Positions 1 to 64,000 of a stretch of DNA of 64,000 nucleotides are shown here, in pieces. The notes beneath the pieces were generated by a model that did no database searches, was not told the origin of the DNA, and was given only the letters and a program-made list of their open reading frames with translations. The translations under genes were made by a program, and so were the position numbers. This stretch comes from Tribonema minus (Eukaryota > Sar > Xanthophyceae > Tribonematales > Tribonemataceae), in assembly GCA_017506865.1 (NCBI GenBank), contig JAFCMP010000518.1, forward strand, positions 620,001 to 684,000. Direction: 5' to 3'. Position 1 is the first letter of the stretch. Each line of letters starts with the position of its first letter.

Positions 1-16
1 TAGGGTTAGGGTTAGG
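1..16. repeat. Short TTAGGG-type interstitial telomere-like repeat
   Basis: About two and a half TTAGGG units. At a true left chromosome end the top strand would read CCCTAA; here the G-rich strand reads inward, so this is not a terminal telomere. Similar short tracts occur inside introns further on (3156, 7290, 28540, 45872). Confidence 0.6.
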
Positions 17-489
17 CAGCGTCCACCACACACAACCGATCGGGCACCGTGAAGCACAGTACCATATTGCTGCTTGTTGTAATAGGGGCGTTGGTGTACA
101 TGGACTTTCAAGTATACTGTGCATATGAACACCTGAAAGACCGACACGGCACACTTTTTTTCAACCACGCATTCTGTGCATCCTTCAGTGTATATATGCA
201 CGAGGCTGCACAAATGCGGACGCACTACACGCAAACAAACTAGTAAATGGAGCCCATGTTCGTGCAGATGAAGCGGGCCTTGTCTGCTTCAAAGTCATTC
301 ACTGTTGAATTGAGCACTGCCATCACAGGCCTGCCATCACTCACCAGTCAACGCTACCCACACACGATGCACAAGTGATTTGAACTGCAGTTCAAATTCG
401 CAAAGCTGAACCGTCCAACCGCACTGAGGCGACCTACATGAAGTACTATCAATTTGAGCACTGTCACAAGGCAGGCTCACGGCACTCAC

Positions 490-2917
490 CAGTGTGCACT
501 GGCATAGATGGCAGCGACCTTCCCTGCCAAGCTGCTAGCAGCAATCGTCTCCCCCTTTGCGTTCACCAGGCTCGCAGGCAGCAGCTGCTGTAGTCGTGCG
601 GGCAGATCAGCCGGAGACAGGGGGTCTGAGGGGGGTGAAAAGGCCCACTCTTGCTGCTGATCATCACCACCAGAGAACACGTGCCGGACCCTGAACACGT
701 AGCGCGTGCGCGCTGCCAACCCTGCATCATAATAAGCAATGTCAGGAAGGGACAAGATTGGTGAAACAGTGCGTGACTAAAAGCACAGTCGACATGCAGA
801 GAAAGAAGCAGGCGATGCTGCTGGTGCTGACCCATGATGTCATTGCTGCAGCACGCATACGGTTCATTACTGGACTATGTAAGCGTCTGATACTGGACTA
901 TGGTGGCTGAGTCTGAGTTGCATTGCTACTTTTGCAAGGCAGGCAGATCGGGTGGCGCGTAGGTGACATCGACTTGCAAACCGGTGTACAAAGTGCGTTG
1001 TTGGTGTACACAGAAAGGAGGGCCGCGTATGGCAGCACAGTAGCATAGCTTGTTCAACACCTGATACCGGTAGCAGTGGTAATGCTGTGATAACGGCAGT
1101 TGATGGCGAAACTTGGTTCAGCAGCTGTTTGATGAAAATGTAACTACATGTTCCAGGCTTGATTCTACAGCTGTAAAGCCAACATGTATGCAGCATTGTA
1201 TGTTTCAAAGAACATACGCAGACCCCACCACAACATCATACTGCAGTGCCGGCTAAGGAATCGTCATAGTTGGAGCGGCTGAATTCAAGAAGGCTGGTCC
1301 CTTAATGACGTCCAATTATTGATGGTGTCCGACAGTTGTGCCAGATTTGGACATGTCACCCCCCAGTTGTGCTGAAAAGTAGAGTGTGACAACTATTGCT
1401 ATAGTTGGTTATTCGGTATTGTTACTCAACCATTCGTTAGTTATTCGTTAGTTATTCGTTATTCAATATATTATTCGTTATTTTATCGTTGCTGCTGTAT
1501 ACTACCAGTAATGCCTACCATCCTGGGATGAGGTAGCGTTGGAGAGCAGCTACTTTCCCCTCTCGGACTTGCAAAGCATCTCAGTCGCCCTGTTGCGAGT
1601 TACTCTAGCTCTAAAGCAGTTGCTACAATGCTAAGCTTTGCATAAATCATACCCCAAAGAGGTCGCAAACAAAACAACTTCATGTTGAACTTCAACCAGA
1701 ACTTGAACTTGGAAACATTGGTGTGCAGTGTGTGTGTGTCAAGATGAGGAGCTCAGTGGGCGGCCGACTAGTATGAAAGCAAGCACTTGAATGTGTAAGC
1801 CAGCTCTCGACGTGTGCCCCCGTGCAAACACTCGGCTCTCGTGCCCCCCCGTGCAAGTCTTGTCTTTGTGCTGTTTGGTCATGCCTTGCGCAAGCATAGC
1901 AGCACTCGCGACAGGGTCAGGCAGCGGTGGCGGTACGCTGTTTGGCACACCAGCGCATCTCATACGTGCCGCCATCGTCGTCACACGGTGCAGCAGAGCT
2001 CGTGCAAACGAGCTGCAGAGCATTTGCACAAAAATGCGAAACAACGAATTTGCGTCGAGCGCTCGCGCTAGTTGTTCTTTATATAACGAAGAACCCTAAC
2101 TAACGAAAACAACGCGTTGTTTTATAATTCGTTATCACACTCTACTGAAAAGCGACGTTTGCACAAGTTGTGTGCACGTACCTCTCATCAATTGCTCAAT
2201 ATGATTCTACCAGTGGCTCTGCAATTAAAGATGCAGGAAGCCCACACAGAAATAGAGCTTGCCATCAAAGCTAAGCACGATGCCATGTTGGTGGAAACCG
2301 GCAACTTCAACTGCAACATGATCATACCGCACACCCGGTGTTCAAATATTTCAGCAAACATTGGTCATATGAGACGTGTCTGACGGTGCACATTGCCTCT
2401 GCATTTTATCGACTGGCCCACCTTTCTTCTTGGCGATTGGTGCCTTGACCGCTGCCGCCACCGTGGTCCAGGCCAGCGCCTCGCCTTCCACCCACAGCGC
2501 CATCTGCAGCTCATAGGCCTCACATGCATCGACGGCTTTCCACTGCACAGTCAGCGCCTCCGCCTCGCTCCTGACCATCTGTGGGCTTTCTTGGATTCTG
2601 TTGGTGCCCTCGCTCAATGTCGTGAAGGCTTCAGAAGCCTCCGATAGCCGGCCAGATTCTCCCAGACTGTCTATGGCTCTGACTCGGAATCTGTAGGTTC
2701 TTCCTGGCACCAAGTTCTTCTTGCGCAGCCGTGTGGACTGTAGCGTGGAGGAGAGAAGCGTCCATTCGCCTGGGCTCGAAGACGTATCCTCGAGCTGGGC
2801 CTCGTAAAGAGCTGCACCTTTCTCAGCTCTCCAGTGCACGGACAGCGTGTCTGCGCCTGCGTCCAGCAGCACAGGTGGCTTCATTGCTAGCGAGCCTTGC
2901 GGAGAAGTTGCCGACAT
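490..2917 (-). CDS. Fibronectin-III / nucleoredoxin-like protein, 5' part (exons 2422-2917 and 490-721)
   Basis: Exon 1 starts at the ATG at 2917 and codes for about 165 residues with two FN3-type stretches: a TYRFRVRAID strand motif in the first, and a second FN3 domain that continues across the intron into TRYVFRVRHV. The phase-1 GT-AG junction 2422/721 restores that FN3 strand, which supports the splice. Exon 2 ends with a nucleoredoxin/thioredoxin-like start (VNAKGETIAASSLAGKV, then AIYASAHW), where a WCxxC redox centre would follow. The donor at 490 splits the Trp codon. No acceptor followed by a Cys-Pro-Pro-Cys exon is visible between 1 and 489, so the remainder should lie left of the window. 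An upstream in-frame ATG near 2950 is possible. FN3 plus nucleoredoxin is an uncommon pairing; a role as a protein-disulfide reductase with an adhesion or binding module is inference. The intron contains a TIR transposon (1379-2145). Confidence 0.6.
1379..2145. mobile_element. Non-autonomous TIR transposon (MITE-like) in an intron
   Basis: The left end GTAGAGTGTGACAAC and the inverted right end GTAGAGTGTGATAAC match at 14 of 15 bases. Flanks read TGAAAA on both sides (1373-1378 and 2146-2151), a 6-bp duplication; if the termini begin AGTAGAG the duplication is GAAA. Both subterminal regions are AT-rich with repeated TTATTCGTTA-type words. No transposase ORF is present; small ORFs inside (1739-2099) are open on both strands and look incidental. 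Superfamily not assigned. Confidence 0.7.
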
Positions 2918-2950
2918 GCTCGCTCGTGTGTGTGAGTGTGTGAACATCAC

Positions 2951-4200
2951 TTGACCTACTTCAACTTGAAGTGTCGTGGGAACTTCTGCGGAACACGCTT
3001 CATTTTGTTCTTCGTCCGAAGCGGAAGGGCCTAAAAGGCTGATCGGCCACTTTGATGCTTGTCATAGCATGCATGCTAGCAGATGTCTTGCCATTTTGCC
3101 TGAGTCGCAATACAGCATTTGTATGCTTTAGTCGCACGCTTCAGGCAGGTGACTTACCCCTAACCCTAACCTAACCCAACTTGCACACCGGTTCCTTACG
3201 GTAACCTTACCACGTCAGAGCTCACAGCACCAGAACATGCATTGCACTGGAACATGCTTGGCCGAACAAGAACCCAATTGCGTAAGATGCATCAAAGCCA
3301 TGCATAGCCAGCAAGCATGCAGAGAAACTTGGATGACCCCCTGCATGAAGAAGCAGTGCGGCAGCTAGGTAGTGTGATCTTCTGTATTCCATGTCTGCCG
3401 CTGCGGCAACACGAAGTGGCCAGTAAAGCCGCCGTTCATGTCCGATCATGTACACAAGATACAGTGCAGTCGCGCAACTCTGCGCCCTGAGTAGCTTCAA
3501 GTGCAGAAACTTCAAGCAGACAGGCGCCACACTGTCCCCCACGTGGTATAACTTCAAGTGCACTTGTCGTGTGCACAGGCAGTGCCCCGGTCACATGGCC
3601 TTTCTGGCACGCCAGTCCCAGCGCCGACATGTGAGTGTGTGTGTGTGTGTTGTCCAGGTTGCTGCTGCCTGTTGCGCACCGCTGCTGAGCACTGATGAAG
3701 GAGCAGGCACGCAGGGAGACACGCCCTGCGCAGCTGCCCCCCCCCCCCCCCCCCCCCCTCACTGCACCTGGCTTCCACAAAAAGTAGAGAAAATGCAAAG
3801 CACATGTACGTGGGACGCGTTTGCCCCTGCTGCACGCTTTATGTACGTCACACGCTGCATGGGTGGACCCGCAGCAGAGCACCAGTGCCAAGCCGTAACC
3901 ATAGCGCACCCTGTGTAAGCCCCGCCCCCCCTCCCCCCCCCCCTTCCCCCCCGTTCCTCCTTAAGAAATCAACCCTCTTGCATGGGTACGCAGGAAGAAT
4001 TCAACCTCGGAACAGCCGCTGCGCCGCCCGCTGCCGCCTTGGCAGCAGCAGCCTCTCGCATTCCGGCGACGCGCGCGCTGTCTGACTGAGCGCTGCTGTG
4101 TGTGCAGCGCTCAACCGCGGAGCAGCCCGTAGACTCCCCCTCTCGGTGTGCTGGCAGCTAGCTGCACACGCTTGCGTCAAGCGTGTGTCGGGCCGTAACC
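2951..4200. other. Intergenic, C-rich and telomere-like tracts
   Basis: No supported gene. It holds a CCCTAA-type tract (3156-3178), a short (TG)n at about 3630, a 22-base C run (3737-3758) and a second C-rich run (3918-3952). ORFs here are open on both strands and lack splice or domain support. Confidence 0.5.
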
Positions 4201-4205
4201 CTATC

Positions 4206-5139
4206 GTGCCGGTGGCGGTGGCGGTGGCGGCGGCGGCGGTGGCGGCGGCAGCAGCGGCGGTTGATCCTGCATATTTGCATGCAACGCGCTGCCCCAGCCG
4301 CCTTCATCCAACATTGGGTCTCCCCAGTCGTCACCATCCACCTCCCCCTGTAACAGCAGCGCCCCCAGGGGGTCCTGATTAGCGGCCGCTGATGCCCCTG
4401 CATGAGGCAAGCGATGGGGCACACACCGCGTGAGATCAATGTGAGCAGGTGCAGTGCGAATGACTCTTACAATGCGAGTGACGCTTGCAATGCGAGCGTT
4501 GCAAGTGCGAGCGACACTTGCAATGCAAGCGAAGCTTGCAATGCGAGCGACACTTGCGATGCGAGTGCCAGTGTCACTTGCAGTGCGAGTGACAGTTACG
4601 GAGCAGGTTACAGCCCAATGTAACGTAGTCTAACTGGCTCGCATGACAGCAGCGCTCAGCAAGTGGTTGGTGGCGACACTGTGCAGCTATTGCACACAGC
4701 TATGAGCTGAGCTGTGCTGCCGATTAGACCAAACACCTGCTGCTGCCTGTTCATGTAAACAAAAACAACGACGCAGAACTGTGCAGGTAACCTGACTTTG
4801 CGAGCACAGCTTTTTTTTCTTGAAAGCAGGTGGACGCCAACACCACTTTCATTTGCAGCAGCGAACAGCTGCCACTATAGCAGGTCCATGCGTATGCACA
4901 TCTATCTGTACACACATACATACCTGCCAGCGCCCCCCCTAGGGCTTCCAAGGCCCCCCCTAGCGTCCCCTCCGCCATATCTGGCGGAGCCGCTCGCAAA
5001 GCACCGGTGAGCACTGCTACAGCATCGCTCCCCTCTCCCCCTACTGGGGGCTCTTGGGGGAAAGGGGGGTGCCCCCCCTCCCCCCCTGCTGCTAATCCCG
5101 CCCCAGCATCCATGTGCAATTGCGCTCCCGCGCGGATAC
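4206..5139 (-). CDS. Possible two-exon coding region, Gly/Pro-rich (exons 4923-5139 and 4206-4403)
   Basis: Two minus-strand open blocks are joined by a plausible phase-1 intron: a donor reading GCAG|GTATGT at 4923 and an acceptor reading CATGCAG at 4404. The first block reads MDAGAGLAAGGEGG onward; the second has an acidic stretch (EVDGDDWGDPMLDEGGW) and then a poly-proline run coded by a (CCG/CCA)n tract at 4208-4260, ending in TAG. Composition is biased and no family is recognised. These could be extra 3' exons of the cereblon gene upstream: the donor inside cereblon exon 4 (about 6515) and an acceptor at 5140 have compatible phase. They could equally be an independent small gene or no gene. 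Confidence 0.25.
4447..4608. repeat. Minisatellite of imperfect TGCGAGCGACACT-like units
   Basis: Roughly ten imperfect copies of a 15- to 18-base unit built around AATGCGAGTGACACTTGC. Read in one frame it gives a repetitive Ser/Asn/Ala/Cys peptide, but no gene context supports translation. Confidence 0.6.
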
Positions 5140-6495
5140 CTATGGAATGATATGGGTAAGTGATGGCAGAAACTTGAACGTGAGTTTACGAATGCATTTT
5201 CTGATCATGGTGTAACTGGCCGCTCCTGTGCGGATACCTTGATAACAGTTCGTATGAGTGATGGAACTGCCGCGGCAATTTGAAGTTAAGTTGCAGAATG
5301 CTGTGGAGCACACCATGCATGACATTGGTGCCGCACAGAGGCTAACATAGAGGGGTTCAAATGCTGCCGTGCTGTGTTTGCTGAACAGTGCTCAGCCAAG
5401 CTGGCTGGTCTGGCGGGTTGAGCGCTGCTGCAATGACTTGTGATGCGCGCAGGCAACATGTTCAGGCGGTCGCACAACGAAACGGCCACGAGCATCAGGT
5501 ACAGCACGCAACCATGGTCGGCGATGCCCAATCAATCGCCGGGCAATCAGAACTGCTGGACTGGGTCCGTACTTTACAGTACTGCACTATCAATTGGTCA
5601 ATTACAGGTTTCAAGCACAGAACAAGTGCTGCTCAAAGCCCAAAGCCCGCGCATCGTCAGTGCGGCGCATCTCAAATGCAGTCGTTGTAACAACACTTTC
5701 TTTGGCTGCTTGATGGACAGCCCATTGCCTGCAGCTGATGCTAGGGGAAAGGAGCGCAACTCCTTGTTCATGTGCCACCCCCAACAACTGTAATTACTAA
5801 TTCACAAGGTCAACACATGAGTAAAGTCCGCGTAAGCCTAAGCTGAGCCAGGGTATACACATGACCATCAGCGCATGCATGCTCTCTTCGACGTTGCGGG
5901 AAATTGTGCAGCTGGGCAAGGGAAAATGTTGTGGCGATGTGATGTGGCCTGTTGATCGCTCTCTACACGCCCATCGTGCACATTTTGATTGTGAAGCATT
6001 GGTGATCAATATCATGGTAGCAGCCCCACTTCGAGCTACAAACACTTCATCTTGACGGACAACAGTGCGCAACAAAGTTGACAGCTGCTGATGCTGCACA
6101 TGCTCAACCCGAGGCATTGCGTAAAATGCGGGTGTTATCTACTTCAACATGAAGTTCAACAGCATCCTGGTGCACTCCACGCCGTTCCTAGGTGTGCCAA
6201 CCAGGAAACGGACACCTGTGTTGATGACGACCATAATCGACGCTGCAACGTTGTTGCCACAAGCACTAGTGGTGTCGCTGCCGCTGCTGCCGCGGCGTGC
6301 ACCTTGCAGCAACTTCCGCGCACAGCCGCTCAGCAAGCACCCCAGTTGCGGCGCAGCAGTGAGCGGGCACACTCGGCACCAAACCCCCCGAGAAAACACA
6401 CCACAATCTATCGTTTGCACACATACACATGCACATACATACGATACAGCACGCGCCGCATGCCGCAGCATGCAGCATACCTACCTGGGCCACAG
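5140..6495. other. Intergenic or intron DNA with a local duplication
   Basis: No supported gene. A degenerate direct repeat is seen at 5119-5165 and 5220-5265 (shared TGCGGATACCT and GTGATGG blocks). Small ORFs on both strands near 6090-6490 have no domain or splice support. Confidence 0.4.
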
Positions 6496-9400
6496 TTACT
6501 GGTGACCGCCATCACCTGCGAGCGCGGCCACCACCGCCGCCTCCGCCGCCGCCGCCGCGGCCGCGTCCACCACATCCGCTCGCGCCTCTGCGGCGGCCAC
6601 GTGTAACTGGCCCTCGCGCAGGGTGCTGCGGCGGAAACCCCAGAACGGCAGGCCGGCCATGGTGTCGCGCGGCGAGCCTATGGGGGTGAACTTCCAGCCG
6701 AGGTGGGCGTCGCAGCGGCGGCAGTAGGCGACCGTCCAGGCAAAGCCCGGGAACCTGGGTGGGCGGCGGGGGGGTCAAGTTGAAGGTGACGCGAGCGTGG
6801 GTGTTACTTGACAAGGCAGTCGCGGAGGGCAACGACGCACCGCAACACAGGATTGCCGGCGCCAGCCAGTGAATGGAGTGCCAACAGTGAGAGATGTGGT
6901 TGATATGCCGCAGTAGGCGATTGTACAGGCAAAGCTTAGGAACCTGGGTGGGGATGCGGGACATTGTAGTTGAAGTTGAGGTTGAAGTGAGGTGCAGGTG
7001 CACGTTACTAGAAAGACAGCGGCATTGTCCAGCAACCTATAGATTTCCTCGTCAGGCAATAGTGAGTCAAGTTCTTAGCGCAATGCAGTGCGCATTGAGA
7101 TGCTGTGTACTATGTCGTGTACTACAGCCAGACTGCTGCAAACAGATCGTGCTGACAAGACTTGCGCACTGTTACAGCCAACAACCACTGAAGCATGATG
7201 CATTGTTCAGTTACCCATGTACCCTGGGCTGAGACCCAATCACTGAGCTCAAGCAAACCCGCACGTACGCTTCCCTTGTCTCAACCCCAACGCTAACCCT
7301 AACCCTAAGCTGAAGACGCACCAGCTGTCGGTGGCAGTCGGCGGCACCGCTTGTAACCGCACATTCCTGGCCTCCCTGAGAGTGATGGTCTGGTGCACAA
7401 AGCCTGCAGGGTTCACGTACGCCCCCACTGCACCCTCCGCTCCCGGCACACTGAAGGCGTGTGAGGGCTGCGCGATGGGCGTGTTGCAGTGCGCGCAGCG
7501 CAGCGGCAGCTTCGCCGCCCTCTGCAGGTGCCGCACGCCTGCGCAGCAACGCAGAGCAACGAAGGCGGGCAGCGGGTGAGGTGCAGTGCTGAGCACTGAT
7601 GGAGTGATTACTGCGTGGCAGAACACGAGTCGTGTGGGCACTGGTTGAGCACTGACAAAGTCTGCGCAGCAAGGCGGAGCGAACGAAGGCGGGCAGCGGG
7701 TGAGGTGCGCTGTTGAGCACTGATGGAGTGAGTACTGCGTGGCAGAGCCGCCACCCTCTGCAGGTGCTGCACGCGTGCGCGGCGCGGAGGAGCCATGAGG
7801 GCGGGAGATGCGCTGTTGAGCACTGATGGAGCGATGGCTACTCAGAAAGACAGCGCCACGTTCTATTCACATAGTCTACCCCCTTGCACTGTTGAGCACT
7901 GAGAGAGTACGGTGATAGCAACAAAGTGGGTGGGTAAGGGCGTGAGCGGGCAGCGGGTGAGATGCGCTGTTGAGCACTGATGGAGTGATTACTGCGCGGC
8001 AGAACCGCTGTCTATTGTGGGCGGTGTCTGGCATGCACGGTTCAGCGCTGACAGAGTGCGACGCTGTGTGGCAAGACAGCAGTGCCACTTGTCGCCAGTG
8101 CACAGAGCGGCGCGTTCACCTCACAGGAACAGCAACACTCTCATCACCGACTGTGAACACTCAGCCGTCATGAGCCACGACCTGTTGTACATGGTGTTGT
8201 ATCGTATGATATGATCGTATACCATGTGTATGTGTCCATAGTTTCGTATCGGAGGGTATGTATGTACGCCGATGGCCCTCACCTGCCCTCAAGCGCTCCA
8301 CCACCGAGTTTGTCTCCAGCAGAGCCTGCCGCGCATCGTCGCCCAGCGGCAGACTGCTCGCCAGCCAGAAGCTAAACTCCTGAGCGCTGCTGCCAGCATA
8401 CCCCCCCATCAACCCCCCTCCCTCCCCCCTCGCCGCCCGCCCCCCCCCCCCTCCGCCTACCCTCCCCGCCCCCTGATCCGACACCCCGCGCAGCCTATCT
8501 TGCAGGCCCAAGAGCTCCGCGGCACGCGCCTCCGCCCCCGCCGCCGCCGCCGCGCCCGCCGCCGCGCTGAACCCCTCCCCGCCGTCGTCGTCCGTGTCCA
8601 TGGGCGCCAGCGGCGGCTGCTGCTGCTGCTGCTGCTGGCGCCGCTCGGACGGCGACGTGCTGGCGGCAGTAGAGGTGGCGCTGGTAGCGGCCGTGACCGC
8701 CGCGTCGTCAGCGCTCAGCGCGACCCACGCCGCCGTCTCCTGCAGCAGGCGCGTGGCCTGCGCGACCAGCAGCGCGGGGCAGCTGGCCAGCCACGCGAAC
8801 GGCGGCGCGGAGGAGGGCCACGCGACGGGGTTGAACGCGCTCGCCGCGAAGGGCTGGCGCAGCACCGTGTGTGCTGGATGAGGCTCGAGGTCCGGGAGGA
8901 CCGTCACGGAGCACCAGGGGGCACCCTGTGAAAGGGGGGGGAGGGGATATGGCATCGAAGGGGACGCTTCAGACGCTGCAAGGAAATGTGTTGAAGTTGT
9001 GAAAGGTGAAGTTGAAGTGCCACAGGCTTTGGAGGGCCGAGCGCGCAGTCTTGAAAGCATCTCGCCTGCATGGTTGCTGATCGAAGCGCAATGTTGGGCA
9101 AGTGCAGCTGTGACTGACGAAGGCCAAGGTAGCCAGGCCGTGCGCGCGCCGTGGATGCAGTACAGTAGCAAGCGGCAGCAGTAGGTAGGTAGGTATAGCG
9201 GTTGGTACAGGGCAGCTAGCAGGCATCCAAGCGCCAGGCTGCTGTCAAGTGAATCTGTGCTGAAAGCATCACACGGACATGACTCATCATAGCGAAGTCT
9301 CAGGAAAGTGCCTACAGGAGAGTCATCGTCAGTCAGGTGTAATTGACACAGCGCAGGTTGACGTCAGAATAGAGCGCAAAGTGAGCACGAGGAGTCAACA

Positions 9401-10650
9401 GTGGCCAAAAGTCAACGTCAGAACAGAGCGCTAACAGAAGGTGTCAGCACCGCGTGCAGGCTCATTTTCTGCAGCAAGCATACATCATGGAAGCCCACAT
9501 GTGGCATAAATGTATGAACTTCCTCTCCACCACTGCCGCAGTGTCTGAGGCAGGTGCCATGCATGTCACGTACACAGTACATATCATCATGGAAGTTGGC
9601 ATGTGCAGAAGTTGTGCGCAAAGCAGAAAAGCGCACCCACTGCAGGCTGGTAGTCAAACAGCAAGACCACAATGACGTTCGGTACTTCAGAGAAGGCGAA
9701 CAGCAAGGCAGATGGCCGCAAGCTGAACCATGCGGCTACGGCTACATGTATATATACAGCTACATGTGTGTTAACACGAAAGGCAGTAGCGATGCGTTGC
9801 ACTTTGGTCTGCTGGACATGTGAAAGTAGCATGTACCAGTGGGCTGGCTAGCTAGCACTATAGCTGCAGGTGTGTGCTGCTTTGCTGATGCAGGCAGATA
9901 AGCAGAGAGTGATAGCTAGCACCACAGCAAAAAAAGTCGCGCATATAGCTTGATCTGTTTGTCGTTCATCACCTGTCTGAATCCGAGAAGCCTCGTGATA
10001 CGGAACCGCCGCATGCCCCTGGCTAGAACCACCACCTGCTCGTCCCCCGCCCTGGCTCCAGATGCAACAGCAGCCACCGTTCCCACGCTGAAAGCTGCAT
10101 GCACTTGAAAGCCCTCCGGTCCCGGGTTGTGAGGGCCGCACACGACCCCAAACAGGCCTGCCGACCTGTCTGAGCTGCTGCCGTTCCGCGGCAGCTCGTG
10201 GTCTGGCTGAGGCTGTTGCGAAAGGCTCCTCTCCGCCAGGGTGATGACGGCCAAGTCTATGTCTCTGTGCAGCCTCAGAGGTAGCGTCTCTCCCGGGAAG
10301 AGCACTACGCCCGGCAGCACCACGATGGGCAGCATGAGCTCTTCGCCATCAAGGAGCTGGTGCTGCTCCGGAGAGGCGGAGGCCGCGGGCTGCACAGTGC
10401 CCAGGTAGGCGTGCATGCGAGCAGAAGAAGAGAGATCTGATCGTGCAGCATTGTCTGTTGACGACACGGCACCAGCGCTGCCGCCAGCTCTGGCGCCTGG
10501 GTGCGCTGAAGTTCGCACTCGTGCCTGCACATCTCGAGGCGTCAGGCTGCTGCGCCTCTCTCCTGCTCTCAGGCGCAGACGCCGCCTGGGACCATTGTGG
10601 CCTCCACCATCAGGGTCACCGCTGCCAGCTCCGCCAGCTGCTGTGTCCAT
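6496..10650 (-). CDS. CRBN: Cereblon, CRL4 E3 ubiquitin-ligase substrate receptor
   Basis: Four exons with GT-AG junctions and matching phases: 9973-10650, 8283-8925, 7322-7538, 6496-6754, coding about 598 residues (human cereblon is 442). Residues about 107-230 begin the LON-like domain (LPIVVLPGVVLFPGETLPL). Exon 2 completes it and carries a long Gln/Ala/Gly-rich linker (8400-8650), which explains the extra length. Exons 3-4 form the CULT domain: zinc cysteines in CAHC (455-458) and CRRC (524-527), and the tri-Trp pocket W513, W519, W533 with the same spacing as human W380, W386, W400. The role known for the family is presenting substrates to CUL4-DDB1. The exon 4 reading ends in TAA at 6496; an alternative donor (GCAG|GTGATG) near 6515 could extend the C-terminus. 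Introns 2 and 3 contain decayed copies of the exon edges. Confidence 0.92.
6908..6953 (-). repeat. Decayed copy of the cereblon exon-4 acceptor region
   Basis: Matches 6717-6765, which spans the acceptor CCCAG and the first codons of exon 4 (FPGFAWTVAYC), with scattered substitutions. It lies in the intron upstream of the true exon and keeps an AG|GTTCC junction. Confidence 0.7.
7564..8010. repeat. Tandem/dispersed repeat block in cereblon intron 2
   Basis: Three to four degenerate copies of a unit with GCGGGCAGCGGGTGAG and TTGAGCACTGATGGAGTGA (about 7570, 7690, 7801, 7945). The copy at 7747-7782 also duplicates the first bases of exon 3 and its acceptor (true edge at 7514-7545). The unit therefore began as a duplication that crossed the splice junction. 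Confidence 0.7.
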
Positions 10651-11430
10651 AGGTACGGCCGCCAGCTCATAAAGGCCTGTGCGTGAGATGGGAAGGGCTC
10701 TAGCACCGCCGCCGCTGCTGCTGCTGCTGCTGCTGCTGCTCCATCGGTGAAGCAGGTAGATCTACTGGCGTTTTGATGTACACGCCCGCGACTCTCTCTG
10801 GCAAACAAGAAACACACTCGTCCTCTCGTGCGCGTTCGTCTCGTCTGCTTTGACTTCTGTCCCCAGACACAAGACTTCTCTCACGCAATAGATGTACGGT
10901 GGTTACCCAAGCTCATCACCCTGTCCACGAATGCACAAACAAGGAATCAGCGACGATTGCAGAGAGCAGCCAGACACACACACACGCTGTGTCGCGCGCG
11001 CGATGCTGGCCTTTGTGTGTTTCCATGCTATGCGTCATAATCCCCTGAACCACCAACCGCTTCGACAAAACCATGTGTTTGAGCTACATACATTTGTAGT
11101 GTGTCAATCGCGTCTGTCTCTCGTGTGACTGAGTGACTGTAGTTGTCTTCCTTTGCTGCAAACATCAGATCATGGTCGTCAGCGGCGACTAAGTTTTTAA
11201 CTCGTCAGCAGCGACTACAGACAGTAGGAATTATTCCTAAGTTTGCGGCACATCATCATGCCTCGGGCACGCGGCGAATATCATCATGGCATTGCCTGGA
11301 CACTACTTGAATCAATTTGCAGCATCAGCAACTACTAGGCGCACTCACGGCGGAGTCACAGTCACTGCAGATCAAAGCAGCCGACACCAAGCACCGCATT
11401 GACAAACATGATTTATCGACGAGTCGGACG
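10651..11430. other. Upstream region of cereblon with a (GCT)n run
   Basis: No supported gene. A trinucleotide (GCT)n tract is at 10714-10740 just upstream of the cereblon ATG; on the minus strand it would be CAG-type in the 5' leader. The remainder shows only incidental ORFs and a (CA)n at 10974-10985. Confidence 0.4.
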
Positions 11431-11862
11431 TGTACTTATGATCTTGTATTTATAGCAGCCCCAAGGTGGGCTTGATGCGTTGGATAAGAATGCAAAAAAC
11501 TAAAATCGGACGGGCCCTTAGAGCCCTGCGTTGCAGGCTTGTACTTTTATTATATTCCACTTGTGGCTGTGGAAATGCCATGTTGTAGGTGTGTCGCCTT
11601 GTTCTCACTCTTGGATGTAGCATGCAAAGCCTGCACGCCACACCCCGCCCCCCACATCACCCCCAACAAAGCACCCGCAAGCGACTGTCCCCCACATACT
11701 AGCAGGGATACCAAACAAAGCTACAAGACTCTCCCCCCACAGACAGACCCGTCTTAGGTTTGTACTAGACTCATGGGGGGCAGACACAGCGGCACCCAGT
11801 CTGAGCCACACCTATCGTAGCCGATGTCTCCATCTCTTGAGCGAAAACGCCGGAGGACCGCG
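11431..11862 (-). repeat. Dispersed repeat, left copy, interrupted by a 221-bp insertion
   Basis: Sequences 11431-11544 and 11766-11862 together match 25060-25272 almost base for base, in the same orientation. The copies sit on either side of the LTR retrotransposon but lack its LTR sequence and do not end in TG...CA, so they are not its LTRs. On the minus strand the conserved part reads as a C-terminal peptide (LRRFRSRDGDIGYDRCGSDW...) and its 3' flank. Confidence 0.75.
11545..11765. mobile_element. 221-bp insertion with direct flanking repeat, intron-like ends
   Basis: This block is absent from the second repeat copy (empty site about 25170). It is bordered by TTGTAC at 11539-11544 and again at 11760-11765, consistent with a 6-bp target duplication. 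Read on the minus strand it begins GTACAAACCTAAG and ends AATAAAAG, so it has GT...AG ends. No inverted termini or coding potential. Confidence 0.55.
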
Positions 11863-12061
11863 GACGTGTACTGTAACATGAAATGACATTCAATTTGTCT
11901 ACTAGACTAAGTTACTACTCAGTAGTACTGTGGATCTAAGGAAAAAACACTGAGCCATGATCTAGCCTGAGGGAACTCACAGCCCCAAGCTATTAGTAAG
12001 CCGTAGACTATCATATGCTCCTAGTAGCTTTAAGTTACTGGATAATATTATATTATCAAGC

Positions 12062-12276
12062 TGATGAAACAACTAGCCTCCGTACTACACTTCAGCAAGT
12101 GCAGGGAACAATGCAGAGAAGACACCCACACACAACACAGCTGACCGAACTGTGCTTTGTGTTTTCTGGGGCTGCTGCTCTTGTCTGAGCCGAACAACCA
12201 ACAACGAACAATCTCGTAACTGCCAACCGTAACTGTTACAGTTACAGGTGACACTCCAACATCCAGTGTCACCACA
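12062..12276 (-). repeat. 3' LTR of the methyltransferase retrotransposon
   Basis: 215 bp, starting TGATGAAAC and ending CACCACA on the + strand. Same as 23235-23443 except for two substitutions near 12160-12170 and an extra 6 bp in the GTAACTGTTACAG stretch (about 12230). Confidence 0.93.
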
Positions 12277-12290
12277 GTCACCCCCCCTAG
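12277..12290 (-). other. Polypurine tract next to the 3' LTR
   Basis: On the element strand this reads CTAGGGGGGGTGAC, immediately upstream of the 3' LTR start TGTGG. Position and purine content fit the plus-strand primer site. Confidence 0.65.
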
Positions 12291-12592
12291 ATTGGAAAGG
12301 GTACTGCAAGGGGGACCCACTACACATATGCAACATGACTCGCAAGCCAATGCTACACATTGCAATGACCCCTGTGCACACGCAGTCAATATGCAAAGGC
12401 ATGCCGCACAAGACGCCTCTCACACGCCGGGGTCTCTACCAAGCATGACCGAGTGACTACACATGCAATGATTCCAGCTGGGCTTGTGTGCCAACTAGGA
12501 ACCAAGAACCATTCGATGCATCTGGGCGCGTGTTGTACAAGCTAGGGTCCAGTACTAGGGTCTGATACACCCCTTCAACAATCCAGCACACC

Positions 12593-15500
12593 CTATGAGC
12601 TATCTGTGTACGCCTTTGTCTTCCCCTTTGAGACTACGCCCGTGAGCTCGCCCTCACACCAAGTAAGGTGCTCTTCGCCGCTTGGCTCCGTGAACTTGAA
12701 AACAGCCATAAGCTGCAGTCCGCTGATAGCTGCACTCTGCAACACCGATGTCGCAGGTGGCTGGAGTAACGCCTCCGCCAGGGGCGCAAGCTCATACGAG
12801 CCCACACCGCATTGGGCCAGAACGCCGCCAATACCCCGCGCCTTGACGGCGCGTCGCAGCTGACGCTTGACCACCTGAGTGTTTGAGCCCGCCACTGTAA
12901 TGTCGCGACAGGCAATGGCCTTGTTTAATGTAGACCAGTACTCCTCGAGTATCTGGGGGCACTCATCTAGCTGCTCGGAGTCCTCCCACGAGTCAACTAT
13001 CCCCCCGCTGGTTGCACCCTCCCAGCGTATCAGGTGCTGTAGGCGGTGCCCCCGCCCGCGAGCTGCCGCCGCTACACGATGTTGAAGTATCGCCTCTACA
13101 CCGTGCCGCTGGAAGTTGTGAGCAGCGACGTCGTCAGTAGTGAGCGAGCCAGGTGAATGCCCGCTCCAGTGCTTCGCCAGCAGGTAGCGAGAGAAGCCCG
13201 CAGGCAACGTCTCCGGCTGCTGACGCATGTCGCTAGGGTCGCGACACTTCTTGGTGAGGCGCATTGATATGCGCGTAGGCCGTCCGTTGATGTCCACCAG
13301 AAGACACCCGGCCTGCACACGCTCCCCGCCGCTCTCCGCCGGGCCCGCTAATATTATGCTATAGGGCCTATGCCATCTATCCAAGAACTTCTTGCTGAAG
13401 AGTGTGCGCTTCGCCTTGTTGAACTCCCCCGCCACTGGTGCCGGCTCCGTGTCTGCAGGTGCCGTATGCGTGCGCGGCACATGGTAGTACCACACTCGCT
13501 CACCAGCGCTGAACGACTGACGTAGTCCAAATGCCTCCGCCATCTTGGTGTTCTCGCGGAGCACCTTAGCCCGTCGCAGCGCATGGCGTTGGTTGGCAAT
13601 AATGTTTGCTGAGCGCTGACGCTCAAGGATGTCGAACACTAGCTGTGACACTGAAGGATGTGTGCCAGGCTTGACCAAGGGCTGTTGAAGCTTGCCCAGT
13701 ATGAGGTGTAGTGCGACGCGGGCCTCGCGACCAGTAGCCAGAAGGAAGGGAGTCGCGCCGGTTGCGCGGTTGTAGGCGGTGTTGTGGGCAAACTGATATG
13801 AGGTAGCCAGACTGAGTCCGCCCAATTGTTCTTGGCACTATCAACTAACATGGCGAGCATCTGGGCTAGCTCCTGCATGAAACGCTTACACTTGCCGTTG
13901 CACTCAGGGTGGTATGCGGTAGTGGAAAGCTTCTTGATGCCCATCTGCTTGTAGACAGCTTGAGAAAGCTCTGCCATGAAGAGGCTGCCGCGGTAGCTGA
14001 GGAGCGTAGAAGGGGGACCGTGACGAGTGCTGTGCTGGTTGACTAAAATTTCAGCTGTGCCAGCAGCACTGTAGTCCCCAGGCTTGATGGGATAGCACCA
14101 CACCCAGCCCGAAAACAGGCACATCACCACCAGTATGTACATGAAGCCGCCAGCACTGAGGGGTAGGGGGCCGAAGTGATCAAGCGCTAGGCTATGAAAG
14201 GCGTAGGGGGGCCTCTCGCGCCATAAAGTGGGCCAGCGAGACAACTTGCCGGTGTGCTTGAACGCTTGGCAGGGCCAGCAATGACTAACCCAGTAGTTGA
14301 CGTCAAGGGTCCAAGAGGGCCACCAGCAGTGCGCGCGGGTGCGCTCCAATGTGCGTTTAATGCCCTGGTGGCCTGCCCAAGCTGAGCCGTGCATCGCCTC
14401 AAGGACTTGATCCCGAATGGACCGGGGGATGGCAAGCTGTGGAAGCGGGGATTCGGGGGTGTTGTGCACTAAGAGCTGAGCGTTGCCGCAGACGACAAGG
14501 CTGCACTGCAAAGCCCATTTCTATACCTGGGCTGCAAGCGCCGCGTCTGCTGGCAGTCCTGCTCCAAGCAGCATGTTGCAAATTGGCCCCAGCTGAGCAT
14601 CTGCGCGCTGCTCCCGCTGCCAGTCACCAGGCGTCATGACGCCCAGTTGAGGATGCTCAGCGAAGCACTCCCATGCACCCGCCTCAGCGTCTGCCGCCTC
14701 AGCAAGCGCGGAAATCTGCTCCTCTCCCCCTCCTTGAAGCGCTGCTACCACCTCCGTGCAGATGTTGATGTACTCTGCTGTTGCAAGTGCCTCCAGCCGC
14801 TCCCACTCGTGGGCCTGCAGGCAGTACGCCCCGAGCATCCGCTCGCGCTCGCTCTCCTCTGCAAATTGTGGTGTAGCAGGGACAGGATTGCGGCTTGGGC
14901 CGTCGGTGTTGCCGTGTGACGCGCCCTTCTTGTAGCGGATGGTGATGTTGAAGGCGCTGAGGAACTCGCTCCAGCGCGCGCCGCGCGCGGTGCGCTCGCG
15001 AAGGCTGTCGATGTACTGAAGAGCGCGGTGGTCGGTGTAGAGGACAAACGGCGTCCCCCACAGGATGTGCTTGAACTTCTTGATGCCGAAGACGATGGCG
15101 CCGGCTTCAAGGTCGGTAGTGGACCAGTTGCGCTCATTGGGTAGAGTCGCGCGAGATGTGAAGGCGATCGGTTGCTCTGCGCCGTCGTTGTTGGCCTGCG
15201 AGAGCACTGCGCCAAAGCCCTCCTTGCATGCGTCTGTGGCAAGGACAAAGGGCGCTCGCCGGTGCTGGCGCGCGCGTAGTCGGGGTACTGCATGCAAGTG
15301 CGAAGCGCCAGGGCTTCGTTGACCTCGCGGATGGCTTGCTGTTGAGCACTGCCAACTACGAAGTCCACCCCCTTGGCCATCAGATGGGTGAGCGGTGCTA
15401 CCAGCTTGGCCATGTTCTGAATGAATCGCCGGTAGTAGTTTGCGAGGCCAAGCCACGCACGCAGCTGAGAAATGTTGCAGGGGATGGGCATCTCAAGTAG

Positions 15501-16420
15501 GGCTTGAACTTTGGATGGATCTGGCCTAATGCCATCAACGCCCACAATGTGCCCCAGGAACTTGATGTGCTAACACCCTATGTGCAGCTTGCTGGGGGCT
15601 AGCTTCATCCCATGCTGCTCTAGGCGCTGAAAAAGGGCTTTGAGGTCGTCGAGGTGCTGAGCCGTGGATGTAGAGTGCACAATGACGTCGTCAATGTAGG
15701 GTTGGACGCGCTCTAGGCCGGAAAGCACCATCTGCATGAGGCGTGTAAAGTGCCCTGGCGCCCCCGCCGCCCCCTGTGGGCACCGTAGCCACTCATACAA
15801 GCCGAACGACGTGACCATGGCAGTGAGGGGGATGCTGTCTGCATCTATGGCACTAGTGAAGTACCCATTGGTGATGTCCATGGTGGTGAAGACCTTTGAG
15901 CCCCCCAAACTATTGAGAAGATCCTCTATGTTGGGAATGGGGATCTGGGGGATCTTGGTCTGGGCGTTCAGCTTCTTGTAGTTGACGGTGATGCGGGCAG
16001 TGCCATCAGGCTTGAGCACTGCCACCACTGGGGATGCCCACTCACAGTTGGAAGGGCGGATGATGCCAGCAGCCAGCAGCTTGTCGATTTCAACCTTGAC
16101 CAGAGCCGTCGTTGCAGGAGAGTACCTATATGGACGGTCATGGTGCGGTGTGCTGCCCTCTTTGAGATCAAAGCGGAAGGGCAATGTGGTACAATGCCCT
16201 ATGTCCCACTTGTCTTTTGAGAACATTTTGCTGCTATACTGAGCGAGCAGCAGGCCCAAACACGCCACCTGATCAACGTCCCATCCCTGAAGGTCAACGC
16301 GCACTGCCAGCATATAGTCTGGCAAGTGCTTGCGTGCCTCAGCCAAAGCAGCATTTACCTTAGGGTCCTCGTGAACGTATGACCCCAAACTTAAGCCGCC
16401 GCTGTCGGGAATGTGTACTT
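12593..16420 (-). pseudogene. pol: Retrotransposon pol: RT, RNase H, integrase, chromodomain (broken)
   Basis: Element order runs right to left. RT (15572-16420) has the YIDD catalytic box (about 15681-15699) and FTTMDITNGY motif A. A TAG at 15570-15572 interrupts the same frame before the FLGHIVGVDGI block. A one-base frameshift near 15260 precedes RNase H, which keeps its D-E-D-D residues (LATDACKEGFG, TDLEAGA, YTDHRAL, GNTDGPS). A second in-frame TAG is at 14521-14523. The integrase has the H2C2 zinc motif (14270-14400), but the second catalytic Asp is Tyr (SYRGS, 13993-13995) and the Glu is Lys (KCKRF, 13885-13887). Another frameshift near 13805 leads into the C-terminal part, ending in a chromodomain-like stretch (LIRWEG...DSWEDSEQL, about 12940-13100). 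Two stops, two shifts and two lost catalytic residues make this copy non-functional for autonomous integration, barring assembly error. Confidence 0.9.
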
Positions 16421-16526
16421 TTTATTAATTCTCGCTCAGGGCGCGAAAAAGCCCAGATGATTGGCATCTAGCTGTAAGGAATCTACATGTCGTATGACAG
16501 TCTGAAAGTGTCGCAACGACAACCAC

Positions 16527-19500
16527 TCAAACGCCGCCGCCGCCAAATGGCATCTCGGGGTCCTCCCCTACGTCCTCCTCCATGTGCCCCCCCCCCCTGG
16601 ATTCTGCCATGTGTGTCATGACACGGCCAGAGTACGCCATGTGGAGCGCTGCCGACAGTGCCGAGCGTAAGCGCGCCAGGGCGATGCCCTTGAGAGCTTT
16701 AGGGCGCGCTCCTCCGGGCACTGACATCCTGCTGGCATACTCCGTCGCCACAGCCTCCAGCAGCTTCCGCCCCTGCTCCCCGATGCTGCCAAATGACCCT
16801 ATTGCCAATGTGGCAAGTTTGTAGCAATTCTGATCATAATGACCAGAATAGTGGGTAGTCTTGGCGGCCTCTTGGTCGCGGCAGCATCGCTCGGGGTCTG
16901 CTGCAGTCTTCGCCGCCCGCGACGCCACCTGTGCCTCGAAGCAGGTAACGTCCACCATGAGCGGTAGGTGGCGTGTCGGGTCGTCGTAGCCGGTCACCGG
17001 GAAGGCGTCGGCAGGCAGCACGATGTCCATCCTGCGACTCCCCGGCGGCCCGGCGGACCCCAGAAACGGCGTGTAGTCCTCGTCCACCAGTCCCGTTTTG
17101 AGGTATTGCCGCAGGAGGCGCTGCGTGGCCCTCTTGACGCTTTTGTGGACAATGGTGTCGTGCGCCTTGACGCGTGGCGCTTGACACAGCCGTGCATGCA
17201 GGGTGCCGCCCGGCGACTTCCCGCACAGCTTGCAGCCTGCCGTCTGCTCCTCTACTCCGATGGCGCGTTTGACGGCCAGCTGCCAGGATAGGCCATCGAA
17301 CGAAGCCGTTGTGGAGTACATGGGCTCGTTGAGGAATGCCATGCCGATCGAGTGCATGTGGCGCTGCGACCGGAATCGAGCAAGTGCTTGCGTGCGTTGC
17401 GTGCCCTGCGGCAGCTGTTGCAGGTCCGCCTCCACCTTATCTGCAAGCTCGGTAGCGACGGCATCTGCAAGCGCACTCTGATTGGGGCGCTTCAGGCTAC
17501 ACTGCAACTGCAGAGCACTGGCGTCAAGTACGCAAGCAGCATCCGCACCAGTGCCACCACCTGCTGTCGGCCGCAGCGGCGGCTGCTGCGTAGGTGGTTG
17601 CTGCTGCAGTGGCGTTAGCGCTGGTGGCAGTATATGTTCCAGCTTGTCACCTGGAATGTGTACTTTTGCGCTCCCACTAGGCTCAAAGTCAACGGCCTCA
17701 CCGAGGTGTTGCTGCAGCGCCTCTCGCACGGCTGCTGCGCCCTTCGCAATAGTCGCGTCAGCGCTGCTGCCGGCGTCACCCTCCGGCTCCGCCCCGCAGC
17801 GCAAAATGTCAGTGCGCAGGTCCAGCACAAAGACGTGCTCCTCCCTCCCAGCGCGCGCTGGCGCCGCCGCGGCGCCTGCCGCATGCGCGCGCTGCGCCGC
17901 TGTATCGCTTGTCGCTGATGCTGCCGCTGCAGCATTGCTCCCACAAGCCTTTGCCGCATGTGCAGCGCCATCAGGCGCCGCTGCTGCTGTAGAGCGCTGC
18001 TGCGCCGCCGCCGCCCGGGCGGTGCTCGCCCGCTCCACTGCGGTGGCCATGCGCACTGCGACTGGTTCGGCGCCAGCATGCGCCGCTGCTGTCGCAGTGC
18101 TCCGTTGCGTTGCGACTCCGTGCGCGGCGTTGGTCGGCGCCGCCGCAGAATCGGCGCATGCCGCGGCAGGCGCGACGCCCGTAGGCGCCGCTGCCGCCGC
18201 AGCGCTCCGCTGCGCGTCCGCCGCTTGGGCGGCGCTCGCTGGCGCCACTGAAGAGACTGCGCGCGCTGCAGCTAGCGCGGCGCCCACAGGCGCTGCTGCT
18301 GCTGCTGCTGCAGCACTCCGTGGTGTCACTGGTGCGCGTGCGGCGCGCGCCGACGCATATGCTACACCAGCAGCACGCGCCGCGATTGGCGCGGCGCCCT
18401 CGGGCGCCGCTGCCGTCGCAGCGCTCCGTCGCGCGGCTGTTGCCTGCGTGACCTCCTTATGTGCCGCCCTTGAGGCAGCTTGGGCCGCAGCGCGCACGGT
18501 GCAAGCAGGCACCGATGCCGCCGCAGCGTCCCGGCGTGCAGCCGCTGCCTGCGCAGCAGCAGCAGTGTCGCCGTGCACGGGGCCAGAAGACGTCGCTTTT
18601 GTCACAGAGCTCCGCGGCGCGGCCGCTGACTGCGCGGCACCCTGCGGCGCCGCGGCAGCAGCCCGCGGCGCACTGCGCGCAACGCCTGTATATGCTGCCG
18701 CCGCAGCAGCGCTCGCCAGCGCCGCCGCAGCAGCGCTCGCCGGCGCCGCCGCAGCAGCGCTCGCCGGCGCCGCCGCAGCAGCGCTCGCCGGCGCCGCCGT
18801 CGCAGCGCTCGCCGGCGCCGCCGCAGCTGCAGCAGCCTGTGCTTGAGGGGCGCGCGCTCCGCGCGCCACACGTCTGCGCGCCTCCTGTGCAAGAGCCACT
18901 CCATACTTGCCGAAAGCGTGGTGGGTGCCAGTATTGATGAGGGTTTGTACTGGATCCGGCAGCGACGATGCCGCCGCCTGGTCCACGACATCATGCAGCA
19001 ATCCGCTCTGCAGCAGGATCCCCCCCAGGAGGTCCGCCATTTGCGGGCACACCGCGTTCGCCAGCATCTGTGAATAGGCAGTGACGTCAGGCGGCTCTGG
19101 AGCATCCCACTTGTACGAGGTGGGGAAGCTGTGAATGGCGCGCAGCGCATGCCAGGGTAGGTACTCCGCGCGCGCGTGCTCAGCCGGGTCCTGCGTAGCA
19201 TCCTTTGGCCGCACGTCGATGTTAGGCTGCAGGTTTCGGCGGTATGTGCAGCCGCGAATGGTCGGCGCCGGGCCGTCCATAGAGTGCACCTGTTTGGCCC
19301 TAGTGTTGCGGCCAACTGTTGCAAAGCAGTCGCGCCGCTGACCGTTGGAGTCAAGCACGTCGCTGGTGACGTTGCGCACGGTGTCGTACTCAGCGTGCTG
19401 CTTGGCATATGTCAGCAACTGCACTGCCTGGTGCATAGACGCCTGCATGCGCGCGATGTCGTGCTCGCCAATGCCAGGTCGCCCCAGCAGCCAACACACA

Positions 19501-22193
19501 CGCGTGCGCGTCTGAGCAATGCGGCTGTCTGCACCAGTGACCACTAGCTCCTGCTGCACCGTGAAGCCGCCGTGTGCTGCGCAGCGCAGAAACTCCGCCA
19601 GCTCCGGTGCCGCCCTAAGGCCCGGAACATTTTCAATCTGCAGTAGTCGGCAGGTCTCTGCGCCCATTGCTACCTCCAGCATGTAGTAGAGGTGCTCCAT
19701 GCCCAAAGCCGTCTCCCCCTCCCCTGCTGTTGAGAACTTCTGGCAGGGGGGGGGCCCTAATAAGACCTCGGCGCGCAGCCGCCCCATATCTGCAATGAGC
19801 TCTGCGCGCGTAGATGGGTCCGCCATATCCCGGCGGCGAACGTCCGTATGAGGGTGATTCTCCTTGTATATCCGAAGAGCGCGCTCCTCAGAGTCAACGG
19901 CTAGCTTGACGTTCAAGTAGGGCTGAAGCCCCTCCGCCAGGCCGCCAGCGCCGCAGTAAACCTCTACCGCCGTGGCGCGCGCGTTCGGGTCCCGTTCCAG
20001 CACGCTGTCGGGTACCTCACGTAGCGGCCGCGCCTTGCCCAGCACGGTGCCACGTGGCAGCGAGAGGGGCTCCCCCCGCTGCTCGAGCTTGACCGGCTTG
20101 GCATGCAGCCCAACCGTCAGCTCGCGTGTGTACATGTGATTCAGGAATTCCTCCGCAATTGTCACATGTGCTGTGTCCAGTTCTCCCGGGCAGGAGACGA
20201 CAGGTGTGATCCCATCAGACTCCATCACTTGAACCCAAACTGTCTGCACACCATGTTCAAGGCCATCTAGCTCTGTTGCGACGCGCACTACTGCCACCCA
20301 ATCGCGTTCCTCCGCGTAGGTGTACACTGGGACTTTGGGACTGAAGCTGGGGGTGGGTTCTGCTGATGGCTCGCCATACACGTATGTGGGCCCACTGCCA
20401 CTATGACTTGCATGCCACTTATGTCTGCTGATGTGGTCACGCCCAATGATGATGTCGTGTGGCAGGTGTGGTACAATGAGCGCCAGCTGAGTGAAAGCTA
20501 CCCCGTCTGGGCCGTCAGTCTCAAAGTGAAGCGCTACAGCGTGGGTGACGAGCTGTGGCTTCTTGGATGTGTCAACACCGGCTACTGCCCTAGGTTTGCT
20601 GAGTTGGTGAACATCCCGCTGCTCTATGGCTCCTGATGCAACTAATTTGCGGAATGCTTGCTCCCTGATGGCAGTAACTGAGGCCCCAGTGTCCCAGAGA
20701 ATGTCCCTAGAAAACTTGCAACGTAGTGCACGCGCAGAGCGTAAACGGGCCTTGAACCTAGAGTGCACGTCAGTATAGAGTTTGCCCCTTACGTTGGGCA
20801 TGCTTGCCTGCTGTGGTACAGGTAGTACTGCGGCCTCCATCGCTGCCACCTCAGCGTAGTATGCCAAGACCGTCCCGTCATCAGCTCCGTCCTCCGGCGC
20901 CCACATTGCCAGTATCTCGAAGCAGCGCTCAACAGTGCGCGCCTCCTCTGCCATGGCTATCTCCACCGCTGTCAGGCCCGCCTCGCCGTCCAGCATCTCG
21001 TCGATGGCGCCAAGGGTCTCTGCCGCCGGCGCCCAGCTACGCATCCGCCGCTGCGGCTCAGGTTGAGCCGTGCCATCCACCTTGAAAGCATGAAGCCGCT
21101 GCAGATATATCAGCCTGCGCTGCTGCTCCGCTGCAAAGGCGGCGTCGTCGGCGGCGTGCGCCGCCGCAGCAGCGTCGCCGCCGCTGAGTGGTGCTGAAGG
21201 CGATCTTGAGGTTTGTGTGGGAGTCGCAGTTGATGTCGGAGTTGAGGTTGGTGTAGAACATGGAGTTGTCGTGTGTCGCGCCGCAGCAGCTGCTGCAGTC
21301 GCCAAATGTGGCGCCGTTGCCGGCGCAGGAGTTGCAGTTGTAGCCGTTGCCGGCGCAGAAGTTGCAGTTGTAGCCGTGCTGCAGCTACTCACTGGTGGTG
21401 CTGGTGGTATCCTCACCCCCCCTTGCAATGGCGCGTGCGCGCCAACGCCATGACCCGCTGCAGCGTGCACGGGCCTCCGTGCTGGAGTACCAAGCTCCTG
21501 AATAGGGCTGAGGGGTGCCACCGGCCGTCGAGAGCGCTGCTCCTGCTGCAGGCGCGACGCGCGCGCGCGCCGTAGCCGTGCGCCGCTGGATTTACGTCGC
21601 CCCAAAATAGGCCATCGCTGTAGAGTCGTAGTTGTTGTTGCCGGCGACTGTGCAGCACCACCAGGCGCCGCCAACGCCGCCGGTCTCCATCGCGCCGTTG
21701 CTGCTTGAGCAGCGTTCGTGGGCGCCTCCTCAGCAGCAGCGCTCAACGGAAGCTGCGCCGCGCCTGCTGGTGCTGCTGCCGTCGTAACGTTCTGCTGCGC
21801 GGCTGCTGCATGGGCGGCGCTCGCCGCTGCTGCAGAAGCCGCATGCACTGCAGACAGCGCAGCGCCCAAAAGTGCCGCTGCTGCCGCAGCACTCCGTGGT
21901 GCTGCTGGTGCGGGCGCGGCGCGTCGCGGCGCCGCAACACCAGAAGCACGCGCCGCGACTGGCGCGGCGCCCGAGGGCGCTGCTGCCATCGCAACGCTCC
22001 GCTGCGCGTCATCCTCTTGAGCGGCGCTCGCCGGCGCCACTGAAGAAGCTGCGGGCGCCGCAGCTGGCGCCGCATGTCCCCCACGCCCTCTGCAGCGTTG
22101 TTGTGCCGCCGCAGCAGATCCTCTTGCCGCGCGATCACCTCCTCCATACGCTTTTGCCCCTGCGCAACCTCCGCTGCCACTCCTGACAGGCGC
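16527..22193 (-). CDS. Retrotransposon polyprotein: aspartic protease, C5-cytosine DNA methyltransferase, zinc-knuckle/endonuclease-like domain
   Basis: One open frame of over 1,800 codons. Residues here count from a GTG at 22040; the frame is open from 22193 and is the gag frame after one TGA. Residues 1-330 are Ala/Pro/Thr-rich. Protease: ILWDTGAS (Asp450) with a downstream IIIGRDHI flap. Methyltransferase, residues about 690-1010: motif I YCGAGGL (about 693), catalytic GPPPCQ (Cys766), motif VI ENV (803), motif VIII QTRTRV (843), a motif IX-like LRAIHSFP block, motif X ANAVCPQMA (about 993). All key residues are present, so activity is plausible; the target would be cytosine C5 in DNA. An Ala-rich repeat linker follows (17900-18840). 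The C-terminus (16530-17500) has CKLC...H...C (Cys1603, Cys1606) and RRMDI, VDVTC and AKTTHY...Y blocks, as in endonuclease-like tails of other retroelements. No CCHC gag knuckle was found. Expression could be by stop readthrough or frameshift. Confidence 0.9.
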   Translation of the reverse strand, partial: APVRSGSGGCAGAKAYGGGDRAARGSAAAAQQRCRGRGGHAAPAAAPAASSVAPASAAQEDDAQRSVAMAAAPSGAAPVAARASGVAAPRRAAPAPAAPRSAAAAAALLGAALSAVHAASAAAASAAHAAAAQQNVTTAAAPAGAAQLPLSAAAEEAPTNAAQAATARWRPAALAAPGGAAQSPATTTTTLQRWPILGRRKSSGARLRRARASRLQQEQRSRRPVAPLSPIQELGTPARRPVHAAAGHGVGAHAPLQGGVRIPPAPPVSSCSTATTATSAPATATTATPAPATAPHLATAAAAAARHTTTPCSTPTSTPTSTATPTQTSRSPSAPLSGGDAAAAAHAADDAAFAAEQQRRLIYLQRLHAFKVDGTAQPEPQRRMRSWAPAAETLGAIDEMLDGEAGLTAVEIAMAEEARTVERCFEILAMWAPEDGADDGTVLAYYAEVAAMEAAVLPVPQQASMPNVRGKLYTDVHSRFKARLRSARALRCKFSRDILWDTGASVTAIREQAFRKLVASGAIEQRDVHQLSKPRAVAGVDTSKKPQLVTHAVALHFETDGPDGVAFTQLALIVPHLPHDIIIGRDHISRHKWHASHSGSGPTYVYGEPSAEPTPSFSPKVPVYTYAEERDWVAVVRVATELDGLEHGVQTVWVQVMESDGITPVVSCPGELDTAHVTIAEEFLNHMYTRELTVGLHAKPVKLEQRGEPLSLPRGTVLGKARPLREVPDSVLERDPNARATAVEVYCGAGGLAEGLQPYLNVKLAVDSEERALRIYKENHPHTDVRRRDMADPSTRAELIADMGRLRAEVLLGPPPCQKFSTAGEGETALGMEHLYYMLEVAMGAETCRLLQIENVPGLRAAPELAEFLRCAAHGGFTVQQELVVTGADSRIAQTRTRVCWLLGRPGIGEHDIARMQASMHQAVQLLTYAKQHAEYDTVRNVTSDVLDSNGQRRDCFATVGRNTRAKQVHSMDGPAPTIRGCTYRRNLQPNIDVRPKDATQDPAEHARAEYLPWHALRAIHSFPTSYKWDAPEPPDVTAYSQMLANAVCPQMADLLGGILLQSGLLHDVVDQAAASSLPDPVQTLINTGTHHAFGKYGVALAQEARRRVARGARAPQAQAAAAAAAPASAATAAPASAAAAAPASAAAAAPASAAAAALASAAAAAAYTGVARSAPRAAAAAPQGAAQSAAAPRSSVTKATSSGPVHGDTAAAAQAAAARRDAAAASVPACTVRAAAQAASRAAHKEVTQATAARRSAATAAAPEGAAPIAARAAGVAYASARAARAPVTPRSAAAAAAAAPVGAALAAARAVSSVAPASAAQAADAQRSAAAAAAPTGVAPAAACADSAAAPTNAAHGVATQRSTATAAAHAGAEPVAVRMATAVERASTARAAAAQQRSTAAAAPDGAAHAAKACGSNAAAAASATSDTAAQRAHAAGAAAAPARAGREEHVFVLDLRTDILRCGAEPEGDAGSSADATIAKGAAAVREALQQHLGEAVDFEPSGSAKVHIPGDKLEHILPPALTPLQQQPPTQQPPLRPTAGGGTGADAACVLDASALQLQCSLKRPNQSALADAVATELADKVEADLQQLPQGTQRTQALARFRSQRHMHSIGMAFLNEPMYSTTASFDGLSWQLAVKRAIGVEEQTAGCKLCGKSPGGTLHARLCQAPRVKAHDTIVHKSVKRATQRLLRQYLKTGLVDEDYTPFLGSAGPPGSRRMDIVLPADAFPVTGYDDPTRHLPLMVDVTCFEAQVASRAAKTAADPERCCRDQEAAKTTHYSGHYDQNCYKLATLAIGSFGSIGEQGRKLLEAVATEYASRMSVPGGARPKALKGIALARLRSALSAALHMAYSGRVMTHMAESRGGGHMEEDVGEDPEMPFGGGGV
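18690..18835 (-). repeat. 24-bp tandem repeat coding Ala/Pro/Ser
   Basis: About five copies of a GCTCGCCGGCGCCGCCGCAG unit (24-bp period) inside the large retrotransposon ORF. They code a PASAAAAA-type linker between the methyltransferase and C-terminal domains. The unit stays in frame in every copy. Confidence 0.8.
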
Positions 22194-23174
22194 TCACCCA
22201 TGTGGATCAGCCGCCGCAGTCGCGACCCTCTCACCGACCTCCGCGATGCTCTCCGCGATGGCCGCCATGTCTCCTTGTATGACAGGAATCACATCCTGTA
22301 CCAGCGCGTCCATGTCGCGCTGTGATGCTGCACCGCCTGCGATGGTGGGGCCACTCCCCAGCTGCGCCAGTGCACTAGCGTGCTCCGCCAGCTGCATCTG
22401 GTGCCTGCGCAGCGATGTGTTGATACCGGGCAAGTTGTGCGTAATTACCATGCACAGATCCTGCCCCATGAGAGAGGTGGTGTTGGCCACCCCTGCGAGC
22501 CCCCCTTTGAGGCTGGTTACCTCGGACTGCAGGTACTGCAACTCCATGTTGAGCTGCAAGTCCAAGTTTTCCTCGGCAGTCATATGCCCCACCGTTGCAG
22601 CTTCCTTTCGCTGCTCCTCCTGCTCCATTTCACGCTCCCTAGGAGAGGGCACCGCGTCCATTGCGGGCCCAGATCCCATTGGGCGGATGACCAGGTGCTT
22701 CGGGTTGTCGGCGAGGGCGCCAAGAAGTCCTGTGGGTCCAGAAGGCTTGCCGCCAGACTCGTGCCCCCAGTCGGCAGCAGCACTGTCTGCCCACTTTACC
22801 AAAGCATGGTCAGCGACAGATACTGGACCTGAAGTGCTGTCGCTGCTCCCGATGGTGGACAAGTGGTGCGGAGCCGCCGCAGCAGCGTCAGTTGCAGGCC
22901 CTGGCACAGGCTCTGTTCTCACTGCGCTGCCGCTTGCTAGCTCGTTCGCACTCTGGGCTGGTACGACTGCTCCACCAGCAGCGCCTCCAGCCTTGATCGC
23001 AACAGCATCTGCCAGTGATGCTGCGCGTCCCACGGACAAACTCCGTGACCTCTGCACACGCCTCGGCTCCGGGTTGTGGCCATAGGGCAGCTTGGCCAAC
23101 ACAACTCCAGAGCTCCGCGTTGCGCGAGAGTTTACTCCTGATGCAGCACGCGCCGAGTCCTGCTCGTGCGCCAT
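22194..23174 (-). CDS. gag: Retrotransposon gag-like protein
   Basis: 326 codons from an ATG in good context (ACCATGG) shortly inside the 5' LTR and PBS. The N-terminal third is Ala/Ser/Pro-rich. From about residue 180 it is highly charged and helical (REREMEQEEQRKEAA, then LDLQLNMELQYLQSEV), a probable coiled-coil, which fits a Gag that assembles particles. No CCHC knuckle is visible. The frame ends at TGA (22194-22196), and the next large ORF is in the same frame. The coiled-coil pattern also continues past the stop in the +1 frame (GERLSGVAAEVAQGQ, RMEEVIARQEDLLRRH, to about 22075). So either two compensating indels or a programmed shift or readthrough joins gag to the next ORF. Family assignment rests on position and composition. 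Confidence 0.65.
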   Translation of the reverse strand: MAHEQDSARAASGVNSRATRSSGVVLAKLPYGHNPEPRRVQRSRSLSVGRAASLADAVAIKAGGAAGGAVVPAQSANELASGSAVRTEPVPGPATDAAAAAPHHLSTIGSSDSTSGPVSVADHALVKWADSAAADWGHESGGKPSGPTGLLGALADNPKHLVIRPMGSGPAMDAVPSPREREMEQEEQRKEAATVGHMTAEENLDLQLNMELQYLQSEVTSLKGGLAGVANTTSLMGQDLCMVITHNLPGINTSLRRHQMQLAEHASALAQLGSGPTIAGGAASQRDMDALVQDVIPVIQGDMAAIAESIAEVGERVATAAADPHG

Positions 23175-23214
23175 GGTACCGCTATCGCCTGGTGGATCTG
23201 GTCAAAGATCGTCT

Positions 23215-23232
23215 TTTCGTACTCGGGAACCA
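23215..23232 (-). other. Primer-binding-site-like sequence
   Basis: On the element strand, two bases after the 5' LTR, the sequence reads TGGTTCCCGAGTACG. TGG pairs with the tRNA CCA end. The matching tRNA is not identified. Confidence 0.5.
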
Positions 23233-23234
23233 AC

Positions 23235-23443
23235 TGATGAAACAACTAGCCTCCGTACTACACTTCAGCAAGTGCAGGGAACAATGCAGAGAAGACACCC
23301 ACACACAACACAGCTGACCGAACTGTGCTATGTGTATTCTGGGGCTGCTGCTCTTGTCTGAGCCGAACAACCAACAACGAACAATCTCGTAACTGCCAAC
23401 CGTAACAGTTGCAGGTGACACTCCAACATCCAGTGTCACCACA
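23235..23443 (-). repeat. 5' LTR of the methyltransferase retrotransposon
   Basis: 209 bp, TG...CA, direct repeat of 12062-12276. It should hold the element's promoter; no TATA element could be assigned confidently. Followed on the + strand by AAGC, matching the other flank. Confidence 0.93.
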
Positions 23444-25059
23444 AAGCCTGGCTCCGACTCGGAGGCATCCCATGGCATATATGATATTATAATATCCTAA
23501 CAGACACTTCTTTATATATAGCACTGCATGATATGCTTATGCCATAGTATGGATGGATGCGAATTGATACTATTATAGATATATCGCATTGTCGGCAACA
23601 GCATTCAAGTTGTCGGACATGCCGTTGGGAACTTTGATGACTCAGAATGTGTCATCTGATTCATGTATCACTGATGGCATACGTTTCCAACATGATGATG
23701 ACCATGATGACATTTGTTATCATGAGGGACACACATTAAATTCGAGATGTCATCAGCATGACTATTTCAAAGTCTGGAAACAGGCAAACTTCTTTGTGAG
23801 AGTCCCATGGGTCACTTGGAGGCTCCGCCAAAATTCAACGTTACTTACTACGGCGTACCTACTAGTAGTAAGCGCAACATACTGCAGTGCCGCACCAACT
23901 GCCAATTTAAACTGAACTTCGCGTAGACTGCACTGGCATTTAGAACTACTTAGTTTAGTAATTCGCGCAACCTTGAAGTTGTAAACTTTTGAAACTTGAA
24001 GTTCACATTTCGCTTGCGCATGCGATGGACACATGCATACTTATTAACTTGAAGAGAGAGAGGTGAAAGTGGGTGACGTTTTCCGCCCTCCTTAGTAAGG
24101 GCCGCCACCTGGCGGTGGCATATGTGCCACATTTTGCCCTAGACTAAGTGTCTGTAGTGGATTCAAAGTTTGTAACAACTTGACACTTGATAACTGAGAA
24201 ATAAAGATGAACCATATTAATCGATTAATGCTGTTCAAAAGACTCTCGGATGTCACTTTCATTTGGCAAGTCAGACTCAATTGATATATATTTTCATATG
24301 ATGATTGTTACGGCACGCGCCATTAGCTGGGGCCTTTCTTCAGGACTGGTCTTTGCTTTGGGACGGTTCTTAGGGCCACCTGGGGCTGTTATCATGGTAG
24401 TTCTAGAAGTATGTGAGCTCTGTAGGCCTATGACGCTGGGGCACTTGCACCTAGCAGGTCAGTGACTCTAGCACTTGCCAAGTTCCACCTAGGTTCTCCT
24501 GGTTGTTGTTGGTGAGGGGGGTGATCTGTCCCCCTTTTCAAGGAGTTCTGGCTTTGCCAAATGACTGTGGAGCCTCACTCTCTCTACCTGGGACATTGGC
24601 AACAGGGACTGATACATACACAGGTGAATTAGCTACTCACTGGGTGTTGTGTTTGCCTGCCTGTTCAAGTTGATGTGTGCTTGTTAGAGATTGTCTGGAG
24701 GAGTACCATGGTGTCCCTGGTGTAGATATGCTTTGGTGATCTTGGTATCTTAGGATAGCTGCTTGCTTGCCTCCCTGGTTTGTGGCACATGAGCTTGCTG
24801 CCCCTGTCCTAACATGATGTGCCAGGCGGCCTTCGGAGCTTGCCGCGGCATGCCGCGTCACGAATGAGGCAGTCGTCTTGGTTATCATAAAGCAACGTCA
24901 CGGTTTTGGGCCGCTGATGCGACTGAGGATTTACCATGATGTTGACTCATTTCATTTGATTGTCTTCTATTAACAAGTACTAAAAAAAGCGACTTATTAA
25001 CTTGAAGTCAAAGCGGATTTGGATGTGATCGTCTGCACACCACTTCTTCAGAATAGCGT
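23444..25059. other. Intergenic, AT-rich in part
   Basis: No supported gene. The first 150 bases are AT-rich with many TATATA words. A GC hairpin-like block (GCCGCCACCTGGCGGTGGC) sits near 24100. Small ORFs have no domain or splice support. Confidence 0.4.
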
Positions 25060-25272
25060 TGTACTTATGATCTTGTATTTATAGCAGCCCCAAGGTGGGC
25101 TTGATGCGTTCGATAAGATTGCAAAAAACTAAAATCGGACGGGCCCTTAGAGCCCTGCGTTGCAGGCTTGTAATAGACTCATGGGGGGCAGACACAGCGG
25201 CACCCAGTCTGAGCCACACCTATCGTAGCCGATGTCTCCATCTCTTGAGCGAAAACGCCGGAGGACCGCGGT
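25060..25272 (-). repeat. Dispersed repeat, right (uninterrupted) copy
   Basis: Direct-orientation match of 11431-11544 plus 11766-11862 with only a few substitutions. It provides the empty site for the 221-bp insertion in the left copy. Confidence 0.75.
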
Positions 25273-25545
25273 TATGCCTCTAGTATACATTTGGGCCAGA
25301 GGCGCCCGGTCCTCGATTCCTTGCCTAAGCACGCCGCTGACGTGCCTGGCCGAGGTTCTCTTTCTTGCGAGTTCAAGCAAACGATCTACAGTGTGCCCTG
25401 ATGCTATCCGTATCCCCATGTTCCAATATCCCCTGCTGCTGCCCAAAGCCGTATCCTCACCACACGCGACTCCGCAGCTCCTGCTCACAGCCAGCATCTC
25501 CCATCCCCTTGCTGCCTGATGCACCCTCGCCACCATCAGCGCCAC
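25147..25545 (-). CDS. Possible coding exon of unknown function
   Basis: An open minus-strand frame of about 130 codons with mixed, protein-like composition (for example HTVDRLLELARKRTSARHVSGV). It runs into the dispersed repeat, whose conserved reading LRRFRSRDGDIGYDRCGSDW ends at a TAA. A second frame (25457-25840) ends at a good donor (GTGAGG), so the exon structure is unclear. It would be divergent from the oxidoreductase gene at 26049. No family recognised; the repeat overlap makes a transposon-derived or gene-fragment origin equally likely. Confidence 0.25.
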   Translation of the reverse strand: MALMVARVHQAARGWEMLAVSRSCGVACGEDTALGSSRGYWNMGIRIASGHTVDRLLELARKRTSARHVSGVLRQGIEDRAPLAQMYTRGITAVLRRFRSRDGDIGYDRCGSDWVPLCLPPMSLLQACNAGL

Positions 25546-26048
25546 CGCGAGCGCTGCCGCACCTCTCGGTGCTAACGAGCAGAGTTGTACAAGTCTTTCT
25601 CAGCTGACTTCTAAGGTTTTCTTTGCCAAATTTGCTTACTTTCACACTAGATGCTTCAGTACAGCCATTCTTTGAAAATGCGAACGTTGCCTGTGCTGTG
25701 TAGGATCGATGTTGCATGGTGTGCCTGCAAACTCTTCGATGGACTCGTACCGTGGCTTCTGAACTCAATGGCGTCTCCCCAGAGCGTCGTACCTGAAGTT
25801 TGATGGACACAGAATCTCCCAAAAACTTCAGGAATTTCAACAGGGGACCTTGGCGACGTGAAGCTGGGTGTAAGGTGAATGACGTTGCTCAGCCATTTCT
25901 TTGTTGGCGCGCTGCTTTGGACGACGCTCTCGGTCGCAGCAGGTTTTGTCGGTGCATTCGTGCGGTGGCGCTTGATCTTGATCACCTGCGCACTTCAATT
26001 TCAGGATCGCTGATCTGTGAGCGAAACACGGCAACAGCAGCGACCACC

Positions 26049-29000
26049 ATGTCTATCAAGGTGGGCGTCGTCGGAGCTGGTTCTGTGGGATCCACACTTG
26101 GCGGTATGGCGCTGAAAGGCGGAAACTCTGTGAAGTGAGTGTGCACCACAGGAGATCCTCAAGATTGAAGATACACCGACGGCCTGATTGTTGTCGTGCG
26201 GCCTGAAGCTACGGTCTGCCAGGCTGTTGCCCGCGCACTTAGAGTTACGCAAAAATCTATCAATCCTTATGCCAGGCCCTTGTGATGAACGAAATGCCAT
26301 CACGGCTTATTTTTTGGCGGTGCAGTTGGATCCTCAATGCCTGCCGCTTGCGTGTCGTCTCGCACAGGTACGCTTCAAGGGATCCCTCTAGCGACAAAAT
26401 CAAGGAGCTTCTCAGCAGCCAAGCTGGCACCAGCGCTGATACCACCCCCAACGTTGTCAGCTGGGCAGACGTGATCATACTTGCGACGCCAGGTGCATTA
26501 CCAGTCACAGCTACATTACGAGCTTGCACGCTTTCAAACATGGCAGCCGTACAACGTTTGCAGCTGCCCTACCACGACAGCAATCAAGTGCTACGTCGTG
26601 AACTTCATGTTTGAGGCTTTGCAGGAAGTACAGCAGTGTTTGAGTGAGCTGCGGCCCTCATACTGTCCTGCAGTGCCTGACCAACTATTATCACTGTGAA
26701 CTCTGCAAGTCATACAGAAGTCGCTGTTGAGCCATAAGTTTTGTGGCAAGTATCAGTCTGCTGCCAGTGCTGTTGGTTACAGTGCATGCTGCCATCGCGG
26801 CAGCCCCGGGGTCGGCGCCAACTACCAGACTGATTGTCACAGAGTGATGCAGACAAGCCTTTGTCGCGACCACTGCCTAGTATGATCACATTGTGTAGTG
26901 ACACACGACGAGTGTACTATATCAGTACACTTAGTATGTCATCTCTTAATCACCTGGTACTGCAACATCGGCACATGCGCCAAGAACTTCAACGCAGTGT
27001 TTGCTGCAACAGTGACACGTGCTCCACACCAATATGGCCATTTGTCCATCACTTGGTCCGGCTGTCATGGTCTAAGGAGCCTATATATGTAGGCGAACGA
27101 CAGCATTGCGGAGACTGACACAGGTGCCGTGACCAACCTCAATGCAACGCATGTGTACTGAAATGGACAGACTGTCCAGGACAGTCCATACTTTCGAAGT
27201 GTATTCCAATGATTGCTGTACATTGTATGCATGCATGACTGTGCTGGTCTCAGGAGCATATGAGGACGAAGGCATTACGAAGTTGGCAGAGTCTTTGGGC
27301 GATGTAACTGGCAAGGTCATCATTGATGTCACCAACCCGCTGTCGGCATTCCCTGGCCTGGAGGTTCGCTGGAAGCAGGGCACTTCAGGCGAGTGTAATG
27401 AACGACCTTCCGTGTGGGCTCAAGCATGCCGAGTGGTGGGCTTCACAGTGGAATTGACGCATGCAGTGCTGCATTGCTTGCCTTCGGTGTCCACTGTGCA
27501 ACTGACGCATCTGATGCAGCTTTTGCAGCCTTTCCGCGCAATGGATATACAAGTGGTGCGTGCATGCATGTGGTGACACATTTCTGTCCAATGACATGCC
27601 TCATGGCTCAGCTTCCATGCTGACATGGCCATTACTCATGAAAAAAAGTGTTGGTATTACGGTGCTGCTACTCCGGAATGAGCTGCCGCCGCCCTGACAA
27701 GTACAATGGCCATTCTTGTGCTCAGCACAACTTTAAACAATAGCAATCAGGAGGTGCAGTTACAGCGCAAGCCCACCAGCCGTGTTCCGCCAATAACGCC
27801 GCCGGCCATGCGCCTGATCAGCACGCAGTAACAGGCACCGGATTGTGTGGTCGCATGGGTGATGTCATTCGATGCACCGTGACAGAAACCAGGTTTCCGG
27901 TTTCGCACGAGTCGTGCCGTTCATTGCGCTGTCACATGCAGATGCTGCAGCCGTGAGTAGGTTTGTCGGGGTACCTAGTGCGCGCTCTGCTCGTGCTAAG
28001 CTGCAAATGCTTATGTGACTGGGGCCAGAGTGCAGGTCGATTGCTGGGTGAGGTCAGTCAGTTGACGGGGTAATTGCGCAACAGTCATCTGACAGCCACT
28101 GCTTCAATGATTGAGGGAGGGTGTTAAGGAAGATGGCAGTTTGATGCTCATTGCCGGTACTGGCTGACGGCTGTTACAGTCGCCGGTGGACGGACTTCAA
28201 GACATTCACTTCCAGCTGCACATGAATGATGTGGCCTTCTGCTGCTGCAATCGCCTTTCAATGTTCACCTTAGATGGTACAGCGACAGGCTGGAGAGCAC
28301 CAGCTGCACAGGTCGCCTCGTATACTGACAAAGTAGTTACGTTATGGCGTTGTTGTAGCAGCTGCTTCACCTATTGCGTTAACCTGCTGTGACAGTCACT
28401 GCTATACTGGCCTGCCAATTCCAATGGAGCCTTCTGGGCCTTAGGCCTTAGTAACATGGCTTGTGTCAGACGGTATTCCGCAAGCACGCGCCTTCACCTT
28501 TGTGTTAGCGCGCGTTGACAATGTCTTGATTGTTGAGGGTAGGGGTTAGGGTTAGGTCTGGGTCCGCCGCTGCTGTTCATGTACATGATTCAACGCGCTC
28601 ATCACCGCTCCAGCTAATTCCATATTCTGATCACAGCATATATGAGCATACTGTAGCAGCTTCTCGTCTGCCTTGTCTGACTGAGCGTGACATCTCCAAA
28701 TGCTACATCCTGCACAGGCGCTGAGGTGCTGCAGGCTGCCTTGCCCAACGCCATAATCTACAAGGCCTTCAACACGCTGGGAGTTGAGAACATGTCCCAT
28801 GGCGACGGCTCTGGCTTTGCTGGCTGGACTGGGGGTCAGCTGTCAATGATGTATGCCGGTGGCCCTGAGAAGAATGATCAGGTGGCAACGCTCATCAAGG
28901 CCATGGGCTGGATACCTGCCTACGTGGGCCCCATCAGATACGCGCGGAACCTGGAGGTGAGCCCTGAAGCCATGAAGTACAGCCACGGCAACCTTATCTC

Positions 29001-30073
29001 AAACCACAGCTCTGACCAGCCAATGTTAAGACAGACAGCCTTTGCCAGTGTGCGCGCATGCTTTGTCCTCGATATATCAAGCAGCTTGTGCTACGCAGCT
29101 GTTTGCCCAACAACCAACCGTACGAACTCAACTTTGAAAGTTACTAAGCTCACGAAGCTGTCCACCTTGCTGCTCACTTCCACGTGTTGTGGGCGCATGT
29201 TGCTCACTGATGCTCACTGGCGACACCAAGACGAATTGTCCGACAATGAGCAAGTACCCAGGGTTAGAATAAGGGTCGGGTTTAGGGGTACAGTAGGGTG
29301 AGGGTTATATGCATTGAGCAGTGCTGATGCTGGTTTGGGCAGGCCTCGCTGAGGTGGATGATCACATGCACCACTGCAACTCAAGCGGTGAGGTTACCAC
29401 CAGGCACTGGTTGAAGTCTAAAGTGAGGTTGACGCTGGTGAATGTAACGTTCGTCAAGCTTGTATGGAATTGGCAGCTTTTTGTCAGGCACAAGTGTCAT
29501 TGTGCTCAACTAAGTTGGCAGAGCAGGAAACGCAGTGGCAACGAGAAAAGGCAACAGCCAGGCCCTAGCCAGGATATGCCGGAGACTTGTGCTTCGCGTG
29601 TATTGAGTTACATTTGAATTTTACATCAAAAGAAGTGCTGTGTTCAACCAAGTGAAGCAAATGAGGCTGTCATACCGAGCCTGGCGTAGGCAGGCAAGCT
29701 GGTCGCGCTTCATTGACGGGCCAGCATCTCATGCCAACTTGAATAATCACCCTGACCCAATGTCTCTGTGGCCAGTCACAACACCACTGGTGACCATGCA
29801 CAGGTTACCTGTTGAGGAGAGATTGCACTTGTGTTTCCCTGCTGTGCTTCTGTACAGTACCTCCGCGATGACTGCGTTTCTGATGCATGTTTGCTCCACT
29901 CTAGGCAAGAGGACCACACTTGAGAATTCTGAGTGTGCATGATTTGCTGTGCTCTGCTGCAGGCCATAGCGGAGCTGTGGATCCACCTCGGCGTACCTCC
30001 TGCGGGCACAACATCTGTTTTCTGGGGGAGAAACTTTGTCTTCGAACCCATTGGTGCCAGCATTCCTGAGTGA
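26049..30073 (+). CDS. F420/NADP-dependent oxidoreductase-like protein, copy 1
   Basis: Five exons: 26049-26134, 26368-26492, 27254-27388, 28718-28956, 29963-30073, coding 231 residues. All phases match. The N-terminal Rossmann fold has VGVVGAGSVGSTLG, followed by YASR (likely NADP-phosphate contact), ADVIILATPG, and VIIDVTNPL. These are landmarks of the NADP-dependent F420 oxidoreductase/dinucleotide-binding family. Exon 4 carries AFNTLGVENM and YAGGPEKND. The cofactor reduced or substrate is not known in eukaryotes; a deazaflavin, flavin or other carbonyl acceptor is possible. Intron 3 uses a GC donor (TTCAG|GCGAGT) where the neighbouring paralog has GT. Exon sizes are identical to those of the downstream gene, showing tandem duplication. 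The frame is open upstream of the ATG to 25800, so an N-terminal extension cannot be excluded. Confidence 0.88.
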
Positions 30074-30984
30074 GCGGGCCCCTCCCTTTGCAGAGCTTGT
30101 AAACAGTTTTGCTGCTTCACCATGACCGTTGTCCATTACTCATGACATCAAGAGCATGATCAGACTTTCTTCCTTGTGTTTAGTGGGCAGAATGGGTTGG
30201 CAGCTGCTAGGACACACCTGGAAGGCCATTGATTGGCTTGTAGTGCTGCATCATCGCCTTGTCTTGTTTCTGCAACTGCAACTTGTAATATGAGGCTTAT
30301 ATGCCGCTGTTGTATACCCAGAGGCACGGGGACAGATCGAAAGTACCCTAAAGACGCCATCGCCATCGCCGTTGTGCGGTTTGATCACTGAGAGGAAGTC
30401 AGGTGGGCACTGCAGTGGTGGCCTTGCCAATATGCCAACTATTCTACTAGAGCGCTTTGAAGGGCACAGTAGTCCTTGCAAGGCGAGGCGAAGTATCTGC
30501 TGTTTGCTCCTGAATTTACTTCATTGCCTTCTTGCCATGTGCAAGTCTGTGCCGACTCTTTGTAGCGTGGCGAATCTGCCTCTGCTTGGCTTGCACATCG
30601 TCTGCTTGTCATGCTGTCATGAAGTTGTCGCATGTTATGCAAACATACTTACACCCGAGTGTACATTGTTCGCTCAGCCTTTGGCTGCCGTGTGTTCATT
30701 CTGTGGCGTCATGGTGCTGCTTTCAACTCTGCTTCACAACTGGATCCAAACTGCATGATGCATGATGTAGGTAGACAAAGGTTCGCCAGGGGCTTCCATG
30801 TTTCTCCCCATCTTTCAGCAACAATGCGTTTATGTTTCTCCCTACCTTTCAGCACCAGCGCATCCACGTAGATCTCTTGTTGGAGCAGCAGATGAACCAT
30901 TGTGAACTGCAATCCGGGGACTCGCCAATTTTGCTGAGTGTCCCCGTGGCGGCAGTGTGGCACGGACAAGAGCGCACTCATACC
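30074..30984. other. Intergenic between the two oxidoreductase paralogs
   Basis: About 0.9 kb. A short direct repeat (GTTTCTCC...ATCTTTCAGCA and GTTTCTCC...ACCTTTCAGCA, 30801-30864) looks like a duplicated acceptor-type sequence; it may mark a 5' leader intron of copy 2. Nothing else supported. Confidence 0.4.
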
Positions 30985-33733
30985 ATGACTCTGAAAGTTG
31001 GCATCATCGGGGCCGGCAGAGCTGGGTCCGCGCTAGGATATCTGGCTTACAAATCCGGCTACTCGGTGAGGTGAGCTCGATGGGGCAGACACAAGGGAAC
31101 GCGCGCGCAGGTGTCACTAAATGCAGCCCAGACTACCAGCAGCTCCACACGAACGTTCCCTCCATCTGGCGGTTTGACGCTGAGCATGACGGAGCGCGAA
31201 AAGTTATCACACAATCAGGCCGTATCAATGCATGCCTGCCTACCGATAAGAGACCTAGGTGATGCGAGAGGTACACGATAATACTGAGCTCACAATTCCC
31301 ACAACGTTCGCTTTCTATTTCTGCTGCCTTCTACAGGTATGCATCGAGGCAGCCCACCAGTGACAAAATGAAGGCAGTGATCAGAAGCCAGGCTGGGACT
31401 AGCACTGACACGTCCCCTAATGTCACAAGATGGGCTGACATCATCATACTTGCAACACCAGGTGCGAAGCCATGTGCGATGTAGGTGTGCACAATGCCCA
31501 AGAGTGGGCTATATGCTCAGAAATAGGCAAACATTTAAGTTTATGCACGCTCAGTTGTTTACTAAGTCACCTCAGCCAATGAGTCGAACGGCAGCTTCTT
31601 TCTTTGGGCGCAGATATAGGCATTGCGATCTGCACAGCCACAATCCTTGGATCTCTCAGCAATACTTTCAGTTATGGACAAAAAAGCTTGCTGCTGCTGC
31701 TTTGCATCCCAGTGCATTTCAGGATTCAATCATGCATACTTTGCCATACCTGTGCCACATGTAACACATGTGCATGATGGGTCTTTTTCAACACTTCGGA
31801 GTATCAGTCAGTTCATCCGAACCGCTGCCCCGCTACTTGTGCATCTATGTGTTGCAGGTAAACATGCGTACATACCTGCCTTGATGTCAGACCGCAGCGC
31901 TGCTTCACCATATGCTTGTCAACATGCATGATGGATGATCCAAATCGTCACAGAGACACACTGCACTTGAGGCACCCTCAATTCATTTTTGAGTGCTTGG
32001 ATAAATCATCAGTACTGTACATGCACATGTGTGCTCTCAGGCGAGCATCATGACGAGGGCATTGTGAAACTGGCAGAGTCTCTGGGCGACGTAACTGGCA
32101 AGCCCATCATCGACGTCACCAACCCGCTTTCGGACTACCCTCAAATGGAGGTTCGCTGGAAGCAGGGCACTTCAGGTGCGTCAACTTGGCGTCCTACTCT
32201 TGGACTTCTGGCATGAAGGTTTGTTTTTGAAGTGCACTTGAACTTACAACACCACAATCTGTCTTCAACTTAAATTGGAATTAAGTTGGTGAGCATGCAG
32301 CAGCCTTACACTTGAACTCCTAGCATGATGTCCACCACGACCTGGTGATCCTGTCATCCTTGTTGGCAAGTCGAAGAAAGCTACTGGGCCCGCAGCCGCC
32401 GGCCAACGAGTCTGGGACTTCAGCGCCCTTCTGTCTTTTGCTAGTACAAACTGTTGCTAGAGGACGCCCATCGCGCAGCGCCAGTATTTATACCATGGTG
32501 AGGCTTCAGGGGAAGCTGGCACAGGCAGTAGCAGCGCATACACTATTGCATGCTGTTCATGCTACTGTACATTCAAATTGAGTGCCGCAATGCCGTGTGG
32601 CTCATGTCACTTCACATTGTTGAAGACGCACCATTGCCACCTCACAATCTGCCTTTCTCACGTTCATGTCACAATGGTGCCTTGCAGCAAACCGTCATCG
32701 TAATGCACACCTGCCAAGCGCTTGCATGTTTGATGGATATCTCACATTAGCAACACGTCTTTTTGTAGTGCTGTTCTCAACTTCATCTTGCCATTAAACC
32801 AACTCTATATCATCATCGCTCTGCAAAGCAAGCTTTGAAGCTTCACATAAATGTTTCATGTTGGATGTTTTTTTTTGTTTTCACTGCACACGCCATCTTC
32901 AGACACTGCTGAATACTTGTGCAGATCAGCATGTCAGTGCACCGACAGGTTGCTTTCTGCGTGCTGTATCACTGCTGCAGCTGCGGAGGTGCTGCAGTCT
33001 GCTCTCCCCAACGCCATAGTCTACAAGGCCTTCAACACACTGGGAGTTGAGAACATGTCCCATGGCGACGGCTCTGGCTTTGCTGGCTGGACTGGGGGTC
33101 AGCTGTCCATGATGTATGCCGGTGGCCCTGAGAAAAACGATCGGGTGGCAACGCTCATCAAGGCCATGGGCTGGATACCTGCCTACGTGGGCCCCAACAG
33201 ATATGCCAGGAACCTTGAGGTATGTGCGCATGCGGCAATAGTGCTCATTGATGCTGGCACATGTAGCTGCCTCGGAGTCCTTGCAAATCTTGAGCGCTTG
33301 TGTTGGGGCCTTACTCAAGGGGTCATTGCAGCTGAGGACTGCAGCCCTTAGGCTACTGGCAAAAGTTAGGGAGTCAGGCGAACACCTGCTCGAGCTCAGA
33401 TCACCATGTCACTCTGCAGCAGCTGTGCGTAGCAGTAGTCGAATGTCAGTTCATTCGTTGACACATCACTTGCACATCACTCGCAACTGCACGACGATAT
33501 GAAATGACCACCTCCCATTTGCTGTGCGTTGACAGGTCCGCACGCTGCGCCGATTTGGTTTTTGTAACACTGAGCGGGCCAGTTCTCTGCCGCGCATGTC
33601 CTGTTGTCATGCTGCATTGCAGGCCCTGGCAGAGATGTGGATTCACGTGAGTGTGCCGGAAGCCGGTTCCACACCCGTATCGTGGGGGAGGAGGTTTGTG
33701 TTCCAGCCCGTTGGTGCAAACCTGCCTAAGTGA
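30985..33733 (+). CDS. F420/NADP-dependent oxidoreductase-like protein, copy 2
   Basis: Five exons: 30985-31070, 31337-31461, 32041-32175, 32981-33219, 33623-33733, coding 231 residues. Each exon is exactly the same length as in copy 1 (86, 125, 135, 239, 111 nt). Rossmann motif VGIIGAGRAGSALG, then YASR, ADIIILATPG, PIIDVTNPL. The two proteins differ most in exon 1 (about 16 of 29 identical) and exon 5 (about 22 of 36) but are nearly identical in exon 4 (4 differences in 79). Introns show no obvious similarity, so the duplication is not recent overall. All donors are GT. Cytosolic, since no clear targeting peptide is visible. Function as for copy 1: NAD(P)-dependent reduction of an unidentified cofactor or substrate. 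Confidence 0.88.
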
Positions 33734-35908
33734 GACCTGCGTCAGCCCGATCGTGCCTTCGAACCTGGAATGAATATGTACATAGCAGCAGGCACATGCT
33801 GCAGTGCCGATGTATGGTATATACATATGTATTCCCATCATGCCACACTCATCAAAGTACTTGATGACTCGACTCAGAGTCTTCACGACGACTCGACTCA
33901 GAGTCTTCAGCGCCGCTGCGTAGCGACATTTGTGGGCATGTGTGCGCTCAGCACCGTCGTCAGGCAGGGGGAGTTACAGACACACTTGGCAGTGCTCGGC
34001 AGCTGGCCATCGGACTACTGCTACTGCTACTACTGCTGCTTAGCATACTGCTAGGAGTAGGTTTGCCACTGTGGCATGCATCGATCTTTGGCTTCCAGCC
34101 AGCAGCTGTCAACACCTCCCTCAGACTTGGCCATACATAGTGCTTGATGATGCGGTGACCGCTACACAAGCGCTGACTATATACACATGTACAAATAAGC
34201 TGAGAACTCGGGGATGTAAGGGGCAATTGCCGCAACGAATGACAGCGCACGTGCCCAGTTCCCGTCATCTCCCAGAGTCTCAGTCTGGCCCCAGGCAGCT
34301 GCATATCTTGTGTAGAATCACAGAGCAGTGGTATACGCATTAGAAATACTATCTGGTGACCTGCAAATACTGGATGCCACCTCGCCGCAAGTAGGTTCAG
34401 GGTTTGCAGTCATGGATGGTCACTGTTGACTGTTCCGCATGCGAGACGCCACACCTTATGATGTGCATACTTTCCGACGCTGACGTCATGAGCTTGAAGC
34501 GAAACCAGCATTCGCCGTCATGCCCCCCTAGGACGCAGCACATGCTGCAAAGCAGTTTTGTACCGGCCAACCTCCACTACAAGCTCAAGCTGGTGAGCCA
34601 CTGCACATGGGCTAATGCATCTCTCATCACAGAGGATTCATGTGCGGTCGCACGACTCGCTTGAGCACTGCTTTCTTGCTGCACATGATGACTTCGAAGA
34701 GTTCATTTTTCGGCTTCTCGCCATATGTTCAGGGGTGTTGAAATTTGCATTTGGATGCGCAGACATAACCTGGGTCTGATGCAAACGTGCTGTTCCTGCA
34801 TGTAAGCATGGCCACTCACATTCGCATCTAATCATACAGCATATGTACTTCGAAGTATATATATATCTGTTCCCAGGCTGAGGTTGTGCCCCTTGCTGCA
34901 TGGAGGCGTTGAAACTGTGAATGTGCACCGTGCTGCAGGCCCTTGTGGACCCTAAAGTACAGTGCATATCTATCTATATGCAACCTCTTTTCAGCACCAG
35001 CAGAGCATAAATTCACCCTTTTTCGACGCGCCAGCCCCGAGTGTGTGCACTTTTGGGTGAGCGTTGAGCTGTGCTGCAGACCCTTGTTGGGCTTGTGGCA
35101 CAGCATGCCAACATGAGAAAAGAAGTGGAGCACTATCGCATCGCTAGTTGCAGCAGGCTGCGTACAACGTGCGCCTTTGAGGGTACAAAGACAAGTAGAA
35201 GTGATACAGCGACACGCTCACACACGACCATAACAAATGACACTTGCACTGAACCGGAATGTGCTGTGTGAAGAATTCAAGCTGGGGGGGGCTTCAGTGA
35301 TTGAGCAACCCTTTCTTGCAAGCTGCATTTCATGCAGGTGAAACATCAAAGCCAATGCCCCCACTGCTGGTGCTTGCATGCAATTGTACATGCAAACATA
35401 TATGCAAAACGCCGCCTGGCCTTATGCACCTGTATGCTTGCAATGTCAAATGCTCAAACAGACATCATGGTGCAGGGTGCTGTGCTCTTGATATCCAGCA
35501 TCAAGCAGACATCATAGGCCAGTCATTGCACCGGATTCTACAGTAACGTCTCACGGCGTGGGGGTGGCATGCATGTACGCAGTGATGGCAATCTCCTATA
35601 CATCCCTATCTGCTGTACCCAGGCCATCTGCACACCAGTGCCATGCTTTACATGGCGCACCGGTCAGTGCTCTAGCGCGTGCAGCAAGCCTGAGTGCACG
35701 AAAGCTGTGCCAGGCGCGCTGCAACTTCAACATTCAATCATGACTGAAAGACCTGCTACACAAAACACCTTCGGGAAACACAGCATGCACACAAGCCCCA
35801 GTTTAGTAAATCAAATATATTGCATACGAACAGCAATTGTCAGCACTCATGTGCGCTCAATTTTTGTCATATTACGCGGTGATATGTCATATGCCGCAAA
35901 CCTTTTGA
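33734..35908. other. Intergenic region
   Basis: No supported gene in 2.2 kb between two convergent genes. A perfect-to-near tandem repeat GACTCGACTCAGAGTCTTCA occurs twice at 33867-33911, each with an internal dyad. Several ORFs under 130 codons lack domains or splice context. Confidence 0.45.
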
Positions 35909-36583
35909 CTACGCCATTATCCGTGCCGCCGTCGCGGGAAACCTCTTTGGATCAAAGTCGGGGTTGCTAGCTACGCGTGGCTTCAGGTCCATTGCCAACT
36001 GTTTCAAGTAAAGGCGTGTCAACCGCGCCTTCATGGCTACATTGCTTACAGTGCTCATGGTGGGCTCGACCGTACCTGCAGCCGCCACTGCCGCACCCAG
36101 CGTGCTCTGGTACAGCCGCAGCGCAGCCTTTTTCTCCAGGTCTGGCGGCGCCGGCGCACGGTCAGCAGCATCGTCTTCATCGAACTCAAAAGCCCCCCCC
36201 ATGTGCACAGTCACTCCTTCCCCTTTCGCGGTGAACGAGCGGTAGGCTCTGCTGAACGGCCCCTGCGTGGGTGCGATCGGCTTCCCTCTCGGCGCCACCA
36301 CCAGCTCCTTCCATAAGGTCGCTCCCAGCTCGTCTAGAAACGACGGCGGCTCGCCGGCCATCAGGTCTCCCGCTCGCTTCTTGGTTGACACGAAGGCGTC
36401 GCTGGCTTTGGCTGCTGGTGCCTTCGCCTTCGCTTTGCCTTTGCCCTTCTTGGGCTTGCCTTGTGGTTTACTAGCCACTGGCGCCACAGCCTTCACCTCC
36501 GTCTCCATTTCCTCGAGCGCAGAGGCCAGCAGGTCATCCAGGTCCGCCGTATCAGCCAAGGCTGCGTCGAGGTCGTCCGCCAT
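35909..36583 (-). CDS. Single-exon protein of unknown function, 224 residues
   Basis: ATG at 36583, TAG at 35909. Residues 1-35 are strongly acidic with a DLDDLLASALEEME helix, followed by a Lys/Ala/Gly-rich linker (about 43-60, KPKKGKGKAKAKAP). A folded-looking C-terminal half has FLDELGATLWKELV, SRAYRSFTAKGEGVTVHMGG and KARLTRLYLKQLAMDL. The N-terminal DLDDLLxSALEE resembles the PEX3-binding helix of PEX19, but the rest does not look like PEX19, so I leave it unnamed. High-GC coding bias and absence of frame breaks support a real gene. It is divergent from the ankyrin gene, with 185 bp between the two ATGs. Confidence 0.7.
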   Translation of the reverse strand: MADDLDAALADTADLDDLLASALEEMETEVKAVAPVASKPQGKPKKGKGKAKAKAPAAKASDAFVSTKKRAGDLMAGEPPSFLDELGATLWKELVVAPRGKPIAPTQGPFSRAYRSFTAKGEGVTVHMGGAFEFDEDDAADRAPAPPDLEKKAALRLYQSTLGAAVAAAGTVEPTMSTVSNVAMKARLTRLYLKQLAMDLKPRVASNPDFDPKRFPATAARIMA

Positions 36584-36768
36584 GATCTTCGTGGGGCCTG
36601 ACGGCAGGCAAAGGGAGGGCTCGATATGTGTTCCGTTGACGTTGTGGGAGATAGTGGCTTCTGCTCTCTCCCACTCGAGGCCAGGATTGCTGTGATGTGC
36701 CTCAATCCCTCGAAGATGAATTGATTGAAGTTCACATTTGGTGGTTGAAGTTTGTCACCAGAAGAAAC
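36584..36768. promoter_or_regulatory. Short divergent intergenic region, probable bidirectional promoter
   Basis: 185 bp separates the start codons of two genes transcribed away from each other, so both 5' leaders and core promoters must fit here. No TATA box stands out. A TTGAAGTTCACATTT word lies near the ankyrin ATG. Confidence 0.45.
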
Positions 36769-39700
36769 ATGACCGCACCGACGGCGAAGCAGGTGTGCGA
36801 TGCTGCGAAAGCTGGCGATGTAGCCAAGCTGCGCGAACTGCAGCTGGCCGGCGCAGACATCAATGCTCAAAACGAGGACGGCGATGTGGCTCTGCTTCTA
36901 GCAGCCCAAGGAGGGTTTCATGAGGCCGTGCGATGGCTGTGCATGGCGGGAGCCAAGAAGGATGTCATGGACAAGCACGTTGGAGCAACTCCCATGCTTT
37001 TTGCTTGCATAGAAGGTGCGTCGATGGTTGTGAATGGCGGGTTGTCAATGTGCGCAGCACATCAAAAACTACTTCTTGGCTGAAGCGTCATGTACTGCGC
37101 ATCTTCATGCCAGCAGGCCATAAAGCGATGACTGCCAGTTCAGGCCCGAGCAAAGTGCATACTAGCGATGCAAATCGCACTTGTCGTAAGCTGGCCGTCG
37201 CACACATGTCCTGCAGACAAACATGCACACGTACGTCAGCCAGTGCACAGAGCTCGCAAGCAGCTTGCAGAATGCGCAGGTTTCACTTCGACCGTAATCA
37301 ACTGCCATGTCGCCAAAGCCCATTCATATGTACAATTTGCTGCCACTGTTGTCGCCATCACCTTCAGACCGCTGCAGTACTGAGAGAAAAAATTGTCTCC
37401 CACAGTAACCGACATCAGCACATGAAGGTGACCACTGCGCATTGATTCATTGCAAACTGTTGTTAAGACATCAGTGCCCATTCTCACAACCACCTGCGAC
37501 ACGTAGTCCCTTCTGACTACCTGAACAGTGCAAACATAGCATCAATCAAGGCTTGCTCATGGCATATGCCTGGGGCGTTCCTCAGCATGCCATACCTTCC
37601 CAATTTCATCGCTGCCTGCCAACAAGCGACTTCTCCCACCACATTTCTTGGGCCTTCAAAATGTGGTTTGCTAGCTAGGTGCTGCAGGCGCTGACCCCAA
37701 CGCGCCGTTCGACTACCTACCAACCCAGTCTAGGTACTATGCCGGCCCTTGGTGCTTATTAGCTCACTTTTCCTACCGCATTCCTCAGGCCTCCACAAGG
37801 TGGTTCATTAGCAAGGTGCCGCAGGGCCGAACCAAGCGCCATTGCCATTTGACTGCATACCTACCCAGTCTACCACGCCGCGCATTGAAGCTTATTAGCT
37901 CACTTCTCCCACCACTGTCTCAGGCCACCACAAGGTGGTGCAGGAGCTAGGTGCCGCAGGCGCCGACCCCAATGCGCCCTTTGACAGCGAGGAAAACTCC
38001 ATCACACCGCTCATGTTTGCCGTGCAATACGCGGGCATCCAACGGAGACAGGGGGAGCCTTGGAATCGGCATGGAGCTGTGGTTAGGGTGCTGCTGGATG
38101 GCGGAGCTGATGGTGAGCCTGGGTAGAGTCCTACCTGTGTGTATAATCTGACTACGGTGAATCTGAGTGACCGAGTCAAAGAGTCCTACCTGTGTGTATA
38201 ATCGGACTATGGTGAGTCTGGGTGACCGAGTCAAAGAGTCTTACCTGTGTGTATAAGCTGACTGCTAAAGAGCTGGCTATGCAGGCAGTCCCATCCCCGG
38301 TAGCAATGCATAGCAGCAGAGTCAAGGAGTCAGATTCTGCTTCAAGTCAGTGCCAGGCTTGCAAAGACCTGTGCCATACCACCAATAGCATGTACCACCT
38401 TCATTACACGCCTGTGCCGCCATGAAAGCAGCACTAACCTTTACTTCACATCACTGCCATATACTTATTGTAGCCTGTGCCGCTTTCAGAACGTGTGTAT
38501 TGCGCTTCTCTCCCTGCCACGAACCGCTCTGCAGTATCCGCGCGAGACAAATCCGGTCGCACGGCTCTCATGTTTGCGGCGGAGCTGGGTCACCCTGAGC
38601 TAGTGCAGTGGTGCCTGGAGTTCAAGTCTGACCCGGCTGCGGCTGACGTCAATGGCACAACGCCATTGCACTACGCAGCCAAGGGCGGGCATGTAGATGT
38701 GGTCAAGGCGTTGATTGAGGGGGGGGCAGCCCTAAATGCAGTAAATGCCAAGGGGTCTAACGCCATGCACTTCGCTGCCAGCGGGAGCAGCGTCCAGGTG
38801 AGTAGCGGGTTTTGGCGTCACTCGCTGCATGTCTCGGGTGTGTGTGCCAGAGCTCTAGCGCACGCGCCTTTATTATATGCTCACATGCTGAAGGATGTTG
38901 TACTGCTTGAAGTATCGTGCATCATCTAGTCTGAAGTACTCTTACCCACATACATGCCTACATGACCTATCGTGTGACTTCACGAGTGTTTGAATCCTGA
39001 CGGTGCTGAGTGTTCACTGTCGAACTGCCAGCAGTGCCTGCGAGTAACTCTGTTGTCAGCGTCAGCACCGTAGTCGCATGTGCCGAGTTCCTGAGCATAG
39101 TGACATTTGTTGATGAGCACTGACGCGGCAGTGCTGAGCACTGATGTGGCAGTGCTCTTCATGCGCTGCACGTTGAGGCACTGCAGAGGTGAAGGGATAT
39201 GCACGTATGGCCACTCAGTGACTGCCATATATGGTGCAGCAGGTGCAATCAAACCATTGTTGCTGTTGAGGGTGACAGCAGTTGTTGAGCACTGCATTCC
39301 AGCCAACGTGTCCGCTGGCCGCTAAATCATCGCAGGTACTTGATAGTGTTATTGTACTGCAGGGGAGACCATTATGTTGCTCCATATTTGTGTCAGTACT
39401 TTGTTTGTGTCAAGCTTATCAATGATACCGCTCGCCGCTGCCTGCATGTTACGCACTCACTGTTACATGCTCACACATGTCATGTCCGCCAAATGCATGT
39501 GCAGGTGTGCAAGCAGTTACATCAGGCGGGCCTCAGTGCAACTGTCGCCAACTCTGATGGCGACACTCCGCTCAGCATGGCTATCGGCAGGTGACTGCCA
39601 CAGATCCTCTTGAAAATGCTGTACATGTTGTTTGTACTGTGCAACTCCTTTCACATTCAGTGTACAACTCGTGCGAACAATGCGTTGCTGGCGCGATTGT

Positions 39701-40460
39701 GGTATCGCTGTGCTCTTGAAGGGACTTGTACAGCCATTCATGATGACGTCTCAGTGCTCCGCATGGAACCACGGTATGCACATGTACTTGAAGAAGTATT
39801 TGTGAGCAAGCTGGGGTACGTCGTAGATTAATCATGAACTCTGGCACCCCTCTAGTTTTGAACTGTGTGCAGATGATGTTCAGATTCTCATCATGCAATC
39901 CTCAACTTGTGAAGCTGCTCTTTACTGACGTGGCAGCTGCTGCGACATGACTTCATGTGTAAACAAATGTGGTCACGGCGATAGGATGCAGAAGCTCAGC
40001 CAATTGCAGCTGCACTTGAAGGTTGTGCAGCTCACTAGCACACGACACCGATCGCTGTGCCTTGAGCAGTACGTATGCTTTCAACCTCTTTTTGCCACAC
40101 AAAGCGTCCGCGCCAGCAAAGATACATGTCAGTATTCCTTGTCCACACCTCCCCCCCCCCCCCCCCCCCCCCCCCTCCTGCAGCGGCTCCGTGGCATGTG
40201 TTGGATGGCTCGTTGACAAGGGGGGTGCCTCCCTAGAGGCACTGGACAAAGAGGGGCGGAGCCCCCTTGACGCGGCAGCCTTCCTGTTCAGCGCAAACGC
40301 GTCAGACGCGCGGCAACTCGTGCTGGACTTCTTGCAGCGGCGCGGTGCAAAGTTTGCGGCCATAGATGAGGAGTTCATAGAGGAGAGTCACCGGGAGGCA
40401 CCCAAGATTGTGGAGAAGGCGCGCGCGCTTACTGAGCAGCAGTCGCATCCAAAACAATAG
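36769..40460 (+). CDS. Ankyrin-repeat protein
   Basis: Five exons with consistent phases: 36769-37015, 37924-38112, 38535-38797, 39505-39590, 40184-40460, coding 353 residues. About seven ankyrin repeats can be read: GDVAKLRELQLAGADINAQN, GFHEAVRWLCMAGAKKDV, HKVVQELGAAGADPNA, SGRTALMFAAELGHPELVQW, GTTPLHYAAKGGHVDVVKAL, GDTPLSMAIG and EGRSPLDAAAF, with typical TPLHxAA and GADxNA turns. No enzymatic or membrane domain is attached, so a protein-binding role is all that can be said. The C-terminal 60 residues are charged and helical. The last acceptor follows a 25-base C run (40151-40175). Introns 1 and 2 carry tandem copies of the splice edges. It ends in TAG. Confidence 0.88.
37629..37990 (+). 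repeat. Three tandem units spanning the ankyrin exon-2 acceptor
   Basis: The true exon-2 start (37924, preceded by TGTCTCAG) is preceded by two decayed copies at about 37781-37855 and 37640-37715. Period is about 135-145 bp. The copies retain CCACAAGGTGGTT and GGTGCCGCAGG words from the coding edge plus the polypyrimidine region. Confidence 0.8.
38108..38268 (+). repeat. Three tandem ~60-bp units at the ankyrin exon-2 donor
   Basis: Each unit starts with a donor-like GGTGAG/GGTGAA word followed by TCTGGGTGACC and AGAGTCCTACCTGTGTGTA. The first unit includes the true donor at 38113. Confidence 0.8.
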
Positions 40461-40738
40461 AGCGTGCACACATACATACATGCTTGTGCCTGCTGCCGTT
40501 GAGTGTGAGGCCTTGCTGTCTTTCAAGCAGGTGCTGCAGCAGTAGATGCCGTCCGGTATTTGTGATGATTTCGTGAGTGGGCTGCCGTTTTGCTTGGTGA
40601 TGATACTGAGCCATGTTACGCGTCACATTTGCACGTGGATGTGAATACAGAATCACATTTATCTTGTGAAAACTTGAAAAGATTGAGTGTCTGAATACGC
40701 ATTGACGATCGCTTCTACTGTACTTGGAATCTTGGAAT

Positions 40739-41598
40739 CAGGGCTCGACACGGATCGCACTTTTGCCAAAAGTGTGAATCAAATCAAAGCCCTTCCTGGG
40801 CTCACGGATCCACTCAATCATAAGTGCCCCAGCCAACAGTGACGGATCAAATCAAATCACAGTGCCTGCCCCACGGATCAAATCTGAATCAGATCAAATC
40901 AAATCATTGTACCTCACGGATCAAATCAAGCAGCCAGCACCATTACGTGACGACCAATTGTTCGTAGCATATGCGAGATGTATACGTACGAGATGTATAA
41001 GCGCTGACCCGGCACCAACAATACAGGCAGCTCTGTCATCCTACAACGCGTTGGCGGAACAGCATGCGCTGTGGTGGGGTGGGTGGGTGGGGGCCTACAG
41101 CTCACACACCCACACGCCATTGACAATGCCTCGACACGAAAGCCACACGTACGAGCCACACACACACACGCCGCCAGTGGTGCCTCGCTGCTACTGTGTA
41201 CAACTATGGCCGTGTGCAACAACAAGTTCAACTCTTACGTGAAGTTGCATGTGAAGTTCACGACACACCGAAAGCGATGGTGTTAAAGAAGCGATGGAAG
41301 ACGGCGGCCATCATGTGTTCAGAGATCGCCTGCAGTACCTGCACGGTGTCTTTTATAGTCTGACACCGGCGCCAAGGGCTTATTTTTGGCATTTGAACCG
41401 CTGAGATTTGATCCGTCTCTGTCCACGGGTGTTGCGAAATCTCACGGATCAAATCAAATCAGTGCAGACAGCCCAGAAACATTCATAAATCAAATCTTCA
41501 GAAGGCTGGAGGTTGTAAATCAATTCAAAAAGAAATCAGTGATTTGATCCGTGACTTTTGAATGATCCGTCCAAAGCCATGATCCGTGTCGAGCCCTG
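40739..41598. mobile_element. Non-autonomous hAT-type DNA transposon
   Basis: Perfect 18-bp terminal inverted repeats (CAGGGCTCGACACGGATC and its complement) flanked by the 8-bp direct repeat CTTGGAAT (40731-40738, 41599-41606). CAGGG ends and 8-bp duplications are typical of hAT elements. Both subterminal regions hold many ACGGATCAAATC words in opposite orientation, likely transposase-binding repeats. No transposase ORF. It sits between the ankyrin and BCKDHA genes. Confidence 0.88.
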
Positions 41599-41896
41599 CT
41601 TGGAATGACATTGCCAGGTGGCATCTGCCTCCCCTTGCATCATCCCCCATCTGTCCCCCCCTTCCCTTGGAATCCTCCACGTGATTCGTATCTCAGAGAA
41701 ACGCCATGTTGTTTACAAATAATTGCAATCGCATTCATTCATTCGTATTTGAAAAGGAGATTTGAAGCGGTTCAACTTCAACTGAAAGTCGGCTTCAACT
41801 TCAATAGCGCCTGCAACTTGAACTTGCAGTGTGAAAAAAACGAGAGACTTCGAAGAGTGGGCCACGCCACACTTTTTTTCTGTAGCACCTATCATC

Positions 41897-44800
41897 ATGC
41901 GGCGCAGGTGCCTATTCCTGGCTTCCAGGGCTGCAAAGGAAAGGTTGCTATTGGCGCGAACATCGCCTGCGGCTAAGGCACTCAGCTCTGCAGCTGTAAG
42001 CACAGAGCATCAAACCTACGATACTCTGCCTCCGCCGGCGCCAAGCGAGAGCACCTCATCACAAGCTCCGTCCAGTGCCACGTTCGCAGGTGGCGTGGAA
42101 CTGCCCCTGACATCTTCCCTACACATCGTCAAGGCAGAATCCCAGCCTCGGTGGCCTGTATACCGGGTCATCGACACGGATGGCGCATTGGTGCCAGGCG
42201 CAATGGAGCCGGAATTGAGCACGGAACTCGCCATGCACATGGTGACGTGTATGGTGCGCCTGCGAGTCATGGATCACATCTTCTACAATGCCCAGAGACA
42301 GGGGAGGATCTCTTTCTATATGACGTCGACGGGAGAGGAGGCAACGCAGATCTGCAGTGCCGCTGCTCTCAGTGGTGGGGATACCGTATTTGGGCAGTAC
42401 AGGGAGCCGGGAGTGCTCATGTGGAGGGGATTTAGCTTGCAGGTGAGACGCACAACTTTGACGGACGTTACTAAACACACCTGTTGTTTAATTGATTGGA
42501 AGCTGGTGACCTTTAACTTGACTTTTGAGATAACCTCTTCCAGTCCGAAGTATGATTTATTGAGCAGAGAGCCGCTCTGGCCATGTCACTTGAACATCTG
42601 CTGCATTTTGAGCATTCTAGCACACAAATGCTCTCAGACACCAACCGTAAAGTCCGGCGAAGAGGGTGGTTTAACCTTGGACGGCTGCACTTAATCACAC
42701 GTATACCGGCTGCAGTCATGTCTGGTAGTGGATGAGCAAAGATTCACACACCATCACCCCAGAGGTCATGTAGTAAAGCATGACGGCAGCGAAATTCCAC
42801 TGCTGGCAGCGGCAACAATGTTCGTGAGGGGCAGATCAACATAAGAGATTGACAACAACAACAAACTGCACATGTACAAAATCGTGCTTAGTTGGGCATA
42901 CAGCAGGCCTGGGCCACTGGAATGCCACTGGTGTTGTAGTTTTGATGACTGCACCCATTTCAGGTGGATGAATTCAATGAGCGCCTGGTAATTTCCTTTC
43001 TCGGGCTTCATGCATGTTCAGTGATGCTGATGGCTGGGTTTACCTTTGTGAAATGCAGGGTTTGGCATTGCCATTGCAAGTAGTGTCATGTTAATGTGCA
43101 CTCTAGCAGCGGTTTGGGGCATGACTTTCAATGATTTTCAGGTGCAGCAACTCTGCTCCACTGTTTTCATTGTTAGCATTAGAGAGAACAGCAACTATTG
43201 TAAGGGCAGTACTTGTGGAATTACATATGTGTGCACTTGATAACGTACATGTGTATGTGCATCACACACAGATTGATTTACCACGGGGAATTCACCACAG
43301 GGAACTCACTGTGCTTCACTTGATTGATACATGTCACTTTGACTCCGATTCGACTCTGACTCTAGACGCCGGTTGTGCCTGCTTGTTCTGCGCTGCTCAC
43401 AAAGATGTGAGTGTTTGTGATCGCCTCAGTCCTTTTGTCACGGTTGTTGCCATTGTGTTGGCGAACCCTGACTCTGACCCTAATCTAAGCGTGAGCATGC
43501 CAACAATGCCTGTAGTCTACATCTGCCTGTACATCCCAGTATTCAATATGCAAGGATCACAATCTCACAGGCCAATGCCTCGTGTCGTTACGTCACTACC
43601 TGCATCTGCTACTTGCACCCATCTCAAAGACTGCTGATTAGAAGATAAGTTATGCACTAGTCTATGTAGACATGTATGCTGGTGTACTTGGTGCTATTGT
43701 ATGTATTGCTGACACCACTGTGTGCAATAACAAGCATTTTTCTTCAGCCCCTTGTGAGATGCAGACATCTCAATACCTGCTGCCAACACCTGCTGGAGCA
43801 ACACGCCATCATAGTTGACGCCCTGGCATTACTCATTATTACGTGGATACTTTGAAGTATGTATGTCCTTTCGTGAGTTGATGTCTGACGCTACACTTGA
43901 TGTCTGTGTCCCCTTCTGGTCTACGCAGCTGCCGGACTTTCAATCAAAACATGCTAGCAACACGGACACGGACAACTATCATGATATGAATTGAACTTTG
44001 AAGCTGCATTTCATGGCTTTTTTGCCTCGTCCGCTGTATTTGGCGACAGAACTTTGCGGACCAGCTGTTCAGCAACACGGACGATCTGGGGCGCGGCCGC
44101 CAGATGCCAGTTCACTACGGCAGTAGCAAGCTCAACTTCCAGACGATATCGTCGCCACTGGCCACGCAGATACCGCAGGCAGTGGGCGCTGCCTACGCGC
44201 TCAAGCAGCAGAAGCTGGCGCAGGTAGGATGGTGTGTATTGCTCAGGAATGGCACATGAACTTGAAGTGAACGGAGACCCGTTCATGGACTCACACCTTC
44301 AAGTAGGATACATGTGCTGCGAACGTGCTCAAGCAGCAGAAGCTGGCGCAGGTAAGGGTGTGTATGCTTCTGTTTAGGGCGTGGTTCTTCAACTTGAAGT
44401 TCATGCGGCTCATGAAGGCGCATCATTCACGCACAGCTTTGAGCATAACCAACGCATGCACTCAGTTCTCCAATGTCTAGAGGTTTAAGAACCATGAGCT
44501 GGTGGCACTGAATTGCTACACGCGTTTCTTATCAAACGAAGATAGCAAATGGTAATAATGACGTGACGACAAAGGGTAGCGAATGGCAGCATGCAGAAGT
44601 ACCAGTACAGTCTACAGTCATGATCCACAACAGAGCAGTATGACAATGAGAATGCTGTGAGACGCATCACTTTTGTCAAAACGCTCATACCAAAGGTGGG
44701 AGGGGAGCGTATGAGTGAAAGAACTGGAGCTGGCACAGGGCTCTGTTGCAAGGTCAGCTACTATGACCTCTCCCGCGGCCGCTCACCCTAACCCTGAATA

Positions 44801-47800
44801 TTATTAATCTCAAAACTGATTTCCTCCTCCTATCCCTCCTGATTCTATCACTGCAATACTCGATACCCAAGAGAGCAAATGGTACTAATATCAAGACAAC
44901 AATGACAAGATAGCGAATGGCATCGGAGAATGCAAAACTACCAGCACAACCTACAGTCATAATTCACAGCAGAGCAGTACTCGAATGAGAATGATGTGGA
45001 GATGCTTGACCATATGTCAGAATGCTTCTACCAAAAGTGGTAGGGGAGCACATGAGCTGAAGAAGCAGAGCTACTTAGCACAGGGACGAGGCAAAGTCAC
45101 CTTCAAACCCTAGTTGACTCCCCGCGGCTGCTCACCTCAACCCTACCTGTTGTTATCCTCAAGACCTGACCCCTGATTCTATCACTATCCCAACACCTGA
45201 TTCAGGTGGTGGCCTGTTACTTTGGCGATGGCGCTGCCAGTGAGGGGGACTTCCACGCGGCCATGAACTTTGCCGCGACACTGGAGTGCCCTGTGCTATT
45301 CATCTGCAGGAACAACGGCTACGCTATCAGTACCCCCGTTGAGGACCAGGTAAGCATGTATGTTTGCCTTTTTTGTCACCTACCTGTATGCATGCCTTTT
45401 TATCACCTACTTCCACCTTTATGCCCCCACCCAAACTGTAACCCCTGGAACTTCAATACAAGCCTGATCGCGCCGTCAGACCAATGGCTACGCAAACAGC
45501 ACCCCTGTTGAAGACGACAATATGTGCCTTGTGCCATCTCCCACAAGACTTTATGTTGACGTGTTGCTACCACTTCATATTGATAATCACCACAGCACCA
45601 GCCCTGACCCTAACCCTATCATCTGCTGCTGATCATCACCATGGTGCAGTACCGCGGCGACGGCATCGTGTCGCGCGCCCCCGGCTACGGCATGGCCGCC
45701 ATACGAGTTGACGGCAACGACGCCCTGGCAGTCTTTGCGGCAACGCAGGAAGCCAGGAGACTGGCGCTCGCTGAGAACAGACCAGTGCTGCTGGAGCTCA
45801 TGACGTACAGGGTGGGACACCACTCCACCAGCGATGACTGGAGCAGGTGATTTACAGTTAATATTAGGGTTAAGATTAGGGTTAGGGTCAGCTCACTTCA
45901 CCCTCGTCATAGGAAGAGAGTAACGGCCAAGCTAAATGTAGTAGTAACAATGTACAGGGTGGGACACCACTCCACTAGCGATGACTGGAGCAGGCGGGTT
46001 GCAATTAGGGTTAAGGTTAGGATTCGGGTTAGGGTTGGGGTCAGCTCACTTGAACCCTCAGCATAGGAAGAGAGCTAGGGCCAGGCTAACCGTACGTAGT
46101 AGGTCTGGTGGTGACGCATAGGGTGGAACACACCACTTGATCAGCGATGACTGGAGCAGGTCAGTTACAATTGACGTGTGGTTAGGGTCAGGGCTAGGCT
46201 AGGGTCAGCCTGGTTCCTTGGGCTACGGGTACGCTCGCTTCACCCCTCAGCTTACTTGGTTAATAGCGTTGAAGCCAGGCTGACCCTACTACCGTAAAGT
46301 ACCGGGTAAACGACCCCCGGGACTTGACTGGCAGAGGGCTCTGGTGCCATAGACCCGGGGGTCGTTTACAGCGCAGGGGGCGTTTACCAAGAGGGGGGGG
46401 CTTAAGGTGGCACAGATGCGCGCTGGCAAGCTGCGCCTGGCAAAACACCCGGGCTGTTTGCCATGCACGGGCTATTAACCGATTGCATCTTCGCAGACAG
46501 TACTCACAGCATAGCCTGCAGCGCTGCGCTTTGATGTTCACGGGTTTTAAGACGCCTGTGCCTGTCGTGAGGACCAGCATATGTACTGCAGTCTGTAGTT
46601 GCTCACAGAAAGGCAAGGCGCCGGCATTATCCTCGTGATGACACAATGGACGGCCCTCTCGGGCGCATGCCTGACAGGTCAAGCAAAGGCTGCAACTCAG
46701 TTACAGCCTACCGTGTAATCGTGAGGTCGGGTCCGACGTAGCGTGGACTCCTTTCGATCTCGAAAACAGAACTTCAAGGACAACTCAAAGAAGAGTTTTG
46801 AGTTGAGGTTTGTGTGCCTCGAACGTTTCCAATGACAGTAATAGCATGACATATTTGCATTTTAGGGCAGCATGTGCTGAGGCCCAGTGATGCAACATAT
46901 ACACCGTCAACACACGTCATTTGTGGTACTTTTGAGCATAATTGTAGTGACATGGATATAGCTCAAGACAAAAGCATCACGTGGCAAACGACTCCCGGGT
47001 CTTTTACCATGTAGGGGGGGCTCAAGGTGGCAGTGACCCCCTGGTGCTATAAGACCCCTGGGTCTTTTACAGCGCAGCGGCTGTTTACCGCTAGGGGGCT
47101 GTTTACCCGGTACTTTACGGTAATAGGTATGGTGATGGGTTAGGGTTAGGTTAAGGGTCAGGTGATGGGTGGACCCCCACTTGACCAGCGATGACTGGCG
47201 CCGGTGGATGGAGGTTGGGGTTAATGTAGGGTTATACACCTTGACTTATTGCGACATGCACATGTTGGGACATTTCAGCAGTGATGACAGGAGTCAACCA
47301 CACTTGAAGTTCATCCTGGACAGACATGAAGGTCACCTCAATCATGCCCACTCGAAATATTGCCACTGACAGGTACCACATGACGAGAGGTGAAGTAAAA
47401 AAGAAAGGAGTCGCTCGCCATTGATGTACATTACATCTGCACTAAGCCTATGAACTGAAAGTTCACCTCAAGCATAATGCCTACTTCGTTTATTTTTGTG
47501 TACCCCTCACAGGTACCGCATGACAGAGGAGGTGAAGGACTGGCAGTCACACAACGACCCCCTCAGGCGTCTGCTGGCCTACCTGCATGCCAAGGGTCTG
47601 TGCGATGCAGACATGGAGCAGGCCATGAGGGACACAGAGCGCCTCGCTGTCATGGCTGCGCTGGAGGTATGTGTGTACTGTTAGTTGCCCGCTACCGGCG
47701 AGTCACTCACTCAACAACTGACTTGTACTTTGGCTGGCCGTACGCATGTATGGTATCTGCTTTTGAGTGCATATGTATATGTGTATCGGTCACGTTCATG

Positions 47801-48396
47801 CACCCTCGTGTGTCAATCATGCGCACCAACTCACTCGTGCTTGAATCATGAGATCCATCCAACCTTTGCTGCTGCAACGTGTGTGTCTATATCACAGATT
47901 CGGGCAGCTGTGCAGAGCTGCGGTCATTAAGATTTGTACCAACCGTTGAATACCTTTCCTCTCTTCACATAGTGCGCAGTGCGCAATGGCATGTGCCATG
48001 AAATTGACAGTCAGTGACATTTTCTGAACCGCTTGTGATTGCTCCTGATCCTGAGAGCACGCAAGCAAGGTGACATGTGCACCATCCCATGTGATATCCT
48101 GCCAGCACAACCAAGCGACCCATAGACGCAGGCATGCCATATGAAGGCAGGCATGCAATGTGATGCACTGCCACACTGTGACGTGCTGCATGACGTTCCT
48201 GACTGAAACACGTAAATTTCCTTACGCGCTGCTGCCCCCAAACCAGGCCGCCGAAAAGAAGGGCCCGCCCCCCTTGCAGAGCATGTTTGAAGACGTGTAC
48301 AGAGACATGCCACAGCACCTACTGGAGCAGCGTGCAGAGATGCTGGCGCATGTCGCAAAGTACCCAGACAAGTACCCCCAGGGGCGTGGGCACTGA
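41897..48396 (+). CDS. BCKDHA: 2-oxoisovalerate dehydrogenase E1 subunit alpha, mitochondrial
   Basis: Six exons: 41897-42442, 44050-44223, 45206-45349, 45650-45846, 47513-47666, 48247-48396, coding about 454 residues (human 445). All junctions are GT-AG with matching phases. An Arg/Ala-rich, acid-poor N-terminus ([14 protein letters not shown]) fits a mitochondrial presequence. Substrate and thiamine-diphosphate segments are readable: [40 protein letters not shown], the TPP motif [13 protein letters not shown]...NN (Gly247-Asp248-Gly249), and the phosphorylation loop [13 protein letters not shown] with Ser347 at the regulatory position. It decarboxylates branched-chain 2-oxo acids with E1-beta inside the BCKDH complex; conservation of the loop suggests kinase control. 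Introns 2 to 4 contain decayed duplicates of flanking exon edges, and intron 4 holds a TIR transposon. Confidence 0.95.
44322..44358 (+). repeat. Copy of the BCKDHA exon-2 3' end with donor
   Basis: Repeats the last 26 coding bases of exon 2 (TCAAGCAGCAGAAGCTGGCG then CAG|GTA) about 130 bp after the true donor, nearly without change. The copy keeps a good donor (CAG|GTAAGG), arguably better than the true one. Confidence 0.85.
44530..45205 (+). repeat. Two ~340-bp tandem units ending at the BCKDHA exon-3 acceptor
   Basis: Words such as AGCGAATGGCA, CTACAGTCAT, CAGAGCAGTA and CCTGATTCTATCACT recur in the same order about 300-350 bp apart. The second unit ends at the true acceptor TTCAG (45205). 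Confidence 0.75.
45478..45515 (+). repeat. Decayed copy of the BCKDHA exon-3 3' end
   Basis: ATGGCTACGC...AGCACCCCTGTTGAAGAC resembles the end of exon 3 (ACGGCTACGC...AGTACCCCCGTTGAGGAC, 45315-45347), about 165 bp downstream. No GT donor remains at the equivalent position. Confidence 0.75.
45808..46165 (+). repeat. Tandem ~145-165 bp units carrying the BCKDHA exon-4 3' end and TTAGGG-like tracts
   Basis: The exon-4 end (CACTCCACCAGCGATGACTG, then GAGCAGGT) recurs at 45952-45998 and 46118-46163, and more weakly at 47164-47206. Each is followed by TTAGGGTT-type sequence and ATAGGAAGAGAG. The 46118 copy keeps GAGCAG|GT. Confidence 0.85.
46292..47120. mobile_element. TIR transposon (MITE-like) in BCKDHA intron 4, TA flanks
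   Basis: Perfect 20-bp inverted ends CCGTAAAGTACCGGGTAAAC, with TA on both sides (46290-46291, 47121-47122). Subterminal GGGTCGTTTACAGCGCAG-type words recur near both ends. No transposase. The TA duplication suggests a mariner-like target choice, but the superfamily is uncertain. Confidence 0.8.
47277..47400 (+). repeat. Decayed copy of the BCKDHA exon-5 acceptor region
   Basis: GACAG|GTACCACATGACGAGAGGTG at 47368-47392 parallels the true CACAG|GTACCGCATGACAGAGGAGG at 47508-47532. Upstream intron words (GAAGTTCA, ACCTCAA) also match. Confidence 0.7.
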
Positions 48397-49337
48397 GCAC
48401 TGAGGCCACCCCTCGCAACATCTAGGGTTTGTGTTAGGGTCAGACGTAACCCTGACCCTGGGTGTGGTGACTGCACGCACGCACAGCGGCTGAGTGCATT
48501 TGCAGTACCACTTGTTTGAGCACGCGAGATGGTGTCCAGAACAGATGTAGTTATCTGTAACTGCTTTTGGTGTAACTGACAGCAGTGCTCAGGCGGCGCT
48601 CCGCTCCGACGGTGATCCGCTGCAGCAGCAGCAGCAGCTGCGTTGCAAACGATCAAAAGTGATGCTGGCGGGGACGATTGCATCGTCAGCACCTGCGCGG
48701 CATGCATTCAGCCAGTGTCGTAAGCTTGCATTGCGTCACATGAGGGCAGATTGTGTACACGGCTGACACCACTGTTAGTAGCAGCAAATAAGCTTGTGCA
48801 TGATGCTCACGCAACGTATGCTGGCGGACATTCTCTTGATGACATGGCAGTCAGAGTCGATGCCAGTGGTGGTGTGGTGCGCATTTCCCTTTAGCATAAC
48901 AGTATCGATTGCTATTGTGTACATAGATGGTCCACCCACTTCAGAGCTAGCAGTGCATGCCCAAGTCGATTCTTAGGTGCATGCTGGCGTGTATGTTCTC
49001 CTGTGGTATCTAATGAAACAATCTTGTACAGCGCAGCGCCTGCTTCTTGTTGCATCATCAACTGCAGTTACTGTGAAACATCATGCCTATCTGCCGTGCA
49101 CGTACTTGCTGTGAGAGCCCCATGCATCGATGTGATCACGGGATTCATGTCATGCTTACATTCTGTTGGTGTGTGCTGTATTTGAACTTTAGCATTGCCG
49201 ATGTTTTCATGTTCACGTCCTGTGTTTTTTTTGCTGCATGTGCATTACTTCACAACAAGGCAACTAAGTTCAACAGGTCGCGAAACGGTTGAAGTTGGTA
49301 AGTTGAAGCGCGAAGAAAAGGCATCACATACTACGCC
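48397..49337. other. Intergenic between BCKDHA and the WW-domain gene
   Basis: No supported gene. It contains telomere-like degenerate tracts (48422-48462), a short (CAG)n at 48622-48636, and two similar words ATGCTGGCGGACAT and ATGCTGGCGTGTATG (48819, 48980). Confidence 0.4.
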
Positions 49338-52300
49338 ATGGCCCTCATAGTAGAGGCGTCATCCGCTTGGTCAAAGTACTATGATGACGCTTTGAAGAGG
49401 GTGTACTACTTCAACGAGGACACAGGCGAAAGCGCATGTGAGTCCTGTCGCGCTAAAGCTGCATGCATGCGAGCGCAACAAGAAATGCATACGACGCTGC
49501 AGCTAAATCCTGTGCTGAAATGTATGGCACCACGAACCGCCATGACCTCGCATTTGCTTCTCACTTACTGATGCCAGTGCATGTCGTGACTCAGTCGTTG
49601 TCTGTGCTCCAGAGTGCTCGATTGCTGTAGCTTCGTGCCGTACAATTGTGCCAACAAAGGCCCGACGCACTTGCATCATTGTGTGGCTGATCAGGGGAGC
49701 TGCCTGCTGAAGCTGCACTGGCGTCAACAGAGCAAGAAGAGCAGCAAGTCACTGTGTATGCTGGCGATGCTGCGGATGGCGCGGTCACAACATTGGGGCC
49801 GTGGACGGAGATGTTGGATGAGGCCACACAGCACATATACTACTACAACACAGACACGGGCGAGAGCTCATGTGAGCTACGCATGGTATTGAACTGGAGT
49901 TATACTGTAATTTTAATTGCTCATCGAATACCATGCAGCAAAAAGTCTTCAAATCTTGAAGCCCACGTGAGGTGGTACACAAAAACGCCCCTCCCCTGGT
50001 TCACGCACCGGCAAGCAAGACACTCATGTTAGACACAGAGCTGACTTGATGCAGGCATTGTATGAGGACAGCTGGGGCTGGCCGGGATAGGTATGCGCTG
50101 CACGCGTGTCAAGTCATGCTTGGAGCACGTACTGTGTACAGCACATCAGTGTTGTTCTTCAGGGTTGAAGAACAGCGGGCGAGCCGCAGCAAACAGCGTG
50201 CGCATGGCAGTCAGAGACCTCCAAGGTGCTGGCAGGCCGTACAATGAGCTAGCACTCCAAGCATGACATTCACACATGCAGTGTGTTCATGCACACAATA
50301 AACTCTATCTAAATGCAATACATTGCCTACCCGCCTAAGCTCAGCACCACCATTAGGCGTTGCTCATCACAAACAGTTCGACATCACTTCAAATAATCGC
50401 ACCTGTGTGTGGCATAGGAAGGGCTCACTTTTGCCCCACACGGCTGTTGCCCCCCTTCCCTTGTATCTGCCAGGGGAGCCGCCAAGTGAGGACGCCCTGG
50501 CGGTTACCGACCAGCAACAACAGCAACTTCAACTTCAACTGGCTGACTTCCCTCCAGCAGTGCTCAAAGACGACATCATTGTCGACTGGGCCTGGGCAGC
50601 GGAGGCGGTGGCTCAGTTCGGTGTGCCCCCTACAGTGGCAGTGGCTTTGGGGGACAGTGGCAGTGCTCAGGTGTGGCCACGGGACAGCAGCGGCGGGGCG
50701 AGTCGCCTGGTGCTGTGGCACGTGCTGTCAGCCAGCAGACCTTACAGGCAAGATGTGGTTATGGCAGCAGCCCGTTGGCACTTTGAGAGGTGTATTGTGT
50801 ATTGTGGGAAATTGGAACCGACTGTGCTCGTGCCGCACTCCTGCGCTGCCTCAGTATTGGGAACGGGGCTGGAATATCGATTGAGCCTAGCCTCAACTCA
50901 GGATGCTGATAGATGTTGATGGTTGAGCCTGCTCTGACCTCAACTCGAAAGCAAAGCGCAGACGCCAGAGCAAGGTCGTGCCAGACCTCCATTAGCAGGG
51001 CGCATCAGCTATGACCGTGACTGTGACGCTGCAGGATCGCTCAAATTCAAATAGAACTACAAAGAGCAGCTCACAGAAGTTTCATGGCTACAATAGAGTC
51101 TGCTTGAGCAAGCCAAGATAGGGCCTCCGGGATGCTGTAAACCAGAGGTTATCGCAGCTGCTTTACTTTCAAGCATTACAGTCATCTGACCTGTCGCACC
51201 TATCCCACCCCCTAGTCCCAAGCCTCATTTTGATTACAACCTGACCCAACGCCTTGTGCACATCATGACCTTGCCAGTATCAGCAAGTCCGCAGGACCGC
51301 TGCTGTGCGCCACCTAAACCGTGCTCTTCTTGACTCGGATGTCTCCTGCTTGCTGCTGTTCTGTCTGTGTGTGCCTTCACAGAGAAGTTATGACTCGTGA
51401 CAGTGAGCTACACATGCCCACTGACTTCCAGCCCAAGCTCACGTTTCTGGCATTCGACTCCGACATCCCATACTCTGAGGTACGCAAGCAGACAACTGTG
51501 CATTGAACTGGTCACGACAGATAGCGTTGGTCTAATTATGCACACTGGGGGTTCTTGCATGTGATCAACCCTTGGTGCTTTTATGACCGAGTTCGATCGA
51601 TCCGGTCTGTATCTTCACAGCTAGTACATCAACAATTGGGTAGGTTTGCTTGCAAGTGCTGATCATTGATGCTGCGCTGCAACTACCAACAGCTTTAGTC
51701 AGAGTCTGAGTGCTTGTGCTGATATGTACAAGTTGCAGTTCAACATCTGATGTTGGCACACAGGTGTGAATGTAATGCAAACTTTCAGGGGTCAGAGTGA
51801 TGGTACCTAAATGGCGGGGCAGTGGTTAGAGCGAGAGACAGGGTTGAGTACATGGCTCACTCCTTTAGGGTAGGTACCGTAATTAGGGCTGCTAGGGCAA
51901 TGTGCCGGCCGCAGTTCATGAGCAAATAATGCATCTGAATGAGCTCTTTTCACCTGCAAACCAATCGTATCAAGTGAGAGTGGGAGTCAGCTGTGTTGTA
52001 GGGTCCATTCAGGGGTAAGGTGCCATGAGAGCAGCCATGCAAGGCCTTTTCACTTTGCATTGCAGTGCCCGCTGATGGGCAAATGCCTTGAGGTTCTGGG
52101 AGAGAGACCTGATGATGCATGCTGCGCAAAACCGCTGCCGATCATTGAGATTTCCTAGCTGCACAACTTGCGCACAACATAGCACTGGAACATTATGCAC
52201 GACCCGATGAGAGGTGCGCGGTGCACAAGATATGACACCTGAAAAGTTGCGTCTGGTTTGGCTGGTGCATCCCACTTTGTGTTGGGCCGTGATGTTGCTG

Positions 52301-55023
52301 CGCCATACGCACGTACCACATCATAATGTACATACCTACATACGCCTATTGTTGGACCGTGTGCTGCACCATGCATACATCATTCCGTACATACATGCAC
52401 GCACCTTGTGCTAAGCTGCAATGTTGCTCTTCCATGTGCGTACACCTGCAACCCACATATGCCCACTGCTGAGCCATGCTGTTGACGTTTCATACATACA
52501 AACCGTGCGCAGAGGTACACACTGGAGGCATCTGAGGCACCTTACCGCACCAAGCTTAAGCGGCGGAACAAGACCTACTCCAGAGACATATCCAAGTGGG
52601 CTGTGCAAGGTGCAGATCAGGTGACAAGCACGGCTTTTCTCACTTAATGTATCTGTGAACTTGACTCGGCCTCATATTGGCTTTGGCTTTGGCTTCACTT
52701 GTGAGCACTGGTGTTGTGGCTAGGGCAACGGGGTGAAGGTGGCATTTCTGGATGGATGCTGCGACCCAAGACTGAGACAGACCGATCAACTGGCAGCCTT
52801 TTTTATGATCCCTGCCAATGCAACCAGTGCTGATTTGTGACATCTGATGAAACAAGCTCATTTAGCACGAAAAGTCAGCTGTGTCTGCATCCAACCACCG
52901 CTTGACAAAGCTGCAGTCTGATTCAGTGTACCTCTTGCATGTTCTTGCACGTCCATGCTGAAATTGCTTAATGTAATGAGTTTATGTGAGAATCACATGT
53001 TATGGGCACATACGCAATATGACAGCATAGCAGGCTCTAGCGCCCTGCATTAAACGCCCATTCAAGCACTTTTCATCACTTTGAGCTTTGCTTTACTTAT
53101 CCCCTTAAGTAGCTGCAGCGCATCCAATAGATACCTGATACTGTGTGGTCTGCTGCTGTGCACTGCTGCACGCATGCTGCCACAGGAGGGTACGTGTGCC
53201 TACCCTGTAGCATGCCCGGCACCTGCCCTCACCGCATGAACTGCTGCCTGCTACATACTGCCTGCTGCTGTGCACTGCTGCGCGGTGCCATAGGAGGGTA
53301 TGTATGCCTACCCTGTAGCCATGCTTGGCACATGCCCTTACCATATGGATTGGACATCAGGACCCGATCGCTACTGCGTGTCGGTTGGCGACGAACCGTC
53401 ATGGGGGTGGACACGCGTATTCACCATGCATGCCTTTGCGGGTAAGGAACGAACCAAGTGCAATAGATGTCATGCCACAGCGACACTGGTACTTGCCAAG
53501 TCCAACAGAGTGCCACCGTTGCTCATCAGTATCAGTCACAACCTGTGCTGCTTTCTGCTTGCAAGTACTTGACTTCGTGCTACACAACACTACTCTCAAG
53601 TACCTTTACTGATGTCAGTGCTGTCAGTAAAATGGTAATGAACCCGCATGCGGTTCAGATACATACGGTCCATGAATGAGTGAATCCACATCATATGGGA
53701 ATAGGCACGCTGCTCACAGGGCTCCAATTCCTGCCCAAAGCACCAGGGGTGATGCTGTGACTTCAAGCACAATGCTTCTGTGCCAGGGGCGTTTCTGCAT
53801 GCTTGGTGCCATCACATGTGGCGATGGAAAGTCACACGGCCGAGCCATCACTCATTGTGCATCACAAACGTTGCAACTGCTTTCCAGCCTCTGATGCCTC
53901 TACACAGAAGACGCACAGCACTGAAGCCGGCACCGTTAAGGTAGTGCAGCATGTTTTATTTCTTTCAGCCGCAGCGCGCAGTCACTGTGCACTGGCTCTT
54001 TCATGCCAAACCTTGGCTACAATTGAGCATTGCTGCAGTAGATGTCCTCTTTGCTGGATTCACATCATTGCGCGAAGACACGTGCGCGTACGAGTAGGAA
54101 AAACAAACCATTGTAGCGTATGTGTACTGTGTTGTCATCACACGCCTGCCCGTACACAATGGAATCCCTGACTCCTTTGCTCCGCCCCCTGCACACCGTG
54201 TTTCGAGTGCTGCTGCAGTGAGCAAATACCATCTGCTGGAGCGGTTGGACCCCCCCTCTTACCGAATAGTCAAGGGTACCCACATCAAGCCCGAGAGAGA
54301 CTGGAGGTGTTGCTTTGCCTTCTTTGCATTTGATGGCCCGGTGCCTGGGTCCACCCAGCTCTTTGTGCAGATGCGGGGGGAGCCGCATATCCGCAGTAGA
54401 GTGGCGCTCACGCATAGTGAGCGGTGGGAGGTGAGCATCAACGCTCAGTATAAGTCAGTGTGTGTACATGCAAAGTTAGCTGAAGTTGGCACTTGCGTCA
54501 GTTGATTGTCTTGCCATTGCTGTGGCATTAGGTTGGAGACGAAACAGCACGAGCTGTTGCCTTTGACAGTGCTCATCACCCGCTGCGTGATATGAGAGTG
54601 TTGCAGGTCCCGCACACATGCAGTTTAGAGCATGTATCAACCGCATGTCTTGCCGATGCCGCGTGACTAGACCAGGGGTTGGGTTAGCTTTGGGTTCTTG
54701 CCTGCAACAGTGCTCTACACCTACTGCATGCCGCTGCAACCTCCGCAAGACTAACCCTAATCCTGAACTTACCCTGCCCCTACTCTGATCTTACCCTGCC
54801 CCTACTCCCTCGTCAGGACCACCTGAGCATGTACGTCTTCTGTATGCCCATGCCCAACACGGCGCAGTTCAACGTGCACTACACTGTGCGCAGCGCAGAG
54901 AGCCTGGATGCCTTTCCTGAACAGGATCGCATTCATCTGGGGGAGCCCCGAGATCGCTGGGAGCTCAAGCTTACCTTCTATGCTTATCCATCGCCGGTGG
55001 TGCTGCTGGAGGAGCCGCCCTGA
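49338..55023 (+). CDS. Protein with two N-terminal WW domains, function unknown
   Basis: Eight exons fit in phase: 49338-49437, 49695-49871, 50163-50225, 50474-50789, 51383-51479, 52513-52609, 54219-54430, 54817-55023, about 422 residues. WW1 reads SAWSKYYDDALKRVYYFNE then DTGESAW; WW2 reads PWTEMLDEATQHIYYYNTD then TGESSW. In both the second signature Trp and Tyr-Tyr core are present, split by a phase-1 intron at the same place. The middle part is Gln-rich (QQQQLQLQL). The C-terminal 200 residues look beta-rich (TFLAFDSDIPYSE, CFAFFAFDGPVPGSTQLFVQM, FNVHYTV, KLTFYAYPSP) and match no domain I recognise. WW domains bind proline-rich ligands, so a scaffold or RNA-processing partner is possible but unproven. 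Exon 6 could instead end at 52620. Confidence 0.75.
52290..52512 (+). repeat. Imperfect ~70-bp repeats next to the WW-gene exon-6 acceptor
   Basis: Three degenerate units sharing TGTTGCTGCGCCATRCG/CATACAT and ACCTGCAACC/ACGCACC words lie directly before the acceptor at 52512. Confidence 0.45.
53139..53345 (+). repeat. Tandem ~115-bp duplication in a WW-gene intron
   Basis: Two units share CTGCTGCTGTGCACTGCTGC, AGGAGGGTA and GCCTACCCTGTAGC in order, with substitutions. No exon edge is included. Confidence 0.75.
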
Positions 55024-55807
55024 TGTGGCATTGCTCAGCTATGACATGATTGGAACTTAGAGGTTACATGTGTGCATATTTCTAGGGAGAAGTGCACTTT
55101 GTGTACAGTATGCCACAAAAATGAACTCGTGTCACAAGGGTGATTCTGCAACATCTGTGTCATGCACGACCTGCAGCCGCTGCGATGCGACATGAGCCTG
55201 CTGTGCAATGCCGCCAGCAAGTGCACACACAATCTGTCGGATGATAATGCGGCCTAGACATGCTTTCTGGAACTCCATCAGGATGTCATGCACCAGCTGC
55301 AATCATCCTCTGTGTTCACTGCATCACCTGGCATGTGGCACTGCGGGGCACTGTCGTCATCACGTGCTCTACTTCACAGTTCCTACTTCATGCAGCAGAA
55401 ACTGACACATTGCAAGCGTCCATAACCTGGCTGTGGCATGCAATGTCTTACTTCAACGGCACATGTAAGCCCCACCACAACATGCAGACTGCAGGGGAGA
55501 TTTTGTTGAACATGAAGCACGCTACACACATGATAACACAACATGCAGGTCTTGTGTGGACACACCAGAGGACTCGAAAGCGGAGCGGCACACGTAACGC
55601 AGGCAGGCACAGCAGGAATGATGTTCAGTGACCACAAGCAGAAATCAGGAATGGCTGAAGAGTTCAGTGAAGACAGCAATAGGTCTATTCAGTAATACAT
55701 GTACTCATACAAAAGGCAAACTCGCCAGTCAATCAACTTGCACACATGGGCACATAGAGACATGCAACATGCAGCACTGCTACTTACTGGTAATCTAATC
55801 TCCGGGC
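55024..55807. other. Convergent intergenic region
   Basis: 0.8 kb between the 3' ends of the WW gene (+) and the lipase maturation factor gene (-). No supported feature; it must hold both 3' ends. Confidence 0.4.
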
Positions 55808-58800
55808 TCACTCAGTCTTGGCTTTTCCCGCGCCACTAGATACCCTCCCCTTTGCCCTGAGCATCATCGCACGCAGCCGTGCAAGTACCATACATACCCC
55901 CATGACAGTGCACCACCCACGTATACCCTCATTGCGCACTGCCGCAACGGCGTTGCAGATTGCGGCGCCAGCCACTGTTGCCCTCTCGTGCTTCCCCCCA
56001 AACACAGTCCCAACATCAACTCGAAGTTTGCCACAGGTGTCCGTTGCGAGTGGCACACAGCCACCGCTTGGAAGGCCGTTGTGCTGCAAGAACTGCAACA
56101 GACTGGCGTTGTCTTTCTCTAGAGGGGGGAAGTACTGCTTAACGTGCCTGCGATACCACCACTGTCCCCTAGGCACGCACCCGGCATCCGCACCGCCATC
56201 GCCGCTGCCATCACTACTACCAACCCCATCGCTACAAATGATGGCTTGCTGCGGCGGCGAATGCAGCGTGGCAGCAGCCCAGCTGGTGTTGACACGCGTG
56301 AAATCGTACTGGTAGAGATCGGCCTTGATGTATGCGGGGGGAGCCCCCTTGAAGGGGTACCTGCTCTCATCCAACAGCGCGATAGCGTTACCGCAGCCGT
56401 GATGCAGCTTATGCACAAGGCTCAGCACCCATGGGTGGTGCCCATAGCTTGCCAGTGCCACAAACCACATTTGCCAGTCGAGGCGGGGCTGGTATGGGGC
56501 TACCTGCAGAGGCGCAATACCTACCCCCCCAGGCTTGAACTTGAAGTCTATCTCCGTCCACTCTTGGCCGTCCATGCTTCCGCTCATGACCACTTCGGGT
56601 CGCGCAACGACACCGCCGCTGCCCACGCCCGTCATGGACCGAAACAGCCCGTAGCTGGACGTGAGGTTCCAGGGGGACAAGCGGCGGTGAAGGGATTGAA
56701 GTAGGGGGTTGTGGTAGAGTGCGGCGGGAGCGCGGGACATGGTCTGGAACTGGAAAGTGCTGAGAGCGAACAGGCCGTGTGCAACGGCTCCTCGGATAGC
56801 AGCGGTCAGCTTTGCCGTTGCTCCCTTGGCTGGTGTGCAGAACGAATGCAGCGGCAGGCGAGCACAGATGTGGAGGAATGAGTATGAGTAATGTGCACAT
56901 GTAGTAAAAAAAGGCGGCTCAGGAAGGCATGCAGAAATACAGAGGTGGCAGTTGCAACATTCATTGCCTGACAAGTGCACTCATGACTAGTGCAGCAGGC
57001 AGTATTGATTCACAGTGGTCAGACGCCGAGGTCAAAAATCCTGCACAGCGGCACCCTTGACACTGATCAAGTACAGTGTACAGGCACGATGGGGCTTGTA
57101 GAGCAGCGGCCTCCTGTCACAATCGTACCTATTCAACTTCCATAATGCAATGCTTCAGAGTTCACATGTTACTCAATGCATACTTCAGTACTCACCTCGC
57201 ACAACTTCAACAGTGACGCTGACCAGCAGCCAGAGCATGACGGCGCACATTGTTGTCGGCAGCACTCTTGCCATGACCGCATCATACTGAGCACTGGTGT
57301 GCGCCAAACGAAGCTCTGATCGTTGCCACCACGGCTGCTGCTGCTGCTGCTGTTGAGCATTGCTGTCGAGGCTGGTGTCGCTGACTTCAAACATGAAGAT
57401 GGCACACATGGAAAGAGCGGCCGCGGTGCCAAAGGCAAGCAGCCGCTCCAGTCGCCTGCTGTCATCGGTGGCACAAAAGCGCGGTAGCAAAGGAGTGTGA
57501 GGGGTGTACTTCGACTCTTCGTAAGCTGACCAAGAGTGTCATGCTAGAGAGGGTGAAGGCACCACAAAGAGTGCATCAGTTGTGCACCCATCAACGTACT
57601 AGTTCGAGTGAGGCTAGTGAAGGCGACACTATGTACCATAAGATGGCTGCACTACTGAATGTACCTTAGGCCAGTCACAAACACAAGGCACCTCAAAGTA
57701 TGTATTGTAGCTGAATGGCCGACACTGTGACGCATAATAGTGATGTGGTGTAATCACCACCACTGTCAATGTGCACCGGCCTGTAGAGGGCAACAGTAGG
57801 CAACACACATCATGGACACAAAACAAAAGATCGTAATAGACAGGACCAGTTTGCACCCGCATGGCTTGCCAGAACAACACTTTATGTCCGCAACAGTAGT
57901 GCACCAAAGACTTACTGCAAGCTAATATGTGGACTGCACCTGCATGGCTCAAACATGATTCGTAAGGACATGGATGGCCAGCTACCAGTGTGTGCTTGAA
58001 CGTAGCTGGCTGTGATGATGACTTTGGCAATCATGCTAGCCTCATGCCCCGGAAATCAGCTGCAGCGAAGCACCGTACTTCAATTGTTCATCACAAATAC
58101 AAAGATGTCCAACTTCAAATGCAAGTCACCATGACCGGCATCAGTGACCACCAATCAGCCATGCTGCTGAACCTACCTCCTGTGCCGCTGCCCTGTGCGA
58201 TGACCTTCAACTTGAGGTTGATCATCATCATTGATCTTGTAACTGTCGCGCTCCCAGGCGGGCACGCACAGCAGTGCGGTGAGCAGGTTGAAGAAGGTGT
58301 AGTTGCCTGTCAGCGCGATCGATACCTGCACACCCACAGCAGCAACAGCATCAGCTAAGAAATGCTGCTGATTGTGCTGATGGAACATGATAGTCGACTG
58401 TAAGCGTAATCAACACCTGGTGCTGCCAGCTTAGCACTGCTGACATGATGTGTTCTCCCTCACTTCCTCATGTGCAGTAGCAGCAGCGAGCAGCGCAGTA
58501 CAACATTGTTCGATGCCTGCATACCCGCAACAAACAGCAGCAGCGCAGTGCTTGTGTGACAGCTACAGCAGCCATGAGCAGTGTGTTGACTAAGACAGCT
58601 GCATTAGCAATCACTGAAATTCCTCACAAAATGTTATGAAGCACCGGTTGTCGTTCCGACTTCAACAATGAGCAACTGAAGCACGATGGTATGAGTACCA
58701 TTTCGTATGTTTGTTCAGATAGCCGGTTGTCAGGTACCTTTGTTGTACATCAGCTAGCCGTCGCTCATCCATGCTAGGTGTGCAGCGCCGCCTGATCATG

Positions 58801-60800
58801 ACGCTTGCTTGCGGCCACACCAGCACAAACATCATAATCTAAGCCCTAGATCCCACTGTTGAGTCCTAGCCCAGGTCACACTTTAGTTGTGTGAAGCTCT
58901 GTTTTATTGTTTGCGGAAACTATTTGGCCTCAGAGCTTCAGTTTTTGCATTACATCTAGACTAGAAACATACCTGCAGTAGCAGCTGCAGCACCACGCCC
59001 ACCCTCCGCACCGGCGCTAGCGGCGCAATGAGCAGAAACGCCGCGGGTATCTCAATGACCAGCGTCGCCGCAACCGTGGCCTTGTGCAGCAGCGGCGGCA
59101 ACTGATGCGCCCACCAGGCTAGAGCGGTAGGCAGGCACTGCGTGGCGTAGTGGTACTGCGTTGCCGTAAGGGCGGACCACGTGGGGCAGTTGGACTGCAA
59201 CTTCACCATGCCGGCCATGAGCATGAGCTTGAAGAACAGGAAGCGCAGGAGGAGGCGCGTGGGGGGGTACGCGCCTGGCGCGTAGAGCGCTGCCAGCGCG
59301 CCTGTCTGGGGTATGTATGTAGGGGGATACAGGGTATGCGGGGGGATACAGTGGTGAGTAGGAGGTACGAGCCTGGCGCGTAGAGCGCTGCCAGCGCACC
59401 TGTCTGAGTATGCATGTAGGGGTATTCAGGGTATGCAGGGGAAATGATATGTTGAGTAGTTGTGCAAAGTCACGAAGGGAACAGGTGAGGTACTAAAAAA
59501 TGCATTTCTGTTGTGTGTCACAGCTGCAGTCACGTCATGCGCTTGATCTTCTGGCAGCTACTCTTGTTGCCAGGACAGTAGTGGATCAGTGCTGCCAAAG
59601 CGTCTGGCTCGGGTAAAAGAGGGATATGTGCGCACCATAATCGTGACAATGAGTGAGCACTGATATATGTGCACTCATCCTACACAATGCCCATGCTGCG
59701 CATGACATCATTGATGATGCACAGGTGGTGACTGTGTCACTTGGCGTCAATGTGGAGATGATGACTTTAGCTTAGAGTGCGCAACCAAGGAACAAGACTC
59801 GTCTGAGCAAGCACAGCTGCCTGCGGCGGCGGCAGTTTATGTGCCGTCAAGATGAGGATAACAGGGCAGCAACGTGCACTTGGTATATAAACTTCAAGGT
59901 ACCATGTAAAGTGTGATGCGACAGGAGTGAATGGGCAGTACGCTGTCACGCAAGAGAACAGGTAGTGCAAGGCATGGGCTCAAACGATCAGTTCTCAAAC
60001 ACATTGAACACAAGAGCGGGCAGCTTGACTGATTGTAATCTGTTTGAGCAGGGGCAGGTCAATAAAACATTCTCCCACTGAAAAGATACTAAGGGGAATG
60101 CGGCAGTGGACAATGTGCCCGTGTGTCAGTGGAGTCACTACTGCAGCCGTGTCACATGATGGCGCTGGAAGTACACGCAGCATCAACATGCTCAGCACCA
60201 GGCTCCGTTGAAAGCTGATTGCGAAGAGCAAGAGCACTCGTACTTACAATACTTGGCTGCTGCTTTGTCACTCGGTCTTACTGCCGTCGGCATTTTGCCA
60301 ATCTTGTGTGATAGAAGTATCATTGGTTGACCAGGCCCAAAGCTCGCATGCACAAAGCTTACCTCCAGCAACAGCGTGTCCCACTGGAAAGACAGGAACG
60401 GGCCCCCTGCACGCACCACCGTAAGGTACAGCACGAACAGGGCTGCGAACGCTGCAGGCCTCGCCCCGCCACGTCTGCAGCACATGGTCCACGCAGCGAT
60501 CACCCCGCCCGCCAGCATGCATGTCTCCGGCGCAATGTCGATTGACATCATAGGACCACCTTGTTTGTCGTGAGGCAATGCTGGCAAGAGCTGAAGTAGG
60601 CTTGGCCGACGAATGAATGCCTGCAGCGCAGCTGTCCAAGAGGATGCTCCCGCCAGATTGTCCGCCCCGCTGGCGAGCACCAACCCATCTCGACTTATGA
60701 GGCCTGGAAACTGCACCCAGATGGAAGTGAATGCAATCAGGAAGATCGCCGCTACGCCTCGCAAGAGGAGCTCCTGCGAACTGCCCTTCCCACAATCCAT
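55808..60800 (-). CDS. LMF2: Lipase maturation factor family membrane protein
   Basis: Five exons: 60363-60800, 58973-59305, 58205-58325, 57196-57516, 55808-56829, about 744 residues. N-terminal and middle parts are multi-pass membrane: LRGVAAIFLIAFTSIWVQFPG, then the family block FLSFQWDTLLLE|TG, KLMLMAGMVKL, the Pro-Thr-Trp/QYHYATQCLPT block, and TGNYTFFNLLT. The C-terminal domain has SSYGLFRSMTGVG, RPEVV, SGSMDGQEWTEIDF, PYQPRLDWQMWFVAL and GQWWYRRHVKQYFPP, all hallmarks of LMF1/LMF2. In animals these ER proteins help dimeric lipases fold; here the client is unknown. The exon 3-4 junction is the least certain (alternative donor at 58178). The family call could equally be LMF1; LMF2 fits slightly better by eye. 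Divergent from the Cgr1-like gene. Confidence 0.9.
59268..59411 (-). repeat. Tandem copy of the LMF exon-2 5' edge with acceptor
   Basis: 59268-59312 (true acceptor and first codons, TGALAALYAPG) recurs at 59365-59410 with few changes. The upstream copy keeps its own acceptor (CTCAG|ACAGG) and codes TGALAALYAPGS before running out. Confidence 0.85.
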
Positions 60801-60985
60801 GCTGAGCTGAGTTGTGGATCCTACATCACCCTCCTGGTGAAAGAGATCCGAAGCTGTGAGATGCAGACGCTACACCACTGTTGCTCCAGCAGGGAATGGA
60901 GAGAGAACACAATTTTCAGCTTCAACTGCAACTCTAACTTCAAAACGACGACCGACCAAAAAGTTTGCACACACACACTTTCGCG
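60801..60985. promoter_or_regulatory. Short divergent intergenic region, probable bidirectional promoter
   Basis: 185 bp lies between the LMF-family ATG and the Cgr1-like ATG. It contains CTTCAACTGCAACTCTAACT, one of the window's recurrent TTCAACTT-like words. No TATA box is clear. Confidence 0.45.
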
Positions 60986-61678
60986 ATGGTGGCAACACGG
61001 AAGAGGTTGGCGGACGAGGAGGCTGCGGCAGAGCGGACTGCTGCACAACCTGACACGGTGGTGCCCCCGCAAACAAAGAAAACCAAGGGGGTCAAGCGGG
61101 CTCGCGGCACCACTGAAGCCGAGCCCACCACACACGAGGCACCAGCACCAGCAGCACCACATTCAGAGGAGCCAGCTGCAGACTCGGCTGCTGCGGTTAA
61201 CGACGATGCTGTCGCGGAGCAGCAGCAAGAGCCAGCAGGAGATGAACAGCCACTGCAGCCTCAGCAAAAGCCTGGCGCAGCGCAGCCGGTGCTTGGCCGA
61301 AATGTCAGCGGGCGGCTGTGGAAAAGCAGGAGCCAGTCACAAAGGGCTATTGCTCAAAGAACAACGGGTACGAAGGAGCTTAGCAGCAGCTGGAAAGCCA
61401 AGGAGGCGGAGAGGACGAAATTGGCGGCTGTGAAGCAGAAGGAGCGCGAGATGAGGGAGGCTAAGATAGCGGAAAAGGAGGCATTAAAGGCAGCTAAGTT
61501 GGAGAGAGAGAAGAGGCGTGCTGAGAACGAAATGAAGAGCAGCACTTTCCAGACGATAACAAAGACGCACAAGCTCAAGGGCATGAGCAAGAAGCAGCTC
61601 AGGCAGATCAAGAAGATGCAGGTCAATAGCAAGACAGGGCAGGTGGAGCTCGTGTCGCCTTGGAGCGGCAAGAAGTGA
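60986..61678 (+). CDS. Cgr1/CCDC86-family nucleolar protein (rRNA processing)
   Basis: Single exon, 230 residues; the ATG at 60986 begins MVATRKRLADEE. Residues 1-100 are low complexity (Lys patch KKTKGVKRARG, then Ala/Glu/Gln-rich). The conserved C-terminal region starts at about residue 108 with VSGRLWKSRSQSQR, then ELSSSWKAKEAERTKLAAVK, a long charged coiled-coil (KEREMREAKIAEKEALKAAK, LEREKRRAENE) and KTHKLKGMSKKQLRQIKKM near the end. This order is the signature of Cgr1 in yeast and CCDC86 in animals, which act in pre-60S rRNA processing in the nucleolus. No frame break. Confidence 0.87.
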   Translation: MVATRKRLADEEAAAERTAAQPDTVVPPQTKKTKGVKRARGTTEAEPTTHEAPAPAAPHSEEPAADSAAAVNDDAVAEQQQEPAGDEQPLQPQQKPGAAQPVLGRNVSGRLWKSRSQSQRAIAQRTTGTKELSSSWKAKEAERTKLAAVKQKEREMREAKIAEKEALKAAKLEREKRRAENEMKSSTFQTITKTHKLKGMSKKQLRQIKKMQVNSKTGQVELVSPWSGKK

Positions 61679-64000
61679 ACTACAAAATGAATTTGGCACC
61701 ACTTAATATATGTTGGCTCATTCAAAGGCACAATTGATTGTGAGGAGCCAGCCTGACAGCAATGTTGGCCCTGCGTTGCTTGGCCGCTGCTACGAAGCCT
61801 TGCTTTGTTTGCGCGTTACTTGTCTCTGCCTGCAGCTGGTAGTTTGCCAATTCAACATAGGCCTACATGTGAGCTTCTTGCGCTTGCTGTCGCATCAGCA
61901 ATCACTAAGGCCAGTGGGTATACTGCCTTCTTTGACGCTTCAGGCCACTGGTACTTCTAAGGCATTTGACATGTGTAGGTGTCGGCTGAAAGCTAGATGA
62001 GGCAGGCCGGATGCTCCTTCGGAGCTTCTGAAGCTAGTACCAGTGAAGGTACTTGTAGCACACCATTCACTACTGTTGTCAGCGCCTGCTTTACGTGTCA
62101 AGATGTCGCCATGGTCAATTGTGGCAGTTCTGTCATGCCTTTATCTCAGGTGCTCAGCATGCAACAATTCATGTGTCCCTTGAAGTGTACCAGGGCCTGC
62201 CGTTTTCAGGTCTGCCTTGTGGCAGATACAGTGCAGTGCCGCCATAGCTTGTTCTTCATCATCGTGAATGTGGCAATATTGCTATGCTTTTACTGTCATT
62301 CAGTCCACCATGTGTGCTGGATGGCCATCCGTTGCCACACAATGGCTTCAGTGTCACCATGCCGTATTCTTCATCAAACAATTATTTATGATATCCACCC
62401 ACTCGCAGTGGGCTGTTTTCACTGCAATCTCGGTGTAGACACTTCATCATGGCTCCTCCATCCGTTGCCACATTCAATGTAGGTAGTCACAAGTGTATCC
62501 TGTATGCAAATTGAATAGAAAGCCCACGACTGGATGCACTGCAACTGGCTGCGAATCGTGGAGCCAAAAGGGCTGTTTTGCCATCTTGTAGAGGCATTCT
62601 GTCGTGAAGCGGCATCTTCGCGTGCATTAGGATGATAGTTGCATGTCTTGGTGGTAGCACGCCTTGGGTGGCAAGGGCTCAATTGGAGAGTTGAGCTCGT
62701 ATCTTGCTACAAGTCACCTCAAGGTAGATGGCAGTGCTCAGCTCATGCTGCCGTCATGTGCTTATTGGTTTGTAATCAGAGACACCTGCAATACCTTGCT
62801 ATAAGCCTTAGCGCCTTGCTGCTGCTTGCATTCGCCGACCATGAAGGTCCATGTGGGCTGAGTTAGGGCCGCCATCCCCTTTCTCACGGCACTGCAGGAG
62901 TTAGCTGGGTCGAGGTAGGAGCTTGGTGAGGTGTCGCCAAAACACAACAACACAGTAGCTACACACACACATCAGGAGACTGGCGCACCCCAGTTCCCAC
63001 AATTCCAGTCAAGACCTGATGCCTCTGATAGGCTACTGAGCGGAGAGCTGTAGTAGTAGCTAGTGAGTGTGTGCTGGGTTGGTGCCACATTGTCTGAAGT
63101 GTCCAATTTGGGCACCGCTGCTTGAGGTGTGAACTTGTTTGTGTCCCACTGAGATTGTACCATGGGGTACTGATGATGAAACGAGCCATAAGAACAGGTG
63201 CAACCACTGGTTGTTGTCAGGAGGCATCTGGCAGTGTCATTTGAGGTAACTGCAACAGCTTCCAGTACTCTTGAATCAGTCATCTTAGAGCTGGAGCAGA
63301 GCTGAGGATATCCAACCCTACACAACACATACCTACAGCCTCCAGGGGCATAAACAGGTAGCTATGCTACTTGTGTTGCTGACCATCATTCATCTTCTGT
63401 ACTTCTGCTGTTATTTCACTTTGCCCACCTGCCTTTCGTTGCTGAATCACTTGTGCTAACTCTGACTGACTGTATGGCAAGCACCCATCAGTTGTGATCA
63501 TGGAGCCCAGGCACACGTATACGCAATGGCATCGAGGATAAGACCTCGGCATTGCTGCAAAAGTTGCTGATGTGCCAGTTTGACGGAGGCTAGCGCTAGC
63601 TAGCAGTGCATCACATTAGGTGCCGATGCTGAGTTAATGACTGCCTCTGGCGCTTGCCTTGTGGGTCATGTTCACTTGCGCTTGAGGGCGGGAATCTTCA
63701 CTTTTGCTTTGAGGGCGGGAACCATTCAAACCATGTAGCAACCGTGTAACGGACGATCGAGCAACATATTGGGCGTTTGCGCTGATGAGCACTGACCCAG
63801 CAAGGACTAAGAGTGTACATACCCATACTGTTCACGATCCTTCTATGCTTTGATGATCAGCAGGAAAGTACTTGTAAACACTCGACACCAGCGATGACGG
63901 CACCAGCGGCCAGCATACACAGTAGTGGCAGGGCAAGAGCAAACAGAGTCAACAGCAAAAGATATCGTCGCCGCGGCCAGATGCAAATTTCAAGGCCTCG
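61679..64000. other. Right end: mostly unassigned sequence
   Basis: No confident gene. Minus-strand frames between 62972 and 63552 have protein-like composition and are listed separately. The last bases (63966-64000) are GC-rich and may begin another unit. Confidence 0.4.
62972..63552 (-). CDS. Possible coding exons of unknown function
   Basis: Two adjacent minus-strand frames (63367-63552 and 62972-63328) look protein-like: SQSELAQVIQQRKAGGQSEI and KMTDSRVLEAVAVTSNDTAR, then a Ser/Tyr/Thr-rich tail ending in TGA at 62972. No donor and acceptor pair clearly joins them and no domain is recognised, so this may be an incomplete gene entering from the right or chance. Confidence 0.22.

Follow-up and report, generated by a model that had tools for sequence, protein, structure and literature searches.

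A C5-cytosine methyltransferase domain of likely bacterial descent in the Pol of Ty3/gypsy retrotransposons of Tribonema minus

A 64,000-nucleotide stretch of the Tribonema minus genome (the window) carries a Ty3/gypsy long terminal repeat (LTR) retrotransposon with an open frame that contains a C5-cytosine DNA methyltransferase (MTase) domain. The reading we favor, and hold on balance to be probable as a whole, is that this element and its relatives (family A) have a Ty3 Pol with a bacterial-type MTase, which would be made by readthrough of a UAG codon, packaged and used to mark element cDNA, and that such MTases made their way into Ty3 elements two or more times or were transferred between them.

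Results

A defective family A element in the window

The element spans 11,382 bp (12062..23443; this and all element features below lie on the minus strand) and is flanked by a 4-bp target site duplication (TSD), GCTT (23444-23447 and 12058-12061). The 5´ LTR (209 bp, TG...CA; 23235..23443) and the 3´ LTR (215 bp; 12062..12276) are 95.5% identical over 220 columns, with 3 mismatches and 7 gap positions. As read from the sequence, a putative primer-binding site, TGGTTCCCGAGTACGAAAAG (23213..23232), adjoins the 5´ LTR on its inner side, and a putative polypurine tract, AGGGGGGG (12281..12288), lies 4 bases ahead of the 3´ LTR. Searches of the window for tRNAs and against Rfam gave no matches. 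Fragments resembling rbcL, together with light-harvesting proteins, suggest that the host alga has a secondary plastid of the red type; the cryptophyte marker PF02972 gave no match in a search that also missed its controls.

An N-terminal gag frame of 326 aa ending in TGA (22194..23174) is followed by an open frame of 1,888 codons (16527..22193), which holds a protease region (20415..20714), the MTase domain (18990..19973) and a foreign tail from a nested insertion. An Ala-rich repetitive linker (17847..18842) separates the MTase from the reverse transcriptase (RT; RVT_1, E 6.6e-23; 15570..16421). RNase H (RT_RNaseH, E 5.4e-34; 14521..15492), whose frame is shifted against that of RT, integrase (H2C2 E 3.4e-18, with rve short of its cut-off; 13639..14520) and a C-terminal integrase region with a chromodomain (E 7.8e-06; 12593..13825) complete the pol order protease, RT, RNase H, integrase. 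Among the matches listed, database relatives show RT, RNase H and integrase in the Ty3 arrangement, and some are named Ty3; an RT tree likewise relates the RT to Ty3/gypsy elements. The LTRs, short TSD, gag and pol domains and RT relatives bear out the assignment to Ty3/gypsy made in a preliminary description of this DNA. The retroviral-type aspartic protease reported there has weak Pfam support: the motif DTGASV is present (frame residues 501-506) and the region shares 51% identity with its family B counterpart, but the best Pfam match (E 0.029) falls below the cut-off, and the family B protease scores 26.0 bits against a cut-off of 28.2.

The window element is a dead copy, with a deletion of gag and early pol, a broken pol and a nested insert. 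Positions 22062-23443 are 98% identical at the DNA level to a comparison copy on contig C551 (BLAST). Relative to this copy, ~2.7 kb encoding the gag capsid and CCHC regions, plus the start of pol, is absent at a junction placed at approximately 22061..22062, in Ala-rich repetitive sequence, by BLAST of the window against loci L041 and L053. The frame previously called intact is thus open, but the element is defective and the frame's tail foreign; gag does precede the protease, but only as its N-terminal part.

The foreign tail comes from a 1,230-bp insertion (16423..17652), the 3´ end of another retroelement, which is bracketed by a 15-bp TSD, AAAAGTACACATTCC (17653-17667 and 16408-16422), and is missing from loci L041 and L043. 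What had been taken for an extra domain of the element ahead of RT is this insertion, whose domain is the C terminus of a separate, very abundant element with frames of up to 1,791 codons. A Pfam scan of the domain gave no matches; presumably it resembles the restriction-like endonuclease of LINEs. We considered a restriction-modification partner, a nuclease read from the Cys/His and R-MD..DVT-like tail, and rejected it because the tail belongs to the nested insert.

The domain is a C5-cytosine methyltransferase

By profile and fold, the domain is a C5-cytosine MTase, with DNA methylation as its predicted activity. Frame residues 742-1055 match PF00145 (E 1.3e-15, 58.1 bits; cut-off 22), and the TIGR00675 dcm profile matches below its cut-off (49 against 100.65 bits). 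Under motif names that we take to apply to these positions, motif I lies at 745-752, motif IV contains the catalytic Cys817 (19743-19745), motifs VI (ENV) and VIII (QTRTR) lie at 853-858 and 893-899, and a IX-like motif and motif X lie at 973-981 and 1044-1052. Cys817, counted from the frame start, is the residue described earlier as Cys766, counted from a GTG. The predicted fold is a confident model (pLDDT 85.9), and all 50 PDB fold matches listed belong to the C5-MTase family, including DNMT2 and a C5-carboxymethyltransferase. The motif set first read from the sequence is therefore upheld, and the domain does not score as another Rossmann methyltransferase. A search of a protein database with the whole-frame region returned no matches at E 1e-3, and a scan of viral contigs returned no relatives. 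Relatives exist on other contigs in public databases.

Genome-wide, family A occupies 27 near-full-length places at at least 95% identity, the window copy included, and the presence of the domain in the element is therefore not due to chance. Fourteen of these places, counted by eye, begin less than 15 kb from a contig start, so that contigs ending in repeats may inflate the copy number; family A copies also sit inside large contigs (C551, 576,709 bases; C35, 1,537,782 bases). Near-full MTase places number 42 for family D, 45 for the D2 type and 14 for the D3 type, and those of this element type, over families A-G, total well over 100, a lower bound within which contig redundancy is possible. 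The domain is thus no host gene fragment confined to a single element copy.

The 394 MTase codons are free of stops in all 25 family A copies compared, and one of the two places outside the comparison bears TGA and TAG. All 25 copies retain the catalytic Cys, with motif IV reading LGPPPCQ in the window copy, LGGPPCQ in 20, LGAPPCQ in three and LGGPLCQ in one; the eight families aligned (A-F) show no variation in the Cys, ENV or RxR. The LTRs of the C551 copy (TSD GTAA) are identical (208/208), indicating recent insertion. The EukProt protein P0127, Trinity-derived by its name, matches family C pol at 97.4% identity over 504 aa, which suggests that this family is transcribed. RT relatives at 37-39% were considered as MTase-free sisters and rejected, since the three read (L058-L060) all have degenerate MTase domains. 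No Ty3 family without an MTase domain was found in this genome among the one to few members examined per family.

As judged by dN/dS, the MTase domain is under purifying selection between families and subfamilies (about 0.09-0.28): comparison of two B subfamilies gave 0.09-0.11, of two D subfamilies 0.13-0.15 and of A with B 0.20-0.28; for A and B, the protease gave 0.24 and RT 0.09. Within families, where changes are few, values ranged from 0.19 to 1.68. Evidence for methylation from CpG decay is weak. C/T differences were more frequent at CG than at CC in seven of eight overlapping family A copy pairs, often narrowly, and CpG O/E is 0.90 in the element versus 0.68 in its surroundings. At 30-64 kb of the window, CpG O/E is 0.64 and TG/CA 1.53, with GC (1.32) and TA (0.67) also skewed.

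The methyltransferase is encoded in pol beyond a gag stop codon

In complete copies, the MTase and RT share one pol frame of 2,936 codons beyond the gag UAG, and in family A the MTase is placed between the protease and RT. The MTase should therefore travel with RT and not with gag alone, contrary to the earlier suggestion that it accompanies the structural or particle proteins rather than RT. In all three copies read, the UAG between gag and pol is followed by 8 nt and a 9-bp stem; only two differences separate the A and B stems, both compensatory, the three copies amounting to two distinct sequences. Gammaretroviral gag-pol readthrough depends on a UAG, an 8-nt spacer and a stem/pseudoknot. 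The UAG, spacer and compensatory changes in families A and B are similar and point to readthrough, whereas the Tribonema signal is a predicted stem only, in these two families.

The order of protease before MTase, as first described, holds for families A and B, and an order of protease, MTase and RT is likely for C and G, for whose protease there were no Pfam matches. The order is reversed in D, D2, D3, E and F, where, among the proteases scanned other than that of F, only the one of D exceeds a Pfam cut-off.

Relationship to bacterial enzymes

In a tree without family G, nine MTases from this genome and envP0004 form a clade (96/90), which nests in a bacterial and metagenomic set (94/89) that excludes DNMT2. 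Bacterial enzymes of this group, for example P0006 (Rhizobium sp. Leaf383) and P0007-P0014, have a similar motif IV (e.g. GGPPCQDYS); P0006-P0014 are free-standing and 21-27% identical to the window domain, whereas the latter lies inside Pol. When G was added, support for a group of all retrotransposon MTases was only 84/82, DNMT2 was placed, loosely, on their side of a strong branch (95/98), and a joining of A-C with bacterial enzymes alone stayed unrejected (p-AU 0.41). DNMT2 forms its own branch in both trees (100/100). The retrotransposon MTases group away from human DNMT1 and human DNMT3A, the latter on a long branch, in trees without DNMT5, CMT or DRM rows and with DNMT references that, having been picked by the retrotransposon MTase profile, resemble these MTases by choice. 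The phylogeny proposed in the preliminary description, which named DNMT5 and DRM, thus gives a bacterial grouping for the sequences covered, with DNMT2 loosely placed. We infer that the MTase derives from a bacterial (or phage) C5-MTase and not from host DNMT1/DNMT3.

In an RT tree, a single clade of MTase-bearing elements was rejected (p-AU 5.8e-5), with references found using the family A RT, groups named after the tree had been seen, and long branches. Because RT trees reject one origin and the MTase occupies differing places in pol, the likely history is either two or more entries of the domain into Ty3 elements or its transfer between unrelated Ty3 lineages.

A degenerate catalytic motif in family G

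Motif IV of G1 and G3 reads TRC where PC is expected, and G2, with 25 residues deleted at motif IV, has no catalytic Cys. The deletion is found in all 27 G2 places compared, 11 full-length (98-100% identical) and 16 spanning residues 38-324, one with a stop. Frames in G2 extend to 3,455 codons. The G domain has a dN/dS of 0.14-0.22, with dS near saturation, and all three G domains still match PF00145. The family G structure model is of low confidence (pLDDT 41.8), and its C5-MTase fold matches are only supportive. The MTase-like domain of family G is under constraint while lacking a normal active site, so that catalysis is not the only function that may be selected.

Discussion

We propose that translation now and then continues past the gag UAG, which would fuse the MTase to protease, RT, RNase H and integrase and lead to their being packaged together. 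After reverse transcription, the MTase could methylate the new cDNA in the particle ahead of integration, a mark that may protect the cDNA from, or match it to, a host response to unmethylated DNA. We infer that such marking is the most likely role of the enzyme.

Family G bears most directly on a different reading, in which the domain is kept to bind nucleic acid or as a structural part of Pol or the particle, and catalysis is ancestral and dispensable: its altered or deleted motif IV is accompanied by long frames, low dN/dS and PF00145 matches. We regard this as unlikely, given that a purely structural role would not need the Cys, ENV and RxR invariant across eight families or the Cys in 25 of 25 family A copies. 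A broader proposal, which we offer tentatively as possible rather than probable, is that Ty3/gypsy elements of this algal lineage acquired C5-MTases from bacteria in two or more independent events and at differing points in pol, that these enzymes became standard in many of its Ty3 families, and that lineage G turned them into subunits that are constrained but have lost catalysis, comparable among retroelements to DNMT3L and having a second, non-catalytic function. If true, lineage G would show such a second function for a retroelement MTase.

Methylation of host DNA in trans, by which the element would silence itself or its competitors as a form of self-restraint instead of marking its cDNA, would fit the many copies and the CpG-poor genome, but CpG depletion may stem from host enzymes, other dinucleotides are skewed too, and the sequence analysis gave no sign of nuclear action; we consider it quite improbable. 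We are more skeptical still of DNMT2-like methylation of RNA, either genomic RNA or the tRNA primer. The four best PDB matches of the retrotransposon MTase profile are DNMT2 proteins, which also share the side of the strong branch in the tree with G, but DNMT2 keeps its own branch and is excluded from the bacterial grouping when G is left out. A captured piece of a host gene, or an artefact of assembly or contamination, functionless in the element, is scarcely credible as an explanation of the domain: the places near contig starts would suit an artefact, but copies lie inside large contigs, and dN/dS well below 1 between families, along with relatives in public databases, counts strongly against it. 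cDNA marking thus remains the role we favor.

As described for Klebsormidium nitens, KnitGypsy-Dnmt3 has a Dnmt3-type C5-MTase in the Pol of an LTR/Gypsy element, with Ka/Ks < 0.2 and, per the legend, a DIRS-like repeat structure (de Mendoza, 2018; PMC5890265). It shares with the Tribonema elements the C5-MTase within LTR/Gypsy Pol and purifying selection on the domain; the latter differ, against that description, in their plain LTRs, PPC-type motif IV (A, B, C, D, D2) and many families. They also do not appear Dnmt3-type, insofar as human DNMT3A, with its long branch, stands in for the KnitGypsy enzyme. With an MTase type unlike the published Klebsormidium one, the Tribonema elements probably represent a further acquisition, as the preliminary description had surmised. 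The same account describes SymbioDIRS-Dnmt3 and SymbioLINE-Dnmt of dinoflagellates as retrotransposon C5-MTases of high copy number, and reports de novo CG methylation in yeast by SymbioDIRS enzymes (PMC5890265). SymbioLINE enzymes are listed among 'orphan', lineage-specific DNMTs in a 2025 paper (PMC12344493), and retrotransposons with an MTase of a type other than Dnmt3 are therefore not new as such. The dinoflagellate backbones are DIRS and LINE, whereas that of Tribonema is Ty3/gypsy.

Host cells silence retrotransposons by cytosine methylation, yet large retrotransposon families here bring along a methylating enzyme of their own. Because active sites that are normal, altered or deleted occur side by side in one genome, as do differing positions in pol, the question of why the enzyme is retained becomes approachable by comparison, and bacteria, besides host genes, are indicated as a source of retrotransposon MTases.

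A C5-cytosine methyltransferase in a defective Ty3/gypsy element

The preliminary description had placed a C5-cytosine methyltransferase (MTase) within one intact frame of a Ty3/gypsy element. This assignment held up: in the 1,888-codon open frame on the minus strand (window 16527-22193), Pfam matched PF00145 over the cut-off at residues 742-1055 (E = 1.3e-15), and all of what we take to be motifs I, IV, VI, VIII, IX-like and X were present, with the motif IV cysteine being Cys817 when counted from the frame start (Cys766 in the preliminary description). An AlphaFold2 model of window 18984-20165, built with 24 relatives, had a mean pLDDT of 85.9, and all 50 of the PDB fold matches listed are C5-MTase family members, among them DNMT2, which acts on tRNA. 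Downstream of the MTase are reverse transcriptase (RT), then RNase H, integrase and chromodomain, and LTRs starting with TG and ending with CA (23235-23443 and 12062-12276) lie inside 4-bp target duplications, GCTT. A 98%-identity repeat flanks the element on both outer sides (25060-25271 versus 11431-11543 plus 11756-11863), its 3´-side copy interrupted by ~210 bp.

The window copy, a member of family A, is dead. Relative to a family A copy on contig C551 (L053, L041 and L042), ~2.7 kb is missing at 22061/22062, where the gag capsid and CCHC region and the beginning of pol would lie, pol is broken into several frames, and a TAG lies within the RT match. An 'extra domain' initially counted as part of the element proved to be foreign, since it lies in a 1,230-bp insertion between MTase and RT (16423-17652), which has AAAAGTACACATTCC on both flanks and is absent from L041 and the family A locus L043, and since it forms the C-terminal end of a different element, the frames of which reach 1,791 codons. 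In a genome search with this domain, all 150 scored rows, among 2,196 first-look candidates, were 99-100% identical. The C-terminal domain has a CxxC..H..C and R-MD..DVT pattern like that of the restriction-like endonucleases of LINEs, but it had no Pfam match. The element behind the insert is very abundant genome-wide.

Ordinary host genes surround the element, with exon-like frames matching fn3 (2351-2950), the LON substrate-binding domain (9916-10650), an E1 dehydrogenase domain (41831-42694) and the LMF1 C-terminal domain (55808-56980). Dispersed direct repeats are found at 28720-28958 and 32983-33221 (93%) and at 27234-27389 and 32020-32176 (82%). We also noted two rbcL-like fragments in the genome, presumably red-type, and 92 matches to the light-harvesting family, of which one protein is nearest fucoxanthin proteins and another nearest chains named LHCI, ACPI and CAC. 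Together these point to an alga, probably one whose secondary plastid is of the red type.

The methyltransferase is encoded in pol behind a candidate readthrough site

In the C551 copy, the 5´ LTR is followed by an N-terminal gag frame and then by a second frame, overlapping the first, in which a capsid-like stretch and a CCHC knuckle were identified by eye; no gag family was found by Pfam. Next come TAG, the pol frame and the 3´ LTR. Its pol is a single frame of 2,936 codons, 2,844 of these within L041, encoding protease, MTase, Ala-rich linker, RT, RNase H, integrase and chromodomain, the domains from RT onward being assigned by likeness to those of the window. The LTRs are identical across 208 bp and the target-site duplication is GTAA, indicating that this copy moved recently.

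TAG is the gag stop in all three copies read (L041 and L043 of family A and L044 of family B), where it sits in the conserved context ACCTAGGGGTGCGAC, and a 9-bp stem begins 8 nucleotides past it. The A and B stems, which amount to two distinct sequences with both A copies identical there, differ at two base pairs, both compensatory (C-G to A-U and A-U to C-G). Compared with shuffles, the A hairpin fold had a z of -2.85 (0 of 200 as good); the B fold was weaker (z of -1.75, 10 of 200 as good). Gammaretroviral programmed readthrough sites have this same UAG, spacer and stem layout. Given this layout and the location of the MTase in the pol frame, the MTase is expected to be made with RT in Gag-Pol, the rarer product.

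Several MTase-bearing families are present in the genome

The preliminary description had proposed a search for related copies, and these were recovered across 158 Mb in 554 contigs (rows were counted by eye, and all counts are lower bounds). In a 109-row search, family A occupied at least 27 near-full-length places at 95-100%, the window copy included, family B at least 15 at 62-64% plus one at 51%, and family C at least four at 34-36%, the remaining rows being partial. A 130-row search gave at least 42 near-full places for family D (87-100%), at least 45 for the D2 type (48-52%) and at least 14 for the D3 type (38-40%), with types assigned by identity alone and a few rows containing a stop. 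Family A copy number may be inflated, since 14 of the 27 places begin no more than 15 kb from the start of a contig. A PF00145 genome search, with 123 rows scored of 378 candidates, indicated more families beyond A-D; one member each of families E (L054) and F (L055) was read.

The MTase follows the protease in A and B and precedes it in D, D2, D3, E and F. Family C seems to share the A and B layout, with the MTase behind a protease that had no Pfam match. Among the D, D2, D3 and E proteases scanned with Pfam, that of D is just over a cut-off and the other three are below, and D4 (L006) was read around the MTase only. The open frame around one D3-type MTase (G000:C311:3916-4833) is unusually long, at 6,208 codons.

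The domain is constrained, including where its active site has degenerated

Across 394 MTase codons, none of the 25 family A copies compared (L009-L033), drawn from the 27 near-full places, has a stop, and the Cys is present in every one. The motif IV sequence is LGGPPCQ in 20, LGAPPCQ in three, LGGPLCQ in one and LGPPPCQ in the window copy. The Cys of motif I VYCGAGG is gone from L031, and L035, outside the compared set, has one TGA and one TAG. MTase dN/dS (Nei-Gojobori, own script) was 0.09-0.11 for a pair of B subfamilies (dS ~0.4), 0.13-0.15 for a pair of D subfamilies (dS ~0.46), 0.19 between E and F, and 0.20-0.28 from A to B, where a dS of 1.1-1.5 comes close to saturation. Saturation was reached in many comparisons of D with D2, and values within families or subfamilies ranged from 0.19 to 1.68 with few changes. 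For A-B comparisons, RT gave 0.09 and protease 0.24 (90 codons, dS 1.9). By these ratios, constraint on the MTase is similar to that on the protease, and RT is the most constrained of the three.

In three elements (family G, L058-L060), whose RT is 37-39% identical to that of A, Pfam detected PF00145 in every case, and the domain aligned to the A-F profile (E = 2.1e-24). Motif IV is TRC in G1 and G3, and G2 is without 25 residues there. Upon searching with G2, 11 rows spanned the whole 324-residue query and 16 further rows, one with a TAG, spanned residues 38-324, all at 98-100%; in those 16 the first 44 residues match in a different frame. The genomic span is exactly three bases per residue in all 27 places, and the catalytic loop is thus absent from every one. 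The frame change near residue 38-44 is common to 16 of the 27 (e.g. G000:C8:369423-370283), and because these places share it and are still 98-100% identical, an apparently non-autonomous or frameshifting G2 form has spread. The dN/dS of the G domain was 0.14-0.22, with dS ~1.5 near saturation.

Origin of the enzyme and entries into Ty3 elements

The closest database proteins are four JGI/ENA proteins (P0002-P0005), 51-68% identical to family A. P0002 and the RT protein P0123 are each listed on a 39,907-base contig, and P0004 and the RT protein P0146 each on a 26,582-base contig; both pairs very probably share contigs, so that related elements exist elsewhere. Enzymes of bacterial type come next (P0006, Rhizobium sp. 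Leaf383). In a tree of 40 rows that lacked family G (references for the MTase trees were chosen by a profile of the elements' MTases, with DNMT5, CMT and DRM left out), nine in-genome MTases and envP0004 formed a clade (96/90) inside a bacterial and metagenomic set (94/89, just under the tool's star). Outside this set were human DNMT1, DNMT2, DNMT3A, M.HhaI, the genome's DNMT2 (L004) and the virus-like L001 and L002. With family G included (43 rows), support for the all-retrotransposon group was 84/82, and the retrotransposon MTases, the bacterial enzymes and DNMT2 lay on one side of a 95/98 branch, with DNMT1, DNMT3A and M.HhaI on the other. Their position across this strong branch makes DNMT1 and DNMT3 unlikely sources. 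The presence of DNMT2 on the retrotransposon side would favor an enzyme acting on RNA, a reading we regard as improbable. Topology tests rejected none of the groupings of A-C with bacterial enzymes alone (p-AU 0.41), with G (0.34) or with D-F (0.27).

L001 and L002 (C223) and L003 (C181) are MTase frames that stand alone, with 367-390 codons, and do not resemble the retrotransposon MTases. L001 and L002 fall near M.HhaI in trees, look virus-like and are perhaps remnants of an endogenous large DNA virus. L004 (C523) is a DNMT2-like host gene, seemingly intron-split, and is the only cellular-type MTase gene among those read.

RT trees were built from the MTase-bearing elements together with Ty3 elements from animals, from plants and from unnamed contigs, a reference set biased by retrieval with family A RT. 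P0128 and P0132 (less than half filled), P0137 and P0177 (long branches) and P0189 (short) were dropped from a 36-row tree before testing, and the tested groups were defined after that tree was seen. With 31 rows, one clade of MTase-bearing elements plus three close relatives, whose MTase content is known in part, was rejected (p-AU 5.8e-5); tests of A-C with D-F and of A-C with G gave 0.0013 and 0.005. G groups with D-F (92/88). Since the RT trees reject one clade of MTase bearers, the MTase would either have got into Ty3 elements at least twice or have moved across unrelated Ty3 lineages via recombination.

Expression and possible roles

P0127, a EukProt protein that is named after a Trinity transcript and does not extend to the MTase, matches the family C pol of L045 at 97.4% identity over 504 residues. 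Transcription of a family C element in the host or a very close species is therefore probable. In window 30-64 kb, CpG O/E is 0.64 and TG/CA 1.53, a depletion that fits a methylated genome; other dinucleotides are skewed as well (GC 1.32, TA 0.67). CpG O/E is 0.90 in the element versus 0.68 outside it, as expected if the element is young or unmethylated. C/T differences were more frequent at CG than at CC in seven of eight overlapping pairs of family A copies, an excess that weakly supports methylation.

Earlier reports describe C5-MTases carried by retrotransposons (PMC5890265), non-Dnmt3-type C5-MTases in LINEs (PMC12344493), and, in several algal groups, Ty3/Gypsy and DIRS elements that bear a methylase (PMC6338049). 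As far as literature searches show, the new observations are that Ty3/gypsy elements carry C5-MTases of bacterial type, not Dnmt3-type, that several such families, from two or more RT lineages, have the enzyme at differing points in pol, and that one lineage has had its active site deleted. Methylation of cDNA was put forward for SymbioDIRS by de Mendoza and colleagues. In yeast, the SymbioDIRS enzymes methylate CG, and the KnitGypsy enzyme had no activity, which the authors judged inconclusive (PMC5890265). For the elements described here, the MTase would most likely enter the particle together with RT via read-through Gag-Pol and methylate the double-stranded cDNA, marking it prior to integration; action on host DNA or RNA instead would be indistinguishable at the sequence level. 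Family G shows that catalysis is not always retained, and the constraint on its domain despite the missing catalytic Cys speaks for a second role there, at least, that does not involve catalysis.
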